IMG/VR virus record: IMGVR_UViG_3300009093_000525
Coordinates: 1-61,807 of that record
DNA length: 61,807 nucleotides
Strand: one strand, 5' to 3'
From: a virus
Positions 1-61,807 of this stretch are shown here, in pieces. The stretch's first letter is position 1. Each line of letters opens with the position of its first letter. The notes under the pieces are model-generated. The model was not told the origin of the DNA. It saw only the letters and a list, made by a program, of their open reading frames with translations, and made no database searches. A program made the translations under genes and the position numbers.

Positions 1-89
1 AGGCTCGCCTATTTTGGTGGTGCGCGGTCATGCCCCCCTTCGTGATCGCGCATGACGCGCCCTCGGGCGCGTTCCTCCCTGAACCTTGG
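1..89. other. Unassigned left edge of window
   Basis: Two + strand frames stay open from the window edge and close at TGA codons (43-45 and 53-55), so the tail of a rightward gene may end here. Fewer than 18 codons are visible and I recognise neither peptide. The following terminator agrees with a rightward gene ending here. Confidence 0.3.
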
Positions 90-122
90 CCGCTCCGCGT
101 GAAAACGCGGGGCGGTTTTTTT
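90..122 (+). terminator. Rho-independent terminator
   Basis: A GC-rich inverted repeat (CCGCTCCGCGT / ACGCGGGGCGG with a GAAA loop) is followed by seven T residues on the + strand. It would stop a transcript entering from the left and separates it from the convergent amidohydrolase gene. Confidence 0.85.
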
Positions 123-137
123 AATCCGGCGGTCATG

Positions 138-998
138 TCACTCGGCGGCCAGCAGATAGCCGCGCGCTTCGTCCTCCAGCGCCGTCGCGATCGCGGCGAT
201 CAGCCGGCGGGCGCGGACGAGACCTTCGGTGGGGGTACGCAGCGCGGCGTCGAGATAGAGGCCGCGATCCAGTTCCAGCTGGAGGGCATGGCGGCCGGCG
301 CGCGGCATGCCGTGGCGATCGAGCGTATGGCCGCCGGCATAAGGATGGTTACGCGCGACGGTGACGCCTTCGCGCTTCGCCGCGTCGATCGCGGCCGCCA
401 CGAAGCGCGATTCGGTGGAGCGGCCATGCCGGTCGCCGATCACCAGGCGTGCCGCGCCCCGGCCGGCGAGCGGCGGCATGGAGTGGCAGTCGATCAGGAT
501 CGCGATCCCGTGAGTCGCGGCGGCCTCGTCCATGGCCTGCCCGATCGCCGCATGATAGGGCCGGTGCACCGCCGCCATCCGCGCCTCGATCTCGTCCGCG
601 CCCAGCGGATGCGCCCAGACCGCGCCGCCGGCCGCGATCCGGCTCGGAATGGCGCCCAGCCCGCCGACGACCTTCGGGGAGGTGAGCCAGGCGCCCGGCG
701 GCGGGCGCTCGCCGAGCAAAACCGGATCGATCTCGCGCTCGTCGCGATTGAGATCGACATAGGCGCGCGCCACCCGCGCCACGATCGCCACCGCGCCCGC
801 CTGGACGGCTTCGGTGACGAGCAGGTCGGCATGGCGGTCCTCGATCGTCTCCAGCGCCGGTTGCGGCAATCGCGCGGCCGCCATCATCGCGGGCGGATAG
901 TGGCGCCCGGCATGCGGCACCGCGATGACGAGCGGCGAACGTGCGCCGGCCTGTCCCAACCTGGCATAGGCGGTCGGTTCCGGTGGATGCGCGGCCAT
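138..998 (-). CDS. N-formylglutamate amidohydrolase family protein
   Basis: This 286-residue protein matches the N-formylglutamate amidohydrolase (FGase, PF05013) family. Members hydrolyse N-formyl-amino acids such as N-formyl-glutamate, and the alphaproteobacterial relatives are probable zinc hydrolases. Visible family features are the N-terminal VPHAGRHYP stretch, VDLNRDEREIDP, LIDCHSMPP with likely metal/catalytic residues, VIGDRHG and the C-terminal QLELDRGLYLD. It lies beside a CpdR-like regulator gene and tRNA-Val, an arrangement common in Sphingomonadales, so it is host DNA outside the prophage. The family call is firm; the substrate is inferred. Confidence 0.9.
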   Translation of the reverse strand: MAAHPPEPTAYARLGQAGARSPLVIAVPHAGRHYPPAMMAAARLPQPALETIEDRHADLLVTEAVQAGAVAIVARVARAYVDLNRDEREIDPVLLGERPPPGAWLTSPKVVGGLGAIPSRIAAGGAVWAHPLGADEIEARMAAVHRPYHAAIGQAMDEAAATHGIAILIDCHSMPPLAGRGAARLVIGDRHGRSTESRFVAAAIDAAKREGVTVARNHPYAGGHTLDRHGMPRAGRHALQLELDRGLYLDAALRTPTEGLVRARRLIAAIATALEDEARGYLLAAE

Positions 999-1128
999 GC
1001 TAATCTGCTAGGGATCAAGTGCGCATCGGGCAAGCGTTCGGCACTCGCCGAATCTTAACGATCGACGCGCAGGAGCGGGGTGACCCGCCAAGGGATCGCA
1101 ATAGCTGGCGGGGGCGTTTGGACGGACG

Positions 1129-1509
1129 ATGATCAGGATTCTGCTGGCCGAGGACGACACTTCGATGCGCGAATATCTGGCGCGCGCGCTGGAGAAGGTC
1201 GGCTATGACGTCACCGCGGTCGATTGCGGCACGGCGGCGTTGCCGCTGCTGGAAAGCGAGCCGTTCGATCTGCTGCTGACCGATATCGTGATGCCCGAGA
1301 TGGACGGCATCGAGCTTGCCCAGCGCGCCGGCCGCATCGCGCCCGACATGCGGGTGATGTTCATCACCGGTTTCGCGGCCGTGGCGCTGAAGGGCGGTAT
1401 CACGCACCCCAATGCCAAGGTCCTCTCCAAGCCTTTCCACCTGCGCGATCTGGTGCTGGAGGTGGATCGCATCTTCGGGCTCGGCAGCATCGCCGAGGGC
1501 GACCTGTAA
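1129..1509 (+). CDS. cpdR: Single-domain response regulator, CpdR-like
   Basis: This 126-residue protein is a bare receiver domain. The acidic pocket (E8, D9, D10), the phospho-acceptor D52 in LLTDIVMPEMDG, T80 and K101 in SKPF are all present, and there is no output domain. That size and the 'MIRILLAEDD...ITGFAAV...SKPFHLRDLV' pattern fit CpdR, which in Caulobacter directs ClpXP-dependent proteolysis and is controlled by the CckA-ChpT phosphorelay. The orthology is from family knowledge and gene neighbourhood (amidohydrolase upstream, tRNA-Val downstream). It belongs to the host and is intact next to the phage attachment site. Confidence 0.88.
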   Translation: MIRILLAEDDTSMREYLARALEKVGYDVTAVDCGTAALPLLESEPFDLLLTDIVMPEMDGIELAQRAGRIAPDMRVMFITGFAAVALKGGITHPNAKVLSKPFHLRDLVLEVDRIFGLGSIAEGDL

Positions 1510-1566
1510 AAAAGACGGGAAAGCCGCTTGCCTTCGCGGAAGCGCGTGGCTAGAGGCACCCCCCAC

Positions 1567-1641
1567 GGGCGTGTAGCTCAGTGGTAGAGCACTGTGTTGA
1601 CATCGCAGGGGTCGCAAGTTCAATCCTTGCCACGCCCACCA
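1567..1641 (+). tRNA. tRNA-Val(GAC)
   Basis: A full cloverleaf can be folded. The acceptor stem is GGGCGTG/CACGCCC with discriminator A and an encoded CCA at 1639-1641. The anticodon stem CTGTG/CGCAG carries loop TTGACAT, so the anticodon is GAC (valine). The T arm is GCAAG-TTCAATC-CTTGC. The prophage used this gene as its attachment site: everything from 1589 to the 3' end lies within the 54-bp repeat, so the functional tRNA is rebuilt at attL. Confidence 0.95.
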
Positions 1642-1642
1642 G
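1589..1642 (+). repeat. attL core (54-bp direct repeat, left copy)
   Basis: This is identical, base for base, to 60177-60230. It covers the anticodon stem-loop, variable loop, T arm, acceptor 3' strand and CCA of tRNA-Val. The sequences diverge immediately outside (A1588 versus G60176; A1643 versus G60231), which sets the limits. Confidence 0.95.
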
Positions 1643-1647
1643 AAAAA

Positions 1648-1680
1648 GGCCGCTATACCGGGAGGTTAGCGGCCTTTTTT
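1648..1680. terminator. Bidirectional terminator between tRNA-Val and integrase
   Basis: The stem GGCCGCTA/TAGCGGCC (1648-1655/1667-1674), extended by ACC/GGT, has five A residues on its left and six T residues on its right. It can therefore terminate both the rightward tRNA transcript and the leftward integrase operon. The integrase stop codon (1679-1681) overlaps the T tract. It lies outside the att core and was brought by the phage. Confidence 0.85.
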
Positions 1681-2953
1681 ATGCCCGCAGCGGAATGATA
1701 TTCGCAATCTCTCCGGTGTCGGTCCGGTGAAATGCGCCGGGGACGTGGGCTTCGATGTCGTCGATCACTGCCTCGATCGCGGTCAAAGCATCCTTCAGAT
1801 AGTCCGGTTTGAACGGGGCGTAGAGTTCGCTGACACTGTCCAGCTTGCGATGCCCGAGCTGCATCTCGATCTGCTCGTCGCCTACACCTCTATCGCGAAG
1901 CATCTGCGCCATGGACCGGCGAATCAGCTTCATGCCCGCCTCACCATCGGCAGGAAGGCCGATCTCCTCCGCCATCGTATCCCAAGCAGATCGCACGCTC
2001 TTGGCATCGACGAACGTGCCAGCATGCGGCTCGCCCCTGACCAACTCAGCAGCCCGGTCAAACCAAGGCGCGACCTGGTAGGGGATACGGACGGTCGCGC
2101 GGTATTTTCGCGTCTGGCGTCGGTCTCGCGGGTTGAGCTTTAGAACACGCCGATCGCTGTTCCACTGGTCCTTCTCGATGGCCAACGACAGGTCGTGCGC
2201 TGCGTCGGGACGGCAAAGGGTGGCGACTGATACGATCAGGAATCGGTGCAGGGCTGCGCGCTTAACCGGATGCGTCGGCGCGGCCGCGTACCGGAACATG
2301 GTCACCAGCTGGTCGAGGTCAGCTCGATGCTGTGGCGTCCGGTTCAATTCCTTGGTTGCGATTGGCTTGAATTGGGCCGGGCGAGAGGTGTCGCCGCGAT
2401 CATGGGCGGCGTTGATAGCCGCTGCGAGCTGGAGGACGCTGTTTTCGACGGTGCTCGCAGTCCGCTTGCCAGCGAGCGGGTTGCCGGCCGAAGAGACTCG
2501 CGGCAGATCACCCAGCCATTTCCGGAAGCCCTTTATCCAGTCTTCATTGACCTGCTCACACCGGATGTTCGGATCGCGAAGTGTTGCGATGTAGCGCACG
2601 ACATGATTGAGGCGCGGGCGCACCGCATCGATCGACGCCAGGTCGTGGTGTGAGGCCAGATAGTCTGATATCGCCTGGGCTACGAGAAAGCCGGTGTTTC
2701 CGGCTCGCCGCTGGCCGCAGGTTGGGCAGATCGCCGCGCCTTCCGTGTTCTGGAGGTAGTGGCGATCGAGGGCCGCCTTTGCGGAGCCGACATCTGCAGA
2801 GCGTGCAGAAGTGCTTCGGATGCGTCTGCGTTCGGGATCGTACCAGAAGATGGCGAGGTAGGGGCTTCGAAGGGAGCCATCGACGTTTCGGTCCCAGTCG
2901 AGCCAGAAATGACCGCGCTGATAGATGCCCTTCGTCTTTGCCCGTCTCGGCAT
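1679..2953 (-). CDS. int: Tyrosine recombinase / phage integrase
   Basis: This 424-residue site-specific recombinase should catalyse integration and, with a directionality factor, excision at tRNA-Val. The N-terminal arm-binding/SAM-like region is followed by a catalytic domain with R248 (LCRPD), a second arginine box at R345 (KLIRRSM), H368 (LGHR) and the nucleophile Y378 (SELYAPF). The usual histidine of the HxxR box is replaced by K342, as can happen in phage members. A CPTC pair at residues 76-79 is an uncommon addition, and with no second cysteine pair nearby it is not a full zinc finger. The gene points at attL and its stop codon lies in the terminator. I assign no excisionase with confidence. 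Confidence 0.95.
   Translation of the reverse strand: MPRRAKTKGIYQRGHFWLDWDRNVDGSLRSPYLAIFWYDPERRRIRSTSARSADVGSAKAALDRHYLQNTEGAAICPTCGQRRAGNTGFLVAQAISDYLASHHDLASIDAVRPRLNHVVRYIATLRDPNIRCEQVNEDWIKGFRKWLGDLPRVSSAGNPLAGKRTASTVENSVLQLAAAINAAHDRGDTSRPAQFKPIATKELNRTPQHRADLDQLVTMFRYAAAPTHPVKRAALHRFLIVSVATLCRPDAAHDLSLAIEKDQWNSDRRVLKLNPRDRRQTRKYRATVRIPYQVAPWFDRAAELVRGEPHAGTFVDAKSVRSAWDTMAEEIGLPADGEAGMKLIRRSMAQMLRDRGVGDEQIEMQLGHRKLDSVSELYAPFKPDYLKDALTAIEAVIDDIEAHVPGAFHRTDTGEIANIIPLRA
1711..1732. repeat. Candidate integrase arm-type site, left
   Basis: This 22-bp segment matches 60070-60091 at 21 of 22 positions in the same orientation. Each copy contains two direct TCCGGTG units 11 bp apart. It lies 68 bp inside the left core, within the 3' end of the integrase gene. 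Position and symmetry fit an integrase arm site in attP; this is inference. Confidence 0.6.
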
Positions 2954-3111
2954 CTCGCCCGTTCCTTCAACACGTCGTCAGCTGCCCGCTGGATCGCCTC
3001 ATAGGCGCCGTGCAGGGCGAATAGGTCAAGATCGTCGGCCTCGAAGCGGGCGCCGCGGCCGACCTCGATGGCGCGCGCCATTCGGCGGGCAAGGTCGACG
3101 ATGTCAGTCAC
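2680..3111 (-). CDS. Small protein gene overlapping the integrase start
   Basis: The gene opens with GTG in a GTGACTGA overlap with the stop of its upstream neighbour. Its first ~60 residues (TDIVDLARRMARAIEVGRG, then LDLFALHGAYEAI) look like a genuine helical protein. The frame then stays open through 274 bp of the integrase N-terminal coding region, where composition becomes poor. Either the C-terminal half is a natural overlap or an older stop was lost by frameshift. It occupies the usual place of an excisionase or int-coupled regulator, but no HTH is evident. Confidence 0.45.
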   Translation of the reverse strand: MTDIVDLARRMARAIEVGRGARFEADDLDLFALHGAYEAIQRAADDVLKERARCRDGQRRRASISAVISGSTGTETSMAPFEAPTSPSSGTIPNADASEALLHALQMSAPQRRPSIATTSRTRKARRSAQPAASGEPETPAFS

Positions 3112-3418
3112 CTCTGGATGCCTCCCGCTTTTCTTCGTTGATCCGGTCAATGACCTCCTCAACCGCGTAGAGGGCATCGAGGCCGCTCTGGATTCTGCTC
3201 AATGATGGGTCGGGCCCGATCCTGCTGCTGACGTCAGCTGCTCGATAGGCAACATCTGCGATACGCTGCAGCCGAGCAACGACCACGTCCTGATCGTCCA
3301 GCTCGCGTTCCAATTCCTCGATGCGATCAACCAGCGCTCGCGTCGTGTCATCGATCCGGCCGGCCGTCTTGAGGTTTGTGATCGCGATCAACGCGCGGTG
3401 CGTGGTGTCGGTGATCAT
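3104..3418 (-). CDS. Hypothetical phage protein, helical
   Basis: This 104-residue protein starts at the ATG that forms an ATGA overlap with the upstream gene's stop; a GGAG...AGGA purine run lies just before it. A charged central helix (ALVDRIEELERELDD) is likely a short coiled coil. It is co-transcribed with int in the leftward operon. I do not recognise a family. Confidence 0.65.
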   Translation of the reverse strand: MITDTTHRALIAITNLKTAGRIDDTTRALVDRIEELERELDDQDVVVARLQRIADVAYRAADVSSRIGPDPSLSRIQSGLDALYAVEEVIDRINEEKREASRGD

Positions 3419-3954
3419 GCTTCCTGCTCCCATCCCATGATGCGGTTGATTTCCGTTTCGTCGAGATGACCTTCCTCAGATCGGCGCCGGACGGCCCGGG
3501 CCATCAGTTCCCAGAAGCGCCAAAAGGCTTCGATCCTACCGGCATTCCGCCCCAAGCGTTTCGCCCGGCGGAAGTGCGCGCGATATGCTCGGCGCATCCG
3601 AGACCCGGCCGGAACGTAACGGCGCCAGTGCGAGCCGCAGATAATCTGATTGTTCGCTAGCCGGATTGTGCCGTCATCAGCTTTGGCGGACGCCGTACGC
3701 GTGCAGCCCTCGATGAGGCACGGATTCCGATCGGCGTGCTTCGCGCATCGAAAGGGGCTCTTGAACCCATTGGCATGGCGAACGACTTCGATCGATCCGC
3801 AGCACGCGCATCCCGGAAGAGGGATAAGGCCCCACATCCCATTGTTGAACGGGGGTGTCTGCATCGCTGCCTCGCCCTGTGCACGCGGAATAGCCGCACA
3901 GGCGTTGTCTGAGCCTCGCAGGTAAAGGCGGACCATGCTGCTATCGCTGATCAT
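3415..3954 (-). CDS. Cys/His-rich phage protein, putative zinc-binding
   Basis: The ATG at 3954 is preceded by GGAGGTG at good spacing; the longer frame begins at TTG 3966. The 179-residue product has CACC, then CAKHADRNPC, EGC and CGSHW motifs, suggesting two structural zinc sites, followed by a strongly basic helix (RRAYRAHFRRAKRLGRN). This fits a nucleic-acid-binding protein, and an HNH-type fold is possible, but no clear catalytic HNH triad is visible. It is the first gene of the leftward run that ends in int. Confidence 0.7.
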   Translation of the reverse strand: MISDSSMVRLYLRGSDNACAAIPRAQGEAAMQTPPFNNGMWGLIPLPGCACCGSIEVVRHANGFKSPFRCAKHADRNPCLIEGCTRTASAKADDGTIRLANNQIICGSHWRRYVPAGSRMRRAYRAHFRRAKRLGRNAGRIEAFWRFWELMARAVRRRSEEGHLDETEINRIMGWEQEA

Positions 3955-4010
3955 GGACACCTCCAAAAGCCTGGAGCGTTTGGGTCCCAGTGATTCATGT
4001 GAGAGGAAGC

Positions 4011-4277
4011 ATGGCTGACGATTTTATTGACTGGGAAATTTCCCTGAGCGCTGGACGCTCGATCCCGGAGTGGATGTGGAAGAATCCTTTCCAGGTCCGC
4101 TTTTTTCGCTCGGCGATTGAGGCCGCGCGTGGGCCGCTCGAAGACGGCACTGGTCTGGAGGCCGCGTTCAACGAGGCTCGGGAAAGGCTCGAGCAAGCTG
4201 CGTCGCGTAAGATCATCGCCATGGAAGGGGAGTTTGAGATCCCCCTCGCCATTACCGGTCCTGACGTAATCGACTGA
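4011..4277 (+). CDS. Hypothetical protein on the opposite strand of the early operon
   Basis: This 88-residue protein is the only rightward gene in the left arm. Its ATG is preceded by GAGAGGAAG at good spacing. The sequence (MADDFIDWEISLSAGRSIPE...) is acidic, soluble and compositionally normal. It sits between two leftward genes and ends two bases before the next gene's stop. No family recognised. Confidence 0.6.
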   Translation: MADDFIDWEISLSAGRSIPEWMWKNPFQVRFFRSAIEAARGPLEDGTGLEAAFNEARERLEQAASRKIIAMEGEFEIPLAITGPDVID

Positions 4278-4279
4278 CA

Positions 4280-4579
4280 TCAGCCCAACCCCGCCTGTTG
4301 CGCCCAGTCCTCGGCCTCGATCGGCGAATGACCGTGCGATGCCTCGAACTTGGCGCAGACGTCGTCCGCGTGGGTTAGCTGCTCGACCATGCGAGGTTCC
4401 GACGGTCCCTTCGTGCATTTGATCGGCTCGCCTGGCACCAGCCAGCGAACGTGGCGGCAGTAACCCATCGGCTGCGCACCGGCGGCGGGGAACTCGTCGT
4501 CCTCCCAATGCCCGCAGTTCCAGCAGCGCCGGTCGCGCGTGCCGATCTCCAGCTGGGTCTTGGGATCGCCGCGCAGCAT
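4280..4579 (-). CDS. Cys-containing hypothetical phage protein
   Basis: This 99-residue protein has a CWNCGHW motif near residue 20, a YCRH pair and a further cysteine near the C-terminus (DDVCAKF), consistent with one zinc or iron site. Its ATG overlaps the upstream stop (TGATG), so translation is likely coupled. Function unknown. Confidence 0.7.
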   Translation of the reverse strand: MLRGDPKTQLEIGTRDRRCWNCGHWEDDEFPAAGAQPMGYCRHVRWLVPGEPIKCTKGPSEPRMVEQLTHADDVCAKFEASHGHSPIEAEDWAQQAGLG

Positions 4580-4878
4580 CAGGCACCTGCCTGCTCACCC
4601 TGGATGCGGTCGGCGGCATCGCCGTACCCCACGCCGCTCAAGGCTTTCGCCACCAGATTCCAGACGTGCTCTTTGAGCCGGGCATGGCCGATCACGCGAC
4701 CTTCGCGCTGGAACGCCGGCGGATGCTTGGCGAACGCCTCTGCCGATCGACCGCGCAACGTCCTCGCACGATAGTCGCCGCGCGTTTCGGTCCCGCCGAT
4801 GTTGTCGATCCACATCTGGGCGAGTTCGGTCTTCTCGCCAGTGCGGGCCGACCAAAGCTCCACGCGGACGACGATCAT
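4579..4878 (-). CDS. Conserved small phage protein
   Basis: This 99-residue protein starts MIVVRVELWSARTGEKTELAQMW. It resembles a small protein recurrent in alphaproteobacterial phages, recognisable by the opening beta strand, the 'RTLRGRS' segment and the 'HVWNLVAKAL' helix. The function is unknown. It overlaps both neighbours by a few bases within the leftward operon. Confidence 0.75.
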   Translation of the reverse strand: MIVVRVELWSARTGEKTELAQMWIDNIGGTETRGDYRARTLRGRSAEAFAKHPPAFQREGRVIGHARLKEHVWNLVAKALSGVGYGDAADRIQGEQAGA

Positions 4879-5144
4879 TGCGCCGCTCCCGACTTCACGC
4901 CGGGGATTTCGCGAGCCATGGCCTCGGCTGCCGTGGACCCGCGAATGACCCTCGGCTTGAACCGTGCCGGCTCATCGGTCAGCCGATCGACATACTCTCC
5001 GACGGCACGCTGAGCCTTGGCGAGCCGATCCCACGCCGCGTCCGCGTTCGCCTGGGCTTCGACCAGCGCACGATAGGCGACGGCATGGGCCGCCTTCGCC
5101 GTGCGGATCGCGGCGAGCATCTCCTGAAACGGCGTCGGGTCCAT
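4875..5144 (-). CDS. Hypothetical alpha-helical protein
   Basis: This 89-residue protein is alanine-rich and predicted helical throughout residues 5-60 (coiled-coil-like, 'AYRALVEAQANADAAWDRLAKAQRAV'-type pattern), with a basic C-terminus. It overlaps the GapR-like gene upstream by one base, indicating coupled translation. Function not recognised. Confidence 0.65.
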   Translation of the reverse strand: MDPTPFQEMLAAIRTAKAAHAVAYRALVEAQANADAAWDRLAKAQRAVGEYVDRLTDEPARFKPRVIRGSTAAEAMAREIPGVKSGAAQ

Positions 5145-5386
5145 CAGCTGAGCCCCAACGCAGCTTTATACGTCTCCAGCAGCGCTTCCGCCTCGTCGCG
5201 GGCGTTCTTCTCCATCTTACGGAGCCGGACGATGGCGCGCATGGTCTTGGGGTCGTAGCCCTGTGACTTGGCCTCCAGGTAAACGTCCTTCACGTCGTCC
5301 TGCATGCCCTTGACCTCTTCCTCAAGGCGCTCGATGCGTTCGATGAAGAGGCGCAGCTGGTCGGCCGCGACGTTGCCGTCTGACAT
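5144..5386 (-). CDS. GapR-like DNA-binding protein (DUF2312), early-operon copy
   Basis: This 80-residue protein matches the DUF2312/GapR family almost end to end: 'VAADQLRLFIERIERLEEE', 'DIKDVYLEAKSQGYD' and 'MRAIVRLRK'-type segments. GapR in Caulobacter forms clamps on overtwisted DNA ahead of forks and stimulates topoisomerases; family knowledge suggests this copy may aid phage replication. It lies immediately upstream of the recombination genes' 3' side in the leftward operon. A second, divergent relative is encoded at 17252-17662. Confidence 0.9.
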   Translation of the reverse strand: MSDGNVAADQLRLFIERIERLEEEVKGMQDDVKDVYLEAKSQGYDPKTMRAIVRLRKMEKNARDEAEALLETYKAALGLS

Positions 5387-5409
5387 AGTCTTCTCCCTGA
5401 TCTCGGGTG

Positions 5410-6513
5410 TTATTCGGCGGCGGTCGCGAGGAACGGATCATCGCTGTTCGCCGGCGTCTGCGGTTCATCGGGCGATGCCGAAGCGAACGGCTCGTCATCG
5501 GTCTCGGTGGCGGCCTTGTCGGCATCGGCGCACATGGTCTCGATCTCCGCCATGATCGGCCGGACGACTGGGCGGGCCGCCTTGCCCTCATCGCTCATCC
5601 ACCAGTCCTTGAAGGTGGCGGTCCCGGCGCGTGCCTTGTCGCGAGCGAGGTCCATCAGCTCCTTCTGCTTCTGCGCGCCGCCCTGACCCTTGGCCCACTC
5701 GGCCATGGCCATGCCCGTCTCCACGGACATGGGCCGGCGCTTGTCGAGCAGGTTCTTGAACTGGTCGGCGACCTTGATCTGGTGGACCGGGCAGCCAGGC
5801 GCGATCGGATCGAGGATGACCATGGTGGTCATCTCGAACATCAGATCGCCGTCGCTCGCAGGATCCCACGGCACGTCCTCGCGCCGCGTCTTGGTCTTGC
5901 GGGCGTTCTTCGCCTTCTCGCCGAAGCCTGACTGCATCACGGGCTTGGCGCGGGTGCAGATGATCACGTTCGTCTTGGCGCGGACGATCCGGTCGATCAG
6001 GCGCCGGTACCGCGGCTTCACCTCGGCCCATGCGAGCTGGCTGTATTTCCCCGGATCGACGGGCGACGAGTTATTGTAGCGCTGGTTGCGCGCCTCGGCC
6101 TCGCGGACCAGGCGGTCCAACACCTGGGCGTGAAGGTCGAGGACGCCGCCGACCCCTTCCCATGCATGGGAGAAACTGTCGATCACGAGGACCGGGAGGC
6201 CGGCCGCCTCTGCGGCGTCGATAACCTCAATCCAGCGCTCCGGGCCGAAGCCAACCATTTCGCCCGCATCGTTGATGGCGGTGAAGTCGAAGTGCGCCAT
6301 CTCCGGGAAGGCGGCCTTGTAGTGGAGCGCGCGCTTGTTCTCGGTGTCGACGTAGCCGATCGGCGCGCCGGCCTTGCCCGTCATGACTTGGGCGATGCCG
6401 CGGGCCATCAGCAGGGCGGTGAAGGTCTTTCCAGTGCCACTTCCGCCCGAAAGGCCGATGGCGAGGTTCAACGGGTCGTTGATCTCGGTGACGGGGATGA
6501 ACCGAATTCCCAT
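5410..6513 (-). CDS. AAA-family ATPase, Sak4/RecA-like phage recombination protein
   Basis: This 367-residue ATPase has a Walker A GGSGTGKT at residues 23-30 and a Walker B LPVLVID ending at D112. The layout is that of the RecA-like P-loop proteins (Sak4-like) that phages place next to an exonuclease for single-strand annealing or strand exchange. The start is the ATG of a TAATG overlap with the exonuclease stop; the same frame is open further upstream but that part is antisense-like to the exonuclease gene. The last ~40 residues are acidic and low complexity. Role in homologous recombination/replication is inferred from family and context. Confidence 0.85.
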   Translation of the reverse strand: MGIRFIPVTEINDPLNLAIGLSGGSGTGKTFTALLMARGIAQVMTGKAGAPIGYVDTENKRALHYKAAFPEMAHFDFTAINDAGEMVGFGPERWIEVIDAAEAAGLPVLVIDSFSHAWEGVGGVLDLHAQVLDRLVREAEARNQRYNNSSPVDPGKYSQLAWAEVKPRYRRLIDRIVRAKTNVIICTRAKPVMQSGFGEKAKNARKTKTRREDVPWDPASDGDLMFEMTTMVILDPIAPGCPVHQIKVADQFKNLLDKRRPMSVETGMAMAEWAKGQGGAQKQKELMDLARDKARAGTATFKDWWMSDEGKAARPVVRPIMAEIETMCADADKAATETDDEPFASASPDEPQTPANSDDPFLATAAE

Positions 6514-7538
6514 TACATTGCCTCCGCAAGTGAGCGCTCGACCAGCCATGCGGGCGGGTCGACCTCGTGCATTCCGATCGGGTAGCCAGGCCACAGGTTG
6601 GCGGTGACGCACTTGCCCCAGAGTCGACGGGCACGCGCGACGCGGCGCTCGGCCAAATCGTGAAAGGAGCCCGATAGCTTCACCAGCGTGACCTCGTGCG
6701 GCTCGCTTTTCTCCTGAAAGATGAAGACGAAGTCGCGCAGCTCGCCGGTGACGGTGCGCCAGACATCGCGGTAGTGGACCGCCTGGACATCGTACCAGTA
6801 GTTGATGATCGACTTCAGGCAGGCCTCTGGACTGGCGTCCTCGCAGGTCTTGAAGTCGTAAATCGGCGCCGTCGGGTCGACCGGCACGTTGTCGAACATG
6901 GCCCTGCACCAGACGCCATCGATCTCTGCGAAGGCGCACAACTCAGACCGATCCGGGTCGAGAGTGACGCCGTGCTCCGCCAGCCGGGCGTGCGCGACGC
7001 GGCGCATCTGCTCGATCTTGTCGACTTCTTCGTCCTTGAGCGGGACACGACCCTGCTCGCGGCAGCTGGCGATGAAAGCCTTGGCGGCATCCGTGCTCGC
7101 CGCACCATTCTTTGCCAGCACATGCTCCGGGATGGCGACGTAGTCATCGCCGAACCCGAGGACGGCACGGTGAGCGGCGCGGCCGATGTCGAAGGTCTTC
7201 TTGTCGACCGACACATAGTCAGGGTTGAGCCGTCGGCTCGCGCACCAGGCGTGCTTCGGCGACTTGGTCAGCAACAGCTTCGCCAGCGTCGTCGACAGGC
7301 TGGGCTTCGGCGCCGGGTCGGCATGATACTTGGCGCTCGGCAGGCGGGTAATGCCGGTAGTCGGACCGGCAGCCTCGTTGGAGCACTGCTGCCGGTCCTC
7401 CAGGGAGCTATGCTGCGCGCTCGCGCTGCCGTCTACATCGTTGCCTCCTGCGTTGGCGCCGGCGGCGCTGGGGATATCGGAGGGCGCCGACGTCTCTTCG
7501 GCGTCGTCGAAGTTGAGGAAGGGGTCACGGTCCATCAT
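6513..7538 (-). CDS. RecE-like PD-(D/E)XK exonuclease
   Basis: This 341-residue protein has the phage exodeoxyribonuclease VIII-type core after an ~85-residue low-complexity N-terminus. Signature residues are H123 (GRAAHRAVLG), D216, D228-x-K230 (YDFKT) and Q252 (YDVQAVHY), matching the metal-dependent 5'-3' exonuclease fold of RecE/DUF3799 proteins. It would resect phage DNA ends for the adjacent AAA ATPase. The ATG overlaps no upstream gene; the 3' end overlaps the ATPase start. Confidence 0.85.
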   Translation of the reverse strand: MMDRDPFLNFDDAEETSAPSDIPSAAGANAGGNDVDGSASAQHSSLEDRQQCSNEAAGPTTGITRLPSAKYHADPAPKPSLSTTLAKLLLTKSPKHAWCASRRLNPDYVSVDKKTFDIGRAAHRAVLGFGDDYVAIPEHVLAKNGAASTDAAKAFIASCREQGRVPLKDEEVDKIEQMRRVAHARLAEHGVTLDPDRSELCAFAEIDGVWCRAMFDNVPVDPTAPIYDFKTCEDASPEACLKSIINYWYDVQAVHYRDVWRTVTGELRDFVFIFQEKSEPHEVTLVKLSGSFHDLAERRVARARRLWGKCVTANLWPGYPIGMHEVDPPAWLVERSLAEAM

Positions 7539-7552
7539 GGCTCAGGCTCCGA

Positions 7553-7858
7553 TCAGAAGGGCAGGCAGTCGCAGTCGGCCATGACGTGGCAGCAGAACTT
7601 GCAGTTGGCAGGCGGCTGCAGGGCAGCAACGGTTGGCTTGGGCTCCGCGATCGGGCGCTCCTTGCCCACGATCGGCTTCGTCTCGAAATCCGGCTGGTCG
7701 TCGGAGATCGCCGCAACGATGACGGTCGACGGCCCGCGGTTGGTGGTGACGATCACCCGATCGCCGATGTCGAGGGGCTCGCCATCGTGATGATAGGTGT
7801 AGGTGCGCTTGTCGCCCTCGCGGAACTTGCACGCGACGAACTGGCGGGTGCCGGTCAT
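7553..7858 (-). CDS. Small beta-rich protein with C-terminal zinc motif
   Basis: This 101-residue protein starts with a beta-rich domain ('FREGDKRTYTYHHDGEPLDIGDRVIV') typical of a small phage protein family that sits with recombination genes. It ends with CKFCCHVMADCDC, a probable zinc knuckle. The function is unknown; nucleic-acid binding is possible. Confidence 0.7.
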   Translation of the reverse strand: MTGTRQFVACKFREGDKRTYTYHHDGEPLDIGDRVIVTTNRGPSTVIVAAISDDQPDFETKPIVGKERPIAEPKPTVAALQPPANCKFCCHVMADCDCLPF

Positions 7859-7860
7859 GA

Positions 7861-8109
7861 TCAGCGTCCTTCGTATTGGTCGATGCCGCGCGCGCCGCGG
7901 ATCATCTGACCTTGGATGGCGTCGCCGATCCCCTCACCGTAGGAGTTGATCGACGCAGTGAAGATGTTGGCGGTCTCGCCGGTCAGCGCGTCGGCGATCC
8001 GCTTGAGGCTAATGGCCTGCGAGAGCGCGAGGGCGTCGGCTGTCCGGCCGTGCATCTGATCGATGCGTGCCGCCTCCTCGATCAGCATGGGATCGAACGG
8101 GAACGGCAC
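7861..8109 (-). CDS. Hypothetical small early protein
   Basis: This 82-residue soluble protein (MPFPFDPMLIEEAARIDQMHG...) lies between the coiled-coil protein and the zinc-motif protein, with two-base gaps on both sides. The spacing indicates one transcript. I see no known motif. Confidence 0.65.
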   Translation of the reverse strand: MPFPFDPMLIEEAARIDQMHGRTADALALSQAISLKRIADALTGETANIFTASINSYGEGIGDAIQGQMIRGARGIDQYEGR

Positions 8110-8111
8110 GT

Positions 8112-9392
8112 TCAGAACTCCAGCCGCACCGCCGGGATTTCCCCCGCGATGATGGCGACCACGATCTTGCGAGCGGTCTCCTCGTCGGCGCCGCAGGTCA
8201 TCAGAGCAACCTTGGCGGCAGACTTCACGTTGGCGCGATGCTGCTGGTCGGCCTCACGCTTGCGCTGCTCCTCGGCTACGCGCGCAGCTTCCTTGCGATC
8301 GACCTCTTCCTTGGCGGCGATGCGCGCCTTCTCCGCATCCGCCTCCTGCTCGGCAGCGGCAGCCCGGCGGTTGGCCTCGTCGATCTTCGCCTGCGCCTCA
8401 GCGTCCTTGCGATCCTGCTCGACCTTGGCCTTTCGTGCCTCATCATCCCGCGCGGCGCGCGCAGCCTCCTCAACAGCTTTCTCGCGCGCTTCGGTCTGGC
8501 TCTTATCGAACGCGGCGTTAAGCGCCTGCAGCGTCATGAAGCGGACGCGCTCGACGTCCTGAGCTAGGTCACCAAAATGATGCTCGCCGGTCTCGATCTT
8601 TTCTTCGAGCTCTCGGATGAGGATCGGGTAGGGATAGGCCTTACCGCCGATCGTGCCGTTGCCGACCTCGTCGGTGATGTACGCCATGATCTGGCGGGCG
8701 TATTTCTGCTTGGCCTCGATGCGCTCGCGAGCCTCGCGCTCAGCAGCTTCCCGCGCATCCCGTTCCGCCTGCGCCGCGCGCAGCTGCTCCAGCTCGGCCC
8801 GATCGGCCTCTTCCTTCTTGAGACGCTTCATCGCCTCCATGAGGATGCCGATCGTCGCTTTCTTGGCGTCGAGCGCCTGCTCGGCGAGCGGGCCGAACCG
8901 GTCGAGATCGATCGCGGTTTGGTGTACGGACGAACCTCGCGCCTGGACGCTGGCGAAGGTGTCTTCGATCGTCACGGTCGCGGCGTCGCGGATCGTCTGG
9001 ATCACGGCCTCGCACTCGGCGACGCGCGCCTTCTCGGCCTCCTTCCACGCGACCACAGGCGCCGCGATCTCGTCGATCGTTGCTGCGATCAAAGCATCGC
9101 CCTTGTTCCAGGCGTCGTTGACCAGCTTGGTTTGCTCGCGCCAGCCCTCGGTCAGCGCCAGCTTGTCGCGCTTGAAATTGGCGCGCTCGGTCCGCAGCTT
9201 GTCGACGTAGGACGAGAGAGCAGATCGATCCTTGGCCCGCGACATATCCAGATCGGCCGGCGCCTTGTCGCGCTTCGACCGGAGCCATGCCTCGAATGCA
9301 TCCTCGTCGAAGCGGACGATGCCGTTGGTGGAGGCGAACGCGGGCACGATCTCCGTACCGGTCGCTTCGACTTCGCGCAGTTGCGCCGCCAT
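8112..9392 (-). CDS. Long coiled-coil phage protein of the recombination module
   Basis: This 426-residue protein is dominated by charged heptad-rich helices (about residues 190-240 and 290-395, rich in A, E, K, R), with a globular N-terminus (AFEAWLRSKRDKAP) and a small C-terminal helical domain (TCGADEETARKIVVAIIAGEIP). Similar coiled-coil proteins commonly lie next to RecT/Sak-type genes in temperate phages and are thought to assist recombination or ssDNA handling; here that is inference from position. The start ATG abuts the stop of a small membrane protein gene. Confidence 0.8.
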   Translation of the reverse strand: MAAQLREVEATGTEIVPAFASTNGIVRFDEDAFEAWLRSKRDKAPADLDMSRAKDRSALSSYVDKLRTERANFKRDKLALTEGWREQTKLVNDAWNKGDALIAATIDEIAAPVVAWKEAEKARVAECEAVIQTIRDAATVTIEDTFASVQARGSSVHQTAIDLDRFGPLAEQALDAKKATIGILMEAMKRLKKEEADRAELEQLRAAQAERDAREAAEREARERIEAKQKYARQIMAYITDEVGNGTIGGKAYPYPILIRELEEKIETGEHHFGDLAQDVERVRFMTLQALNAAFDKSQTEAREKAVEEAARAARDDEARKAKVEQDRKDAEAQAKIDEANRRAAAAEQEADAEKARIAAKEEVDRKEAARVAEEQRKREADQQHRANVKSAAKVALMTCGADEETARKIVVAIIAGEIPAVRLEF

Positions 9393-9532
9393 CAGAAATA
9401 CCTCGCGTAGATGAGCGCGCCGAACTCGACGGCGGCCAGGATGAGAAGAGCGGCAAACGACCAGCGGTAGGCGGCGTCGTGCCAGCGGCGGACTTGAGCC
9501 TTGAAGGCTTCCTGGGCGGGGTCGGGGTTCAC
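9392..9532 (-). CDS. Small single-pass membrane protein (46 aa)
   Basis: The GTG start at 9532 forms a GTGA overlap with the upstream stop, which decides it over the longer open frame. A hydrophilic N-terminus (NPDPAQEAFKAQVRRWHD) is followed by one transmembrane helix (WSFAALLILAAVEFGALIYA). Function unknown. Confidence 0.6.
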   Translation of the reverse strand: MNPDPAQEAFKAQVRRWHDAAYRWSFAALLILAAVEFGALIYARYF

Positions 9533-9762
9533 GAAGGCACCTGGGCCAGTATGGCGTCGAAGAGGGCCTGCTCCTGCTCCTCGGCGATTCTCGGACGCGG
9601 ATCGCGATATCTGTCCACCCGGCACCGCTGCTGCGGCAGGAGGAGCGTCGGGCAGCCCCGCGGCCGCTCCTGCAGGCAGGTCGGACAGGGGATGCCGTAG
9701 ATCTTGCGGCGCTCGTCCCGGACGAGCTTCATCAGGCGGAAGTCGTCGATGGTGTCAGACAT
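9529..9762 (-). CDS. Small zinc-ribbon-like phage protein
   Basis: The ATG at 9762 forms a TGATG overlap with the upstream gene. The 77-residue product has CPTC and GC...RC cysteines (residues ~27-52), a pattern seen in small conserved proteins of sphingomonad phages. It probably binds one zinc ion. Function unknown. Confidence 0.7.
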   Translation of the reverse strand: MSDTIDDFRLMKLVRDERRKIYGIPCPTCLQERPRGCPTLLLPQQRCRVDRYRDPRPRIAEEQEQALFDAILAQVPS

Positions 9763-9995
9763 CACGCCACCTCGCCGGTGATCGGCGTGACGCGATCGAG
9801 CAGGTAGCAACCGGCGATCCCGTCAAGCCAGATGACGGCGGAGTGGCCAGAGAGGACCTCCGCCTTTGATCGGGTCTGGGTGGAGACGCTGTCCCCGCAG
9901 TCGAGGTGGACTGTGACCCGCTGGCCGACCGGGAAGCGCTCGTTGAACTGGTCGCACTCGCGCTGGAGCGCGGCGAGGGGCAGGGGCCGGCGCAT
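9762..9995 (-). CDS. Hypothetical small early protein
   Basis: The ATG at 9995 overlaps the upstream stop (TGATG). The 77-residue product (MRRPLPLAALQRECDQFNERF...) is predicted mixed alpha/beta with a central beta-rich part ending in CYLLDRVTPITG. It resembles small phage proteins of unknown role seen near early promoters. Confidence 0.6.
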   Translation of the reverse strand: MRRPLPLAALQRECDQFNERFPVGQRVTVHLDCGDSVSTQTRSKAEVLSGHSAVIWLDGIAGCYLLDRVTPITGEVA

Positions 9996-10372
9996 CAGAA
10001 GTACCCTTCCGAGGCCGCGACACCCGAGAGGGGGAAAGGCGTCGCGGCCTCGTCCCCGGCCGGGGAGGGGGAGGGGCAATGGCCGGGGAATTCACTGAAA
10101 GCGTGCGGCTGCGCGTCGATCGCACGGTCGAGGGCGACCATCTGCAGCGCGTCCTTCGCCATGGCGATGCGGCGCTGGATGAAGCTCTCGCGGGCATCGG
10201 CCCAGGCGATATAGGCATCTTCCTGTGCCGAGATGCGGCTGCGGAAGGGCGTTTGACGCGGCGTCTGAAACGATCGGCCGGCGGCGCCGTCAGCTGCCGC
10301 AGCACGAATATGCGCGGTCAGGATGGCAGCGGAAGCGGGCTCGCGGTGCAGGCTCCGGAAGTGGAAACCCAT
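9995..10372 (-). CDS. First gene of the leftward early operon, hypothetical
   Basis: This 125-residue protein has a plausible helical core (AQEDAYIAWADARESFIQRRIAMA) and a GGAG eight bases before its ATG. The final ~30 codons are low complexity and coincide with a long inverted repeat in the DNA (10011-10051). It is the first gene downstream of two operator copies, so its promoter is likely repressor-controlled. Function unknown. Confidence 0.6.
   Translation of the reverse strand: MGFHFRSLHREPASAAILTAHIRAAAADGAAGRSFQTPRQTPFRSRISAQEDAYIAWADARESFIQRRIAMAKDALQMVALDRAIDAQPHAFSEFPGHCPSPSPAGDEAATPFPLSGVAASEGYF
10011..10051. repeat. Long inverted repeat inside the 3' coding end
   Basis: Arms 10011-10024 and 10038-10051 match at 13 of 14 positions around a 13-base purine-rich loop. 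No T tract follows on either strand, so it is not an intrinsic terminator. It resembles a REP-like palindrome that has become the 3' coding end of the upstream gene. Confidence 0.6.
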
Positions 10373-10434
10373 CGGTCATCTCCATCCGCTCCGTCTTCGA
10401 GCCCGGCGGGCTGATCAGGTGCGGTGATGCTTAC

Positions 10435-10483
10435 TTCCGATAATCAGAAGTAGGCGTCAAGCGGAAAGTTACGACTATCGGAA
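10435..10483. promoter_or_regulatory. Two operator copies upstream of the leftward operon
   Basis: Sites at 10435-10449 (one mismatch) and 10469-10483 (two mismatches) match the palindrome TTCCGATNATCGGAA found in the immunity region. They lie 34 bp apart between the divergent genes at 10372 (-) and 10562 (+), where the early leftward promoter is expected. Confidence 0.75.
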
Positions 10484-10561
10484 GATGGCGAATCTGGCTT
10501 GTCGTGTGTTCCCGATTTGTTCGAATATGCAGCCTGCGAATCGTGGGGACGTTGGCGGGCA

Positions 10562-10831
10562 ATGAGGACAGTGACGCTGTATCGGGTGGTCTGCTTCGGT
10601 GAGCCCAGGGGACCCTGGCGCATCGAATTGCTCAGCGCGCAACGGGACGCCGTGGAGCAGGATCTTGGGGAATTTTCAGAAGGCGGATGGTTCTACGCCA
10701 CAGTTCCGGGCGATATCCAGCAGCGGAAATTTCAGGTGTCAGCGGACAGAATTCTGCCCAGCCCTACATCCTCGCCGCCTTCCAGATCACCCGCCCCACG
10801 ACCTCGAATCGCTCGCCGGACCCGAGGATGA
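10562..10831 (+). CDS. Small hypothetical gene convergent with the repressor
   Basis: The frame gives about 89 residues (MRTVTLYRVVCFGEPRGPWR...) with a plausible beta-rich core. The tail overlaps the repressor's 3' end by 68 bp and becomes Ser/Pro/Arg-rich, so the real gene may be hard to separate from antisense coding. It lies directly downstream of two operator copies. Function unknown. Confidence 0.45.
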   Translation: MRTVTLYRVVCFGEPRGPWRIELLSAQRDAVEQDLGEFSEGGWFYATVPGDIQQRKFQVSADRILPSPTSSPPSRSPAPRPRIARRTRG

Positions 10832-11336
10832 TTTCCTTGTGCTGATCGTTCGATGAGCAAGGGACCAGGCGAGCTGGTTCAGCCGCAAATTTCTTGAAGG
10901 TCGTCTCGCCCTCGTCGTTGAGAACCACGTAAAAGCGCCCGGGAAATAAGGCCCGATCGTCCGGATCGACGACAACCGTTCCGCCATCATCAACCTCGAG
11001 GTCCATCGAATCGCCCTTCACGCGCAGGGCGAAGGCCTTGGGTGGCATTGACGGGTCCAGCCGCGGAAATGAACCGATCGGCTGTTGCACCGCGTGTCGC
11101 CAGTTGCCGGCAGCCACCTGACCGATGACGGGGAGGCTATCCAGGGGTATGCCGCCCTCATCCCCTTCACGCTCGCGAAGCATCTCGCGAAGAGTATCCA
11201 TCTCGGCGACCGTGAAGCGCCGACCGCCACTCAGCGAAGTGCTTAGCTTACCCTCGCTGATGCCCAAGCGCTTGGCGGCCTCGACCTGCTTGATGCCCGC
11301 TGCCTTCAGGCGACCTCTGAGATCCCGCTCATCCAT
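10764..11336 (-). CDS. LexA/CI-like phage repressor (HTH + S24 peptidase)
   Basis: This 190-residue protein begins at an ATG preceded by GGAGAT; the longer open frame upstream is operator/antisense sequence. Residues 1-55 form an HTH domain (KQVEAAKRLGISEGKLSTSL). Residues 70-190 form an S24 serine-peptidase domain with an A76-G77 cleavage site (VAAGNW), S110 in KGDSM and a lysine at 148/149. This is the design of RecA-cleavable lambda CI-type repressors, so the prophage is probably SOS-inducible. It would bind the 15-bp palindromes on both sides. Divergent from the Cro-like gene. Confidence 0.92.
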   Translation of the reverse strand: MDERDLRGRLKAAGIKQVEAAKRLGISEGKLSTSLSGGRRFTVAEMDTLREMLREREGDEGGIPLDSLPVIGQVAAGNWRHAVQQPIGSFPRLDPSMPPKAFALRVKGDSMDLEVDDGGTVVVDPDDRALFPGRFYVVLNDEGETTFKKFAAEPARLVPCSSNDQHKEIILGSGERFEVVGRVIWKAARM

Positions 11337-11355
11337 ATCTCCTTCAAGACGTTCA

Positions 11356-11419
11356 TTCCGATTATCGCAATTCCGATCATCGGAAGAAATCGCTTGCAAC
11401 GATCTTCTGAATATCGGAA
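11356..11419. promoter_or_regulatory. Three-operator immunity control region
   Basis: Between the divergent repressor and Cro-like genes are a near-perfect site at 11356-11370 (one mismatch), an immediately adjoining perfect 7-1-7 palindrome TTCCGATCATCGGAA at 11371-11385, and a weaker copy at 11405-11419 (two mismatches). Three graded operators between repressor and cro is the lambda OR layout. Promoters are expected here but I do not assign -35/-10 boxes with certainty. Confidence 0.85.
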
Positions 11420-11429
11420 GTAAGTCGGC

Positions 11430-11660
11430 ATGGACATCACGGCCGACACGATCATCGACGATTTGGGTGGCACCTCCGCGACCGCGGCGCTCATCCATGC
11501 GCCCATATCGACGGTGCACAGCTGGCGCGAGATCGGTATCTCCGCGTCCCGACTGGCTCATTTGAAGCTCGCCGCCAGCGCCGCCGGCAAGGTGGCCCGC
11601 TGGCCCGTAGTCGACGGAAACGTGCCTGGCCGCACCTCAAGCCAAGCGAGCGCAGCATGA
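11430..11660 (+). CDS. Cro/YdaS-like DNA-binding protein
   Basis: This 76-residue protein has an HTH at about residues 10-45 (IIDDLGGTSATAALIHAPISTVHSW), the short 'LGGT.A.A' style of YdaS/Cro-like and carph-isopro-type phage regulators. It is the first gene rightward of the three operators, the position of cro. It should compete with the repressor to commit to lytic growth; that role is inferred from position and fold. Confidence 0.8.
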   Translation: MDITADTIIDDLGGTSATAALIHAPISTVHSWREIGISASRLAHLKLAASAAGKVARWPVVDGNVPGRTSSQASAA

Positions 11661-11875
11661 GCCTGGACCTCGAAACCGCCTCGACGATCGTGCACAATTT
11701 CGGTGCCGCGATCGCTGCCGTCGTCACGCCGCTGATCACGATCTACGGTGCGCGACAGGCGCGCAACATCAGCAAGGCAGTAGAGCAGCGCAATCTGCGT
11801 TCCCGGCCGAAGCCGACGACCGTTGGCGAGTGGAACGCTTGGGCGCGCGGTCAGATCAAGGCGTCTCGGCCGTGA
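11657..11875 (+). CDS. Small membrane protein
   Basis: This 72-residue protein overlaps the cro-like stop (ATGA). One hydrophobic helix (FGAAIAAVVTPLITIYGA) is followed by a basic cytoplasmic tail. It is expressed early in the rightward operon. No family recognised. Confidence 0.65.
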   Translation: MSLDLETASTIVHNFGAAIAAVVTPLITIYGARQARNISKAVEQRNLRSRPKPTTVGEWNAWARGQIKASRP

Positions 11876-12056
11876 GCATCGATCGCAAGATGTCGGCAGC
11901 GTATTCCGCTCCTTCCCGCTTGGGAGCTGTGTCAGCCTCCGAATCGTACCGGTCAGCGATCTCCTTGAGGCGCCGCGCGATTTGTGGATCGCACTCGGCC
12001 ACAACAGTTCCAAGCGCCTGGACTGCGATGAGCAGCCCCGCAAGCTTCGGGTCCAT
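11856..12056 (-). CDS. Hypothetical small protein, antisense orientation
   Basis: This 66-residue soluble protein (MDPKLAGLLIAVQALGTVV...) has a purine-rich GGGAAAG before its ATG and normal composition. It overlaps the preceding gene tail-to-tail by 20 bp and is the only leftward gene in this stretch. Function unknown. Confidence 0.45.
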   Translation of the reverse strand: MDPKLAGLLIAVQALGTVVAECDPQIARRLKEIADRYDSEADTAPKREGAEYAADILRSMLTAETP

Positions 12057-12100
12057 TTCAACTTTCCCTGCAGGTCTCGACAACCGCAGGGTAGCCGGAA

Positions 12101-12125
12101 GGGGAGGGCGCGCACAGCCCTCCCC
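12101..12125. promoter_or_regulatory. Stem-loop before the early rightward regulator genes
   Basis: A perfect 9-bp inverted repeat GGGGAGGGC/GCCCTCCCC has a 7-base loop and no T tract. It could attenuate or protect the early transcript. No factor is identified. Confidence 0.4.
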
Positions 12126-12139
12126 GGAAGGGCGCTGAC

Positions 12140-12235
12140 ATGCGCATTCGCACGCTTCTTGCCTGGCCGCTCGTCATCGCGATCGCGTTCGTCTGGCTGC
12201 ATCGCCGGATCGCGCGGGCATGGAGGGCTGCATAG
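12140..12235 (+). CDS. 31-residue single-pass membrane peptide
   Basis: A short frame MRIRTLLAWPLVIAIAFVWL plus a basic tail ends in TAG one base before the next ATG. It has a GGAAGGG purine run upstream and one transmembrane helix. Size and tight spacing suggest a real small gene, but this is marginal evidence. Confidence 0.45.
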   Translation: MRIRTLLAWPLVIAIAFVWLHRRIARAWRAA

Positions 12236-12646
12236 ATGACCGCCCTCTGCCCCTGCTGCGGCTACGATCTCGCCCAAGACGAGGTGATCGAGCGCGACGG
12301 CATCCGTTTGGAGCCGCGCGGTGACGTTCTCGTCAACGGTGCTCCGGTGCGGCTGACGCCGTCCGAGCGGATCATTCTTTCGTCGCTGATGAAGGCCAAC
12401 GGCATGGCGATAAGTGGTGCCGCCCTGCACGAGCGTATGGACAGTCGGGCAGACGGCAATGTCGTCGAGGTCATGGTCCGCCGCGTCCGCGAGAAGCTCG
12501 GCGACGCCTGTCGCATCGAGAACATACGGGGCATCGGATACCGCTGGGTCTCCACCGCCGGCGGATCGGGGCGCGTGCTCGCCGACGGTGAAGCGCTGCA
12601 AGTTCATGCCGGTGCTGATCGCATCGTTTCGGAGGTGCATCAGTGA
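12236..12646 (+). CDS. Zinc-knuckle plus OmpR-type winged-helix regulator
   Basis: This 136-residue protein has an N-terminal CPCCGYDL zinc motif (residues 5-12). It is followed by a PhoB/OmpR-type winged helix at about residues 30-110 ('LTPSERIILSSLMKANG', 'VVEVMVRRVREKLG', 'IENIRGIGYRW'). There is no receiver domain, so it is not a two-component regulator. It probably regulates phage or host transcription. It is conserved in type in alphaproteobacterial phages, and its target is unknown. Confidence 0.8.
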   Translation: MTALCPCCGYDLAQDEVIERDGIRLEPRGDVLVNGAPVRLTPSERIILSSLMKANGMAISGAALHERMDSRADGNVVEVMVRRVREKLGDACRIENIRGIGYRWVSTAGGSGRVLADGEALQVHAGADRIVSEVHQ

Positions 12647-13095
12647 CGGGCGGCGCCATCATCACGCCGGAACTGGCAGACGCCGCGATTTACCGCGCGC
12701 TCAGCCTATTCATGGGCGATGGCCGGAAATTCAGCGTCGAGGACGTGGCGATCGGCACCAGCATTCCGGCACGCACTCTCTATGGGTTCGTGGCATCGGG
12801 GCCGGAAGATCGCCGGCGCCCGAAAGGCTGGCATCTCCTGACGCTGCAGCAGTTCTTCGGCGTGGCGTTCACGGACAAGCTGCTCAGCCCGATCGGGCAG
12901 GGCGGTCGCAGCCTCGAAGCCGAGGAAGGCTCGCCCGGCGTCGTCATGGCGCACCTGACCCGCGATCTCGCGCAGATCGCGGGATGCGGTGTCAACGGCG
13001 CCTGGAATCACACGCACGAGCGCCAGCTGGAGAAGGCCGCAGACGACGCGATCCTCATCCTGACGCCGCTCTCTTCATTGGGGCACGCAAAATGA
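12643..13095 (+). CDS. Hypothetical regulator-like phage protein
   Basis: The GTG start forms a GTGA overlap with the winged-helix gene. The 150-residue product contains an HTH-like segment (FSVEDVAIGTSIPARTLYGFV) and resembles small phage regulators placed in the CII position, but sequence alone does not establish that. It is coupled to the next gene by an ATGA overlap. Confidence 0.65.
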   Translation: MTGGAIITPELADAAIYRALSLFMGDGRKFSVEDVAIGTSIPARTLYGFVASGPEDRRRPKGWHLLTLQQFFGVAFTDKLLSPIGQGGRSLEAEEGSPGVVMAHLTRDLAQIAGCGVNGAWNHTHERQLEKAADDAILILTPLSSLGHAK

Positions 13096-13442
13096 TCGAT
13101 CAGGACATCATGGTCTACGGGCTCGGCGTGATCGCCGGCAGCGGTATCCTCGGGACCGTCATCGCCACGACGCTGGCGTTCGACTGGCGCAGCAAGGCTA
13201 CCAAGTCGCAATCGGAAGCGACCGCCGCCAAGCGCGAGGCTCGTCTGTCGCACGCCATCTCGGAGAGCTGGCAAAAATCTTACGAGGTTGCTGCGTCGGA
13301 TGTGCTCAGCCTGACCGACCAGCTGCGCGTCGCAAACGGCTTAGCCAATCCCGAGCCGAAACTCATCCGCATTCCGAAGGGCCAGCCTGGTGCCGGTCGC
13401 TTCATCCCGAACCCGAAATTGAAAGCTGAACTGACCGCCTAA
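13092..13442 (+). CDS. N-terminally anchored membrane protein
   Basis: This 116-residue protein begins MIDQDIMVYGLGVIAGSGIL, a single transmembrane segment. A charged helix (KSQSEATAAKREARLSHAIS) and a basic C-terminus (LIRIPKGQPGAGRF) follow. It is translationally coupled to the upstream gene and directly precedes the clamp gene. Function unknown. Confidence 0.65.
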   Translation: MIDQDIMVYGLGVIAGSGILGTVIATTLAFDWRSKATKSQSEATAAKREARLSHAISESWQKSYEVAASDVLSLTDQLRVANGLANPEPKLIRIPKGQPGAGRFIPNPKLKAELTA

Positions 13443-13458
13443 CGCGGGGGAGTAGATC

Positions 13459-14688
13459 ATGGATATGCCGATGGGCGCTGCGATCGACGTCGCAGCGGAT
13501 GACGAAGTGCGTCCTGCGAAAGTCAGGTCGCAGGTGTTCCAGCGTGCGGACCTGATCCGCGCGATCCTCGGCGCCTGCACGGTAATCGAGCGGCGCAACA
13601 CGATCCCGGTCCTGGAGACGGTGCTGATCACCATCCAGGACGACCGGATCGTCGCTCGTGCCACCAACCTGGACCAGGAGGTGACGCTCGACCTCGGCGA
13701 GGCGCCGCAGCGCGGGGCGATCAGCCATTGCCTGATGAGCCCGCATGCCGTCGCAGGGTTACTCAAGGGCATGACCGGCGATCATGTCTCGCTGCTGCCG
13801 ACCGACGGCGGCAAGATCGCCATGTCTGGGCAGGATTTCACCGCCAAGATCTCGACCCTCCCGGCGATTGACTTCCCGCGCATCAGCCAAGGCCCGGAGG
13901 GCTGGGCAACCGACATCCCGGCGTCTGTGCTTGATCTGATGATCCGCGTGTCGGGTGCCATGTCTCGGGAAGAGACGCGGTACTATCTGAACGGCCTCCA
14001 CATCGGCCATCTGCGCGACTGGACCTACCGCATCTCGGCGACGGATGGGCACCGGCTCTACTTCGCCGACGTCGAATGGCCCGGAGAGCAGAAGCTGCCG
14101 AACGGCGGCATCATCATCCCGCGCCACGCTGTCGAGAAGATGGCGCGCTACCGCGATCGCAAGTCTGATCAGCCGGTGCGACTGTCGGCGCACGCTGCCG
14201 CGGCCACGAACAATTTCATCGACTGGGCCGGCTCTGGCGCTCCGTCCGCCAAGCTTCAGTTCGGCGCCACCGTCCTCAAGACCAAGCTGATCGACGGTAC
14301 GTTCCCGGATATCAGCCGCGTAATTCCGGATGCAGGCGGGTCGACCTGCAGCTTTCGAGCCGCGACTGCCGACTTGCGCCGCGCGATCCGAGCGCTCGCT
14401 TTCGGCGCGACTGAGAAATCGCCGGCAATCCGTCTTTCGCTTGGCGACGGAAAGCTCCGGATCGGCGCGAAGTTCGCGATCGACGGCGTAGACGCCGAAT
14501 ACTCGATCGAGGCCAAGACGACTGGCCATCTCGAGATGGGATTTAACGGTCACTACCTGCTCGCAGTCCTCGACGCGATGCACACCGACGAAGTCGTCTT
14601 CCTCCTTCGTGACCAGTCGGCACCCGCCCTGATCGTCGATCCGACGGGCGAGGGCATGCGCGCCGTCCTCATGCCGATGAGGCTTTGA
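13459..14688 (+). CDS. Phage-encoded DNA polymerase III beta clamp (DnaN-like)
   Basis: This 409-residue protein matches the bacterial beta sliding clamp over its full length. It has three repeated domains, 'RRNTIPVLETVLI' and 'SATDGHRL' motifs, the late 'FNGHYLLAVLDAM' segment and the canonical C-terminus ending VLMPMRL. The family member encircles DNA and tethers the replicative polymerase. No DNA polymerase is visible in the element, so this clamp probably recruits the host Pol III, partly replacing the host clamp or escaping its regulation. Its start follows a purine-rich GGGGGAG. It heads the replication module. Confidence 0.92.
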   Translation: MDMPMGAAIDVAADDEVRPAKVRSQVFQRADLIRAILGACTVIERRNTIPVLETVLITIQDDRIVARATNLDQEVTLDLGEAPQRGAISHCLMSPHAVAGLLKGMTGDHVSLLPTDGGKIAMSGQDFTAKISTLPAIDFPRISQGPEGWATDIPASVLDLMIRVSGAMSREETRYYLNGLHIGHLRDWTYRISATDGHRLYFADVEWPGEQKLPNGGIIIPRHAVEKMARYRDRKSDQPVRLSAHAAAATNNFIDWAGSGAPSAKLQFGATVLKTKLIDGTFPDISRVIPDAGGSTCSFRAATADLRRAIRALAFGATEKSPAIRLSLGDGKLRIGAKFAIDGVDAEYSIEAKTTGHLEMGFNGHYLLAVLDAMHTDEVVFLLRDQSAPALIVDPTGEGMRAVLMPMRL

Positions 14689-14831
14689 TGGAGAAGGTCC
14701 GCTTCATCCCCGTGGCCGGCCGCCAGTCGTCCCCCGCCCGAAACGGGCGGCCTACCGCCGTCACCGATCGATATCCATTCCGTGGTCACCGGACCTGCGC
14801 CGAGTGGTCAGAGCCGGAGGACGTGAAATGA
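14688..14831 (+). CDS. 47-residue basic linker gene between clamp and ParB-like genes
   Basis: The ATG at 14688 overlaps the clamp stop (TGATG) and the stop overlaps the next ATG (ATGA), so the short frame is coupled on both sides. The product (MEKVRFIPVAGRQSSPARNG...) is basic and probably unstructured. It may be a small adaptor or only a translational bridge. Confidence 0.55.
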   Translation: MEKVRFIPVAGRQSSPARNGRPTAVTDRYPFRGHRTCAEWSEPEDVK

Positions 14832-15658
14832 GCCGCCCCGCCACCGACCGCCTCAAGGTCAATCCGCCGATCGGTCTGCGCCCGAGCCTGGAGAACCATC
14901 GGCTCGAGAGCCTGAACGTCGATCCAGAATATCAGCGTTCGATCGACAATGGGTCGAGCCAGACGCTTATCCGGCGCATCGCGGTGTTCTGGGATTGGAG
15001 CCTGTTCCAGCCACTGGCCGTTTCTCGCCGTCCCGATGGATCGCTGTTCGTCGTCGATGGTCAGCATCGCCTGACCGCCGCCAGGATGCGGGCCGATATC
15101 ACCGATCTGCCTTGCGTGGTCTCGCCATACGCATCGGCTGCCGACGAAGCAGCATCGTTCGTAGCGATGAATGCTCAACGCCGCCCGCTCGGCGCGATGG
15201 ACTTGTTCAAGGCGGCGCTCGCGGCCGGCGACATGGAGGCAATGCGCGTCATGGCCGTGATCTCGGCCGCCGGCCTCTCGCTGGCTCCGCACAGCAACCC
15301 GACTGCCTGGAAGCCCGGACAGATCTCGAACATCGCCGGGATCCGCACCGCCTTCAAGGTGCAGGGCAGAGACGCCACGTCTGCTGCGCTCGTCGCGTTG
15401 TCGACCGCCTATGCGGGCCAGGTACTCCAGTACGCCGGCACGATCTTTCCGGGTCTTGTTCGCGCCTATGCCCAACTGCTGCCCTCACGGTCGTTCGATC
15501 CGGACCTGATGATCGATATCGTCGGTAGTGCGCCGCAGAAGCAGTGGGTCGACGAGATATTCCTCGAGAAGGCCTCCAGTAGCGCTGCGCTCAATGTGTC
15601 CGGGGAAGCGGTGTTCGTCCGCTCCTATACGGAAGCATCTGAAGAAGAAGCGGCATGA
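14828..15658 (+). CDS. ParB/Srx-like N-terminal domain protein (DUF6551-type)
   Basis: This 276-residue protein has the ParB/Srx-like core with LRPSLENHRLESLNVDPEYQ, LAVSRRPDG and the signature VVDGQHRLTAARM at about residue 85. The fold is used by ParB CTPases, ParB-like nucleases and Srx-type enzymes. The 'VDGQHR' pattern is typical of phage DUF6551 proteins of unknown function. A GGAGG precedes the ATG. It is coupled to the GP88 gene, a recurring pair in phages. Confidence 0.8.
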   Translation: MSRPATDRLKVNPPIGLRPSLENHRLESLNVDPEYQRSIDNGSSQTLIRRIAVFWDWSLFQPLAVSRRPDGSLFVVDGQHRLTAARMRADITDLPCVVSPYASAADEAASFVAMNAQRRPLGAMDLFKAALAAGDMEAMRVMAVISAAGLSLAPHSNPTAWKPGQISNIAGIRTAFKVQGRDATSAALVALSTAYAGQVLQYAGTIFPGLVRAYAQLLPSRSFDPDLMIDIVGSAPQKQWVDEIFLEKASSSAALNVSGEAVFVRSYTEASEEEAA

Positions 15659-16389
15659 AGGTCTCGGCTCTCCGCCGGTTCGCGACCGTCGTTCCGCACA
15701 GTGCTGGCGTCGTGATCGGCGCCCTGCATCCGGCCTATCGCACCGGGCGCTCGATCTTCTCCAGCCGCGTGTTCGATCCCGACGAGGTGCAGCGCGTACT
15801 GAAATCCGGTCACCAGAGCCGCAAGATCGGCAAGACCGTCACCAAAGGCCACTGGCGCGGGTTCCCGATCTTCACGCTGACCCTCGAAGAGCGCGCGACC
15901 TGCCCGAGGTCATGCGAAGAATGGGCTCGCTGCTACGGCAACAACATGCAGGCGGCAGAGCGTATCGTCGCGGGACCGGCGCTGGAGATGGCGCTCCGCG
16001 ACGAACTCGCCGAGCTCCAGCGCAAGCACCCACGTGGTTTTGCGGTGCGCCTGCACGTTCTCGGCGATTTCTATTCGACCGAGTATGTCGATCTCTGGGC
16101 CGATGCTCTGGCGACATGTCCGGCGTTGCGGGTCTTCGGCTTCACCGCTCGGGACCCCATAAGTGACCCGATCGGCGAGGCAATCGCTGTGCTCGCCCAG
16201 GCACATCCCCACCGCTTCGCGATGCGCTTCTCCGGATATTCCGGACGGACGCGCGGCGCGATCACCATCGAGCATGACGAACAGACGGATCACATCGTCT
16301 GTCCGGCCCAGCTCGAAAAAACCGACTGCTGCGCGACCTGCGCTCTCTGTTGGCACAGCGATCGCACGATCGCCTTCATCAGGCACTGA
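15655..16389 (+). CDS. GP88-domain protein, Cys-rich
   Basis: This 244-residue protein matches the phage gene-product-88 domain (PF17338). It has 'RATCPRSCEEWARCYGNN' near residue 80 and a second cluster with DCCATCALCW near the end, suggesting metal or Fe-S binding. A conserved 'RLHVLGDFYSTEYVDLW' lies between. Biochemical activity is unknown. It overlaps the ParB-like gene by an ATGA. Confidence 0.8.
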   Translation: MKVSALRRFATVVPHSAGVVIGALHPAYRTGRSIFSSRVFDPDEVQRVLKSGHQSRKIGKTVTKGHWRGFPIFTLTLEERATCPRSCEEWARCYGNNMQAAERIVAGPALEMALRDELAELQRKHPRGFAVRLHVLGDFYSTEYVDLWADALATCPALRVFGFTARDPISDPIGEAIAVLAQAHPHRFAMRFSGYSGRTRGAITIEHDEQTDHIVCPAQLEKTDCCATCALCWHSDRTIAFIRH

Positions 16390-16392
16390 GCG

Positions 16393-16836
16393 ATGCCGTT
16401 CGATCCCCTCTCGACCGGCGCGGCCGCCGGACACGTCGCCACCGGGCGGAATGATGGGCCACACCCTGCGATTCCCGCCTGCGTTCGCATCCTGGTCGCC
16501 GCCCGCATCGCCCAGCGCGAGCGCGTGCTGTCCGGCGCCCGCAACGGGCTAACCAAGCCCTGCAAGCTCTGGACTGGAGCCCAGTCCAAGGGAGGCAAGC
16601 GTCCGAAGTCCGGCCCATATGGCTCGATCCGCATTCCGGGCTTCGGGTCGGTCCGCGTCCATGTCGCCGCTGCTTGGGCCGCCGGCATCATCGATGAACC
16701 GCGTCTGCCCGAGGGAATGAACCTCGATCATGGCTGCGAGCGTACGCTCTGCATCGAGCATGGCCACTACTCGCTGATCCCGGCGCTGGATAACCAGAAG
16801 CTGCGCTGGTCGCGGCGGAAGACGAGGGCACTGTGA
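16393..16836 (+). CDS. HNH-type homing/phage endonuclease-like protein
   Basis: This 147-residue protein has a C-terminal HNH-like core: CKLWTGA, YGSIRIPGF, VRVHVAAAWAAG, then LDHGCERTLCIEHGHYSLIP with paired cysteines and histidines. The arrangement fits the phage HNH_3 fold, usually a metal-dependent DNA endonuclease. Whether it is a free-standing homing nuclease or serves the phage is unclear. Confidence 0.75.
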   Translation: MPFDPLSTGAAAGHVATGRNDGPHPAIPACVRILVAARIAQRERVLSGARNGLTKPCKLWTGAQSKGGKRPKSGPYGSIRIPGFGSVRVHVAAAWAAGIIDEPRLPEGMNLDHGCERTLCIEHGHYSLIPALDNQKLRWSRRKTRAL

Positions 16837-17252
16837 GCGAGCGCCCCAACTGCCTCAACCGCGATGACTGCCAGGCGAAAACGCCGGGGAAGCACTGCCG
16901 GCGCTGCGCTATGATCGCGGTCCGCTCGGTCGACCACCTCAACAGGTGGCGCGCGACGCCCGAAGGAAAGCGGGTCCAGCGTGATCGCGCGATGGTGCGT
17001 CTCGCCAAGATGAACAGCCCGGAGGCCCTTGCGGCACGCAAGATAAAAATCCGGAAGCAGAGGCTTGGCTGGTGCCCGCCCCACCGGATCGACGAGTATC
17101 TCGCTCTCGCGCGTAAACTCGGTGCTCCCGATGCCCGCCGACTGATCCTGCAGGATGAGGGTGATCGTGCTGATGGCGCTCGAAACGCCATTCAGCGGAT
17201 CGCCGACGAACAAGTGGCGCGACACCAGCGCCAGCTGGCGGAGGCATATTGA
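16833..17252 (+). CDS. Small zinc-binding phage protein
   Basis: The GTG start overlaps the HNH stop. The N-terminus (CLNRDDC...KHCRRC) has four cysteines for one zinc, followed by a basic helix. A later 'WCPPHRIDEYLALARKLG' segment recurs in small phage proteins. A DNA-binding role is possible but unproven. Confidence 0.7.
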   Translation: MSERPNCLNRDDCQAKTPGKHCRRCAMIAVRSVDHLNRWRATPEGKRVQRDRAMVRLAKMNSPEALAARKIKIRKQRLGWCPPHRIDEYLALARKLGAPDARRLILQDEGDRADGARNAIQRIADEQVARHQRQLAEAY

Positions 17253-17662
17253 TGCGTGGACACCGACGCCTCCGCATATTCCTCAAGGCCCGCCGCTCCG
17301 GCGCTGATCTCGCGGGTGCTGCAAGTCTTGCGGAGATGGAGATCCGCGAGGCCGAGCTGCACGACGAGATCGAGCAGTCCGGCGGCTATTCCGACATCAT
17401 CGTCAAGCTGGAGATCCGTGGGTCGAACCAGGGCGCTGCGGACGATGTCCTCAAGGGCTTCGTCGAGCGGATCGTGCGTCTGAAGGATGAGGTGAAGGGC
17501 CTTCAGGAGGACATCAAGACGGTCTTCCAGGAAGCAAAGTCCGCCGGGCTCAGCGACAAAGGCATCAAGAACATCATTAAGCTGATGGAGCTCGATCCCG
17601 ACAAGCGCGCCGAGCACGACGAGATCATGATGATCTATCGTGAAGCGATGGGGATCGACTGA
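17252..17662 (+). CDS. Second GapR-like (DUF2312-type) protein
   Basis: This 136-residue protein has a basic N-terminal extension followed by a DUF2312-like domain: 'GAADDVLKGFVERIVRLKDEV', 'KTVFQEAKSAGLSDKGIKNI' and a final 'YREAMGID'. It is clearly related to the 80-residue copy at 5144-5386 but diverged, and longer by ~55 residues. The ATG is the TGATG start. Position beside the replication genes supports a role on replicating DNA. Alternative in-frame ATG at 17336 lies nearer the domain. Confidence 0.8.
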   Translation: MRGHRRLRIFLKARRSGADLAGAASLAEMEIREAELHDEIEQSGGYSDIIVKLEIRGSNQGAADDVLKGFVERIVRLKDEVKGLQEDIKTVFQEAKSAGLSDKGIKNIIKLMELDPDKRAEHDEIMMIYREAMGID

Positions 17663-17862
17663 TGCGGCGTCCGATCCTCAAGCCGAGCTACGGCACCAAG
17701 AAGCAGACCGGCATCAGCAAGAAAGCGATGGCTACGGCTGTCGCCTGCAATGCCCGCGAGATCCCGTCCGTCGAGCAGCTGATGCGCGCGCCCTATTCGC
17801 TCAGCCGCGGTGAGGCGCAGCAGGTCATCGTCGAGGCCCGGAAGGCGAGGGGGGGTGCTTAG
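17662..17862 (+). CDS. Small basic hypothetical protein
   Basis: This 66-residue protein (MRRPILKPSYGTKKQTGIS...) starts at a TGATG overlap. It has a short predicted helix pair around 'QLMRAPYSLSRGEAQQVIVEA'. Function unknown. Confidence 0.6.
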   Translation: MRRPILKPSYGTKKQTGISKKAMATAVACNAREIPSVEQLMRAPYSLSRGEAQQVIVEARKARGGA

Positions 17863-17863
17863 G

Positions 17864-18049
17864 ATGCTCCTCCTCCATGTCGTCCTCGCCCGGCACGAAA
17901 TCGCTGCCCTTGGCGTCGTGTGGCTTTGGGCGGCTCTTCTCGGCCGCGGGCATCTTCGTGTTCGTCTGTTTGCTGCTGCTCATCCTCATTCCCTCCGCCG
18001 CTTCAACGCGGATGGGCGCGGGATGGATGCGCCGGGAGCGCGGGCATGA
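17864..18049 (+). CDS. Small hydrophobic protein, frame uncertain
   Basis: The 61-residue frame ends in an ATGA overlap with the VRR-NUC gene and contains a hydrophobic N-terminal helix. A competing frame starting at 17877 carries a cleaner transmembrane stretch (GIFVFVCLLLLILIPS) but would run 179 bp into the nuclease gene. The coupling favours the first; neither is certain. Confidence 0.4.
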   Translation: MLLLHVVLARHEIAALGVVWLWAALLGRGHLRVRLFAAAHPHSLRRFNADGRGMDAPGARA

Positions 18050-18513
18050 ACGCCTTCACCGACATCTTCCCGGCCGACGATTTCGATCGGCCCGACGAGC
18101 CTTGGTTCATCGAGCCCAAGGACAAACTGCCGGGCACCGAACTGCAGCGGCAGAAGACGTTCATCGACATTATGGCGGCACTGGCTCCGTCCGTCGACAT
18201 CGTCGCGATCCCGAACGCCGGTAAGTCGACCGATTGGGAGCGTATCCAGCGCTGGAAGGAAGGCGCGCGGCGCGGTGCCCTTGATCTCGTCGTGACTTGG
18301 GAGCCGACGTGCCAGGGCGATCGCGGCGTGTGCTTCCCCGAGTTCAAAGACGGTCAGAAGATGCCGAGCCGCGCCCAGCGCGACCGCCTCAATCGTTATT
18401 TCCGCATGGGCCATGCCTGTGGCGTCTTCCGCACGGCCGAGGCCCTCATTGCGTACCTGCGCGATCGTGGCTGCCCGATCCGTCCCGTCCACAATCAGAG
18501 CGGGCGACTGTGA
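18046..18513 (+). CDS. VRR-NUC-type nuclease
   Basis: This 155-residue protein fits the VRR-NUC fold of the PD-(D/E)XK superfamily: 'GARRGALDLVVTW' and 'CFPEFKDGQKMPSRAQRD', with D and E-x-K catalytic positions. Phage members are usually stand-alone Holliday-junction or structure-specific nucleases. It directly precedes the primase-helicase. Confidence 0.75.
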   Translation: MNAFTDIFPADDFDRPDEPWFIEPKDKLPGTELQRQKTFIDIMAALAPSVDIVAIPNAGKSTDWERIQRWKEGARRGALDLVVTWEPTCQGDRGVCFPEFKDGQKMPSRAQRDRLNRYFRMGHACGVFRTAEALIAYLRDRGCPIRPVHNQSGRL

Positions 18514-18516
18514 TCC

Positions 18517-20670
18517 GTGACGCCAGAACAGAAGCAGCTCGACGAGTTCCGGGCGTTCATCAAGGGCCTCTGCGGCACCGCTCCGGCCAAGATCACGGCC
18601 GACGGCAAGTGGCATCGCTTCCGCATCGAGGACACGCGCTCGAAGTCGTCGGCGCCTGGCGCGTACCTGCTGCACATGGACGAGCATCCGGTCGGCCTGT
18701 TCATGGATTGGCGCAAGCAGGGCGAGAAGTTCCGCTGGACGCTTGGTGCGGATGCCGGCCCCGTCGATCGCGCGGAATTCAAGCGGCTGGCGCAGGAATC
18801 GGAAGCGAAGCGCCGTGTCGGTTATGCTGCGGCCGCAGCGAAGGCGCTGACCTTCTTCCAGAAGGAATGCGTGGCGATCAACGGGGCCTCGCACCCCTAC
18901 CTCGATCGCAAGAAGATCGCCCCGCACGGGACGCGACAGGGATCGGGCAAGCCATTCGGCCTGAGCGACCAGCCGTGCGTCATCGTCCCCATCCGCGGGC
19001 CGGACAACAAGGCGCTGACGCTCCAGGCGATCCGCGCGGACGGCGAGCGCCGGTTCTGGCCAGGCTCGACCACGGAAGGCGGCTATACGCTGATCGGCCG
19101 GGACGACGGGCAGACAACCATCGTGCTGTGCGAGGGCTTTGCCACCGGTGCCACGATTCACGAGGCGACCGGCTGGCTTGTCGTCGTCTGCCTGTCTGCG
19201 TCCAACATGGTGCGGATCTCGCGCTGGGCGGGGCACCGCTGGACCGGCCGCACATTCATGGTGGCCGGCGATGACGACTGGCATCTGGAGCTCAAGGAAA
19301 AGCCCCAGCCCAACGAAGGGCGCGAAGCTGCCATCAAGGCCGCGCGCAACCTCGGCTGCCGCTACGTCATGCCCGACATGCAGGGCGCCGTCACCAACGG
19401 TGGCGACGACTTCAACGACCAGGCAGCCGAATACGGCATCGGCGACGTCTCCGAAACGTTCCTGCGCGCGTTCGATGATCCGGAGCAGCAGCTGCCTGCC
19501 GAGCCCGATATCGCGGAGCCTGACGGTCTCGCGGGCGACGAGCTCGGATCGCTCGACGAGGCTGATTTCGGCCCCGAGCCCCAGCGCTCGGCGCTCCAGC
19601 TTATCTCGCCGTCGCAATGGGCCGGCAAGCCGATCCCTCCTCGCGAGTGGCGCCTCCAGGACCTCATCCCGATGGGACAGGCGACCCTGTTCACCGGCGC
19701 CGGCGCCGTCGGCAAATCGCTGGCCAATCAGCAGATGACGACCGCGATCGCGATGGGCATGCCGTTCCTCGGCGTGAAGACGCTGCCATCCCCGGCGCTC
19801 TACATCACGTGCGAGGACGACCCGGACGAGCTCCAGCGCCGCCAGGTCGCGATCTGCGCGATGATGCGCGTCCCGCTCGAAGCAACTGAGGGCGTGGTGT
19901 TCCTGCTCAGCCTCTATGGCGAGCTGGGCAACTCGCTGTGCACGTTCGATGCAGACGGCAAAATGGTCGTCACCGAGCGCTTCGAGCAGATCGTCGAGAC
20001 CTGCCGCGCCCGCGGCATCCAGCATGTCACACTCGACAACACCGCCCACCTTTTCACGGGCAACGAGATCAACCGCTATGAGGTCGCAAGCTTCGTAAAC
20101 CTCTGCAACCGCATGGCGCGCGAGATTGAGGGGACCGTCGTCATCGTCGGTCACCCCAACAAAGCCGGAGACAGTTACTCCGGCTCGACCGCCTGGGAGA
20201 ACCAGGTCCGGTCACGTCTCTTCATGGAGACACCCAAGGGCGAGGATGGGATCGTCGTAGATCCCGATCTTCGTGTCTTGCGCAACGAGAAGGCCAACTA
20301 CGCGAAGCGGGATAGTGAAGTCCGCTTCTACTGGTTCAGCGGCGCCTTCATCCTCGAGGACGAGTTGTCCGACGACGAGCGAAAGCGCCTGGCCGAGAAC
20401 GCTGCCCAACACCACGACGACCAGCTGTTCCTCAAGTTGCTGGAGCAGCTGACCCGGGAGAAGCGGCACGTCAGCCACTCTCTCAATGCCGGGAACTTCG
20501 CGCCCAAGGTCATGGCCACGATGGCCGAGGCGAGGGGCGCGACCAAGAAGCAGTTCGTATCGGCGATGGAGCGCCTGTTCCGCGACGAGGTGATCGCGAC
20601 AGGCCAAGCGCTCTGGATCGGCCCGGATCGTCATGCGGTGATCGGCATCGCCCTCAAGGAGAAGCGTTGA
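18517..20670 (+). CDS. Toprim primase - RepA-type helicase fusion
   Basis: This 717-residue replication protein has an N-terminal primase-like part with the Toprim acidic residues E206 (LCEGFATG) and D252-D254 (VAGDDDWH). The C-terminal P-loop ATPase has Walker A GAGAVGKS at 394-401 and an ITCEDDPDE motif, as in RepA/AAA_25 hexameric helicases. No zinc-binding primase domain is obvious. It would open the origin and prime phage DNA, with host Pol III held by the phage clamp. GTG start at 18517. The iteron cluster begins 26 bp after its stop. Confidence 0.9.
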   Translation: MTPEQKQLDEFRAFIKGLCGTAPAKITADGKWHRFRIEDTRSKSSAPGAYLLHMDEHPVGLFMDWRKQGEKFRWTLGADAGPVDRAEFKRLAQESEAKRRVGYAAAAAKALTFFQKECVAINGASHPYLDRKKIAPHGTRQGSGKPFGLSDQPCVIVPIRGPDNKALTLQAIRADGERRFWPGSTTEGGYTLIGRDDGQTTIVLCEGFATGATIHEATGWLVVVCLSASNMVRISRWAGHRWTGRTFMVAGDDDWHLELKEKPQPNEGREAAIKAARNLGCRYVMPDMQGAVTNGGDDFNDQAAEYGIGDVSETFLRAFDDPEQQLPAEPDIAEPDGLAGDELGSLDEADFGPEPQRSALQLISPSQWAGKPIPPREWRLQDLIPMGQATLFTGAGAVGKSLANQQMTTAIAMGMPFLGVKTLPSPALYITCEDDPDELQRRQVAICAMMRVPLEATEGVVFLLSLYGELGNSLCTFDADGKMVVTERFEQIVETCRARGIQHVTLDNTAHLFTGNEINRYEVASFVNLCNRMAREIEGTVVIVGHPNKAGDSYSGSTAWENQVRSRLFMETPKGEDGIVVDPDLRVLRNEKANYAKRDSEVRFYWFSGAFILEDELSDDERKRLAENAAQHHDDQLFLKLLEQLTREKRHVSHSLNAGNFAPKVMATMAEARGATKKQFVSAMERLFRDEVIATGQALWIGPDRHAVIGIALKEKR

Positions 20671-21233
20671 TGCGTACCACATCGGTTCAAAACCGTGCGG
20701 GAAGGTGCGGGAAGGTCTTTCAAGAAATGGCGGAAATGCTGCGGGAAGGTTGCGGGAAGGTCAATTCCCTATTGCGGGACAGTGTTACTCAAGTCCTTGA
20801 TTTCATTGTGGGACGGTCCGGCCATTTTTGCGGGAAAGTGCGGGTAGCTGTGTCCTTCCCCCTAAAGGGGGAATACCCTGCGGGCCTCCTTGAGGTCGGG
20901 CCCGCGGGTTACCCGACCGGGGGGATGATTGCGGCCTGCTCTGAGACGGGCGTTCCGGTCCTAAAGATCGGGATCGACCCCACACAAAAAGCGCCCCGGC
21001 CGATGCAAGGAGCACTGGCCAGGGCACTAGGTGCAGCGGAGTTCACGTCGGCCGAGGTGGGACAGGGGCTTGTCCGATTCCACCTCGGCGGGACGGATCA
21101 TCGCACCGTTCCCGCAGCCATGCCTTCACATAGGTTGACCTGCGCCCTCGGCCTCCTGCTCTTCCTCTTCGGCGTGATCCTGGTGCCGGCGGTTGCGGCG
21201 GGAGTGGTCCTCTATGGAATGGGGAAGCTGTGA
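20670..21233 (+). CDS. Open frame across the iteron region, ending in a membrane helix
   Basis: The frame begins at a TGATG overlap with the primase-helicase stop and ends at a TGATG overlap with the next gene, so a gene ends here. The first ~60 codons are composed of the TGCGGGAAGGT repeats and are weak protein. The part from 20925 looks more protein-like, and the last 37 residues (from 21120) form a clear transmembrane helix (LGLLLFLFGVILVPAVAAGVVL). The true start could be 20670, 20925 or 21120. Confidence 0.4.
   Translation: MRTTSVQNRAGRCGKVFQEMAEMLREGCGKVNSLLRDSVTQVLDFIVGRSGHFCGKVRVAVSFPLKGEYPAGLLEVGPAGYPTGGMIAACSETGVPVLKIGIDPTQKAPRPMQGALARALGAAEFTSAEVGQGLVRFHLGGTDHRTVPAAMPSHRLTCALGLLLFLFGVILVPAVAAGVVLYGMGKL
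20696..20849 (+). repeat. Iteron-like repeat cluster, candidate replication origin
   Basis: Eight direct copies of an 11-bp unit TGCGGGAAGGT or close variants lie at 20696, 20706, 20740, 20751, 20773, 20807, 20829 and 20839. Copies one to four are exact; the others have one to three changes. Two pairs are spaced by ten bases and one by eleven, so many would face the same side of the helix. The cluster follows the primase-helicase gene, the usual place of a phage replication origin. Confidence 0.65.
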
Positions 21234-21628
21234 TGACCAAAGAACAGCGCGAACTGCTCGCCGACAAGCTCTATCTGTGGCGCAAGGAATCCACGCAGGG
21301 CAACATGGAGATGCGCGACTATAACCGTCGCTGCGCCGATGCCTTGGAAGCGCTCATGAACGAGCCGCGCAATGCGTTCTACAACCTGATTGCGGATGCT
21401 CGCCGCTGGGATGAGGATTTCGACGGCGATGCGGACGACTACGGTCGGCCTGTCGTCAGCGTGTCCTACCACATCGAACTGGACGGCCAGGCGGCGCTGG
21501 AAGAGCTATGCGATGCGATCGGCATCCCTCCGGGCAAATGGGAGGAATCGCTGAAGGATCGCATTGACCGCGCGCTCGACGAGTCCACGCCGGCCTATGA
21601 CGCCGCGGATACGGAGCCGGCAGCATGA
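21233..21628 (+). CDS. Hypothetical protein
   Basis: This 131-residue acidic protein (MTKEQRELLADKLYLWRKES...) starts at a TGATG overlap. It has a helical N-terminus and a beta-rich middle (PVVSVSYHIELDG). It is the first of the dense accessory array after the replication module. No family recognised. Confidence 0.65.
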   Translation: MTKEQRELLADKLYLWRKESTQGNMEMRDYNRRCADALEALMNEPRNAFYNLIADARRWDEDFDGDADDYGRPVVSVSYHIELDGQAALEELCDAIGIPPGKWEESLKDRIDRALDESTPAYDAADTEPAA

Positions 21629-21834
21629 CCCCGTCCGAGAACCTCGTGGGATTGGCGGCCGAGAACGAGATGCTGCGGGCGGTACTGCTCGGCATAGCGT
21701 CGCGCTCCACGCATGAAGGCGGCTGCTATTACAATAACCGGCTAAGCATCTTCGAAGCCCGTGAAGCACTGAAGAAGTGCGGCGTTGATTGGATCGCGAA
21801 GAATGCCACCCTCCGCTCTCGGTCAGCCCAATGA
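21625..21834 (+). CDS. Small hypothetical protein
   Basis: This 69-residue protein (MTPSENLVGLAAENEMLRAV...) starts in an ATGA overlap. It has a short leucine-rich helix and resembles the short N-terminal modules of neighbouring accessory genes. Function unknown. Confidence 0.6.
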   Translation: MTPSENLVGLAAENEMLRAVLLGIASRSTHEGGCYYNNRLSIFEAREALKKCGVDWIAKNATLRSRSAQ

Positions 21835-22229
21835 CGCCGGGGGAGATCAGCGGGTTGCGGGGGCTGGATCCTGAGACCGAACAGATGCTCGGGTTTCTGG
21901 ACGATCGTGATGACGACCTTTGCACCGACGCGGCAACCGAAATTCGCTCGCTCCTCAACGCTCTCGACGCCCTCCACGCGAAGATTGCGGAGTTGGAGGG
22001 GGAGCGGGACCGCTATGCGACTGCGCTTCGTCTGATTGAGAAGGCGGAAAAAGAGGTATTCGACGAGGACGACCTCGAAGAATGGGTCACTATCTCAATG
22101 GACATGGACGAGGCATCGCGCATCGCCACGGTCGCGCTGCTCGGATGCACCTGCATGGAGGTGTTCGGCGAGAACCCCGATTGTCCTGCGCATGGTCGCG
22201 ATACCGAATGGAGTAACCTCAATGGGTGA
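21831..22229 (+). CDS. Hypothetical protein with coiled coil and C-terminal cysteines
   Basis: This 132-residue protein starts at an ATGA overlap. A helix (IAELEGERDRYATALRLIEKAEKE) is followed by an acidic stretch and a short Cys/His tail (GCTCMEVFGENPDCPAHG). That tail resembles the ends of other small accessory proteins in similar phages. Function unknown. Confidence 0.6.
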   Translation: MTPGEISGLRGLDPETEQMLGFLDDRDDDLCTDAATEIRSLLNALDALHAKIAELEGERDRYATALRLIEKAEKEVFDEDDLEEWVTISMDMDEASRIATVALLGCTCMEVFGENPDCPAHGRDTEWSNLNG

Positions 22230-23004
22230 TGCGCCGATCCCGATGCTGCTGTGGTGCCCGAAGTGCAACGAGCAGCACATCGATGCGCCATCTGAAGGCT
22301 GGGACAACCCGCCCCACCGATCGCACCTGTGCCATGCCTGTGGGTGCATATGGCGTCCGGCCGATGTCGCGACGACCGGTGTTGCAGATATCAAGACGGC
22401 TGGCGATGCTGACACTTGGGGTCGGACGGGCGGTGATAGCCTGTTGCCCTCTCTGGGCAAGCGGCTGGCCGCATGTCTTGCAGAACGGGATGAGGCCCAG
22501 CGGTTCCTTGATGGCTGGCATCGCCAGTGCCAGACGATCGCGACGATCCTCGAACTGCCGCCGGCATCCGACGAAACGGCTGGGCGGGTGCGCAACAAGT
22601 TCGAATCCCTCCTCGCCGAGAGAGACGCCGCCTCCGCGCGGGTGGGGGAGATGCGGGAGGCGCTAGCGATCGCGCATTGCCGGGTCATCAATCATGAGGC
22701 ACGCTTCGAGGAAATCCGCGACTTCGTGAGCGAGAAGCTCGGCACGTCGTGGGAGTGCGACCGCTGCCATTACCATACCTACCATGCGCAGGCGACGGAA
22801 TGCGCTGACTGCGGCGAGGATATGCCGTTCGAGCATGTGATCGCGTTCAAGCTGCACGCCTCGGCGACGGACGTTCCGGAACTGATCCGCGAGACGGCTG
22901 GGGAGATGGGTTTCGACCCTGATGGCCCGGAGGTTGCTCACGCTATCGCTCGCACGCCTCTGGGTTCTGCCCGCGCCCGTCTCGCCCGTGGAGAGGGCGA
23001 ATGA
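22222..23004 (+). CDS. Double zinc-ribbon accessory protein
   Basis: This 260-residue protein has two separate zinc-like motifs. The first is CPKC...CHAC near residues 12-39. The second is CDRCHYHTYHAQATECADC near residue 180. A coiled-coil stretch (LAERDEAQRFLDGWHRQC) lies between. A GGAG eight bases before the ATG supports the start, and the 3' frame overlaps the next gene. It may be a modular regulator, but no catalytic motif is seen. Confidence 0.65.
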   Translation: MGDAPIPMLLWCPKCNEQHIDAPSEGWDNPPHRSHLCHACGCIWRPADVATTGVADIKTAGDADTWGRTGGDSLLPSLGKRLAACLAERDEAQRFLDGWHRQCQTIATILELPPASDETAGRVRNKFESLLAERDAASARVGEMREALAIAHCRVINHEARFEEIRDFVSEKLGTSWECDRCHYHTYHAQATECADCGEDMPFEHVIAFKLHASATDVPELIRETAGEMGFDPDGPEVAHAIARTPLGSARARLARGEGE

Positions 23005-23210
23005 CCTGGGACAAGAACAGCTTCAACGCTGGCTATCTCGTTGCGGTCGCCACGATCATGCACACGCATGGCGAGGATGTGATCGCCGAAGATGTGCTCC
23101 GCCCGCTGGGCATATCCGAAACCTCCATGCGTCGGCTCGGCCTGTCGGAATACGACACGAAGCCGCTCGGCCGCCTCTTCCGCGAAATCCGTCGAAAGGA
23201 CGTGAAATGA
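23001..23210 (+). CDS. Small hypothetical protein
   Basis: This 69-residue protein (MTWDKNSFNAGYLVAVATIM...) starts in an ATGA overlap. Its middle (AEDVLRPLGISETSMRRLGLS) could be a degenerate HTH. Function unknown. Confidence 0.6.
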   Translation: MTWDKNSFNAGYLVAVATIMHTHGEDVIAEDVLRPLGISETSMRRLGLSEYDTKPLGRLFREIRRKDVK

Positions 23211-23569
23211 CCCATTCCAACCCGCCCGAGGTTGTCACGCAGGGGGATCGCGAGGCGGCTGCAAGCTACGAAAGCTTCATGCTGAACGATGTGAACAGCT
23301 ACATCCGAGCCATTCGGAACGGTAAGCATGACTCTCATCCGCTCGTCCAAGCCTTCGCCCGCCACCGTCTCCGCCACACGCCTGACCGAGAGGCGATGGC
23401 GAGGGTGATCAGCCCCACGGCGTTCCAACTGGCTGACGAATTAGCGCGACCGGGCTCAGAAGGCTTCCACGAGTACCGCGACGCGAAGGCAAAAGCTGAC
23501 GAGCAAACCGCAATCGCCCTCGCCAAGGCCGACGCCATTATCGCGATGATCGAGGGAGGTGGGGCGTGA
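23207..23569 (+). CDS. Hypothetical helical protein
   Basis: This 120-residue protein begins MTHSNPPEVVTQGDREAAAS in an ATGA overlap and is mostly alpha helical. The last 35 residues (AKAKADEQTAIALAKADAIIAM) may form a coiled coil. Such short genes often fill early-region accessory arrays of sphingomonad phages. Function unknown. Confidence 0.6.
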   Translation: MTHSNPPEVVTQGDREAAASYESFMLNDVNSYIRAIRNGKHDSHPLVQAFARHRLRHTPDREAMARVISPTAFQLADELARPGSEGFHEYRDAKAKADEQTAIALAKADAIIAMIEGGGA

Positions 23570-23751
23570 AGGGGCTCGGTCTTGGCATAGCCGCAGCGGC
23601 TTTGCTCGGCATGCACGGTGATTACGTACAGCCCGATGTCTATGCCCGGCATTTCCGCAAAGCCGTTCAGCGGAAGGCTCAGGGCGTTCCGGCCAACAAG
23701 CGCGCCAAGGTGAAGGCCGCTCGCAAAGCTGCGAAGAGGAATAGGAAATGA
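23566..23751 (+). CDS. Small basic protein
   Basis: This 61-residue protein starts with GTG in a GTGA overlap. A short hydrophobic N-terminus (LGLGIAAAALLGMHG) is followed by a lysine/arginine-rich tail (KRAKVKAARKAAKRNRK), so it may bind nucleic acid or membrane. Function unknown. Confidence 0.55.
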   Translation: MKGLGLGIAAAALLGMHGDYVQPDVYARHFRKAVQRKAQGVPANKRAKVKAARKAAKRNRK

Positions 23752-25031
23752 CCCAGCCGGCCCGCGAGCAGATGGAAGCGTTCTATGCCAATCCTACCGG
23801 GGAGTATGAGCACGCGCTCAGGCTAGCCGGCCACGTTCTGGACGACCCCAACCAAGACCCTGACAGCGACCTGAGTATGTTAGCCCGCCAGTTTCTGCGC
23901 CGGGTAGAGAACGTCCAGACGCTGCTCTCGCTCACCCCGCCCGCGCAGGGTGGGGAGCTTTGGGAGGCGCTCGACGAATGGACCGCTGACGAACTGCGGC
24001 AATCCGTGCGCACGGTCGTTGATGCGCCGAATTGCGGCCACAACACCTATGCCCGAATGATCGGGATCAGCTCTGCTAAGCTGTCGGAGTTTCTTTCAGG
24101 TAAGCGCGGTGCTGAACCGTCGATCGTTGAGCCGATGGGCTACCGTTGGGCGCTCGTGAGGTCCGAGAAATATCCGCGTCCGGAAGATACGCTCTCCGCC
24201 ATCCCCGACGCATCACCGGGGAGCGGTAGTGCGTCCGCGCTCTCCGTACCCGATGCGGGGGTGCGGGATGTCGTGGAGGAAGCGATAGATTTTCTTGGCA
24301 GTGTCGCGTCACAGGTTGCTCTTGGCGACGGCCTTGACGGCGCGCTCTTTACGCTGCGTGGCAAGATGCGGCGCGCCATCTCCACCGCCCCAGCATCCTC
24401 CGAGGCTATCGCACCCACGGCAGAGAGGTTGAGGAGCGCGCTGGAGCGGATCGTCAGGCTTGATCAACAACGAGAATGGACCGCGACTCCCGACAATCCG
24501 GAGACCCGTTGGGTGATCCACGATGGTATCTGCGCGAAGATCGCCCGCGCCGCCCTCTCCGATGCGGGGGAGGGTTCCGGGGTCGCCGACGCTGGGGCCG
24601 TGGCGGGGAGCGGGGAGAGCGTGAAGCCTGCCGATATCGGCTTGCTCAGTACGCTGACCGATCAGGAGATCGAGAAGCATGGGCCGATGTACAGCAGTAT
24701 GGTCCGTGCTGGCCTGCTCCGTGATATCCTGGCCGAGCTTTTCGACCACCGCTCCTATCGCAATGCAACCCTCGCCTCCCCTGCGTCCGATGGGCTGCGG
24801 TCGGCGCGCAGCGATACGGACTTGCTCAACGCGCTGCGTGATGAGTGCTGGGACTTGCGGTGCATGAGTGTCGCAACCGGCGGAGATGATTACGACGTGA
24901 TGTGGAAGGTCGTCGGCCATTGGATGGCTGATCCTGTGGAGCGGATTGTTGCCGAGGGCTGGTCTGATGATCCTCGCGTCGCCATTCGCGCCGCCCTCGA
25001 TCAGCCCCAGAGCGCGGAGGGCGGAGAGTGA
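23748..25031 (+). CDS. Large modular accessory protein with HTH-like segment
   Basis: This 427-residue protein appears built from short modules joined by Ser/Gly/Ala-rich linkers (ASPGSGSASALSVPDAG; SDAGEGSGVADAGAVAGSGE). Residues ~95-125 (NTYARMIGISSAKLSEFLSGKRG) look like an XRE-type HTH, and two short helical units precede and follow. The end DQPQSAEGGE is shared in style with other phage accessory proteins. It lies in the coupled gene array; no enzymatic motif is seen. Confidence 0.65.
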   Translation: MTQPAREQMEAFYANPTGEYEHALRLAGHVLDDPNQDPDSDLSMLARQFLRRVENVQTLLSLTPPAQGGELWEALDEWTADELRQSVRTVVDAPNCGHNTYARMIGISSAKLSEFLSGKRGAEPSIVEPMGYRWALVRSEKYPRPEDTLSAIPDASPGSGSASALSVPDAGVRDVVEEAIDFLGSVASQVALGDGLDGALFTLRGKMRRAISTAPASSEAIAPTAERLRSALERIVRLDQQREWTATPDNPETRWVIHDGICAKIARAALSDAGEGSGVADAGAVAGSGESVKPADIGLLSTLTDQEIEKHGPMYSSMVRAGLLRDILAELFDHRSYRNATLASPASDGLRSARSDTDLLNALRDECWDLRCMSVATGGDDYDVMWKVVGHWMADPVERIVAEGWSDDPRVAIRAALDQPQSAEGGE

Positions 25032-25306
25032 TGCCGAGCGCATGGGAATGGTGGGCCGGGATCGTCGGCGACGACTGCTACGAACTAGCTGGCGGATGTT
25101 CGACGCGAGAGCGGGCGATCACGGAGGCCCTGCGCAATGCGGGCGACGAGGATGTGATCCAGATCGTCGAAGCGCAATCGTCATCCGCTATGAAGTACGA
25201 GGGCGCCGATTTCGTGCCGTTCGTCAGGACGCGCAATCAGGAAGTGCTGGGCCGGGGCGCCGCTCTTCGTGCCACCCCTCGCGCGGAGGGCTTGGGCGAT
25301 GCGTGA
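25031..25306 (+). CDS. Hypothetical protein
   Basis: This 91-residue protein (MPSAWEWWAGIVGDDCYELA...) starts at a TGATG overlap and ends just after the next gene begins. It is acidic with a short predicted helix around 'RERAITEALRNAGDEDVIQI'. Function unknown. Confidence 0.6.
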   Translation: MPSAWEWWAGIVGDDCYELAGGCSTRERAITEALRNAGDEDVIQIVEAQSSSAMKYEGADFVPFVRTRNQEVLGRGAALRATPRAEGLGDA

Positions 25307-25502
25307 GTGTCAGTCCTATCAGCCGCGCGAGATGGTCTGCCGAGATGGCTTTGTGCAGCGGCCATACTGCCATGGTCGGGCCGGATGCACCGCCTGCGGG
25401 CATATCGCCGCCGATGCGCTTCCGGGATGCCTGCGCAACGAAATCCCGGAGCATCTGGCGACCGATCGCGGTGCGCCTCTGTTCTACCGGAGTGAGCCAT
25501 GA
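25299..25502 (+). CDS. Small Cys-rich protein
   Basis: This 67-residue protein has six cysteines (MREC..., VCRDG, YCHG, GCTACGH, GCLRN), enough for one or two zinc sites. Its ATG lies eight bases inside the preceding gene, and its stop overlaps the next ATG. Function unknown. Confidence 0.6.
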   Translation: MRECQSYQPREMVCRDGFVQRPYCHGRAGCTACGHIAADALPGCLRNEIPEHLATDRGAPLFYRSEP

Positions 25503-25750
25503 CCGATCGCGACCCGCAAACCGTGGCGCGGGGGCTGACGAAGGCGCAGCGGGAGGGCTTGCTTCGAAAGCCATGCCCATCGTGGTGGGGCGCGAAGCCG
25601 GGTGCATTTCCATCAAGCCGGAACACGGCTCGATGCCTTATCGAAAAAGGCTTGGGCGTTCGGATGCTTGCCACAACTTCAGCGTTCGAGCTTACCGAAC
25701 TCGGCCTCGCCGTCCGCGCCGTCTTACAGCGCCAGGAGAAGCAAGGATGA
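25499..25750 (+). CDS. Small winged-helix-like protein
   Basis: This 83-residue protein has the shape of a short winged helix: LTKAQREGLL, ARCLIEKGLGVRM and FELTELGLAVRAVL resemble the recognition helix and wing of MarR-like phage accessory proteins. It overlaps the neighbour by an ATGA. DNA binding is inferred only. Confidence 0.6.
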   Translation: MTDRDPQTVARGLTKAQREGLLRKPCPSWWGAKPGAFPSSRNTARCLIEKGLGVRMLATTSAFELTELGLAVRAVLQRQEKQG

Positions 25751-25920
25751 AGAATCATATCCAGCTCACGTTCCGCCCATTCAAGCTTCTTCCACGCGAT
25801 GAGTTGGAGGCGGAGTTGGGCTACTGGCAGCAGATGATTCGGCATGGTCGTACTCAGGCGCGGATTATAGCTGCCCGCCATGCCGATCGATGCCGTGAAT
25901 TTCTCGGGGTCCGCCCATGA
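25747..25920 (+). CDS. Small hypothetical protein
   Basis: This 57-residue protein (MKNHIQLTFRPFKLLPRDEL...) starts in an ATGA overlap preceded by AAGG. It has a basic, helical second half (MIRHGRTQARIIAARHADRC). Function unknown. Confidence 0.55.
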   Translation: MKNHIQLTFRPFKLLPRDELEAELGYWQQMIRHGRTQARIIAARHADRCREFLGVRP

Positions 25921-26234
25921 CCCCCGAGGAGCAGGCGAGGGCGATGCTCTGGGAAGCGCTGACGCGCGAGATGGCAACATGGCCGCGCGGGTTCGATCCT
26001 GAGACTGACACTAAACCAGAACGCCCGCAGGATTGGGCGGCCTATCGCGGTGATTGGGTCGCCAATGCTGCCGTGGATGCCCTTTCCGCCCTCTCCCGCG
26101 AGGAGCAGGTGCGGGCGGCTCTCCGCAAGATCGCGGGCATGACAGACATCGAGGCTGACTTCGACGGCTTCGAGGCGCGTCGCATCGCTCAGGATGCCAT
26201 CCGCTCGGCTCCTTCCTCCCAGCGAGGTGATTGA
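25917..26234 (+). CDS. Hypothetical protein
   Basis: This 105-residue protein (MTPEEQARAMLWEALTREMA...) starts in an ATGA overlap and is mainly helical with a polar linker. Its tail (SAPSSQRGD) overlaps the next ATG. Function unknown. Confidence 0.6.
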   Translation: MTPEEQARAMLWEALTREMATWPRGFDPETDTKPERPQDWAAYRGDWVANAAVDALSALSREEQVRAALRKIAGMTDIEADFDGFEARRIAQDAIRSAPSSQRGD

Positions 26235-26452
26235 TGGGGAGGGCGATCGAAGCAATTGCAGTCCACTTCGTCGGTTTCAGCGGCGACGAATATGCCCGGG
26301 CGGTGCGTGTCTTCGGCCGTCCGAGCTTCATCCATCGCTGGTGGGATCGCCGCGCCCAGCGTGAGATCGCCGACGGTGACGTCGTCGTCTTCGCCAAGGG
26401 CAGCGACCAGGACGAACCCAGCCAGTACAACGCGGCCGACATCGACGAATGA
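26234..26452 (+). CDS. Small beta-rich hypothetical protein
   Basis: This 72-residue protein (MGRAIEAIAVHFVGFSGDEY...) starts at a TGATG overlap. It has an alpha/beta layout with a WWDRRAQREIADGDVVVFA segment resembling small conserved phage proteins. Function unknown. Confidence 0.65.
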   Translation: MGRAIEAIAVHFVGFSGDEYARAVRVFGRPSFIHRWWDRRAQREIADGDVVVFAKGSDQDEPSQYNAADIDE

Positions 26453-26829
26453 GCTACCACGCCAACCCCACCCGCATCAGCACCAGGGCGCGCGTCCTCG
26501 AAGCCGTGCGCTGGTATTTCCGCGCGACCGGTATGTCGCCGAGCTTCTCGGAGATCGGGCTGCGGGCCGGCGTGCCGAAGCAGCGGGTCGGGCGGTATCT
26601 CGATGAGCTTCAGCGCGATGAGTATCTGACCTACGAGAAGGGTGAGGCGCGGTCGATCATGCTGGCGGATCCGGGGGCGAACATCAGTGATGCAGACCTG
26701 CTTTCGGCCGCACTGGGGCGGGGATGGGTGGTGAAGATGCCGACCCCTGCTGCGGCAGCTGTTGGGGAGGCAACGCCGGTTGAGCTGGCGATGCCGGACT
26801 GGGCGTCGGACTTACTGCGCAAGGTTTAG
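26449..26829 (+). CDS. LexA-type winged-helix DNA-binding protein
   Basis: This 126-residue protein has a LexA-like winged helix at residues ~12-70 (TRARVLEAVRWYFRATGMSP, FSEIGLRAGVPKQRVGRYLDEL, YLTYEKGEARSIML) but no peptidase domain. It is the last gene of the accessory array and could repress early or activate late genes. Its 3' end overlaps the convergent membrane protein gene by 146 bp. Confidence 0.75.
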   Translation: MSYHANPTRISTRARVLEAVRWYFRATGMSPSFSEIGLRAGVPKQRVGRYLDELQRDEYLTYEKGEARSIMLADPGANISDADLLSAALGRGWVVKMPTPAAAAVGEATPVELAMPDWASDLLRKV

Positions 26830-27220
26830 GCGATGAATCATCGAGCAGCGCTAATCCAGTGTTGCTGGCGCCTACCACGAACGCGGCGATTGAGCCCATC
26901 AATACGAGGAGGGAGGCTAATCCGAGGAGCAGCACAATAAAATCTGGAGGGCGGATCGTGGTCTTGTCGTCGTCGCCTGCGAACCAGAGAAATCCCCATT
27001 GCGAGAAAGCCAGCAACAGGCCTGAAGTGATCGAGAGCACGAGGCCGACTACAAACCAAAATCCGGCGTCGACTAAAGCGGGGTTGATTGGCTGCTTCAC
27101 GAGGGTGGCAAGCGCACCACCGTTTGCCAACGCCAAAGTTGCCAAGGTCCACCGTATGGAGGTGCCACCGCCCTGAACGGCATACCGGACCATGTCGTCC
27201 CGTAAAGCTTCCTTGCTCAC
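26684..27220 (-). CDS. Membrane protein with about three transmembrane helices
   Basis: The GTG start at 27220 has a GGAG five bases upstream. The 178-residue product has a hydrophobic segment near residues 25-40 and two strong helical regions (AGFWFVVGLVLSITSGLLLA, then DFIVLLLGLASLLVLMGSIA), followed by a Pro/Ser-rich tail encoded opposite the winged-helix gene. It is a leftward gene set between rightward operons, a common place for a lysogenically expressed moron such as a superinfection-exclusion protein. That role is speculation. Confidence 0.65.
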   Translation of the reverse strand: MSKEALRDDMVRYAVQGGGTSIRWTLATLALANGGALATLVKQPINPALVDAGFWFVVGLVLSITSGLLLAFSQWGFLWFAGDDDKTTIRPPDFIVLLLGLASLLVLMGSIAAFVVGASNTGLALLDDSSPKPCAVSPTPSPASPAQPALPPQQLPQQGSASSPPIPAPVRPKAGLHH

Positions 27221-27316
27221 ATAGTCTCCAAAGTTGTGACGGAATTGGGACTAGCCGGCGAATCCTGAAAGACCCATCACCGCCTATGACGCCATTCCGG
27301 CGCCGGGGGTATGTGT

Positions 27317-28186
27317 ATGGGTCGCCGGACCAGCACCAAGCTGAAGAACATGACGCCGGAGCGCGTCGCCGAGAATGCCGCGGCGCGTCGGCTGAAAGCC
27401 ATGAACGACGTCGCCGATAAGATCGGCCTACCGGAGGCGCAGCGCGACGTCGACGGCATCCGTTGGGACGAGAAGACCGCGATCGTCGATGGGCATAACC
27501 GCCCAACCGATCGAACCGTCCGGAAGCTTACCCGCGTCGAGAAGTTGCGGAATGCGGGCGTGCTGGAGCAGCATGAAGCGAACGCCTGCGAGAAATATTC
27601 CGACGTGGCCGAGCTCGCCTGGGCCACGACCGGCTGCACGGCCAACTACGAGGGCATGGGCGGCGGCAACTACGTCGGCGCGACCGCGCGCGCCCACATG
27701 GTCAACCGCCAAATCGCCGATGCCCGCGACGATTACGCCTACATGGCGAAGGCGGTGCCGGATCAGTACCGAACCGTCTTCGAGGCGGTCATCTGCCACA
27801 ACGCATCGATTGCGTCCGTCGCTGGGGAGCGCTTCTCCGCGCTCGGCCGCTCCCAGCGCGAGCACAAGACGCGTGCGATCGTGAAGCTCTGCGCCAACCT
27901 GGTGCATGGCGTGATCGGACATCGCTTGCCCATCACGGACGCGGCTGCCGCGCCAGCGCCGCCGCTCGCTACGGTCGTGGCGCTGCCGATCCCGCCTCGC
28001 GTGCGAACGACTGATCGGATCGACGCCGAGATCGCGCTCAAGCCTGAGGCGACCACGATCCTCATGTCCGAGGACGTGCTGGCGGCGCTGGTGCGCGAAC
28101 TGAACCTAGACGCGGCGCCGGAGACCTATGCCGGGCTCGTGATCCTGCGCCGGCCGTCGTGGGTCTGGGCGTGGATCCTGCAGTGA
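27317..28186 (+). CDS. Large hypothetical early/middle protein
   Basis: This 289-residue protein (MGRRTSTKLKNMTPERVAEN...) has a helical, charged N-terminal half and a small C-terminal alpha/beta domain (MSEDVLAALVRELNLDAAPE). The ATG at 27317 fits the GGGGGT upstream better than the one at 27311. The function is unknown. Position before the late genes would suit an antiterminator or late regulator, but no motif supports that. Confidence 0.65.
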   Translation: MGRRTSTKLKNMTPERVAENAAARRLKAMNDVADKIGLPEAQRDVDGIRWDEKTAIVDGHNRPTDRTVRKLTRVEKLRNAGVLEQHEANACEKYSDVAELAWATTGCTANYEGMGGGNYVGATARAHMVNRQIADARDDYAYMAKAVPDQYRTVFEAVICHNASIASVAGERFSALGRSQREHKTRAIVKLCANLVHGVIGHRLPITDAAAAPAPPLATVVALPIPPRVRTTDRIDAEIALKPEATTILMSEDVLAALVRELNLDAAPETYAGLVILRRPSWVWAWILQ

Positions 28187-28335
28187 TCTACACAATTCTG
28201 GTCGTCGTCGGAGCGGCTGGCGGCATCTGCGCATATCGGATCGGCCATACTCACGGCTGCCTCGACACGCTCAAGCTGATTGGCACCGCTAGAGTCGAAG
28301 AGGTGTTTCGGCAGGTCGAGCGTGACGTCGCCTAA
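28183..28335 (+). CDS. Small membrane protein (50 aa)
   Basis: A GTG in a GTGA overlap starts a 50-residue frame (VIYTILVVVGAAGGICAYRI...) with one transmembrane helix and a charged tail ending VFRQVERDVA. It is followed by an overlapping gene at 28322. Function unknown. Confidence 0.6.
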   Translation: MIYTILVVVGAAGGICAYRIGHTHGCLDTLKLIGTARVEEVFRQVERDVA

Positions 28336-28573
28336 ACCCCGCCTCACCACCTGGGGCAACCCGCGCCAGTTCATCGCGCACCGCGGTGACGAGCGGATGC
28401 TGTTCGACCACGCTGCGTTTTCAGACGAAGCGGCGTGTTGGGCGGCGGTCGAAGCATGGCTCACTGGCGGGCCAGCTGGATTCGACATCACCCGTCGATA
28501 CGAGTTGGTGCGCATCGGTTTGTTCGCGGTATATCAGGCGAAGTGGACTGGGACGGAGGTTTTGCGTGGCTGA
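28322..28573 (+). CDS. Hypothetical protein
   Basis: This 83-residue protein (start GTG; TSPKPRLTTWGNPRQFIAHR...) overlaps the previous gene by 14 bases. A helical segment (AACWAAVEAWLTGGPAGFD) is followed by strands. Function unknown. Confidence 0.6.
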   Translation: MTSPKPRLTTWGNPRQFIAHRGDERMLFDHAAFSDEAACWAAVEAWLTGGPAGFDITRRYELVRIGLFAVYQAKWTGTEVLRG

Positions 28574-28766
28574 CCAAACATTCTTTGGCTTGGGCATGCC
28601 GGCTCATTGCCTCGTACCGGTGCGTGCGACCGGAATTCCAGATGACCTTGGCCGCTGGCCGATAGTGGATAACGGAGGCAATGTGATTGCCACGTGCTTC
28701 ACCGCCGTCTTGGCAGGCCGGTTAGCGGAATTGATAAACCGTGATGCTGGTGTGACGTATGTCTGA
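28566..28766 (+). CDS. Small hypothetical protein
   Basis: This 66-residue protein starts with GTG inside the end of the previous gene (ADQTFFGLGMPAHCLVPVRA...). It is beta-rich with a helical end. Function unknown. Confidence 0.55.
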   Translation: MADQTFFGLGMPAHCLVPVRATGIPDDLGRWPIVDNGGNVIATCFTAVLAGRLAELINRDAGVTYV

Positions 28767-28962
28767 CGCCAAGATGAAGGTCGGCGACGTCATCACGCGC
28801 GACGGGACCGATCGCCAGCGTATCACGGCAATTGATCATTCCTTCGGCTTGATCACAGTCGAATGTGTCCGCGCTTCGCACTTCAACTGGTGCGAAGTCG
28901 GAGACGTTGAGGACAATATCATCAGGCGATACAGCTATCCCGAGGGAGCGATTGATGCCTGA
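28759..28962 (+). CDS. Small beta-rich protein
   Basis: This 67-residue protein (MSDAKMKVGDVITRDGTDRQ...) is predicted to form a small beta barrel, 'VGDVITRDGTDRQRITAID' then 'GLITVECVRA'. Such SH3-like proteins are common in phage accessory arrays. Function unknown. Confidence 0.65.
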   Translation: MSDAKMKVGDVITRDGTDRQRITAIDHSFGLITVECVRASHFNWCEVGDVEDNIIRRYSYPEGAIDA

Positions 28963-29239
28963 ACGCATGCTCGAACACCTTGCGCAAGTAGCGTGCAACG
29001 CCGCCGGCTATGACTGGCATGAGGAATCGGACGGCTGCGCTTATCCGACTGCCCATAATTGGAGGATGGCGGTAGTATCTGTCATCAAGGTACTCCAGGA
29101 ACCGAACGTGCAAATGATTGAAGAAGGCGCGCGGTCTCTTGCGGACCTGGAAGCGACGCACGATCACCACTCAATAGCAATGCTGGTGTATGCAACCATG
29201 GTTTCAACAAAAATTCTCGGCGCCTCTTCTCATATTTAG
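28955..29239 (+). CDS. Hypothetical helical protein
   Basis: This 94-residue protein (MPERMLEHLAQVACNAAGYD...) overlaps the previous gene by eight bases. Its 3' 155 bp also encode, on the other strand, the end of the AT-rich cargo gene. GC falls clearly within its last third, so the cargo insertion may have extended or replaced its C-terminus. Confidence 0.55.
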   Translation: MPERMLEHLAQVACNAAGYDWHEESDGCAYPTAHNWRMAVVSVIKVLQEPNVQMIEEGARSLADLEATHDHHSIAMLVYATMVSTKILGASSHI

Positions 29240-29759
29240 ATTTGTCATCGAGAAAAATATCGAACTCGTAGGCGATGGTGTTCAAATCATGGACCGCGCT
29301 GGAGATTGTTTCTATTAAGAAGTAATTTAAAAAATGATTTCCTTGGCGCTGTACTCCAAACCATGGAGAAGCTTCACCGTAGTGCTTATATATTGTATCG
29401 TGCACAAGCATGTTTCGTAACTGTGCTGTGGATTGCACGTGCAGCAATATTTTGCCAACATCTTCTAATGCTTCATGCGAGTAGGATAGCAGGCGCATTA
29501 TTGATCTAATCATCTTTGATATTTCAGATATTCCCCGAGATCCTTCAAGTTTTGTGAATAGCGAGACGTCTGTGGGCCTCATGTGATGCATTACTACAGA
29601 CCGGTATGCCGCATTCATGTGACCTTGGACGCAACTCAGTGCGACAACGAGTTTGCCAATCTCCTCGTAAATTTCTCGGTGTCCGTCAGTCGAGGTTAAA
29701 AGCTCGAACGACGCCGTATGCTGCGGTACAGTCCATACATCTTCTGCGTTGTCGCCCAT
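29085..29759 (-). CDS. Lower-GC cargo gene of unknown function
   Basis: This 224-residue soluble protein (MGDNAEDVWTVPQHTASFEL...) is helical, with 'GKLVVALSCVQGHMNAAYRS', 'SEISKMIRSIMRLLSYSHEAL' and 'LRNMLVHDTIYKHYG' segments. Its DNA is much richer in A+T than the flanks, and it is encoded against the phage operons, both typical of a moron acquired by transfer and expressed in the lysogen. Paired H-D and R-N residues (LRNMLVHD) recall HEPN-like helical proteins, but a full R-x4-6-H motif is not clear. Alternative ATG at 29795. Confidence 0.7.
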   Translation of the reverse strand: MGDNAEDVWTVPQHTASFELLTSTDGHREIYEEIGKLVVALSCVQGHMNAAYRSVVMHHMRPTDVSLFTKLEGSRGISEISKMIRSIMRLLSYSHEALEDVGKILLHVQSTAQLRNMLVHDTIYKHYGEASPWFGVQRQGNHFLNYFLIETISSAVHDLNTIAYEFDIFLDDKSKYEKRRREFLLKPWLHTPALLLSGDRASLPGPQETARLLQSFARSVPGVP

Positions 29760-29962
29760 CGAGAATCGCCCCTTTCGTTTGGTCTGATCGTGCATGTTTC
29801 ATCGTCGCTGTCGATGGAGAGGAAGCTAGCCGGGTAGCTCAGGAGGCATTCGGAGGTTACTTGACCCCAGCCGGCAGAAAACGTATCAGATTGCTGACGT
29901 CGCGTAATGCGACCATCGAAGGGCGTCCAACAGGGCGCCCTTTTCCGTATCTGGAGATCGCC
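29760..29962. promoter_or_regulatory. Divergent intergenic region before the late operon
   Basis: No gene is seen between the leftward cargo gene and the DUF6527-like gene. A GGGCG/CGCCC stem with a TTTT run at 29921-29944 could be a weak terminator for upstream rightward transcripts. A late promoter is expected here; I do not assign its boxes. Confidence 0.4.
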
Positions 29963-30316
29963 ATGCGCCTGGTTGATCTCGATCCGCGCTGGCTGCTCCA
30001 CGACGGCAGACGCGTCGGGTTCGTCTTCAAGTCGCCGACGCTTGGCGACGACATGTGGATGGCGTGCTTCGAGAATCCGCCCGAGCGGCGTGAGCAATGG
30101 GCCCTGTTTCGCTCCGTTTTCCCTGACGACTATCGGAACGGCAAGGGTTTCGCACTGATGGTGCAGGGCATGAAACCCGCCAGCCATTGGCGGATCTCCG
30201 GAGGCATCGAGGATGCAAATTTCGAGACCATGACTGTGACGCCATCTCTCGACGGGAGCCCGGCTGGCAACTGGCATGGCTTCATCACAAATGGCGAGAT
30301 CGTCGGAGGCATCTGA
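29963..30316 (+). CDS. DUF6527-like phage protein
   Basis: This 117-residue protein (MRLVDLDPRWLLHDGRRVGF...) ends in 'FETMTVTPSLDGSPAGNWHG' and 'GEIVGGI', a hallmark of the DUF6527 family found before terminase genes in phages. GGAG seven bases before the ATG supports the start. Function unknown. Confidence 0.75.
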   Translation: MRLVDLDPRWLLHDGRRVGFVFKSPTLGDDMWMACFENPPERREQWALFRSVFPDDYRNGKGFALMVQGMKPASHWRISGGIEDANFETMTVTPSLDGSPAGNWHGFITNGEIVGGI

Positions 30317-30543
30317 TGCCCGCCCGAGGCCACTACCTCCGCCGCGATCTCCCCGACGGTCACGCCGAGCTTCTGACCAACCTCGCAGGCGAGTTGCTGG
30401 AAGGCGCTGACGATCTTCGTCGTGGCTCCCAGTCCCGCCAACTCGAAGAGCGGTACCACGCCGCAATCGATGGGCACGCACTGATGCGCCGGATCGCCGA
30501 GCGCCTGACCCGTGCCGCCAAAGCCGAAAGGATGCCGGGGTGA
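30316..30543 (+). CDS. Small helical protein before terminase
   Basis: This 75-residue protein (MPARGHYLRRDLPDGHAELL...) starts in a TGATG overlap. It is mostly helical, charged and without a recognised motif. Function unknown. Confidence 0.6.
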   Translation: MPARGHYLRRDLPDGHAELLTNLAGELLEGADDLRRGSQSRQLEERYHAAIDGHALMRRIAERLTRAAKAERMPG

Positions 30544-30629
30544 AGGATTTCCTGCTGGCCGGCGCGATTTTTATGGGCCTTGCGATCGTCGGCTGCATTC
30601 CCGCGATCGCGGTGCTCTTCTTGGTCTGA
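30540..30629 (+). CDS. 29-residue membrane peptide
   Basis: A GTG in a GTGA overlap opens a short frame (VKDFLLAGAIFMGLAIVGCI...) that is a single transmembrane helix and ends three bases before the small-terminase gene. Short but coupled and compositionally plausible. Confidence 0.45.
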   Translation: MKDFLLAGAIFMGLAIVGCIPAIAVLFLV

Positions 30630-30632
30630 GCC

Positions 30633-31004
30633 ATGTCGAAATTCCAGAAGGGGCAGTCCGGCAATCCGGGCGGTAAGCACAAGACCACGATCGAAATCCT
30701 CGTCGACGGCGAGATACGCAAAGTGACGCTCGGCGATATCGCCCGCGCCCACACCGTCACTGCGATCAACCGGCTCGTGAAAATCCTGAACGATGAGAAG
30801 GCACCCAAGCCAGCGCAGGTCTCGGCCGCGACGGCGTTGCTCGACCGTGGTTGGGGCAAGCCGAAGCAGGTCCTCGAGCTTGGCGGCATCGACGGCGAAC
30901 CGATTCAGACCGAGAACCGCGATTACTCTGGCCTGACTGTCGACGAGTTGCGCACGCTGGAGGCGATCCGTGCAAAGCTCCCGGACACTCCCACCGCTCA
31001 CTGA
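30633..31004 (+). CDS. DUF5681 protein, putative small terminase subunit
   Basis: This 123-residue protein begins MSKFQKGQSGNPGGKHK, the DUF5681 signature, and continues with a helical domain (LGDIARAHTVTAINRLVKIL). DUF5681 proteins lie directly before terL in many phages and probably act as the DNA-recognising small terminase subunit. The terL start lies inside its last codons. Confidence 0.8.
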   Translation: MSKFQKGQSGNPGGKHKTTIEILVDGEIRKVTLGDIARAHTVTAINRLVKILNDEKAPKPAQVSAATALLDRGWGKPKQVLELGGIDGEPIQTENRDYSGLTVDELRTLEAIRAKLPDTPTAH

Positions 31005-32457
31005 CATCCAGCGCGCGCTCGCTGAGCGCAGCCTCGCGGACTTCATACGGATCGGTTGGCGCTACATTGACCCGGCTGATTACATCACCAACTGGCACAT
31101 CGATGCGATCTGTGAGCATCTCGAGGCGGTCTCGAAAGGTCAAATCCGGCGCCTGATCATCAACGTGCCGCCGAGGCACATGAAGTCGATCTCGGTGTCA
31201 GTCGCGTGGCCCGCGTGGACATGGATCCAGGATAACGACGACGCGCCGCTGGCGGGTCCAAAGGTTCGCTTCCTCGCCAGCTCTTACGCACATACGCTTT
31301 CAATCCGAGACAGCGTGAAGTGTCGTCGTCTGATCGAGAGCCCTTGGTACCAGGAAAACTGGGGCGATCGGTTCGCGCTGACCGACGACCAAAACACCAA
31401 GATCCGGTTCGAGAATGATCACCACGGCTACCGGATCGCAACGTCCGTCGACGGTACCACGACGGGCGAGGGCGGCGATGTCGTTCTTGTCGATGACGCC
31501 ATGTCGGCTGGCGAGGCGAACAGCAAGACCGCGCAGGACCGCGTGATCAGCTGGTGGGACGACGTCATGTCGACCCGTCTGAACGACCAGAAGACGGGAG
31601 CGTTCGCCGTGATCGCGCAGCGGCTGAGTGAGCGGGACCTGATCGGCCACATCCTCTCGAAGGGCGGCGACGAGTGGACGCACCTCTGTTTGCCGGCGCG
31701 TTATGAGAAGGATCATCCCCACGTCTGGGCGCGGGATCCGCGAAAGGAAGAGGGCGAATTGCTCTGGCCCGCTCGCAACGGCGAACCGGAGCTGCAATCG
31801 CTCGAAGCCAGTCTGGGTGTCTATGGCACCGCCGGCCAGCTGCAGCAGCGGCCATCTCCGGCCGGTGGCGGCATCTTCAAGGCCGAATGGTGGAAATATT
31901 ACACGCCGGCATCGTTGCCGATCATCAAGCGTATCGTGCAAAGCTGGGATACGGCTTTCAAGACGAAGACCGCGAACGATTTCTCCGTCTGCACGACATG
32001 GGCACAGTGCGATAACGGCTACTACTTGCTCGATGTCTGGAAGCAGAAGGTCGAGTTCCCAGAATTGAAGCGTCTGGTCGTCTCGAAGGCCGCGCAGACG
32101 TGGACGGGAATGAAAGCCAGTGCGATCCTGGTCGAAGACAAGGCGTCTGGGCAGTCGCTCGTCCAGGAGTTGCAGCGCGACACGCTGCTGCCGATCGTCC
32201 CGGTCAAGGTTGATACGGACAAGGTCTCGCGGGCTTACGCCGTCACGCCGCTGATCCAGTCTGGGCGCGTCTTCCTTGATGAAGATGCGGCATGGCTGGC
32301 TGATTTCGTAGCGTCGCTGTCCGGGTTTCCGAACGGCGCTCATGACGACGACGTCGACAGCACGACGCAGGCGCTGAGCTATTTGTCCGACGGCCATGGC
32401 CTCGACGGCTGGTTCGCCTACATGGCCGAGAAGCTGGCGCCGCAGCAGGCCGCCTGA
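30970..32457 (+). CDS. terL: Terminase large subunit
   Basis: This 495-residue packaging motor has a variant Walker A PPRHMKS at residues 67-73, Walker B VVLVD ending at D175 and a C-terminal RNase H-like nuclease with D327 (QSWDTAF), E389/D390 (LVEDK) and D459-D461. It cuts concatemers and drives DNA into the prohead through the portal. The GTG at 30970 has a GGAGG five bases upstream and overlaps the small subunit gene by 35 bp. Confidence 0.95.
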   Translation: MQSSRTLPPLTDIQRALAERSLADFIRIGWRYIDPADYITNWHIDAICEHLEAVSKGQIRRLIINVPPRHMKSISVSVAWPAWTWIQDNDDAPLAGPKVRFLASSYAHTLSIRDSVKCRRLIESPWYQENWGDRFALTDDQNTKIRFENDHHGYRIATSVDGTTTGEGGDVVLVDDAMSAGEANSKTAQDRVISWWDDVMSTRLNDQKTGAFAVIAQRLSERDLIGHILSKGGDEWTHLCLPARYEKDHPHVWARDPRKEEGELLWPARNGEPELQSLEASLGVYGTAGQLQQRPSPAGGGIFKAEWWKYYTPASLPIIKRIVQSWDTAFKTKTANDFSVCTTWAQCDNGYYLLDVWKQKVEFPELKRLVVSKAAQTWTGMKASAILVEDKASGQSLVQELQRDTLLPIVPVKVDTDKVSRAYAVTPLIQSGRVFLDEDAAWLADFVASLSGFPNGAHDDDVDSTTQALSYLSDGHGLDGWFAYMAEKLAPQQAA

Positions 32458-32468
32458 GGGGAGCGCGA

Positions 32469-34667
32469 ATGGCCGAAGCTCCCACCGGCGTGCTCGCCCG
32501 CGCGCTTGCTGCCGTTCGCTACACGCTTTCGGGCGATATGACCTGGTTCGGGCCGCTGACGCCGTTGGCGCCGCAAGCCCCGGACGACGTAAAGGGTCGC
32601 CAGTGGGATTATCCCGTTGGCGCGAACATCAATTTCACGCCTCGCTCGTCCGAGAGGATCGGTTTCGACAAGCTCAAGACCATCGGCAAATCCGAACTCG
32701 TCCGCATGGTCATGGACAGCCAGAAGGACAAGCTCGAAGCGCAGGAATGGGCCATCAAGCCCAAGGAACTGCCCGGCGGCAAGCGCGGCAAGATGGATGC
32801 CGGTGCGACCGAGATCCAGACCGCGCTTGAATACCCTGACCGCATCCACGACTGGGCGCAGTGGCTTCGCATGGTCGCGGACCAGCTCTATGTGCTCGAC
32901 GCGCTGTCAATTTATCGGCGGAAGGATCGGGGCGGCCGACCTTGGGCGTTCGAGATCGTCGACGGCGCCACGATAAAGCCGTTGATCGACGGCAGCGGGC
33001 GTCAGCCGATCGCACCGTCCGCATCGTATCAGCAGGCACTCAAGGGCCTGCCGGCCGTCAACTACACGACAGACGAGCTGCTCTACTATCCGCAGAACGT
33101 TCGCGTCGAGTCGGTCTACGGCTATAGCCGCGTCGAGAAGATTATCGAGACGGCTGAGATCTCGATCGAGCGCATGAAGAGCCAGAAGGCGTTTTTCACG
33201 CACGGCAACCTCAGCGACGGCTTCTTCGAAGCGCCGACTGGCGTGCAGCCCGACCAGGTCCGCCAAGTTGAGACAATGTGGAATAACCTGCTCGGCCAAG
33301 GCGTCGTCGAGAATCGGCGCGTCAACCAGTTCCTGCCCGCCGGCTTCAAGTGGAACGCTATCGGCCAGCCGCCCCTGCAGGACGCTTTCGACGAGTGGCT
33401 GATCCGGATCATTTGTTTCAACTTCTCCGTGTCGCCACAGCCGTTCCTGAAGCAAACCGGCCTCGGAAAGGGATCGGCAGAGAACGAGCACGCAGCGGCC
33501 GAGGCCGCGGGCGTCAACAACACCATGACGTACATCCGGCGTGTGATGAACCGCATCATCGCGGAGGATTTCGGTCGACCCGATCTTGAATTCGACTGGA
33601 TCGAGGATCGAGAATTCGACCCAGAGACCAAGGCGGATATCGAGGACAAGCGCCTGCGTAACGGCTCGCTGACGCTCGACGAAGTCCGCGACCGCAATGG
33701 CGAAGAGCCTCTGCCGGATGGCGAGGGCGCCCAGCCGATGGTCTATACCGCCACGGGGCCGATCCTTCTCAAGGACGTCCTGAACCCGCCCGAACCGCCG
33801 CCTACGATCGTCGCACCGCCTCAAGATCCGAATGGCGGCGCCGCTCCGAAGGTGGAGCAGGAAAAAGCTGACGCCGCGAACCTGATGAAGGCGGCTCCCG
33901 CCAAGGCGCGTCTCCAACTGGCGCTGTCCCGCTATCTGGCGAAGAAGGGTAAGGATGTCGCGGCGCAGGTCGTGGCTTCGCTCGGCCTCGCCAAATCGGA
34001 GCCAATGGACGACCAGAGCGGTCGTATCGAGCAGGCCCTCGATGACGTCGATTGGGATTGGACCGATCTCGCGAAATCGCTGACGCCGAGCATCACTGCT
34101 CTGGCGACCGCTGCGGGCAAGGACGCGCTCGACGATCTCGGCCTGTTCGACAAGTCGATCATGTCGGCCATGACGGCGCGCGCGACGGATTACGCGAATG
34201 CGCGCGCGGCCGAGATGGTCGGCCGGAAGCTGGTCGATGGCGAGCTCGTCGATAACGACGGCTGGTCGATCCCGTCGGCGACCCGCAACATGGTCCGGAC
34301 CGCAGTCACCAGGGCGATGGCGGAAGGCGAGAGCAATGACGGCCTCGCTGCGGCAATCCGCGAAAGCGACGCCTTCTCGAGGGCCCGGGCGCAGATGATC
34401 GCTCGCACCGAGACGGCGAAAGCGGATGTCGCTGGTCACCGCGCCGGCTGGAAGGCATCCGGCCTCGTCGCCGGACGGGAATGGCAGACATCGGATGGCT
34501 GCTGCGACGAATGCCAGGCCCTCGACGGCACGATTGTGGGGATCGACGAGGAATTCCCCGACGGCGCCGACGTGCCGCTCCACCCGAATTGCGAGTGCAA
34601 CGAGCTTCCGGTCCTGCCGGAGGACATGCCCGATGCCGATTCCGACGCAGATGACGACGACGATTGA
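32469..34667 (+). CDS. Portal protein fused to a MuF-type head morphogenesis domain
   Basis: This 732-residue protein combines two proteins that are usually separate. Residues ~1-430 are a phage portal (DNA entry ring; 'VYGYSRVEKIIETAEISIER', 'GLGKGSAENEHAAAEA'). A proline-rich linker follows, and residues ~590-715 are an SPP1 gp7/Mu F-like domain ('IARTETAKADVAGHRAGWK', 'TSDGCCDECQALDGT', 'HPNCECNELPVL'). No stop or repeated start separates them. A GGAG lies upstream. MuF-type domains may enter the host with DNA or help head assembly. Confidence 0.9.
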   Translation: MAEAPTGVLARALAAVRYTLSGDMTWFGPLTPLAPQAPDDVKGRQWDYPVGANINFTPRSSERIGFDKLKTIGKSELVRMVMDSQKDKLEAQEWAIKPKELPGGKRGKMDAGATEIQTALEYPDRIHDWAQWLRMVADQLYVLDALSIYRRKDRGGRPWAFEIVDGATIKPLIDGSGRQPIAPSASYQQALKGLPAVNYTTDELLYYPQNVRVESVYGYSRVEKIIETAEISIERMKSQKAFFTHGNLSDGFFEAPTGVQPDQVRQVETMWNNLLGQGVVENRRVNQFLPAGFKWNAIGQPPLQDAFDEWLIRIICFNFSVSPQPFLKQTGLGKGSAENEHAAAEAAGVNNTMTYIRRVMNRIIAEDFGRPDLEFDWIEDREFDPETKADIEDKRLRNGSLTLDEVRDRNGEEPLPDGEGAQPMVYTATGPILLKDVLNPPEPPPTIVAPPQDPNGGAAPKVEQEKADAANLMKAAPAKARLQLALSRYLAKKGKDVAAQVVASLGLAKSEPMDDQSGRIEQALDDVDWDWTDLAKSLTPSITALATAAGKDALDDLGLFDKSIMSAMTARATDYANARAAEMVGRKLVDGELVDNDGWSIPSATRNMVRTAVTRAMAEGESNDGLAAAIRESDAFSRARAQMIARTETAKADVAGHRAGWKASGLVAGREWQTSDGCCDECQALDGTIVGIDEEFPDGADVPLHPNCECNELPVLPEDMPDADSDADDDDD

Positions 34668-34679
34668 ACGGAGACCGCA

Positions 34680-36200
34680 ATGGACCCGCTGACCATGTTT
34701 GTGCCGCTGGCCAAGGCGGACGCTGCCCAGCGTCTCGTCTACGGCTATTTCGACGAGACCCCCGATCGCGCCGGTGAGGTCTGCGATTACGCGACCGCCA
34801 AGCCGGCCTTCGAGGCGTGGTCGGCGTCGCTGGAAAAGGCGTCCGGCGGCAAGTCGCTCGGCAATATCCGCGGCCAGCACTCGAACATCGCGGCCGGTAA
34901 GCTGATCGAGATCACGTTCGACGACATGGCGAAGCAGATCGGCTTCGTCGCCAAGATCGTCGACGACAACGAATGGAAAAAGGTCGACGAGGGCGTCTAC
35001 ACTGGCTTCTCGCCGGGCGGAAAGTACGCCAAGCGTTGGCAGGACGGCTTGCACAAGCGCTACACGCCCGACGTCCGCGAGCTTTCGATCGTCGATGTTC
35101 CCTGCAATCCGTCCGCCATCTTCACGATGGTCAAGGCGGATGGCACCGAAGAGACCCGTGAGTTCGTTCTCGCCAAGGCGTATGAGCCCGGCAACGAGGC
35201 GACGCGCGAGCGCTCCGAGACCCTCGCCAAGGTGGCCGGCGGTGTTGCCAAGGACTTCGTTGTCAAGGCGCGCGCCGAGCTGATCGCGGAGAATGCGGAC
35301 GAGGCACTCGCCAAAATGGCGGAAGAGCCCAAAGCCGACCCCGTCGCCAAGCTGGACGCGGTCCTCGCGAAGGCGGCGGTCGCCGCGAAGTCGAAGGTCG
35401 CCACGCTCGATGTGCCGGAACAGTTCTCGGACTTCTCCAAGGCCGCGGCAGCACTCAAGCTGCTGACCAGCGACGCGCCGCTCGCAAAGGGACTCTATAC
35501 CATCGGCTGGCTCGCCCGCCTGATGGAGGAATTCGCCTCTCTCCAAGGCGCGCTTGCGATCGAGGCAGGCCTCGAAGGCGATGGCTCCGCGCAGCCCGCA
35601 AAGGCAGCCGAGATCGTCAAGGCGATCGGCGAGTTGCTGGTCGGCATGGCCCAAGAAGAGGTTGCGGAAGCGTGTGCCGCCCTTTCCGGCGGTGACGTCG
35701 AAGTGACCCCCATCGACGACACTGGCACGATGGAGCTTGCGCAGTCGATCGTCGATCTCGTCAAGTCCGATAGCGGTCTGATGGAGAAGGCTGGCGCACG
35801 CAATTCCAAGGCCGACCAGGCCAAGATCCAGACCATGCATGATCATTCGGTGTCGCTCGGCGCCAACTGCGACGCCGATGCGAACAAGGATGCGCTCTCA
35901 GCACTGGAAGCCGATCGCGACCGTCTCGCCAAAGCCTTCGACGCAGCCATCCCGAAAGTCGAGGCGCTCGCTGCGACGCTCGAAACTGTGATGGCTGATC
36001 GCGAAAAGGACCGCGGCGAACTGGCCAAGGCTCTCGGCGAGATCGAGACGCTCAAGGCGCAGCCGATGCCCCCGAAGGGCGTGCTCCGCACCCTGGAAAA
36101 GGGCGAGGAAGGCGGCCCGCTCGTTGATGACAAGCCCGCCCCGCTCACCGGCGACGCTCTCGTTCGCGAAGCGCGCCGGACCGCCAACACCATCCGATAA
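34680..36200 (+). CDS. XkdF-type prohead protease with scaffold-like C-terminus
   Basis: This 506-residue protein starts with an XkdF-like protease domain: VYGYFDETPDRAGE, H67 in RGQHSN, S111 in YTGFSPGG and 'RELSIVDVPCNP'. The long helical remainder (residues ~200-480), rich in A, K and E with heptads, is the expected scaffold/delta domain. It would shape the prohead and then be digested. The gene sits between portal and major capsid genes, as in other phages. Confidence 0.88.
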   Translation: MDPLTMFVPLAKADAAQRLVYGYFDETPDRAGEVCDYATAKPAFEAWSASLEKASGGKSLGNIRGQHSNIAAGKLIEITFDDMAKQIGFVAKIVDDNEWKKVDEGVYTGFSPGGKYAKRWQDGLHKRYTPDVRELSIVDVPCNPSAIFTMVKADGTEETREFVLAKAYEPGNEATRERSETLAKVAGGVAKDFVVKARAELIAENADEALAKMAEEPKADPVAKLDAVLAKAAVAAKSKVATLDVPEQFSDFSKAAAALKLLTSDAPLAKGLYTIGWLARLMEEFASLQGALAIEAGLEGDGSAQPAKAAEIVKAIGELLVGMAQEEVAEACAALSGGDVEVTPIDDTGTMELAQSIVDLVKSDSGLMEKAGARNSKADQAKIQTMHDHSVSLGANCDADANKDALSALEADRDRLAKAFDAAIPKVEALAATLETVMADREKDRGELAKALGEIETLKAQPMPPKGVLRTLEKGEEGGPLVDDKPAPLTGDALVREARRTANTIR

Positions 36201-36265
36201 CCAGATCCCGGCTTCGGCCGGTCCGCCTCTCGCCGTCGCCTGGGCAACGACAACGCACAGCTCCG

Positions 36266-36288
36266 AGCCGTCCGCAGACCGGGCGGCT
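36266..36288 (+). promoter_or_regulatory. Stem-loop before the capsid gene
   Basis: A 9-bp stem AGCCGTCCG/CGGGCGGCT with one G-T pair and a 5-base loop lies 20 bp before the capsid start. A T-rich stretch follows but is broken. It could stabilise or segment the abundant capsid mRNA. A GC hairpin of similar style precedes the tail-tube gene at about 40277. Confidence 0.4.
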
Positions 36289-36308
36289 TATTCTTTGGAG
36301 ACCTCCCC

Positions 36309-37949
36309 ATGAACATGATCGTCTCGAGCGCCGCGTTCGAGCTCGCCAAAATGGCGAACGGCGGCGATGACTTCCTCACCGTCAAGTCGGCGTCCGGCCA
36401 CGAACTCCGCTATGGCATGTCGGCCGAGCGCGCCCAGAGCGTCCTCGATTTCACCAAGGCTGCGATGAAGGCTCCCAGCGAGGACCTCGCCAAGAGCATC
36501 GAATCGACGATGGAGAAGTCGGTCACGCTTGCGACCGGCGCAACCTATTACGATCTCCGCGCGCCGTCGCTGCTGTTTTCGCCGACCATCACGCCGATCC
36601 GCAACAGCCTCAAGCGCACCAAGCGTGCTCACCCGGGCGATGCGGCGCACTGGAAGTCGATCAACGGCCTCTTCAACTCGCCGAATCTGATGGCTTGGGT
36701 GCCCGAAGGTCGCCGCGCCGCCTCCATCACCTATTCGATGAGCAACGCCAGCCAGTCCTACGCCTCGATGGGCACCGAGGACGATCTGACGGACGAAGCC
36801 AAGTTCGCGGCCGACGGTTTCGAGGACGAGGAAGCGCTGGTCCAGATGCGCAGCCTCTACAAGCTGATGCAGGTCGAGGAGGTTTCGATCCTCCACGGCA
36901 ATGCCAGCGTCGCGCTCGGCACCCCGACGGCGGCCACCCTTGCCGCGGCGACCGTCGCCAACGCCACGCTGCCGTCGGCGACCTACTCGGTCATCGTCGT
37001 CGCACTGACGCATATCGGCCTCCTGCAAGCGTCCCTCGCCAACGGCGTCGTGACGCAGGTGTCCGTGACCTCCAATGACGGTCAGGGTGCCTACACGATC
37101 AATGGCGGCTGCTCGAACAAGTCGGCCTCGGCGACCCAGGCGATCACCCTGGGTCAGGCGCTGTCGGCGACCGTGCCGTACATCAACGGCGCGGCGGGCT
37201 ACGCCTGGTACGTCGGCACGGCCGGCAACGAGACGCTGCAGGCGATCACCACGATCAACTCGGCCGTGTTCCAGGCGCCGCTCACTGGTTCGCGTCAGGC
37301 GGCGACTGCGATCACCGCGGACTTTTCCACCGAGTCCAAGGCGTTCGACGGCCTGCTTACTCAGGCCTTCAAGAACAACGGCGTCGCCTACATCAACACG
37401 CTGTCCGCCGGCACCGCTGGCGTCGGCACCCAGCTCACTGCCGTCGGTAACGGCGAGGTGCTGGAAATCCGCAACATGCTGCGGGCCATGTGGGACCAGT
37501 ATCGGGTCGGCGTGACGAAGATCTACGTCTCGGCGCAGGAACTGACCTCGCTGACCAAGCTGGTGCTCACCGCCGGCTCCTCGCCGCTGCTTCGCGTAAA
37601 CACCAACACCACGGACGGCGAACCCGCTCCGGTGAAGGTAACCGCAGGCTCCGTCGTAGGCTGGTATTTCAACCCCTACACGGCGGACGGTGGTCGCTTC
37701 ATCCCGATCATCATCCACCCCAACATGGCCCCCGGTACGATCTTCGGATACGCCGAGGTGCTACCAGCGACCTATATGTCCAACGAGACGCCGACGGTCG
37801 CGGAGATGCTGATCCGGCAGGACTATTATGTCGAGAAATGGCCGCGCACGTCGCGCCGCCAGTTCTACGGCACGTACTGCCAGGAGGCGCCGGCGGTCTA
37901 CGCCCCGTTCTGCCTGGGCGTCATCAACAACATCGCCCCGACCATCTGA
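36309..37949 (+). CDS. Major capsid protein
   Basis: This 546-residue protein is the capsid subunit. It follows the protease/scaffold gene, has an N-terminal helical arm and ends '...NETPTVAEMLIRQDYYVEKW' and YCQEAPAVYAPFCLGVI, which are capsid-like. It is longer than simple HK97 subunits. Residues ~205-350 form a Thr/Ala/Ser-rich beta insertion that may be a surface Ig-like domain. The ATG follows GGAGACC. Confidence 0.85.
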   Translation: MNMIVSSAAFELAKMANGGDDFLTVKSASGHELRYGMSAERAQSVLDFTKAAMKAPSEDLAKSIESTMEKSVTLATGATYYDLRAPSLLFSPTITPIRNSLKRTKRAHPGDAAHWKSINGLFNSPNLMAWVPEGRRAASITYSMSNASQSYASMGTEDDLTDEAKFAADGFEDEEALVQMRSLYKLMQVEEVSILHGNASVALGTPTAATLAAATVANATLPSATYSVIVVALTHIGLLQASLANGVVTQVSVTSNDGQGAYTINGGCSNKSASATQAITLGQALSATVPYINGAAGYAWYVGTAGNETLQAITTINSAVFQAPLTGSRQAATAITADFSTESKAFDGLLTQAFKNNGVAYINTLSAGTAGVGTQLTAVGNGEVLEIRNMLRAMWDQYRVGVTKIYVSAQELTSLTKLVLTAGSSPLLRVNTNTTDGEPAPVKVTAGSVVGWYFNPYTADGGRFIPIIIHPNMAPGTIFGYAEVLPATYMSNETPTVAEMLIRQDYYVEKWPRTSRRQFYGTYCQEAPAVYAPFCLGVINNIAPTI

Positions 37950-37981
37950 TCCACGCGTCCTCTCCCTTGCGCGTGCAAACT

Positions 37982-38018
37982 GGCGGCGCTGGTCCCATGA
38001 CTGGCGCCGTCTCCTTTT
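37982..38018 (+). terminator. Weak stem-loop after the capsid gene
   Basis: CGGCGC/GCGCCG arms followed by TCTCCTTTT lie between the capsid and the next head gene. It may reduce downstream expression relative to capsid. The T tract is imperfect, so strength is uncertain. Confidence 0.4.
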
Positions 38019-38030
38019 CAGGAGGCCGAG

Positions 38031-38549
38031 ATGGTCGAGAATGATGATCCGTTCGCGGTGCCGGCCGATAATGCCGAGCAGTCCGCTCCGGAGTCGGCGG
38101 TGGTAGCAACCACGCCTGTCGCGTCTGCGGAGACTCCAACGCCGACGATCGAGCCTGAGATTCCCGTCGAGCCGCGCCAGCTGATCCTTTACGGATCGAG
38201 CGTGCTGCCGGCGACCTTCGAGATCGGCCGAGAGACCGTGCAGTTGGGCACTATCGTGTCCGCTGCGTTCGAAGCGTCCGGCATGGCCGAAGATGCCTGG
38301 AACGACCTCGTCGACGCCGATCGCGACGTGCTGCTCAGCGCCGAACTCGCGAAGCGCGGCTATGTCGCGCCCGCCCAGGAGGCCGAGATGGTCGAGAATG
38401 ATGACGCCGATGTGTTCGGCGGCCTCGTTCCGATGACCCATCCCGATGGTGGCGCCTGCGACCTCTTCGAAGAGATTGACGGGAAGCTCCTCGTGCCGAG
38501 CGACATGGTCGAGACCATGACGGCCCACGGCTTCCAGGTGGACGCCTGA
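38031..38549 (+). CDS. Head accessory protein with duplicated start region
   Basis: This 172-residue protein has a low-complexity, Pro/Glu-rich N-terminus and a C-terminal unit starting at residue 120. The first 29 bp around its start (38019-38047), including GGAGG, ATG and codons MVENDD, recur exactly at 38376-38404 in frame. The second copy may allow a separate 53-residue product from ATG 38388. Function is unknown; position suggests a head-decoration or connector role. Confidence 0.7.
   Translation: MVENDDPFAVPADNAEQSAPESAVVATTPVASAETPTPTIEPEIPVEPRQLILYGSSVLPATFEIGRETVQLGTIVSAAFEASGMAEDAWNDLVDADRDVLLSAELAKRGYVAPAQEAEMVENDDADVFGGLVPMTHPDGGACDLFEEIDGKLLVPSDMVETMTAHGFQVDA
38376..38404 (+). 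repeat. Internal duplicate of ribosome-binding site and start codon
   Basis: This 29-bp segment is identical to 38019-38047. It contains GGAGG followed by ATG at 38388, in frame with the main gene. It looks like a tandem duplication of the gene start and could be a second translation initiation site. Confidence 0.75.
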
Positions 38550-38550
38550 A

Positions 38551-38790
38551 ATGCGGTGGACGGCGCCGGCCGACACCTCGGCCATCACGCTCAGCCTGGG
38601 GCTGATCACTGTCGTCGAAGGCGTCGCCGAGACGCCGGACGACCTCGGTGACGGAGATCGGGCCCAGCTGGTGCATCAGGGCTTCAGGCCCGCGCCGGCC
38701 GTTGCTGCGCCTGGCAAGCCCGACCCGGTGAAGCCGGTCACCGCGCCGATCGACCTGCCTTCGAAGCCGCTCCAGACCGACGAGGCCTGA
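38551..38790 (+). CDS. Small head-region protein
   Basis: This 79-residue protein (MRWTAPADTSAITLSLGLIT...) has a beta-rich first half and a proline-rich tail (KPDPVKPVTAPIDLPSKP). It lies between the capsid accessory and connector genes and may be a minor head protein. Function unknown. Confidence 0.6.
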   Translation: MRWTAPADTSAITLSLGLITVVEGVAETPDDLGDGDRAQLVHQGFRPAPAVAAPGKPDPVKPVTAPIDLPSKPLQTDEA

Positions 38791-38793
38791 TCG

Positions 38794-39348
38794 ATGCCGC
38801 TGGTGGACCTTACGACCCTCGACGCCGTGAAGGCGTATGCGACCATCGCTACCAGCGCAACCGATCCCATGCTTTCCGAGATGATCACCGCATTCTCGGC
38901 ATTCTTTCGAGGTCAGGCGAACCGCGACATCACGTCGAACGACTATGATATCCGTCGGTCGGGCCGTGGCACCTTCGCGCTTCAGCTGCCGCAATACCCG
39001 ATCACCGCGGTCGCCTTGCTCGAGATCGATGGTCGCGCAATCTCGCTGCAGCAATCGTGGGGTACGCCCGGCTATTACTTCGATGACGAGCAGGTCGCGC
39101 TGGTCGGCCACATGTTCACGCGCGGCGTGTCGAACATCCACATCCAGTTCACCGCTGGCTTTGCCGAACCGCCGGCGGATGTCGTCGCTGCGGTCAACGA
39201 GATCGTCACCCTGCGGTATCGCCTGCGCGACAAGCTGGAGTGGTCTTCGAAGGTGCTAGCAGGCGAATCTGTCTCGCTGGTCCAGAAGGCGATGCCGGAT
39301 TGGGTCAAGCTGACGATCTCCAACTATCAACGGGTCGCCGCGCTGTGA
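38794..39348 (+). CDS. Head-tail connector protein (gp6-like)
   Basis: This 184-residue protein fits the HK97 gp6/YqbG connector family: 'LTTLDAVKAYATIATSATD' at the start, helix bundles and a long central beta sheet. Such proteins form the ring between portal and tail. Order after the capsid gene agrees. The next gene's GTG lies inside its last codons. Confidence 0.8.
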   Translation: MPLVDLTTLDAVKAYATIATSATDPMLSEMITAFSAFFRGQANRDITSNDYDIRRSGRGTFALQLPQYPITAVALLEIDGRAISLQQSWGTPGYYFDDEQVALVGHMFTRGVSNIHIQFTAGFAEPPADVVAAVNEIVTLRYRLRDKLEWSSKVLAGESVSLVQKAMPDWVKLTISNYQRVAAL

Positions 39349-39830
39349 TCAATCTCGAACTGGTCAATGGCGATCGCGCCGTTGCCAAGCTCGACGCCCT
39401 GCCGGATCGGGTTCGATCGGAGCTCAAGATCGGCATTGGCCGCTCGGCGCTGAAGCTTGTTCGCGCTGTCCAGCAGGACAAGCTCTCCGGCCAAGTCCTG
39501 AAGGTCAGGACCGGCAGGCTCCGGCGCTCGATCACGGACGCTATCGAAGAATCGACCACCAGCGTGAGCGGCGTCGTGTCGACCCCGGTCGTTTACGCGC
39601 CGCGCCAGGAATATGGCTTCAAGGGCACCGAGACGGTCCGCGAGCATCTGCGCGAGATCAAGCAGGCGTTCGGCATCCCGATCGCGCCGCGTCAGGTGAC
39701 CGTCCAGCAGCATAGCCGGAAGGTCGATTATCCGGCTCACAGCTTCCTCCGCACCGCGCTGGCCGACCTGCAGGCGTCCGGCGTCATCCAGACCGAAATC
39801 GACGCCGCACTCGCGAGGGCTGTGAAATGA
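39345..39830 (+). CDS. HK97 gp10-like head-tail joining protein
   Basis: This 161-residue protein begins with GTG in a GTGA overlap and matches the gp10 family ('LRRSITDAIEESTTSVSGVV', 'YAPRQEYGFKGTE', 'HSFLRTALADL'). Members complete the neck between head and tail. Followed at once by the tail-terminator gene. Confidence 0.8.
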   Translation: MINLELVNGDRAVAKLDALPDRVRSELKIGIGRSALKLVRAVQQDKLSGQVLKVRTGRLRRSITDAIEESTTSVSGVVSTPVVYAPRQEYGFKGTETVREHLREIKQAFGIPIAPRQVTVQQHSRKVDYPAHSFLRTALADLQASGVIQTEIDAALARAVK

Positions 39831-40264
39831 TCACTCGGGAGCCGATTTGGGCGGCGCTGTTCGAGTTGATCTGGGATGACGCAACGTTTCGGAACGACAA
39901 GGCGACGGCGCGCATCCTGAAGCATTGGAGCGACGTTCCGCCCGAAGAGCGACCATCACTCTTCCTCGCCCAAGGCAAGGAAGCGCCCTTGGCGTGGGCT
40001 GCGAATGGCCTGCCGACCCGATGGCAGCTTGAGGGCTTGATCTACGTCTATGTCACGACCGATGGCGTTCGGTCGCCGGGCGAGATTCTGAACCCGATCA
40101 AAGACACGATCGAGCGTAAGCTTGTGCAGTCGCCGGCCGGAACACCGCAACGCCTCGGCGGCCTCGTCCAGTGGGCCCGCATCGAGGGTACCATCGAAAC
40201 ATCCGAGGGCACGCTCGGCCCAGACGAGGTCGCGATTATCCCGGTCCGGATGCTCGCCGTCTGA
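39827..40264 (+). CDS. Tail terminator-like protein
   Basis: This 145-residue protein occupies the tail-terminator slot between gp10-like and tail-tube genes. It has the beta-rich 'LEGLIYVYVTTDGVRSPGEI' and 'IEGTIETSEGTLGPDEVAII' segments seen in such neck proteins. It would cap the tail tube at final length. Identification depends on order and shape. Confidence 0.75.
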   Translation: MITREPIWAALFELIWDDATFRNDKATARILKHWSDVPPEERPSLFLAQGKEAPLAWAANGLPTRWQLEGLIYVYVTTDGVRSPGEILNPIKDTIERKLVQSPAGTPQRLGGLVQWARIEGTIETSEGTLGPDEVAIIPVRMLAV

Positions 40265-40312
40265 TTTTTTCCCTGACCCCCGGCGCTGGCCGGTTCTCCT
40301 GGAGTAACCAAC

Positions 40313-41074
40313 ATGCAGCACGTTTTCGGTGCCGGTGCCGTTTGGGGCACCCCGCTGACCGACGCCTATGGCGCCTCGATCGCCAACCCGACGCCGATCC
40401 TGTGCGGCGTCATGCAGGACATCTCGGTCGACATCAGCTTCGACGAGAAGCTCCTCTATGGCCGCAAGAACTTCGCGGTCGCGCGCGGTCGCGGCAAGGG
40501 CAAGGTCGACTGGAAGTCGAAGTTTGCTCAAGTCAGCGGTCGCGCTATCGCGCAGCTGTTCTTCGGGCAGGCGGTCTCCGCCGGCCTGTTCGCCGACTAT
40601 CTGGATGAGACCGGCACTGCGATCCCGGCGTCGACGCCCTACACCATCACGCCGACCATTCCCGGCACCGGCACCTGGATCAACGATCTCGGCGTCCGCT
40701 CGATCACGGGCGTTCCCTTCGTGTGCGTCGCCGCGAGCCCGGCTGCCGGCCAGTACACGGTCGCGAACGGCGTCTACACCTTTGCCGCGGCCGACCAGGG
40801 CGCGACGGTGTTCATCTCGTTCCAGTACACGGCCACCTCGACCGTCGCCCAGAAGTCGACGATCATGAACGTGAACATGGACCAGCCGCCGGTCTTCCGG
40901 CTCGACCTCTTCCACAGCTATGCCCAGAAGGGCCTGTCGCTCAGCCTCTTCAGCTGCGCGTCCAGCAAGCTGTCGCTCGCGTCCAAGCAGGACGATTTCA
41001 TGATCCCCGAACTCGACGGCTCCGCGATCTGCGACAGCCTCGGCCGGCTCGGCACCTGGGGAACGGCGGAGTAA
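40313..41074 (+). CDS. Major tail tube protein
   Basis: This 253-residue protein (MQHVFGAGAVWGTPLTDAYG...) is beta-rich and lies in the tail-tube position. 'FDEKLLYGRKNFAVARGRGK' resembles the tube-protein core, and 'ITPTIPGTGTWINDLGVRSI' plus the following ~60 residues may be a surface insertion. GGAG precedes the ATG. It would form the tube through which DNA passes. Confidence 0.85.
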   Translation: MQHVFGAGAVWGTPLTDAYGASIANPTPILCGVMQDISVDISFDEKLLYGRKNFAVARGRGKGKVDWKSKFAQVSGRAIAQLFFGQAVSAGLFADYLDETGTAIPASTPYTITPTIPGTGTWINDLGVRSITGVPFVCVAASPAAGQYTVANGVYTFAAADQGATVFISFQYTATSTVAQKSTIMNVNMDQPPVFRLDLFHSYAQKGLSLSLFSCASSKLSLASKQDDFMIPELDGSAICDSLGRLGTWGTAE

Positions 41075-41079
41075 GGCCG

Positions 41080-41535
41080 ATGGCAACCCTCAACATCCTC
41101 GATCGCTCATTCGATCTCCCGCGCTACAAGCTCGGCAGCATGATTAAGGCGGCGCCCTTTATCGACGCGCAAAAGTCGCGCGAAGAGGCGATCGGCAAGC
41201 GCGAGGCGGCCTTGGTCAGCCAGGGCGTGCCGGTCAGCAAGCCCGGCGAGACCCGAACGATGGTCGAGCTTTTCGAGGGCATCTCCGACACGGTCGCGGT
41301 GCTCCATATCGGCGTGTCGAAGATTGATCCATCGGTCACGCTCGACGCGATGCTCGAGGATGTCGACAACACCGTGGAGGCCTACACGGCGCTCACCAGC
41401 GTCATGAAGGCGGTGCTTGGCAATTCCGGCCTGAAATCGGGGGAAGCTCCGGCCCCCTCGGCGCAGGCGGAAGCCGAGGCGGCCTCGAACAGCAGCTCCG
41501 CGCCCTCATCTATGAGCTCGTCGCAGCCGGAGTAG
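41080..41535 (+). CDS. Tail assembly chaperone, upstream frame
   Basis: This 151-residue protein (MATLNILDRSFDLPRYKLGS...) is the tail chaperone before the tape-measure gene, as in lambda G and GTA-like modules. Its last ~35 residues are Ser/Ala-rich (AQAEAEAASNSSSAPSSMSS), which is what a superseded frame looks like. A second coding frame resumes in the -1 register just before its stop. It would bind the tape measure during tail assembly. Confidence 0.8.
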   Translation: MATLNILDRSFDLPRYKLGSMIKAAPFIDAQKSREEAIGKREAALVSQGVPVSKPGETRTMVELFEGISDTVAVLHIGVSKIDPSVTLDAMLEDVDNTVEAYTALTSVMKAVLGNSGLKSGEAPAPSAQAEAEAASNSSSAPSSMSSSQPE

Positions 41536-41849
41536 AGGGCGGCTCGATCCGGCGCATCGAGGAGGATTGGGACCTCTTCGATGTCGCTGGCATTCGCGAG
41601 CATTGGGCCGATCACGGTCCTCCCACACACATAGCGGTCGCGATCATCGCGGCAGCGCTTGGCAACGATCTGCGTCGCCCAGCAGAGGAACGGCCCTCCG
41701 AGGAGGCGGCCGTCCCCGCTGGCGCGCCGACGATCGAGCAGTTGGCCGCGCTCGCGCGCGTGGTTCCTGGCGGGGACACCGCCGAGGCTTCCCGCGTGAT
41801 CCTTGAAGCCATGGCGGCCGGCAATTTCCCAGGAGGTGTCGATGGCTGA
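41440..41849 (+). CDS. Tail assembly chaperone extension by likely -1 frameshift
   Basis: This frame has no ATG/GTG/TTG start of its own. In the -1 frame the DNA encodes a convincing protein: EQQLRALIYELVAAGVEGGS, IRRIEEDWDLFDVAGIREHW and an alpha-helical tail ending NFPGGVDG at TGA 41847-41849, overlapping the tape-measure start. Conserved siphovirus chaperones are made as a fused G-GT product by this type of slip. A GGGGGA run at 41439-41444 is a candidate slippery site, but the exact site is inferred. Confidence 0.75.
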
Positions 41850-44775
41850 CGACAACGAGGCAAAGGTCAAAATCACGGCCGATGCCACTGGCGTCCAGCC
41901 TGGCGTCGACACCGCCAAAGAGGATCTGAGCGGCCTCGCGCCCTATCTCCAGCAGCTGAACGCGCAGTTCGCCGAACTGGCAGCCACGATCAAGGAATCG
42001 ATGGCGACCAGCACGGCGGAAGTCGCCGAGATGGCCGAGGAGATGAAGATCCTTGAGGAGGAGACGGAGCAGGAGGCTCTCTCTCTCAAGGAATTGGCGC
42101 TCATGGCCAAGGAGGGTGCGGAGGGCATCGAGGGGATGAAGGCCGCCGCGGCCGAGTTTGCCGAGGTGTTCATCGCGGCCTTCGCGATCGAGGAAATTGC
42201 CGATTGGGCGAAGGAATTCGCCGAGGCGGCCGAGCATGTCGAACATCTGGCACAGACCTTCGGCATGACGACGACCCAGATCCAGCAGCTGAACGCCGTC
42301 GCGATCACGACGGGGATCAGCCTCGACACGATCACCCGGGGCATGCAGGTACTGGATAAGAACGCCGTTCAGGCGGCAGAGGGCAACTCGGCTGTCGCCA
42401 CGGCCTTCAAGGCGGTCGGCATCGCGGCGAACGACGGCTCGACGCAGTGGCAGCGTCTGATGACCATCGCCGACAAATTCAAGGAGATGGATGACGGCCC
42501 GAAGAAGGTCGCGCTTGCCATGGAGTTGCTCGGCCGGTCCGGCGCGCAGCTGATCCCGGTCCTCAACATGGGGTCCGAGGGGCTCGAGCAAATCGCGGCG
42601 AAGGCAAAGGAATATGACGTCGCGCAGACCGAGGTGTCGGCGTCGGCGCAGGAAAGGGGCGCGGCGCTCGCTGAAAGCATCAACGAGGGCAAGCTCGCCT
42701 GGCAGGGGCTGACCAACATCCTCGGCGATGCCTTTGCGCCGACGCTGAAGGAGATCGTCGACAGCATCGACGGCCTAATCGCCGCGATGATCGAGAGCTA
42801 CAACGAGGGCGGCATCGTCGCCACGGTGTTTGAGGTCATCAAGATCACCGTCGAGGAGGTCGGCGCCGTCATTAACGGCTTAGCGGCGATCTTTTCCGAA
42901 CTCTGGAGCGTCGTCTCCGAGGTGCTGGGCGAGATCGCCAGCACGGTCGCCGATCTTTTTGGCGTCACGATCCCCGGATCAGTCACGCGCGGCGACGTCG
43001 CGCTGAACATTTTCAAGGACACGATCACGGTCCTGAAGGACGCGGTCATCGTCGCGTGCGAGATCATCCGTGGCTCGCTGATGGTGCTGATCGACTATGT
43101 CCGCATGTTCGCGAACGCCGCCCATGACGCTTTGACGCTCCAATGGGATAAGATCGACAACGACTGGAAGGTCGGCTGCGATCGGATGGCGAAGGATGTC
43201 GAGGACGCCGCCAAGCGCATCCAGAACGCGATGTCGGAGGCTGGGGCGGCCATCTCGGCGGCGATGCATGGCGAAGCGTTGCCGGCCGGTGAGGGCGGCA
43301 TCAAGGAAGGGGAGGGCGCCGGCGGCGACTTCAATCCGAAGCTCGGTGCCGAGCCAAAGGAGAAGAAGCCGAAGGACGATCTGGTCCAGCGTCTCCAAGA
43401 GGAACTGACCGAAAAGAAGCTCGCGTGGTCGATGGAGCAGGACGCCCAGGACGGCGCCCAGCAGTACAGCCTCGCGAGCGAGGCGGAATTCTGGAAGGAC
43501 GCGCTGAGCCGGCAGGATCTGACGGTCAAGGACCGCCTCGCGATCGAGCAGAATTACCTCCAGGCGCACGGGGAGCTCGTCAAACAGGACATCGAGAAGG
43601 TCGTCGACGGCTTCAAGGGGCAGCTCGCGGCGTACAAGAACAATGCCGATCAGCAGATGGATATCGCCACGAAGGAGGCGGATTTCATCAAGCAGAAGTA
43701 CGGTGCCGAAAGCACCGAATACGCGCAGGCGCAGGCCCAGATTGCGGCGATCGCCGAGCGCGTCTCGTCCCAGCGGATCGCACTGGCGAAGGAAACGTCG
43801 GACGAGATCAATAGGATCGCGAACGACGGTATCGCGGCCCAGGAGAGCGCCGCCAAGTTCCGGGTGCAGATGGGTGTCGAGACGGACGCGCAAATGCTCC
43901 AGCAGGAGCGCCTGTTCGAGGCCCAGCGATTCCAGATCCAGGAGCAGGCTCTCCTGCAGCAGAAGAGCCTTGTCGATCCGCTCCACGATCCCCTCAAATT
44001 TCGGCAGGTCTGCGACCAGATCCAGGACCTCGAACGCCAGCATCAGCAGCGCCTGACACAGATCGATCAGCAGTCAGCCCTGCAGCGGACGATGATCGAG
44101 AGGAACGCGATCACCCAGACCGGCAGCGTCTGGGGCCAGCAAATCTCGAAGATGTTGACCCTGCAGCAGGGTTTCATGACGACCGTGCGCGGCCTCTATA
44201 CGGGCATGGTCGACGTCGTCGCCTCGGCGCTGGAGAAGATCATCGAGAAATGGGTCGAGCAGCAGCTCGCCGCGCTCCTCCTCAAGCGAACGACCCAATC
44301 GGCCGACGGCATCGCGTCCGTCACGTCGAACGCAGCAGTTGCCGCGTCGGCCGCTTATGCCGCGACGGCGGCGATCCCGATCGTCGGGCCCGAACTTGCG
44401 CCGGCGGCTGCTGCGACCGCCATGGCCGGCGCAATGTCGTTCGCGCCGATGGCTTCGGCCTCGCGCGGCTGGGGCGAGGTTCCGTTCGATGGCGCGATCA
44501 CCGAGCTTCACAAGGAGGAGATGGTGCTCCCGGCGAACCTTGCGACGCCTTTGCGCTCGATGCTGACAGGCGGCGGTCTGCCCGCGACAGCAAACATGCC
44601 GAGTGCGATCGCCGGCCCCGGTGGCGACTTCCACTATCACGACCACAGCGGACGCCTCACGGATGCCGATATCATGGCCAAACGCAGCATCTTCGCGAAG
44701 GCTTGGCGTCAGGCGCACCGGGAAGGCGCCTTCACGAAATTCCTGAGCAGTCCGTCTGGCCGCAACGGTCTCTAG
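41842..44775 (+). CDS. Tail tape measure protein
   Basis: This 977-residue protein begins at an ATG preceded by AGGAGGTG. It has long coiled-coil segments (residues ~20-110 and ~470-760) and hydrophobic stretches around 300-430 and near 820-880, and ends in a glycine/His-rich tail (GGDFHYHDHSGRL). Length would set tail length, and the hydrophobic part probably enters the inner membrane on infection. It follows the chaperone genes in canonical order. Confidence 0.92.
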   Translation: MADDNEAKVKITADATGVQPGVDTAKEDLSGLAPYLQQLNAQFAELAATIKESMATSTAEVAEMAEEMKILEEETEQEALSLKELALMAKEGAEGIEGMKAAAAEFAEVFIAAFAIEEIADWAKEFAEAAEHVEHLAQTFGMTTTQIQQLNAVAITTGISLDTITRGMQVLDKNAVQAAEGNSAVATAFKAVGIAANDGSTQWQRLMTIADKFKEMDDGPKKVALAMELLGRSGAQLIPVLNMGSEGLEQIAAKAKEYDVAQTEVSASAQERGAALAESINEGKLAWQGLTNILGDAFAPTLKEIVDSIDGLIAAMIESYNEGGIVATVFEVIKITVEEVGAVINGLAAIFSELWSVVSEVLGEIASTVADLFGVTIPGSVTRGDVALNIFKDTITVLKDAVIVACEIIRGSLMVLIDYVRMFANAAHDALTLQWDKIDNDWKVGCDRMAKDVEDAAKRIQNAMSEAGAAISAAMHGEALPAGEGGIKEGEGAGGDFNPKLGAEPKEKKPKDDLVQRLQEELTEKKLAWSMEQDAQDGAQQYSLASEAEFWKDALSRQDLTVKDRLAIEQNYLQAHGELVKQDIEKVVDGFKGQLAAYKNNADQQMDIATKEADFIKQKYGAESTEYAQAQAQIAAIAERVSSQRIALAKETSDEINRIANDGIAAQESAAKFRVQMGVETDAQMLQQERLFEAQRFQIQEQALLQQKSLVDPLHDPLKFRQVCDQIQDLERQHQQRLTQIDQQSALQRTMIERNAITQTGSVWGQQISKMLTLQQGFMTTVRGLYTGMVDVVASALEKIIEKWVEQQLAALLLKRTTQSADGIASVTSNAAVAASAAYAATAAIPIVGPELAPAAAATAMAGAMSFAPMASASRGWGEVPFDGAITELHKEEMVLPANLATPLRSMLTGGGLPATANMPSAIAGPGGDFHYHDHSGRLTDADIMAKRSIFAKAWRQAHREGAFTKFLSSPSGRNGL

Positions 44776-44824
44776 ACAGCCAGCGCCCGCGCTGTAGGTT
44801 CGCCGCGGGGCAGGGGAGGCATTT

Positions 44825-45496
44825 GTGCGCGGATTTATGATCGTTGGGGCTTTGGCGCTGCTGGGAGCGTCGGCGCCGCCGACGGCTGACCAAATCGGCC
44901 CCGCGCCGTCGTTCGATCAGGCCGTTGCCGCAGGCGAAGCCGCGATCAAAGCCTCGCTGGTGGACCCCGACTCAGCGAAGATCCGCTGGCCCTACAATTT
45001 CGTGGGTGGTTCGCTGAAGCCGCTATTCAGCAAGACCCAGTATGGCTTCTACACGTGTGGCTTCGTCAACGCTCGGAACCGGATGGGCGGCTACACCGGC
45101 GACCAGTGGTTCCTGATCATGCTGCGCGATGGCCAACTGGTCAGCCTCGATATCGGGAATGCCGATCAGGTATCGGCGGCCTCGGCCACATGCCCTGGTC
45201 TCGTCAAGCAGGGGACCTTGTCGCCGGCGCCGTCAGCCGTCGCTTCGACGGCCGTGCCCGCGCCCGGCCCGCTCGGCATCCGCTTCCAGCCAACGCCCTA
45301 TGGAGCGATGATCGCGACGGTCGAGCCCGGATCGATCGCCGAGATGGCTGGTCTCAGGCCCGGCGAGGTGATCGAAAGCGTCAACGGCATCCCGATCAAG
45401 GCGATGGCGCCTGCCGACATGATCGCGGCGGTCGCTGCGCCTACGGCGTCTGCGTTCGGGATTATCGGAGCCGGACAGGTGAAGGTGAGGCCGTAG
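44825..45496 (+). CDS. Secreted PDZ-domain protein inside the tail module
   Basis: This 223-residue protein has a cleavable-looking signal peptide (RGFMIVGALALLGASAPPTA). A ~110-residue globular domain with two cysteines (YTCGFVN and ATCPGL) follows, then a PDZ-like domain from about residue 140 (LGIRFQPTPYGAMIATVEPG, 'AEMAGLRPGEVIESVNG'). PDZ domains bind protein C-termini and usually mark periplasmic factors. A GGGGAGG precedes the GTG. It interrupts the tail gene order and is probably a lysogen-expressed moron. Confidence 0.8.
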   Translation: MRGFMIVGALALLGASAPPTADQIGPAPSFDQAVAAGEAAIKASLVDPDSAKIRWPYNFVGGSLKPLFSKTQYGFYTCGFVNARNRMGGYTGDQWFLIMLRDGQLVSLDIGNADQVSAASATCPGLVKQGTLSPAPSAVASTAVPAPGPLGIRFQPTPYGAMIATVEPGSIAEMAGLRPGEVIESVNGIPIKAMAPADMIAAVAAPTASAFGIIGAGQVKVRP

Positions 45497-45569
45497 AGCT
45501 GACGCTTCATCTATAGATTCGACAGGGCAATCAAGAAACGATAGCACCTCTCTAACAGGGGAGGCGTTC

Positions 45570-46517
45570 TTGCTTGATCAGTTCGACAGGTCGTGTTTGT
45601 TCTACGACTTCGAGGTGCTCACATCGCCGCGGGATGGCGGTTTGATGGAATTTGCCCGGTTCGCTGACGACATTATTGCTCGCAGTAAAGCTGGCTTAGC
45701 GTTTAAGCTTGTCGATAAAGTTCAAAAGATAGCGCGCGTTTCTGACGCAAAGCGTGAAGTTCTGAAGGATGGCAGCCCCGCTCTTGCGTTAGTGGTTACT
45801 TTCGGTGATCGTCGGGGTGCGGATCCGGCGTTTGTTAATTTCGCCACCGGCGGCGTTCGCCCGATTGCACGGGGAGACGGTGAGGCCAAGGGCTATTCTG
45901 CACACATTTTGTTTCGACTTCAGCCATACGACGATCGGCCAACTCGATATGGGGCTCTTATCGAAGAGGTTCCGAGTGTAGGCCGAACGATCTTGGAGCG
46001 CCTGCTCAACAGCGAGTTCGCCGCCATCGCGGAAGAGAAAGGACTCCACTTTCGGCGTGAGGGCGCGAAAAACGATATAAAGGCCAGGCCATACTCCTTT
46101 CTTTCGGGTCGAAAGTCGGAGCAATTTGATCGAGCCTTGGGTGGTGGTCAGTTCAGTCCAGTCGAGTTGATCGACACGCGGCTCGTTCAGACGGGGATGG
46201 ACGAGGCGCCGGGCGTGAAGGTCAAGAGCCGCCATCTGACCGTTAAGATAACCCCCCAACCCGGCGAGGCTATGCGGGCAGCGCTTGAGCGGCTCCAGGG
46301 CATCGCCGCTCGCGCTGGTTACGACCATATGCGCGTGAGATGGCGCGAAGGGGCGGACAAGCGCCTCGAAAGCGCGCTGCTTCCGACGGCATTGCGCGAC
46401 ATTGGCGAAGCGCTCTACGTCAAGCGAGAGACCGTTCGTGTCACCCGGGCGCTCACTGAATGCGATCCGACAATTCGGCCTGATTTGCTTAGCGCTATGA
46501 TTTCGATTTTCGCGTAG
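45570..46517 (+). CDS. Unknown soluble cassette protein A
   Basis: This 315-residue protein has a TTG start with GGGGAGG six bases upstream. It begins LDQFDRSCLFYDFEVLTSPR and is predicted mixed alpha/beta without transmembrane segments. Recognisable units are 'LALVVTFGDRRGADPAFVNF', 'HILFRLQPYDDRPTRYGALI' and a C-terminal '...RLQGIAARAGYDHMRVRW'. I do not recognise a family. GC is lower than in the tail genes and the gene lies between tape-measure and tail-tip genes, so it was probably gained separately with its membrane partner. Confidence 0.7.
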   Translation: MLDQFDRSCLFYDFEVLTSPRDGGLMEFARFADDIIARSKAGLAFKLVDKVQKIARVSDAKREVLKDGSPALALVVTFGDRRGADPAFVNFATGGVRPIARGDGEAKGYSAHILFRLQPYDDRPTRYGALIEEVPSVGRTILERLLNSEFAAIAEEKGLHFRREGAKNDIKARPYSFLSGRKSEQFDRALGGGQFSPVELIDTRLVQTGMDEAPGVKVKSRHLTVKITPQPGEAMRAALERLQGIAARAGYDHMRVRWREGADKRLESALLPTALRDIGEALYVKRETVRVTRALTECDPTIRPDLLSAMISIFA

Positions 46518-46543
46518 AAGGGTATGCAGAATCGGAGATGCTT

Positions 46544-47131
46544 GTGGCAACGTTGCTCGCGCCGCTCATATATCTGCGCGTGAAGCAGCCTATGAAGCGA
46601 CGGTACGATCTGGTCATTCCATCGGCGGGAGCCTTGTCGCTCACCGGCCTACTGATCGTCTGGCCTGGCCATGCTTCAATTTTCGGCTCCGAAGGGTTCC
46701 TGCATAACCTCCAGAGCCTTTTTGCCATCCTCGGGGGATTCTTCGTTGCCGCACTGACGCTGCTCAGCACCTCAGACAGCCCCGTGCTGAAAGCCCCGCT
46801 CGCTGGATGGCCAGCTGCCACATTGCGGGGCATCGATGGCCCTCTGAGCCGGAAGCGCTTCCTTTGCCTGCTCTTCGGATACTTGGCATTCTCTGCTTTC
46901 AGTCTCTACGCAATCGGCATGGTTGCCATGCTAATAGCGCCGGGCCTCAAGCCACTTGTCGCGCCAGCCTGGCGGTCGCCCATCTCTGCAGCTTTTCTGC
47001 TGCCATATGGATTTTGGCTGACCCATATGTTCATATCGACGCTAATCGGTCTTTATTATTTCACGGATCGGCTGCAGCGACCGGATAACACAATATTGGA
47101 AAAGGAACGGCAACGGGTGTCGGCTGAATAG
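46544..47131 (+). CDS. Polytopic membrane protein, cassette partner B
   Basis: This 195-residue protein has about four transmembrane helices: near the N-terminus (LVIPSAGALSLTGLLIVW), residues ~60-75 (LFAILGGFFVAALTLL), ~105-130 (FLCLLFGYLAFSAFSLYAIG) and ~150-170. The basic C-terminus is cytoplasmic. The GTG at 46544 has GGAG six bases upstream, whereas the ATG at 46538 abuts it directly. It follows protein A by 26 bp and forms a likely two-gene unit. Family unknown; a membrane effector or sensor is possible. Confidence 0.7.
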   Translation: MATLLAPLIYLRVKQPMKRRYDLVIPSAGALSLTGLLIVWPGHASIFGSEGFLHNLQSLFAILGGFFVAALTLLSTSDSPVLKAPLAGWPAATLRGIDGPLSRKRFLCLLFGYLAFSAFSLYAIGMVAMLIAPGLKPLVAPAWRSPISAAFLLPYGFWLTHMFISTLIGLYYFTDRLQRPDNTILEKERQRVSAE

Positions 47132-47257
47132 GCCGCTTGCCCTAAACCGGCAAAACCAGTACCGAATCCATAGCGTCGCGCAATGCGCCCGCGATCTCCC
47201 ATAGGTCCAGCTCTGAGCGCCTGAGGCGCGATCCGTCCGCGTGTCCGGGAGGTATGC

Positions 47258-47914
47258 ATGGTGCAGCCCTTCCTGCCGGCGCGCTGGACGCTCGCCACCG
47301 TCGATGCGGTCGATGATCCGAGCGTCTATCCGGACGCGCTGGCGGCGGGCTTCTTCGCGCTGAAGACGCCGGTATGGTCCACCAAGATCGCGACGGCATC
47401 GTCGGGCCGCGAGCGCCGGCTCCAGCTGTGGAGCTATCCACGCTGGCAGTTTAAAATACCGTACGAGGTTCTGCGGGCCCAGGCGGATAGCCCGGAGGTG
47501 CAGAAGCTCTGGGCTTTCTTCAACAGCCATGCGGCGCAGGCTGGCGAATTCTCTCTGCGCGATGCGACGGACTTTCAGGCGGCCAACGCCCCCTTCGGTG
47601 TCGGCGACGGCGCGACGACGACGTTCCAGCTCTCGCGAACCATGGGCTCGGGGGATATCAGCTTTTCGGAGCCAGTGTTCTCGATCAGCGGCATGCCTGC
47701 GATTCTTGTCAACGGCGTCGCGACGACCGCCTTCACGCTCGGCGCTTTGGGCAAGGTGACCTTCGAAACAGCGCCCGCAGCGGGCGTCAGCATCACATGG
47801 TCGGGGCAATTCATGTTCCGAGTTCGCTTCACGGCGGACACGCTCGATACCGCCCAAATCCTAGCCAATGGCTGGACCAGCCAGGGCGTCGAACTTCTGA
47901 GCATCAAGCCGTGA
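47258..47914 (+). CDS. DUF2460 distal tail protein
   Basis: This 218-residue protein matches the DUF2460 (TIGR02217) family found in gene transfer agents and siphophages: 'ALKTPVWSTKIATASSGRER', 'LQLWSYPRWQFKIPYEVLR', 'LWAFFNSHAAQAGEFSLRD'. It forms the distal tail ring. The ATG has GGGAGG upstream. It begins a GTA-like tail-tip block. Confidence 0.88.
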   Translation: MVQPFLPARWTLATVDAVDDPSVYPDALAAGFFALKTPVWSTKIATASSGRERRLQLWSYPRWQFKIPYEVLRAQADSPEVQKLWAFFNSHAAQAGEFSLRDATDFQAANAPFGVGDGATTTFQLSRTMGSGDISFSEPVFSISGMPAILVNGVATTAFTLGALGKVTFETAPAAGVSITWSGQFMFRVRFTADTLDTAQILANGWTSQGVELLSIKP

Positions 47915-48765
47915 AAGCTTCGACACCTCAGCTCCGCGCGCTCCTGGCGACCGGAAACTACGTCTGGGCCGATATCTGGACGATCACCCTCAACGGCGGA
48001 ACGGTCATCCGCTGGACCAGCGCAGACCGAGCCGTCACCGCGTATGGCCAGACCTTCGCTCTGGGCCCGGCGATCGACCGTAGCGCCATCAGCGAGAAGG
48101 TCGGCTTCGAGGTCGCCACGATGGTCGTGAACCTCGACGCTGGCGACGACGATCTGATCAATGACACTCCGATCATCCAGTTCATCGCCAATCGCGGGCT
48201 GGATGGCGCGTTGGTGAGGCTGGAGCGCGCATTCAAGCCGACCTGGGCGGATCCGACCACTGGCACGGTCATCCGCTTCTCAGGCCGCGTGACCTCGATC
48301 GGGAACATCGTCGGGACGCACGCAGAGATCACGGTGTCATCGCATCTGATCCTGCTCAACATCAACGTCCCGACCGAACTTTATCAGGTCCCGTGCCTGC
48401 ACAGCGTCTATGACGCCGGCTGCGGGCTCGATCCGGAAGATTTCGCTGCCACCGGCATCATCGCGTCCGGAGGCAGCGCGCTAGGTTTCGGGTCGAATTT
48501 GGGCGGAGGTGCCGGCATCTATAGCCAGGGCCGGATCGCCTTCCTGACGGGCGCCAATGCAGGCGTGTCGCGGTCGGTGAAGACCTTCGACGGCGCGGGG
48601 GGCGTTGCGCTGATCGAACCGCTTCCGGCCGTCCCGGCAGCCGGCGACACGTTCCGCGCCTATCAGGGCTGCGATCTGACGATGGCGACCTGCCATGACC
48701 GGTTCAACAATCTCGGTCACCTCAAGGCCACGCCGTTCGTGCCGATTCCGCAGACGACGCTCTGA
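47911..48765 (+). CDS. DUF2163 tail hub protein
   Basis: This 284-residue protein fits the DUF2163 family, the gene-transfer-agent hub ('STPQLRALLATGNYVWADIW', 'TNYTVASHL'-like region and 'YQGCDLTMATCHDRFNNLGH' near the C-terminus). The final conserved cysteines may bind Fe-S or zinc. It would form part of the baseplate hub with the DUF2460 protein. GTG start in an overlap. Confidence 0.88.
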   Translation: MKASTPQLRALLATGNYVWADIWTITLNGGTVIRWTSADRAVTAYGQTFALGPAIDRSAISEKVGFEVATMVVNLDAGDDDLINDTPIIQFIANRGLDGALVRLERAFKPTWADPTTGTVIRFSGRVTSIGNIVGTHAEITVSSHLILLNINVPTELYQVPCLHSVYDAGCGLDPEDFAATGIIASGGSALGFGSNLGGGAGIYSQGRIAFLTGANAGVSRSVKTFDGAGGVALIEPLPAVPAAGDTFRAYQGCDLTMATCHDRFNNLGHLKATPFVPIPQTTL

Positions 48766-49190
48766 TGGTTGCGCGCGCCGACGTCGTTGCTGAGGCGCTC
48801 AGCTGGGAGGGAACGCCATATCATCCGCGCGGGCGCGTGAAGGGGGTGGGGGTCGACTGCGCCCAGTTGCCGATCGCGACTTTTGCCGCAGTCGGCATGA
48901 TCCCGGCGATCAATCCGGCCTATGCATCCGACTGGATGATGCACCGCGACGAGGAGCGGTTCCTGCAGATTGTCCGGGAATATGGGCGCGAGATCGACCG
49001 CGACCACGTCCTGCCGGGCGATTTCGCCATCTGGAAATTTGGCCGCTGCTACAGCCATGGGGCAATCATCATCGATCTGCCGGTGGTCCTGCACGCGGTG
49101 ATCCGTGGCGGGGGCGTCGTCCGGGCCGACCTCGATCGTGACGTCGATCTCGCAAGCCGCCCTGTGAAGTTCTTCACGCTTTTCGACTGA
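48765..49190 (+). CDS. NlpC/P60-type tail peptidase
   Basis: This 141-residue protein belongs to the NlpC/P60 peptidoglycan peptidases of phage tails and GTAs. The catalytic Cys lies in GVDCAQLPIATF (~residue 32) and the His in YSHGAIII (~99). It would cut peptide cross-links locally during DNA entry. Directly adjoins the hub gene. Confidence 0.88.
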   Translation: MVARADVVAEALSWEGTPYHPRGRVKGVGVDCAQLPIATFAAVGMIPAINPAYASDWMMHRDEERFLQIVREYGREIDRDHVLPGDFAIWKFGRCYSHGAIIIDLPVVLHAVIRGGGVVRADLDRDVDLASRPVKFFTLFD

Positions 49191-49205
49191 TCTCCGGAGG
49201 CGTGG

Positions 49206-51815
49206 ATGGGCGGCAAAACGACATCCACGACCGCGACCAAGCTCGATGGTATCTCGATCCAGTCCTCCGTCTTGGGATCGGTCGTCCCGCGAGGATGGGG
49301 GACCGCGCGCGGAAGCTGCAACCTGGGCTGGACCGGGGCCTTCACCGCGATCCCGCACACGACGACGACCAAGTCGGGGAAGGGGCTCGGCGGCAAGTCG
49401 AAGAACACGACCTACACCTATACCGCCAGCCTCATCCTGTTCATCGCCGACGGCCAGATCACCAGCATCCGCACGGTCTACAAGGACCAGGCCGTGTTCA
49501 CCAACGGCTCGACGTCGGCGATCGCGCAGGCCGGCCTGAGCCTCGCGACGGGCGCGGTCGACCAGCCGGTCTGGGGCTACCTGACCTCCAAGTTCCCGTC
49601 GCAGGCGCTGTCCTACTCAGGGCTGACCTACGCCTATGCGGCGGACTACGATCTTGGCGATAGTGGCAGCATCGCGAACCACGGGTTCGAGATCGTTTTC
49701 CCCGTCAAAATGGCCGGCTTGGACGACGCCGATCCGAAAGACATTGTCACCGATTTCCTGACGAACCCCACGCTCGGCATTCCCGGCTGGTCGTCGTCGC
49801 TGCTGGCCGATCTGAGCGATTACTCGCTCTATTGCCGGGCCTCCAACCTACTGCTGTCGCCGATCCTCGACAGCCAGCGTACCGCGTCCGACTTCCTCAC
49901 CGAGATCACCGACGCTTCGAATTCCGATCCATTCTGGTCGGAGGGTGTGCTGAAGATCAGGCCGCGAGGCGACGGTCCAGTCACCGGCAACGGTATCACG
50001 TGGACGCCGAACCTGACGCCGATCTATGATCTCGATGAGGACGACTTCTCGCCCGAGGAAGGCGAACCGCCGGTCACCCTCAACATCATGGACCAGACCA
50101 ACGCCTACAACGTGGTCCAGGTCGAATTTCTAGACCGGGCGAACCAGTACAACACGGCGATCCAGCCTTCGTCCGATCTCGACAACATCATCACCTACGG
50201 CCGGCGGGTGCAGGATCCGACGAGCTGGCACAGCATCTGCGACGCTTCGGTGGCTGCGATCGCCTCTCAATTGCTCTGCCAGCGGACGCTCTACATCCGC
50301 CGCCAGTTTGTTTTCCGCCTTCCTTGGGATTTCGTTTTGCTGGAGCCGACCGATCTGGTCACGCTGACCACGCGCAGCGACCAGCTGAAACTGAACCGCC
50401 AGCTGGTCCGCATCCTTGAGATCGACGAAGACGAAGATGGCCTCCTCACCTTCACGGCCGAGGAGGTGATCGTCGGAACATCGTCCGCAGCGCTCTACGC
50501 CGCCCACAGCAGCGGTGGCTACCAGGGCAACACGGATGTGGCGCCAGGCTCGGTCTCGTCGCCCTTTCTGATCAATGCGCCGTCGTCCATGACAGGGACC
50601 AACCCGGAAGTCTGGTGCGCTGTCGCCTCGACGTCGCCGACGTGGGGCGGCTGCGAAGTCTGGGTCAGCGTCGACGGCGACAGCTATTCGATGATCGGCA
50701 CGGTCAACGGTCCAGCCCGCTACGGCGTGTTGACAGCCTCACTTCCGAGCCACGCCGATCCTGACAGCACGAATACGCTCTCGATCGACCTATCGGCATC
50801 GGTAGGGGCGCTGCTGGGCGGCACCGTGGCCGAGATGAATGCCGCGGCGACACTCAGTTTGGTCGGTGATGAGCTTGTCGCCTACCAGGATGCCGACCTC
50901 ACTGGCGCAAACACCTATGACCTGAGCCCGCTGCGCCGTGGGCTGTACGGGACCATCATCGGCGCGCACGCCGTCGGTGACCGCTTCGTGCGCCTCGACG
51001 ATGCGATCTTCAAGTTCGACTATACCGGTCTGAACGTCGGCTCGACGATCTACGTGAAACTGCCTTCGTTCAACATCTACGGGAGGGCGACCGAGGATCT
51101 TTCGACCGCCACGGCCTACACGGTCAGCTTGGTGCCGGCGACCGCTTTGCCTGATGAGGTGACGGGCCTCGCGCTCGCACACGCGTGGAACGGATCAACG
51201 CTTGCCGTGGTCTGTGATCCGTCGGCGCGCGCGGAAAACTACAAGTTCCGATTCTTTGACACGGACGAGACGACGCTCTTGCGCGAGATCGTCACGACGA
51301 CGCCCAGCGCCTCGTACACCTCGTCGCTCGCCGCGCAGGATGGCGTCCGCCGTGCCTATGCAATCGAGGTGATCGCCTCCAATGCGGCCGGGGACGCTTC
51401 GCCCTCGGCTTGGCTGACGGTCACCAACAATGCACCCGACGCGGTGACAACGCCCGCGATCCCGGATGCGACGACCACGGTCACGGCAACCTGCGACGCT
51501 AGCGCGGACACGGACTTAGCCGGCTACGCGCTGTTCTATTCCTCCACGTCGGGATTCGATCCCAGCACGGCAGGCTACGTCGTCACTTGTGGCATTCCGT
51601 CAATCCCACTCTACGGCCTCGCATCGGGCACATATTATGGCCGCATCGCGGCGTTTGACGGGTGGTCAGCCGACCCTGCGTTTCTGAACCTCTCGTCCGA
51701 GATCACCTTCCACGTGAGCACCGGCGGCGGATCGACGCCCTCGGGCGGGGGGGCAGGCGGCGGCGGTGGCGGCGGATATTCCGGCCTGCCGAGAAGCCAA
51801 AACACGGCCTATTAG
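49206..51815 (+). CDS. J-like tail tip / host specificity protein
   Basis: This 869-residue protein fits the GTA ORF15/phage J tail-tip family. The start (TTSTTATKLDGISIQSSVLG) and central hub resemble the J core, followed by Ig/FN3-like domains near the C-terminus and a glycine-rich end. It would seat on the distal tail and bind the receptor or fibre. The ATG follows a GGAGG. Confidence 0.85.
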   Translation: MGGKTTSTTATKLDGISIQSSVLGSVVPRGWGTARGSCNLGWTGAFTAIPHTTTTKSGKGLGGKSKNTTYTYTASLILFIADGQITSIRTVYKDQAVFTNGSTSAIAQAGLSLATGAVDQPVWGYLTSKFPSQALSYSGLTYAYAADYDLGDSGSIANHGFEIVFPVKMAGLDDADPKDIVTDFLTNPTLGIPGWSSSLLADLSDYSLYCRASNLLLSPILDSQRTASDFLTEITDASNSDPFWSEGVLKIRPRGDGPVTGNGITWTPNLTPIYDLDEDDFSPEEGEPPVTLNIMDQTNAYNVVQVEFLDRANQYNTAIQPSSDLDNIITYGRRVQDPTSWHSICDASVAAIASQLLCQRTLYIRRQFVFRLPWDFVLLEPTDLVTLTTRSDQLKLNRQLVRILEIDEDEDGLLTFTAEEVIVGTSSAALYAAHSSGGYQGNTDVAPGSVSSPFLINAPSSMTGTNPEVWCAVASTSPTWGGCEVWVSVDGDSYSMIGTVNGPARYGVLTASLPSHADPDSTNTLSIDLSASVGALLGGTVAEMNAAATLSLVGDELVAYQDADLTGANTYDLSPLRRGLYGTIIGAHAVGDRFVRLDDAIFKFDYTGLNVGSTIYVKLPSFNIYGRATEDLSTATAYTVSLVPATALPDEVTGLALAHAWNGSTLAVVCDPSARAENYKFRFFDTDETTLLREIVTTTPSASYTSSLAAQDGVRRAYAIEVIASNAAGDASPSAWLTVTNNAPDAVTTPAIPDATTTVTATCDASADTDLAGYALFYSSTSGFDPSTAGYVVTCGIPSIPLYGLASGTYYGRIAAFDGWSADPAFLNLSSEITFHVSTGGGSTPSGGGAGGGGGGGYSGLPRSQNTAY

Positions 51816-51826
51816 CGGAGACGCTT

Positions 51827-54800
51827 ATGCAATTCGTCCAGTTCGTCGCCGCCCGGGCCGACACCGGGGCGGTGCTCCCGCGTGCGTGGGCGACGGTATA
51901 CCTTTCTGGCACGTCCACCCTCGCGACGTTGCGCAACGCCGACGGAAGCTCGCTTTCCAACCCGTTCCAGGCTGATGCGGTCGGGGCGATCGGGTTTGCG
52001 GCCCCGAATGGCGCATATGATTGCACGATTACCAGCGCTGATGGCGCTTATAGTCTCCCGTTGATCGAAAGCTTGCAGCTTTACGATTTGTCGGGCCTCG
52101 ATGCACAGGTATCGGCAGCCATCCTTGCGTCCAGCCAGGCGGTGCCAGCCGCATCGCAGGCGATCGCTGCGGCAGCTTTTCAGAACGCCCTCTCGACGTC
52201 CGTCACAGCTGGCGGCGCGCTACCCTATGAGGTGAGTGCGCTCGCTGGCGGCGGTGGCACCGGTGGCACGCCTGGTACTTATGCTGGTGCCGTTTCCGGG
52301 TTCCCAGGCTTCACGTGGCATATCTTTGTCGGATCAGACGGCAAGGCAATCCCTGTCATCGACACGCGGGGAATCAGCGCGAACGGCTCCGCGCCGACCC
52401 TTGTGATGCCGACGGTTCCTGGTCTCACTGGTGCAACGACCCCGACCGCAACTGTCAGTGTGATCGCCAATGGTCGGTACTTTTCAGCACCGTCGAGCGA
52501 TGCCACGCAGTCGCTCGCGTGGCAAAACCTTGGCGGCGTGCTGACCGCCGTCATGTTCGGCGGTCAGCAGTTCAGCACGTATTTGGCATCGGCTGTAAGT
52601 TCGTTGCTGTCCGGAGCAACGGCTCAAGCCTATCAGGCGACCGACAAGCTTGGCACTGCCGCCTATCTCGCCACCACCATCGGTAACCCTATGACTGGCG
52701 GCGCCCAGCCGGCGAACGCGGGGTCAATCCGGGTAAACACTGGTCAGGCCGTCTCCGTTGATGGCCCTCTCACCTCGATCGCCATTAAGGCGTCTGTCGG
52801 CGGTACGGCAACGATCCTGCTAGGACCTGTTACCGGGGGCACCGCTTTTACGCCTGCAATCGCCTTCCCGGTTACTCTAGCCGCCGGTGCGAACACCCTG
52901 CTTCCAGGCATAGCTCTGCCCTACGGTGCTAGGGTGAAAGCCGGATGGTTCCAGGGCCTTTGGTCTTCGGCCGGCGGCGCGCAGATCGCTTTCGATGCAG
53001 GCGGCAGCAGCCTCGGCCTGACCTCATCGGGCGTCGCCGTCGGGACGACTTATTCCATGACAGCCGGTAGCGCGCTGCTGACGATGCAGCTGACCTACGG
53101 GGTCATGCAGGGCATCATCGAACCGCGCCTTGAGGGTGTCGAGTCGTCCGTCGCCAACCTAAATTCTGCGCTGGCCCAGACGCAGACGATTGGCGCGCCG
53201 GCGTCCGCGACCCTCGTTGCGGGTGCGGGGGCAGCTTCGGGCGTTACCTATGTGTTGGCCGATCAGATCGCGACCTCCGGCGCCATCGGCAAGCTGCGCG
53301 TGTTCAACACGCTGGCGACCGCCGGATCGATCACCTTCGGCCTATTTTCAAAATCTGGCGCCAATTTCACGCTCGTCGGCTCGACAACGACGATCCTCGT
53401 GCCCGGCGGGATAGGCGCGCAAACCGTCGCACTGGCAATCGCGGGCGCTGCGGGCCTCTATCCCGGCTTTTCGCCATCCAGCGGCGTCATGTCGTTCCTG
53501 TCTGGCGCGGCCTACGGCTCTGGTTACTACAGCAGCTCGACGGCCGGTTTCCAATCGACCTTCACCGATCGCAACAACGGCAGTCCCAATGCCGGCGTTC
53601 AGCTGCAGATCGGATTCGACATCCAATATATCCCGGCGATGAACGGACCAGCCGCATCCGTGCGCGATCTGGTCACATCGTTGACGGCAACCTTTGCTGG
53701 CCTCACGGTGTCCGCTGCCGGTGCCCTGACCCGCGACAATTCTCCCCTCAATTTCACGGGCTCTGCGACCCTTGATGCCGTATCGGTGCAGTCGGCGAGC
53801 AACGTTACGACGAATTTCGCGGGTGGAACCCTCGCCTTGGGGTTCGGGGGATCCTCTTCGACGGCCTTCGCCCTGATGAACGCCTCGGGTTATCTGCCGA
53901 AGGCGCACCTCACCAACCTCGTCGTGAAGGATGCATCGACCAGTGCCGTCCTGGCGCTTGGCACAGACTATCTGGCCAACACCGAGCATGGCGCGATCGG
54001 TCTGCCGGCGATCGGATCCGCGCGAAACGTCTCGGCTTCCTTCAATTACACGCAGGTACGATACGACCTGGTCTATCTCGATCCCGAGGCACTGACGATT
54101 GGTGTATTGAAGGGCACGCCGCGCGATCGGGACGTCATTGAATATCGGCCCGTCCCGAATGCCGGTAATCAGCTGCCCCTCTGCTACGCGCGTGTCGTTG
54201 GCGGCGCGATCACAAGCATCATCGATGTCCATGATGTGGAAGGGGGTATCCGCCGCAAATACGCAGCCGACCTCGCCGAGCGGCGTCGGCTCAACCAGAA
54301 GGCGCTGCGCAAGATCATCGGCTATCTGCGCGCTGGCACTCCTTTCAATCAGGTGGGCTACGGCGACAGCGAAACCGCAGTTCAGCGCGACGTTCCGCCC
54401 TATGCGACGGCCAATGGCGCCGAGCGGGATCGGATCACAGCTGGCCCCTTCCAGAGCTATCCAGGTTATCCGGACACGAATGCTGGGATCACCCTTTACA
54501 CGGCGGTGCAACTTGGGATGCCCGACGACGGTGCGGGTCAAGTCCATACCAAGATCGGCTGGAACTGGGAGCTGATCGCCGGCTTCAAAGAGCGCTATCC
54601 CAACGCCCAAATCAGCTATCAGAATATGGGCATCGCCTCCACGACGACGGAGACGACCGACCAGGGCAATGGCGTGCTGAACGGCGGCCACCCGCTCCGA
54701 CTGGCAGCGGCAACCGCTCTCGCCGTCAATGGCCTCGCCGTCATCTGCTTCGGGCAGAACGGTATGGGCCGCACACAGACGCGTGACGAGATGATCGCGA

Positions 54801-55099
54801 TCATCCAAGCCTTCCAGTCGGCGGGTGCGGCGGGCATCATCGTCATGGGCGTGACCCGGCCCAACGCGTTGAGCGGTCGCACCGTGGCGCAATGGGAGTT
54901 CACCAACCGCGCTGTGGAGCGGGCGGCTGACTATTGCGGCGTCGCTTTCGTCCCCACCTTCTACGTCGCGAACGACGACAACATCGGGGTCATTTGCGCC
55001 GATCCGCTCGATCTCTCGGCCGGCAACTTCACCAATCATCCCTTCGTCCGCGAATACTCGGTCTATGGCGAACTGATCCGCCAGGCGGTGATGGAATGA
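51827..55099 (+). CDS. Tail fibre with C-terminal SGNH esterase domain
   Basis: This 1090-residue protein has a fibre-like first ~770 residues of Ala/Gly/Ser/Thr-rich beta repeats and a distinct enzyme domain from about residue 815. The latter has GDS at 846-848 (nucleophile S848), NMGIAS, GQNG at 976-979 (block III, GxND with D replaced by G) and NHP with H1071. This is the SGNH/GDSL hydrolase layout, usually an esterase that deacetylates or trims surface glycans. The canonical Asp three residues before the His is not evident. It would bind and trim the host surface. Confidence 0.8.
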   Translation: MQFVQFVAARADTGAVLPRAWATVYLSGTSTLATLRNADGSSLSNPFQADAVGAIGFAAPNGAYDCTITSADGAYSLPLIESLQLYDLSGLDAQVSAAILASSQAVPAASQAIAAAAFQNALSTSVTAGGALPYEVSALAGGGGTGGTPGTYAGAVSGFPGFTWHIFVGSDGKAIPVIDTRGISANGSAPTLVMPTVPGLTGATTPTATVSVIANGRYFSAPSSDATQSLAWQNLGGVLTAVMFGGQQFSTYLASAVSSLLSGATAQAYQATDKLGTAAYLATTIGNPMTGGAQPANAGSIRVNTGQAVSVDGPLTSIAIKASVGGTATILLGPVTGGTAFTPAIAFPVTLAAGANTLLPGIALPYGARVKAGWFQGLWSSAGGAQIAFDAGGSSLGLTSSGVAVGTTYSMTAGSALLTMQLTYGVMQGIIEPRLEGVESSVANLNSALAQTQTIGAPASATLVAGAGAASGVTYVLADQIATSGAIGKLRVFNTLATAGSITFGLFSKSGANFTLVGSTTTILVPGGIGAQTVALAIAGAAGLYPGFSPSSGVMSFLSGAAYGSGYYSSSTAGFQSTFTDRNNGSPNAGVQLQIGFDIQYIPAMNGPAASVRDLVTSLTATFAGLTVSAAGALTRDNSPLNFTGSATLDAVSVQSASNVTTNFAGGTLALGFGGSSSTAFALMNASGYLPKAHLTNLVVKDASTSAVLALGTDYLANTEHGAIGLPAIGSARNVSASFNYTQVRYDLVYLDPEALTIGVLKGTPRDRDVIEYRPVPNAGNQLPLCYARVVGGAITSIIDVHDVEGGIRRKYAADLAERRRLNQKALRKIIGYLRAGTPFNQVGYGDSETAVQRDVPPYATANGAERDRITAGPFQSYPGYPDTNAGITLYTAVQLGMPDDGAGQVHTKIGWNWELIAGFKERYPNAQISYQNMGIASTTTETTDQGNGVLNGGHPLRLAAATALAVNGLAVICFGQNGMGRTQTRDEMIAIIQAFQSAGAAGIIVMGVTRPNALSGRTVAQWEFTNRAVERAADYCGVAFVPTFYVANDDNIGVICADPLDLSAGNFTNHPFVREYSVYGELIRQAVME

Positions 55100-55144
55100 A
55101 CCGCATTCCCTCTTCATATCCGAGTGGACACCTAGGAGTATTTG

Positions 55145-55642
55145 GTGGTGTTTAATCAAGGATGGCGCCAACACATCGAGGACCGACAGACGTCGTTGGA
55201 GACGTCCGTCAATGAACTACGCGGCGATGTCGGTGCAATTGGCGGCAAGATCGACAAGCTCGTCGAGGGTATGTCGAGCACGGATGGCAGAGCGGCTGAA
55301 CGAGCGCAGGCCGTAAAGGTTGAGATGCGCGACGAGACCGAGCGCAAGTCGAAGGAGCGGACCAGCCTTCTCATGGCGGCCTTCGGAATGCTTTCCGCAA
55401 TCAGCATCGTCGTCGCGGCCTTCTGTGGTCCCTATGTAAGCCAGATCAATTCGACGGCGCATGGTCAGCAGGACGACACGTTCCGAATTGGCCAGGTGCG
55501 GGAGACGATCGCCGGCCTTGGCGCCAATCAGGGGCAGATGCAGAACGATGACAAGGCGCGGGACGCGGAACTCCGCGAGCACGACCAAGATCTCGCTTTC
55601 ATGAAAGGCGCTATGGCCGCGAAGGGCTGGCCGACGCGCTGA
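55145..55642 (+). CDS. Membrane-anchored coiled-coil protein before lysis genes
   Basis: This 165-residue protein has a coiled-coil N-terminus (SLETSVNELRGDVGAIGGKI), one transmembrane helix (LLMAAFGMLSAISIVVAAFC) and a charged C-terminus. The GTG at 55145 has AGGAG six bases upstream, better than the TTG at 55142. It precedes the endolysin gene and may be a lysis regulator or a tail-tip membrane factor. No known family. Confidence 0.6.
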   Translation: MVFNQGWRQHIEDRQTSLETSVNELRGDVGAIGGKIDKLVEGMSSTDGRAAERAQAVKVEMRDETERKSKERTSLLMAAFGMLSAISIVVAAFCGPYVSQINSTAHGQQDDTFRIGQVRETIAGLGANQGQMQNDDKARDAELREHDQDLAFMKGAMAAKGWPTR

Positions 55643-55643
55643 A

Positions 55644-55847
55644 CTACGGGTTTCGCGTCAGTCGTGGCACCATGGCTTTGGCGAGCCTGTAGACCTGACG
55701 GCGTTCACTCGATTCCGTCCGACGTCTACGCATTTCAAGATGGTCAATGGCGCCTGAGCCATAGGATCGGATCGCTATCAGCGCTTCCTCGTGGGCCATC
55801 ACCTTCACCGCCGTAGTTGCGAATGCGTCTTGAACGAAGCGGAACAT
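55644..55847 (-). CDS. Small antisense gene between late genes
   Basis: This 67-residue protein (MFRFVQDAFATTAVKVMAHE...) is encoded leftward between two rightward late genes. GGGGGAA lies seven bases before its ATG at 55847. It ends one base after the upstream gene's stop. Such orientation is usual for lysogenic accessory genes. Function unknown. Confidence 0.5.
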   Translation of the reverse strand: MFRFVQDAFATTAVKVMAHEEALIAIRSYGSGAIDHLEMRRRRTESSERRQVYRLAKAMVPRLTRNP

Positions 55848-55930
55848 GGCCATTCCCCCGGTGAGACCGCACCGAAACGTAAGTCAGTTCGCATCCGCAG
55901 CAAACTGCAAAAATCGCAAGGATCAGCATT

Positions 55931-56497
55931 ATGCCTGAGCAATCCTCGGGCGCATCATCGCGCGCGCCCGCCGTCGCCGGTGTGATCGGCGTCGCCGCAT
56001 TAATCGCCAGCGCGGTCGTGTCCGTCGAGCCTCAGACCGCGACAGCTGAGGGCGAGCGTCTTGTCGCCTACCAGGACGTGGGCGGCATCTGGACGATCTG
56101 CCGCGGGCACACTGGGCCCGAGGTGCATGCGGGCCTCGTCGCGAGCCATGCTCAGTGCCGCGCCTGGTACCGGATCGACATGACCAGTCACATGAAGGCG
56201 GTGCTCGCCGACACGCCGACCCTGAAGGACAATTTCGACGCGCTCAAGGCATCGGGCGACTTCCACTTCAATGCCCCGCGCTGGTGGCCCGGGTCGCCGA
56301 TGCGCGCGCACTTCCAGAAGAGCGAGTGGGCGGCGGGCTGCAACAGCTTTGCTGGCTACATCACCCTCTACAAGGCACCGAAGCCGGTGAAGGGCGGGAG
56401 CTGCCGCACCAATGCCAAGGGCGTGCTCTATTGCGAGGCGAGGGGTCTAGTGAACCGGCGCAAGCTCGAGCAAGCGATCTGTCTCGGCGGCGCCTGA
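55931..56497 (+). CDS. SAR-type endolysin (GH24 lysozyme)
   Basis: This 188-residue lysozyme has an N-terminal signal-anchor-release segment (VAGVIGVAALIASAVVSVEP) and a GH24-type active site: E40, D49 and T55, spaced as E11, D20 and T26 of T4 lysozyme. It would reach the periplasm through Sec in an inactive tethered form and cleave peptidoglycan after membrane depolarisation. Cysteines (ICRGH, AQC, AGC, SC, YC) may form controlling disulphides. It precedes a holin-like gene. Confidence 0.85.
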   Translation: MPEQSSGASSRAPAVAGVIGVAALIASAVVSVEPQTATAEGERLVAYQDVGGIWTICRGHTGPEVHAGLVASHAQCRAWYRIDMTSHMKAVLADTPTLKDNFDALKASGDFHFNAPRWWPGSPMRAHFQKSEWAAGCNSFAGYITLYKAPKPVKGGSCRTNAKGVLYCEARGLVNRRKLEQAICLGGA

Positions 56498-56521
56498 TCT
56501 CAACCATTCCACGAGGTGATC

Positions 56522-57259
56522 ATGACCGATCTTCGCACTGCGGCGGTCGCTGCCGGCGCGCGCCTTCTTGCTTGGGCCGGTCGGCGTGCCCGCGAGCGCT
56601 CTACCTGGGCGGGCGTCCCGATCTTGCTTTCCGCGCTCGGTTACCGCGAGGCGGCCGGCCACCTGAGCGATCTGGTGGATGTCCTGACGATGGTCGGGAT
56701 CCTCTCCGGCGCTGGCCTGGCCGCAGCGACGACGTCTGCGCATCCGGCGCCGGCAATCGCGGCTGCTCCTCTCGGGCCAGCCACCTCCACAAACCGATCA
56801 ACCACCCAAGGAGCATTCCCGATGTCCATCCTGTCCGCTGTACGGCATATCCTCGGCATCGTCGCCGTTGCCATCGCGCCGACCTGGAACAAGGCGATCG
56901 CCAACGCGCTCGCTCAGTCCGAAGCCGTCCTCGTTCCGCTGCTCGGCGACGACGCCAAGCGGCTGTGCGAGGATCTACTCTCCAGCACCCTGACGGGTTT
57001 CGAAAAGCTCGCCTCCGTCGTGGCCGACCTCGCCAAGATCGCGGCCGATAAGGGGATCAAGGCGGATGCCATGGTGCTCACCGTGATCGCGGCCAAGGCC
57101 TATGCTCAGGTGAAGGCCGATGCGCCGGCACTGCTCGATGCCGCGATTGAAACGGGGATCACCGCCGCGGCGGGCCCCGTTGCTGGCGCGCTGTCCGCTC
57201 CGGTGGTCGAGGGCGTCGTTGCTGCGGCGACGGGCACAGTCGAGCCAATCGCCGCCTAG
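56522..57259 (+). CDS. Holin-like protein fused to a second helical domain
   Basis: This 245-residue frame holds what look like two proteins. Residues 1-~95 resemble a short phage holin ('STWAGVPILLSALGYREAAG' and 'VDVLTMVGILSGAGLAAATT' membrane helices). Residues from M101 (MSILSAVRHILGIVAVAIAP) form an alpha-helical, alanine-rich domain. An AAGGAG and ATG at 56822 offer an internal start, so the second part may also be made alone. A natural in-frame fusion or a lost stop between genes are both possible. Confidence 0.65.
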   Translation: MTDLRTAAVAAGARLLAWAGRRARERSTWAGVPILLSALGYREAAGHLSDLVDVLTMVGILSGAGLAAATTSAHPAPAIAAAPLGPATSTNRSTTQGAFPMSILSAVRHILGIVAVAIAPTWNKAIANALAQSEAVLVPLLGDDAKRLCEDLLSSTLTGFEKLASVVADLAKIAADKGIKADAMVLTVIAAKAYAQVKADAPALLDAAIETGITAAAGPVAGALSAPVVEGVVAAATGTVEPIAA

Positions 57260-57447
57260 CGCGAACGCTCCGGCTTGCCCTTTCGGTTGATATCGAAATC
57301 GAGCTCTCGATCGAAAGGGCGCCAGCCGTTCTGGTCGCGGATGAGCGACGTTCGGCACCGGCGGCAATTGGTACGCGGGTCGAGCCCGTCGTTCCAGACA
57401 TGGTCGCGCGCCACCTGGTGGCCGATGAAACGGCAAATCAGCGTCAG
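57256..57447 (-). CDS. Small Cys/His protein with non-canonical start
   Basis: This leftward frame lacks ATG, GTG or TTG within its open stretch. The best start is CTG at 57447 with AAGGGG six bases upstream. The 63-residue product reads like a genuine small protein (LTLICRFIGHQVARDHVWND, then GLDPRTNCRRCRTSLIRDQN, ending KPERSR), with one CxxC pair and two histidines. It resembles small cysteine-pair proteins of sphingomonad phages. A frameshifted ATG upstream is another explanation. Confidence 0.5.
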   Translation of the reverse strand: MTLICRFIGHQVARDHVWNDGLDPRTNCRRCRTSLIRDQNGWRPFDRELDFDINRKGKPERSR

Positions 57448-57478
57448 GTCATTCCCCTTAAACGGAAAATAGCAGAGG

Positions 57479-57781
57479 TTGCCTCATGCCGCACTTGCGA
57501 AATCCACAATGAGGACGGCGCGGGTACTCCAAGCGGGACACCTGTCGTCCCCGCCGAACATGGATGCGGACTCCGAGCCGGTCGTGCAGATCCTCACCGA
57601 TCTGCCGGCCGCCCAGCCGAACGCGTTCTACATGGACCCCGTCGATCCGCTACCAGAGCGTGAGGATCTGATAAGCTTCGATATCCCGGCGGGGCTTCTT
57701 GCCACCCACCATGAGGTGGAGTGGGCGGGGCGGCGTGTTCGGCAGCGGGGCTACAGCTTCGACTGGATGTCCAGACGCTGA
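57479..57781 (+). CDS. Hypothetical late protein
   Basis: This 100-residue protein starts at ATG 57479 with AGAGG upstream; a later ATG at 57560 gives a 73-residue core (MDADSEPVVQILTDLPAAQP...). The C-terminal half, 'ISFDIPAGLLATHHEVEWAG', is the better-conserved-looking part. It is the last gene before the late terminator. Function unknown. Confidence 0.55.
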   Translation: MPHAALAKSTMRTARVLQAGHLSSPPNMDADSEPVVQILTDLPAAQPNAFYMDPVDPLPEREDLISFDIPAGLLATHHEVEWAGRRVRQRGYSFDWMSRR

Positions 57782-57807
57782 CCGTCACACCGATTTCTGC
57801 CACAGCG

Positions 57808-57841
57808 AGGGCGTCGCCTACGGGCGGCGTCCTATTTTTTT
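57808..57841 (+). terminator. Strong rho-independent terminator, end of late operon
   Basis: An 11-bp stem (two wobble pairs) with a TACG tetraloop is followed by A and seven T residues. It is the best terminator in the element and likely ends the late transcript that starts near 30 kb. Confidence 0.9.
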
Positions 57842-57898
57842 GTCCGCAGCAGATTGGGTGCGAATCGAGTGCTGCCGCCGTAAACGGTCCTGATGGGC

Positions 57899-58087
57899 AT
57901 GACCCTCAAGAACATGCGCGACAACGGAGCGACCTCGCTTGACGTGTGGTGCAGCTGCGGCCGCCATTCGGTCGTGGACGTCTCAACCTGGCGGGAGACG
58001 ATCGAGGTGCCGTCTGCGCGGATGATGCTTCGATGCTCGGTCTGCGGCAAGCGGCCGGAGCGCGTCTCGCCAAAGTGGACGTTCTGA
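57899..58087 (+). CDS. Small zinc-ribbon protein
   Basis: This 62-residue protein begins MTLKNMRDNGATSLDVWCSC and has two CxC/CxxC units (CSCGRH and CSVCGK), a compact zinc ribbon seen repeatedly in alphaproteobacterial mobile elements. The ATG at 57899 fits the family start; 57893 is an alternative. Function unknown. Confidence 0.75.
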   Translation: MTLKNMRDNGATSLDVWCSCGRHSVVDVSTWRETIEVPSARMMLRCSVCGKRPERVSPKWTF

Positions 58088-58108
58088 CGCCTCAGGCGTT
58101 ACGGCCCT

Positions 58109-58249
58109 ATGGAAGAACCCAAACCACTCGCCGAGATGACGGATCTCGACCTCCTGCGCGAATGGGAGTGCATCGAGGAATGTGACTTCGACACGGCCCG
58201 AACAAACGCTCTGGCGGCGGAGATGCAGAAGCGCCAGATCGATATCTGA
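58109..58249 (+). CDS. 46-residue acidic protein
   Basis: A short frame (MEEPKPLAEMTDLDLLREWE...) ends in TGA directly before the convergent SRAP stop. It is acidic and helical with a plausible single-domain look. The ribosome-binding site is weak. Function unknown. Confidence 0.5.
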   Translation: MEEPKPLAEMTDLDLLREWECIEECDFDTARTNALAAEMQKRQIDI

Positions 58250-58900
58250 TCAGGCCTTCCGCGTCGGGAAGACCGGCCCGCGCACCGTCATCAGATCGGC
58301 GGGATAGGGCTGCTGCAGCGCGACGGCATCCTCATACGATCCGGTCAGCCAGCGATCCCATTCGTCCTCGTGCAGGATCGTGATCATTGCCTTCGGATGG
58401 ATGGGCGCGACCAGCTCGTTTGGATCGCAGGTGACGATCGAAAAGCCGACCTTGTCGCCGACCGCCTGCCAGAAGCCGGCGACCGCGAAGATAGGCTGGT
58501 CGACGACCGAAAACCACATCTCGCCTTTGATGCCCTTCTCTGGGTCTTTCCCGCGCGACCATTCGCAAAACTCCGTGAGCGGCACGAGACAGCGATTGCG
58601 AGGATCTTGAGCGAGGCGGCGCCACTGCGGCAGTCCAAGCTGCCGAACGTTCGTCATTGCGATCGGGCGCGGCGGCCCGCCGGCCTTCATGGGCCGCTTC
58701 GCCATGCCGCAAAGAACATCCCAGGCCATGACATCGACACCGCGCCCGCGTCCGTCTTCCCGGATCACCCAGGCGCGTCCGAACGGATATAGCTCCTGCG
58801 GATTGAACCTATTGTCCATCGGCCGCTCGGCCAGCCACTTTGCGCCGAACCGCTCGCGTAGCGTCTCCGGCTCGCCCAGATATCGCGCCCTATTACACAT
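58250..58900 (-). CDS. SRAP-family protein (YedK/HMCES-like)
   Basis: This 216-residue protein is a phage-borne SRAP peptidase-fold protein. The active-site Cys2 is exposed after Met removal (MCNRARY), with N84 (TNVRQL), E113 (LTEFCEW) and H168 (IHPKAM) in order. E. coli YedK and human HMCES form a Cys2-DNA thiazolidine crosslink with abasic sites in single-stranded DNA. The ATG at 58900 follows GGGAG; upstream in-frame residues lack family similarity. It would shield abasic phage ssDNA during replication or recombination. Confidence 0.9.
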   Translation of the reverse strand: MCNRARYLGEPETLRERFGAKWLAERPMDNRFNPQELYPFGRAWVIREDGRGRGVDVMAWDVLCGMAKRPMKAGGPPRPIAMTNVRQLGLPQWRRLAQDPRNRCLVPLTEFCEWSRGKDPEKGIKGEMWFSVVDQPIFAVAGFWQAVGDKVGFSIVTCDPNELVAPIHPKAMITILHEDEWDRWLTGSYEDAVALQQPYPADLMTVRGPVFPTRKA

Positions 58901-58917
58901 CGACCACTCCCTCGGCG

Positions 58918-59244
58918 CTATTCCTGCGCCAGGAGCATATGATCGTCCAGAGTAGGTTCGGCCCACTGGAACGGTTGGAAATGATCCAGCTTCCAATGGG
59001 CGCCCTCGGTGACCTTGATCCAGCCGTCCTCATACCAGTGCCCAAGCACCCACTGGTTGGCCGATCGCAGCACTACCGGCTCGGCGAGCGCGAGATCGCC
59101 CAGGCCTCGATTGAGCGTCAAGATTGGCCGCCAGTGCAGCCGGGACTGGGCTTCGCGCCACCAGTCCGCGTGAAGCGGCATATGGTCGAAGAAATCGAGC
59201 ACGAAACGGCGAGGGCCGTCCGCATCGTTCGCAACGCCTATCAT
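58918..59244 (-). CDS. Hypothetical right-arm protein
   Basis: This 108-residue protein (MIGVANDADGPRRFVLDFFD...) starts at ATG 59244 with AGGAG six bases upstream. It has a beta-rich end rich in Trp and His (WVLGHWYEDGWIKVTEGAHW). It is in the leftward right-arm group with SRAP. No family recognised. Confidence 0.65.
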   Translation of the reverse strand: MIGVANDADGPRRFVLDFFDHMPLHADWWREAQSRLHWRPILTLNRGLGDLALAEPVVLRSANQWVLGHWYEDGWIKVTEGAHWKLDHFQPFQWAEPTLDDHMLLAQE

Positions 59245-59254
59245 CGTCAACTCC

Positions 59255-59491
59255 TCATCTCGCCGGTGGTGCGCCGCCACAGAGCGGGCGGTCCCATCCA
59301 TCTGGTAGCTCGCGGGTCACAGTCAGCTTTTCGAACCTTGCCGCTACGATCGCAGTCAGCGCGTCCAACGCCCGTAGGCGCGCTTCCGGACTCTTCGCGT
59401 GGGCATTGATGAACGTGGCCGCACCCGCCTGGACGAGCGCGAAACGAATCTCGAAGACGATCTGCTTGGCCGTCAGCGTCTCAGTGGTCAT
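59255..59491 (-). CDS. Small helical right-arm protein
   Basis: This 78-residue protein (MTTETLTAKQIVFEIRFALV...) is mostly alpha helical and overlaps the upstream gene by 11 bp. It lies in a closely spaced leftward set that runs toward SRAP. Function unknown. Confidence 0.6.
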   Translation of the reverse strand: MTTETLTAKQIVFEIRFALVQAGAATFINAHAKSPEARLRALDALTAIVAARFEKLTVTRELPDGWDRPLCGGAPPAR

Positions 59492-59666
59492 GGTCGCGCT
59501 CAAGCACGCGGAGCATCAGATCGGCGTGATGACGGAAGGCTGTATGCCACATCCCGGGTGCATCTTCCCATTTTCCGCCATAGCCGGCCGCTTCCCATGC
59601 GCCAGCTGCCATTTCGTCGACAAGCGCGTCTCGATCGTTCGAAGTGCAGAGGCGGCAGCGTGCCAT
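59481..59666 (-). CDS. Small CxxC/His-rich protein
   Basis: This 61-residue protein starts MARCRLCTSNDRDALVDEMA with a CRLC pair and a His-rich end (HTAFRHHADL...RDHDH), which together could hold one metal ion. It sits just downstream of the HTH protein. Function unknown. Confidence 0.6.
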   Translation of the reverse strand: MARCRLCTSNDRDALVDEMAAGAWEAAGYGGKWEDAPGMWHTAFRHHADLMLRVLERDHDH

Positions 59667-59669
59667 CGC

Positions 59670-59957
59670 TCACTCGACGAAGTCGCCGACGCCGAGTTCG
59701 TCGCTGTCATCCTGCGGCGCGACCAGCATGGTCCGCGGAGCGTCGAGAGCGGCCGCCAGAAGATCCATCTCAGCTTCCGTCGGGGCGTCAAGTTCGTGAT
59801 CGAGGGCATAGATTCGAGCGGGCTCAATCCCGGTGCGATCGGCAAGAGCCTCGCAATCCATACCGCGTGCACGCCGCCAAGCGCCTATCGGATGATCGCC
59901 TTCCAATATCCGTTCGATGACGCGCGCGTCGGCGCGCAGCTGCACATCGTGCTGCAT
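59670..59957 (-). CDS. XRE-like HTH regulator of the right-arm operon
   Basis: This 95-residue protein is likely the first gene of the leftward right-arm operon. It has an XRE-type HTH at about residues 25-75 (WRRARGMDCEALADRTGIEP then ARIYALDHELDAPTEAEMDL). It may control SRAP and the other downstream genes in the lysogen. Target and partner are unknown. Confidence 0.75.
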   Translation of the reverse strand: MQHDVQLRADARVIERILEGDHPIGAWRRARGMDCEALADRTGIEPARIYALDHELDAPTEAEMDLLAAALDAPRTMLVAPQDDSDELGVGDFVE

Positions 59958-60176
59958 GCTCGGTCTCCAATGTCTGGTGGCGAGTCGCCTTTCGCTTAAC
60001 GTAGAACGAACAGAGAACGGATGGCAAGAGATTGCGGGGTCGCGGGTTCAGTCCCTCCGCGGCCAACCACTCCGGTGTCGCTCCGGTGAAAGTCAACGAT
60101 GTTCCACGAATGTTCACGGTTTTTGGATGCCTCTGCGGAGATGAAAACGGCTGATTTCTGCGCCTTTTTGCGCTAG
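59958..60176. other. Right-end intergenic region inside attR
   Basis: No gene is supported here. It carries the start region of the leftward operon, a GC-rich stem CGCGG/CCGCG near 60040-60062, the candidate right arm-type integrase site (60070-60091) and a direct duplication of TGTTC-like units near 60100-60120. It should be the right half of attP in the circular phage. Confidence 0.5.
60070..60091. repeat. Candidate integrase arm-type site, right
   Basis: This matches the left site (1711-1732) at 21 of 22 positions in the same orientation, with two TCCGGTG units 11 bp apart. It lies 85 bp inside the right core. In the circular phage the two would flank the core at similar distances. Confidence 0.6.
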
Positions 60177-60230
60177 GCACTGTGTTGACATCGCAGGGGT
60201 CGCAAGTTCAATCCTTGCCACGCCCACCAG
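60177..60230 (+). repeat. attR core (54-bp direct repeat, right copy)
   Basis: This is the displaced 3' part of host tRNA-Val, identical to 1589-1642. The 5' half of the tRNA is absent, so this copy is not a functional gene. Confidence 0.95.
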
Positions 60231-60235
60231 GATCA

Positions 60236-60267
60236 GGCCGCCAGCCCAGTGGGTTGGCGGCCTTTTT
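60236..60267. terminator. Terminator downstream of attR core
   Basis: The stem GGCCGCCAGCCC/GGGTTGGCGGCC pairs at 11 of 12 positions and is followed by five T residues. It probably ended the tRNA-Val transcript before phage insertion. It is the same length and position as the phage terminator at 1648-1680. Confidence 0.8.
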
Positions 60268-60329
60268 CATGCCCTCGACACCGCAATAGTATCCTGCATT
60301 TCGGTGAAACTCGGGTGAAGCGCTCGTCC
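60267..60329 (-). pseudogene. Possible integrase 3' remnant in host flank
   Basis: A leftward frame ends at TGA 60267-60269 with the peptide LHPSFTEMQDTIAVSRA, similar to the phage integrase tail (FHRTDTGEIANIIPLRA). Its stop codon sits at exactly the same place relative to the terminator and 54-bp core as the int stop. It may be a relic of an earlier element in this tRNA. The match is short. Confidence 0.4.
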
Positions 60330-60605
60330 GGCCTCGCCCGTCAGGTCGCCGGCGGCACCCTCGATCCCATCCCTGAACGTCGCCAGACAACTGGGCTTGA
60401 GGAGGTGTTGTCTTTGATGGTGGGTGGTCCCTGCCGGATTGCATCGATGAGCGTGGAGGCGGGCTGCAGTGGACCCGCGCAACGCCGCCGATGGCGACGG
60501 TTTCCAGCGGTTCGTTTCGGCCGGGATCGTTTGAGCGCAAGAAGCGGAGTTCGCTTTCGCCCGGTCCACTTCATGAGCGGCGCCGTTCGCATTTACGGAG
60601 CCCTT
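60330..60605. other. Host intergenic region upstream of flavin reductase-like gene
   Basis: Open frames here are of poor composition and I support no gene. The stretch may hold further decayed mobile-element sequence and the promoter of the downstream gene. The GGAG at 60597-60600 serves the 60606 start. Confidence 0.4.
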
Positions 60606-61301
60606 ATGATCGACCCCCATGTCACGATCGAACCCTCGATCCTCTATCTCGGCACGCCGGTAATCCTCATCAGCACATCGAATGAGGACGGTACGGCCAA
60701 CCTCGCACCGATGTCCTCCGCCTGGTGGCTCGGATGGCGGTGCATGCTCGGTCTCCAGACCGCATCGAAGACGCCGCAGAACATGATCCGCACGGGGCAG
60801 TGCGTGCTCAACCTGCCATCGTCGAGGCAGGCCGATGCCGTCGACAGGCTGGCGCGCTTGACGGGCTCCCGATCGATACCCGAGCTCAAGCGGCGGCTGG
60901 GCTATGTGTACGAGCCCTGCAAGTTCGAGGAAGCGGGCCTGACTCCGATCCCATCGCAGACGGTGGCCGCACCGCGCGCGCTGGAATGCCCCATCCAGCT
61001 GGAAGCCGTCGTCGCGGCGCGTCACGACATGATGGCCGACGACACCGCGGTCGCGGGCCTGATTTCGGCCTTCGAGGTGCGCATCACCCGTGTCCACGTG
61101 CATCCGAGCCTCCTCATGGACGGGCACGAGAACCGGATCGACCCGTCCAGATGGCAGCCGCTGATCATGAACTTCCAGAAGCTCTACGGGGTGTCCGATA
61201 CCGAGATCGTGCCATCCCGCCTCGCCGAGATCGACGAGAGGCTCTACCGCATGCCCGACGTGGATCGGGCGCGCGGGGACGCGCTCGAACCGTCTCTCTG
61301 A
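60606..61301 (+). CDS. Flavin reductase-like (FMN-binding split barrel) protein
   Basis: This 231-residue protein fits the flavin reductase-like family: 'YLGTPVILISTSNEDGTANL', APMSSAWWLGWRCMLGLQ and 'TGQCVLNLPSSRQADAVDRL' form the FMN-binding split barrel, with a C-terminal extension. Such proteins bind FMN and often reduce flavins or act on unknown substrates. GGAG five bases before the ATG at 60606 supports this start over the in-frame ATG at 60573. It is host DNA. Confidence 0.85.
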   Translation: MIDPHVTIEPSILYLGTPVILISTSNEDGTANLAPMSSAWWLGWRCMLGLQTASKTPQNMIRTGQCVLNLPSSRQADAVDRLARLTGSRSIPELKRRLGYVYEPCKFEEAGLTPIPSQTVAAPRALECPIQLEAVVAARHDMMADDTAVAGLISAFEVRITRVHVHPSLLMDGHENRIDPSRWQPLIMNFQKLYGVSDTEIVPSRLAEIDERLYRMPDVDRARGDALEPSL

Positions 61302-61376
61302 GCAAGAGATCGGGGCGTCCTCGGCCCCTTTCGGCCGAGGACGCCGGGATTGCCGAAAGCGCCTGCGCGCCGATGC

Positions 61377-61807
61377 TCATCGGAACATGTGGGACTTGAT
61401 GAGCTCCCATGGGCCACCACGATACCACCAGGTCGCCAAGCCGGTGATGGTCACCGGCCGCGGCCGGAAATCGCGGCTCAGATCGGCGAAAAGCGCTTTT
61501 GCATCCGCAGCCGGAACCTTGTTCTGCACCGTGACGTGCGGGCGCCAGCCGGCCGCGTCCTGCGGCACGAGCAGATGCCGGAAGGCGTCCGCCAGTTCGG
61601 CGCGGATCTCGTCCAGTTGAGGCGCGTCGATCCGGAGGGCCACGCCTCGTCCCAAATTCAGGACGCCGGACGCGGTTGCGCGGGGGCGGTTTTGCCTGCT
61701 CGCCTCGCTTATCCGCCGACCGAGTTCATGTTCAATCGACGGTGGAAGGTGATGGAACATCGTCAGATGGGCGGGCAGCAGGTTACGATCGGGTGGGAAA
61801 TGCGACA
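61377..61807 (-). CDS. 2'-5' RNA ligase family protein (2H phosphoesterase), 5' end cut by window
   Basis: The frame stays open to the right edge, so the gene begins outside the window. Both 2H motifs are visible: HLT (in LLPAHLTMFHHLPP) and HVT (in WRPHVTVQNKV), spaced as in the LigT/2'-5' RNA ligase family. The visible part is 143 residues, with a C-terminal beta strand set ending LIKSHMFR. The methionine at 61760 lies after the first catalytic motif and is therefore not the true start. Members act on RNA 2'-5' or cyclic phosphates; the substrate here is unknown. Confidence 0.88.
   Translation of the reverse strand, partial: SHFPPDRNLLPAHLTMFHHLPPSIEHELGRRISEASRQNRPRATASGVLNLGRGVALRIDAPQLDEIRAELADAFRHLLVPQDAAGWRPHVTVQNKVPAADAKALFADLSRDFRPRPVTITGLATWWYRGGPWELIKSHMFR

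What the first reader, a model, noticed from the sequence alone, without database searches (positions are those of the whole stretch)
13459..14688. Phage-encoded beta sliding clamp without a phage polymerase
A full three-domain DnaN homologue opens the replication module, yet no DNA polymerase gene is visible. The phage may load its own clamp on host Pol III, perhaps to avoid host regulators or clamp-targeting defences.
Basis: partly seen in the sequence, partly recalled or inferred. Interest (0 to 1): 0.7.

Follow-up and report, generated by a model that had tools for sequence, protein, structure and literature searches.

The report
Prophage sliding clamp, no own polymerase
A dormant virus in a bacterial chromosome carries its own ring-shaped DNA clamp but no DNA-copying enzyme, so it most likely puts its ring under the host's polymerase; this is a known phage habit, and the fresh detail is that the docking pocket is unchanged while the seam that closes the ring has drifted away from the bacterial one.

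Summary
Window 13459-14688(+) encodes a complete three-domain beta sliding clamp (Pfam, PHROG 947, PDB sequence matches, AlphaFold model with TM 0.81-0.91 to E. coli beta). It lies in a complete prophage flanked by 54-bp tRNA-Val att repeats. No family A, B, C or Y polymerase was found in the window. It is not novel in kind: about 50 phage records and more than 500 viral contigs encode such clamps. Among 73 clamp-bearing records none has Pol A and only one has Pol III alpha, so 'clamp without polymerase' is the usual state here; own-polymerase exceptions exist in other phages. Best reading: host clamp loader and host Pol III use the phage ring at phage forks opened by the phage primase-helicase. 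The peptide-binding pocket keeps 21/21 host-conserved residues, so escape from pocket-binding regulators or toxins by pocket change is not supported. The clamp belongs to an old phage-only clade (100/99), not a recent host copy. New detail: in that clade dimer-interface positions have lost the host consensus far more than other positions (15% vs 46% kept, p about 0.001), unlike other phage clamps (71% vs 68%), suggesting a private ring; a hypothesis.

The parts
1589..1642 (+). attL core, 3' part of tRNA-Val (1567-1641), 54 nt
   Evidence: Identical 54-nt copy at 60177-60230; tRNA
60177..60230 (+). attR core, second copy of the 54-nt repeat
1679..2953 (-). tyrosine integrase next to attL
   Evidence: phrog_1 integrase 7e-11, PF13102
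5144..5386 (-). GapR-like DNA-binding protein 1
   Evidence: PF10073 9e-34
5410..6513 (-). RecA-like AAA_24 ATPase (Sak4-like by neighbourhood)
   Evidence: phrog_1366 1e-57, PF13479; Sak4 name by analogy with phage 16-3
6513..7538 (-). exonuclease VIII-like nuclease (DUF3799)
   Evidence: phrog_412 3e-69, PF12684
10764..11561 (-). CI-like repressor with S24 peptidase
   Evidence: PF00717 5e-19, phrog_4
12236..12646 (+). winged-helix DNA-binding protein, early in the rightward operon
   Evidence: PF00486 5e-12
12643..13095 (+). small gene of unknown function, overlapping both neighbours
   Evidence: overlaps read in sequence
13092..13442 (+). 116-aa protein with an N-terminal hydrophobic segment, directly upstream of the clamp
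   Evidence: sequence; no Pfam match
13459..14688 (+). beta sliding clamp (DnaN homologue), 409 aa; about 23 N-terminal residues poorly ordered in the model
13978..14073 (+). codons 174-205, which hold the pocket motifs RYYL (174-177) and TDGHRL (195-200)
14665..14685 (+). codons 403-409, C-terminal pocket motif VLMPMRL
14804..15658 (+). ParB-like / DUF6551 protein
   Evidence: PF20188 3e-11, phrog_1033 5e-18
15655..16389 (+). GP88-family protein, shared with related clamp phages
   Evidence: PF17338; 53-59% identity in L065, L066, L074, L079
17249..17662 (+). GapR-like DNA-binding protein 2
   Evidence: PF10073 6e-21
18517..20670 (+). TOPRIM primase fused to RepA-like (RecA-fold) helicase
   Evidence: PF13362 + PF13481, phrog_2249, RSF1010 RepA 1g8y 7e-5
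30970..32457 (+). large terminase subunit, start of structural genes
   Evidence: phrog_38 2e-101

Best explanation
The gene encodes a prophage-owned beta sliding clamp. After induction, the rightward early operon makes the clamp together with a TOPRIM primase-helicase. The host clamp loader opens and loads the phage ring at primers on phage DNA, and host Pol III alpha docks on it through its ordinary clamp-binding motif. The phage thus supplies its own rings for its many forks while borrowing the host polymerase. In this clade the ring probably closes through its own dimer interface, so phage and host subunits would not mix. Shown: the intact clamp sequence and predicted fold, the intact pocket, the lack of a detectable polymerase, the operon and prophage context, and the old phage lineage. 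Inferred: loading by the host loader, use by host Pol III, and the separate dimer.
For: Three clamp domains. Model pLDDT 88.5 with TM 0.81/0.90 to E. coli beta. Pocket 21/21 host-conserved residues kept, against 62/142 elsewhere (Fisher p 2e-7). No Pol A, B (PF00136), C or Y in the window. Primase-helicase in the same operon. The same arrangement, clamp plus recombination and primase-helicase genes with no polymerase, in Rhizobium phages 16-3 and RHph_TM3_3_14B. Pol A in 0 of 73 and Pol III alpha in 1 of 73 clamp-bearing records. Phage-only clade 100/99. Interface drift in that clade.
Against: No biochemical test. Many temperate phages lack a polymerase anyway and no base rate was measured, so the co-absence is consistent with host Pol III use but does not prove it. 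No phage protein carries a clear clamp-binding motif beyond chance. A polymerase family not covered by the scanned models could be missed; the PF03175 control was silent. The host was not identified closely.
Confidence: 0.72

Rival explanations
1. The phage clamp is mainly a recruiter or decoy. It draws host clamp partners (Pol IV/V, MutS/L, ligase, HdaA) to phage DNA or away from the host ring, changing host replication control, with Pol III processivity secondary.
For: The intact pocket would bind any host clamp-binding motif. In Caulobacter HdaA binds the clamp by a QFKLPL motif (PMC3836487). T4 gp45 is a precedent for a phage clamp with non-replicative duty (PMC9690074).
Against: It sits in an operon with a primase-helicase, and the fold and pocket look fully replicative. 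No accessory partner gene was found.
Confidence: 0.13
2. The clamp is a counter-defence or inhibitor-escape device. It replaces a host clamp blocked by a toxin, antibiotic or rival phage protein.
For: Clamp-targeting toxins exist (SocB in Caulobacter, RipA in pneumococcus; PMC12795458).
Against: Such inhibitors act at the hydrophobic pocket, which is unchanged here (21/21). No PADLOC match.
Confidence: 0.07
3. The clamp partners a divergent phage polymerase hidden among the unknown genes.
For: Some clamp phages do carry a polymerase: Perkons has Pol III alpha, Pthi1 a Y-family polymerase, Loki is described with Pol B plus clamp (PMC5313236).
Against: Four families negative in six frames. Nearly all plausible large frames have other assignments.
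Confidence: 0.04
4. It is a decaying or recently captured host dnaN with no role.
For: It is a DnaN homologue, and spare dnaN copies are seen in Agrobacterium genomes.
Against: Only 26-34% identity to host clamps. It sits deep in a phage-only clade with an intact frame, a strong Shine-Dalgarno and a conserved pocket.
Confidence: 0.02

Closest known systems
PHROG 947 phage 'DNA polymerase processivity factor' (beta clamps of Rhizobium phages 16-3 and RR1-A, Aurantimonas AmM-1, Paracoccus Pthi1/Pyei1/Psul1, Caulobacter Sansa)
   Same: Three-domain DnaN fold, conserved pocket, early/replication location, mostly no phage polymerase
   Different: About 31% identity. The window's clade has lost most host-like dimer-interface residues, whereas 16-3-type clamps keep them
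Mycobacteriophage Corndog (Cluster O) beta clamp
   Same: Phage-encoded Pol III beta subunit, with a ParB-like protein and an AAA ATPase in the same genome (PMC4351075)
   Different: Actinobacterial host; not compared by sequence here
Host chromosomal DnaN (Alphaproteobacteria, E. coli)
   Same: Predicted fold (TM 0.81/0.90), pocket residues
   Different: 26-34% identity, separate lineage, divergent interface, N-terminal tail
T4 gp45 clamp system
   Same: Phage-owned sliding clamp
   Different: T4 has its own polymerase and clamp loader and a trimeric two-domain clamp (PMC3012046, PMC4858162)

Membership tests
Bacterial-type beta sliding clamp (DnaN) | Three clamp domains, PF00712, PF02767 and PF02768 | tested here: met
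   all above cut-off
Bacterial-type beta sliding clamp (DnaN) | Clamp fold | tested here: met
   predicted model pLDDT 88.5; Foldseek to E. coli beta E 3.5e-33, TM up to 0.82/0.91
Bacterial-type beta sliding clamp (DnaN) | Hydrophobic peptide-binding pocket residues | tested here: met
   21/21 host-conserved residues
Bacterial-type beta sliding clamp (DnaN) | Head-to-tail homodimer ring around DNA | not testable with these tools
   Only monomers can be modelled; interface positions diverge
Bacterial-type beta sliding clamp (DnaN) | Raises Pol III processivity after loading by the DnaX complex | not testable with these tools
   needs biochemistry
Phage clamp without phage polymerase (PHROG 947 type) | Encoded within a phage genome, not host flank | tested here: met
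   between att repeats 1589-1642 and 60177-60230 with integrase, CI and terminase
Phage clamp without phage polymerase (PHROG 947 type) | No replicative polymerase in the genome | tested here: met
   PF03175 inconclusive because its control was silent
Phage clamp without phage polymerase (PHROG 947 type) | No phage clamp loader (DnaX/HolA) | tested here: inconclusive
   none among the gene products scanned with Pfam/PHROGs; no six-frame scan was made

The most novel reading that the evidence does not exclude
The window's clade of phage clamps has re-specified its dimer seam so that phage subunits cannot mix with host subunits, while keeping an identical polymerase-docking pocket. This would be an orthogonal ring that works with the host polymerase but is immune to subunit exchange, and would make clamp dimer specificity directly testable.
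Probability: 0.35. Interest if true: 0.5.

Novelty: new member of a known kind. Interest (0 to 1): 0.3.

Why it matters
Phage-owned beta clamps are widespread but, in the papers searched, not studied as a group. If the phage ring runs under host Pol III with a private dimer seam, it offers natural orthogonal clamps. They could show what limits host clamp supply during phage growth and test whether phage and host forks share rings. It also cautions that 'clamp without polymerase' is not in itself a sign of a new replication strategy.

Tried and rejected
Clamp-binding motif search in the prophage proteins: no strict pentapeptide; two relaxed and one hexapeptide-like hits, at or near shuffle expectation. 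The one in the small GapR protein lies in its own conserved helix, so it was rejected. phrog_906 'DNA polymerase/primase' was rejected as evidence of a polymerase because only the ATPase region matches. PHROG 3007/12598 'RusA-like' matches to the clamp were judged label errors. PF03175 search: its control stayed silent, so not used. Host identification through the flank flavin reductase reached only 54% identity; the host is left as probably alphaproteobacterial. Genome contigs gave only two Agrobacterium prophage clamps. Acinetobacter 'phage' MD-2021a clamp dropped as mis-binned host dnaN (dnaA-dnaN-recF). A first tree without close relatives left the window on a long branch and was replaced. 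The window-only interface test was not significant (p 0.10); only the clade-level test is. No sigma-70 promoter upstream.

Full report
What is there. The frame 13459-14688(+) encodes 409 aa with the N-terminal, central and C-terminal beta-clamp domains, each above Pfam's cut-off. It matches phrog_947, 'DNA polymerase processivity factor', at 5e-48 and PDB beta clamps at 2e-42. The AlphaFold model (41-row alignment of phage relatives) has mean pLDDT 88.5, with a poorly ordered N-terminal tail of about 23 residues. Foldseek's best hits are E. coli and other bacterial beta clamps at TM about 0.81/0.90, and in the viral library phage clamps such as that of Caulobacter phage Sansa.

Context. The window is a virus record of 61.8 kb that holds a whole prophage. 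An identical 54-nt repeat lies at 1589-1642, inside tRNA-Val, and at 60177-60230, with an integrase beside the first copy. Outside lie a response-regulator gene and a flavin-reductase gene, presumably host. A leftward operon holds an exonuclease VIII-like nuclease, a RecA-like ATPase, a GapR-like protein and an S24 repressor. The rightward operon carries a winged-helix protein, two small genes, the clamp, a ParB-like/DUF6551 protein, a GP88 protein, an HNH protein, a second GapR-like protein and a TOPRIM primase fused to a RepA-like helicase. Terminase, portal and tail genes follow. The clamp is thus the first recognisable replication gene, not the first gene of the operon.

No polymerase. Six-frame searches of the window for Pol A, Pol III alpha, Y-family and Pol B (PF00136) domains found nothing while their controls rang. 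PF03175 was also negative, but its control was silent, so it does not count. No clamp-loader family appeared in the family scans of the genes.

How unusual is it? A protein search of the phage collection found 52 records; one checked record (H27) is a host dnaN, and the two Salmonella draft contigs (H23, H24) may be too. Of 73 clamp-bearing records tested (window included), none has Pol A and one (Psychrobacillus phage Perkons) has Pol III alpha. Of the first 27, one (Paracoccus phage Pthi1) has a Y-family polymerase and none has PF00136. Some of these records may be fragments. Rhizobium phages 16-3 and RHph_TM3_3_14B show the same logic: clamp, recombination genes and a primase or primase-helicase, with no annotated polymerase apart from a 'DNA polymerase/primase' label on the primase-helicase of 16-3. 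A clamp has been noted in Corndog (PMC4351075) and in a Thermus aquaticus prophage with primase and helicase (PMC4605624). Loki is described with both Pol B and a clamp (PMC5313236), so the pattern is common but not universal. I did not measure how often matched phages without a clamp lack a polymerase.

Lineage. The window clamp pairs with L065 (about 45% identity, support 100/99) inside a 13-member phage-only clade (100/99), away from the clade that holds all host DnaN rows. Identity to host clamps is 26-34%. Several clade members share the GP88, ParB-like or GapR neighbours. L065 carries a DUF1376-like initiator after its clamp; that label is my reading of the translation, not a family search, and no relative of this window's primase-helicase was found in the L065 stretch. 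So this is not a recent capture from the host.

How it probably works. Of 21 host-conserved pocket residues the window keeps 21, against 62 of 142 other conserved positions (Fisher p 2e-7). Part of the pocket lies in the seed motifs used to collect L065-L144, which biases that set, but the window itself and the phages were not chosen that way. An intact pocket means that host Pol III alpha, the clamp-loader delta subunit and other motif-bearing partners should bind (established knowledge of clamp-binding motifs). The same fact speaks against escape from HdaA or SocB-like binders, because those use a clamp-binding motif or this pocket (PMC3836487, PMC9690074, PMC12795458). No phage protein has a clamp-binding motif beyond chance.

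The unexpected detail. At 15 host-conserved dimer-interface positions (a list from my own knowledge of E. coli beta, for example I78, L82, F106, L108, I272, L273) the window's clade keeps on average 15% of the host residues, against 46% at other conserved positions (p 0.0009) and 39% within domains I and III (p 0.005). The other phage clamps tested keep 71% against 68%. In the window, F106 is Ala, L273 is Gly and R269 is Ala. This was noticed after the fact, rests on alignment in a divergent region, and for the window alone is not significant (p 0.10). It suggests that these phages use a different seam and so a ring that does not mix with host subunits. It could also mean a weak dimer or misalignment.

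Verdict. The finding is a divergent member of a known phage habit, with one testable twist.

Noticed in passing
5144-5386(-) and 17249-17662(+): Two different GapR-like (PF10073) proteins in one prophage. GapR-like genes lie close to the clamp in several related viral contigs (L065, L067, L069, L080, L137; 14 of 96 clamp loci have one within the fetched DNA).
   Followed up: partly
15655-16389(+): GP88-family protein shared at 53-59% identity with several clamp phages (L065, L066, L074, L079, L085, L096), a recurrent neighbour of unknown role.
   Followed up: partly
58250-58996(-): SRAP (SOS response associated peptidase) gene near attR, on the strand opposite to the late genes; possibly a cargo gene.
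   Followed up: no
38019-38047 and 38376-38404: Perfect 29-nt direct repeat 357 nt apart, largely within the gene at 38031-38549.
   Followed up: no
51662-55099(+): 1145-aa frame with no Pfam or PHROG match after the tail protein gene, probably a tail fibre or host-recognition protein.
   Followed up: partly
12236-12646(+): Stand-alone OmpR-type winged-helix domain without a receiver domain in the early operon, a possible early regulator.
   Followed up: no
13459-14688(+): PHROGs 3007 and 12598 ('RusA-like Holliday junction resolvase') match parts of the clamp, so those PHROG labels look wrong.
   Followed up: no
L036-L040: Agrobacterium pusense LMG 25623 has three DnaN genes and A. arsenijevicii KFB 330 two; of the extra copies, L040 groups with phage clamps in the tree and L038/L039 are the prophage copies behind L013/L014.
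   Followed up: partly
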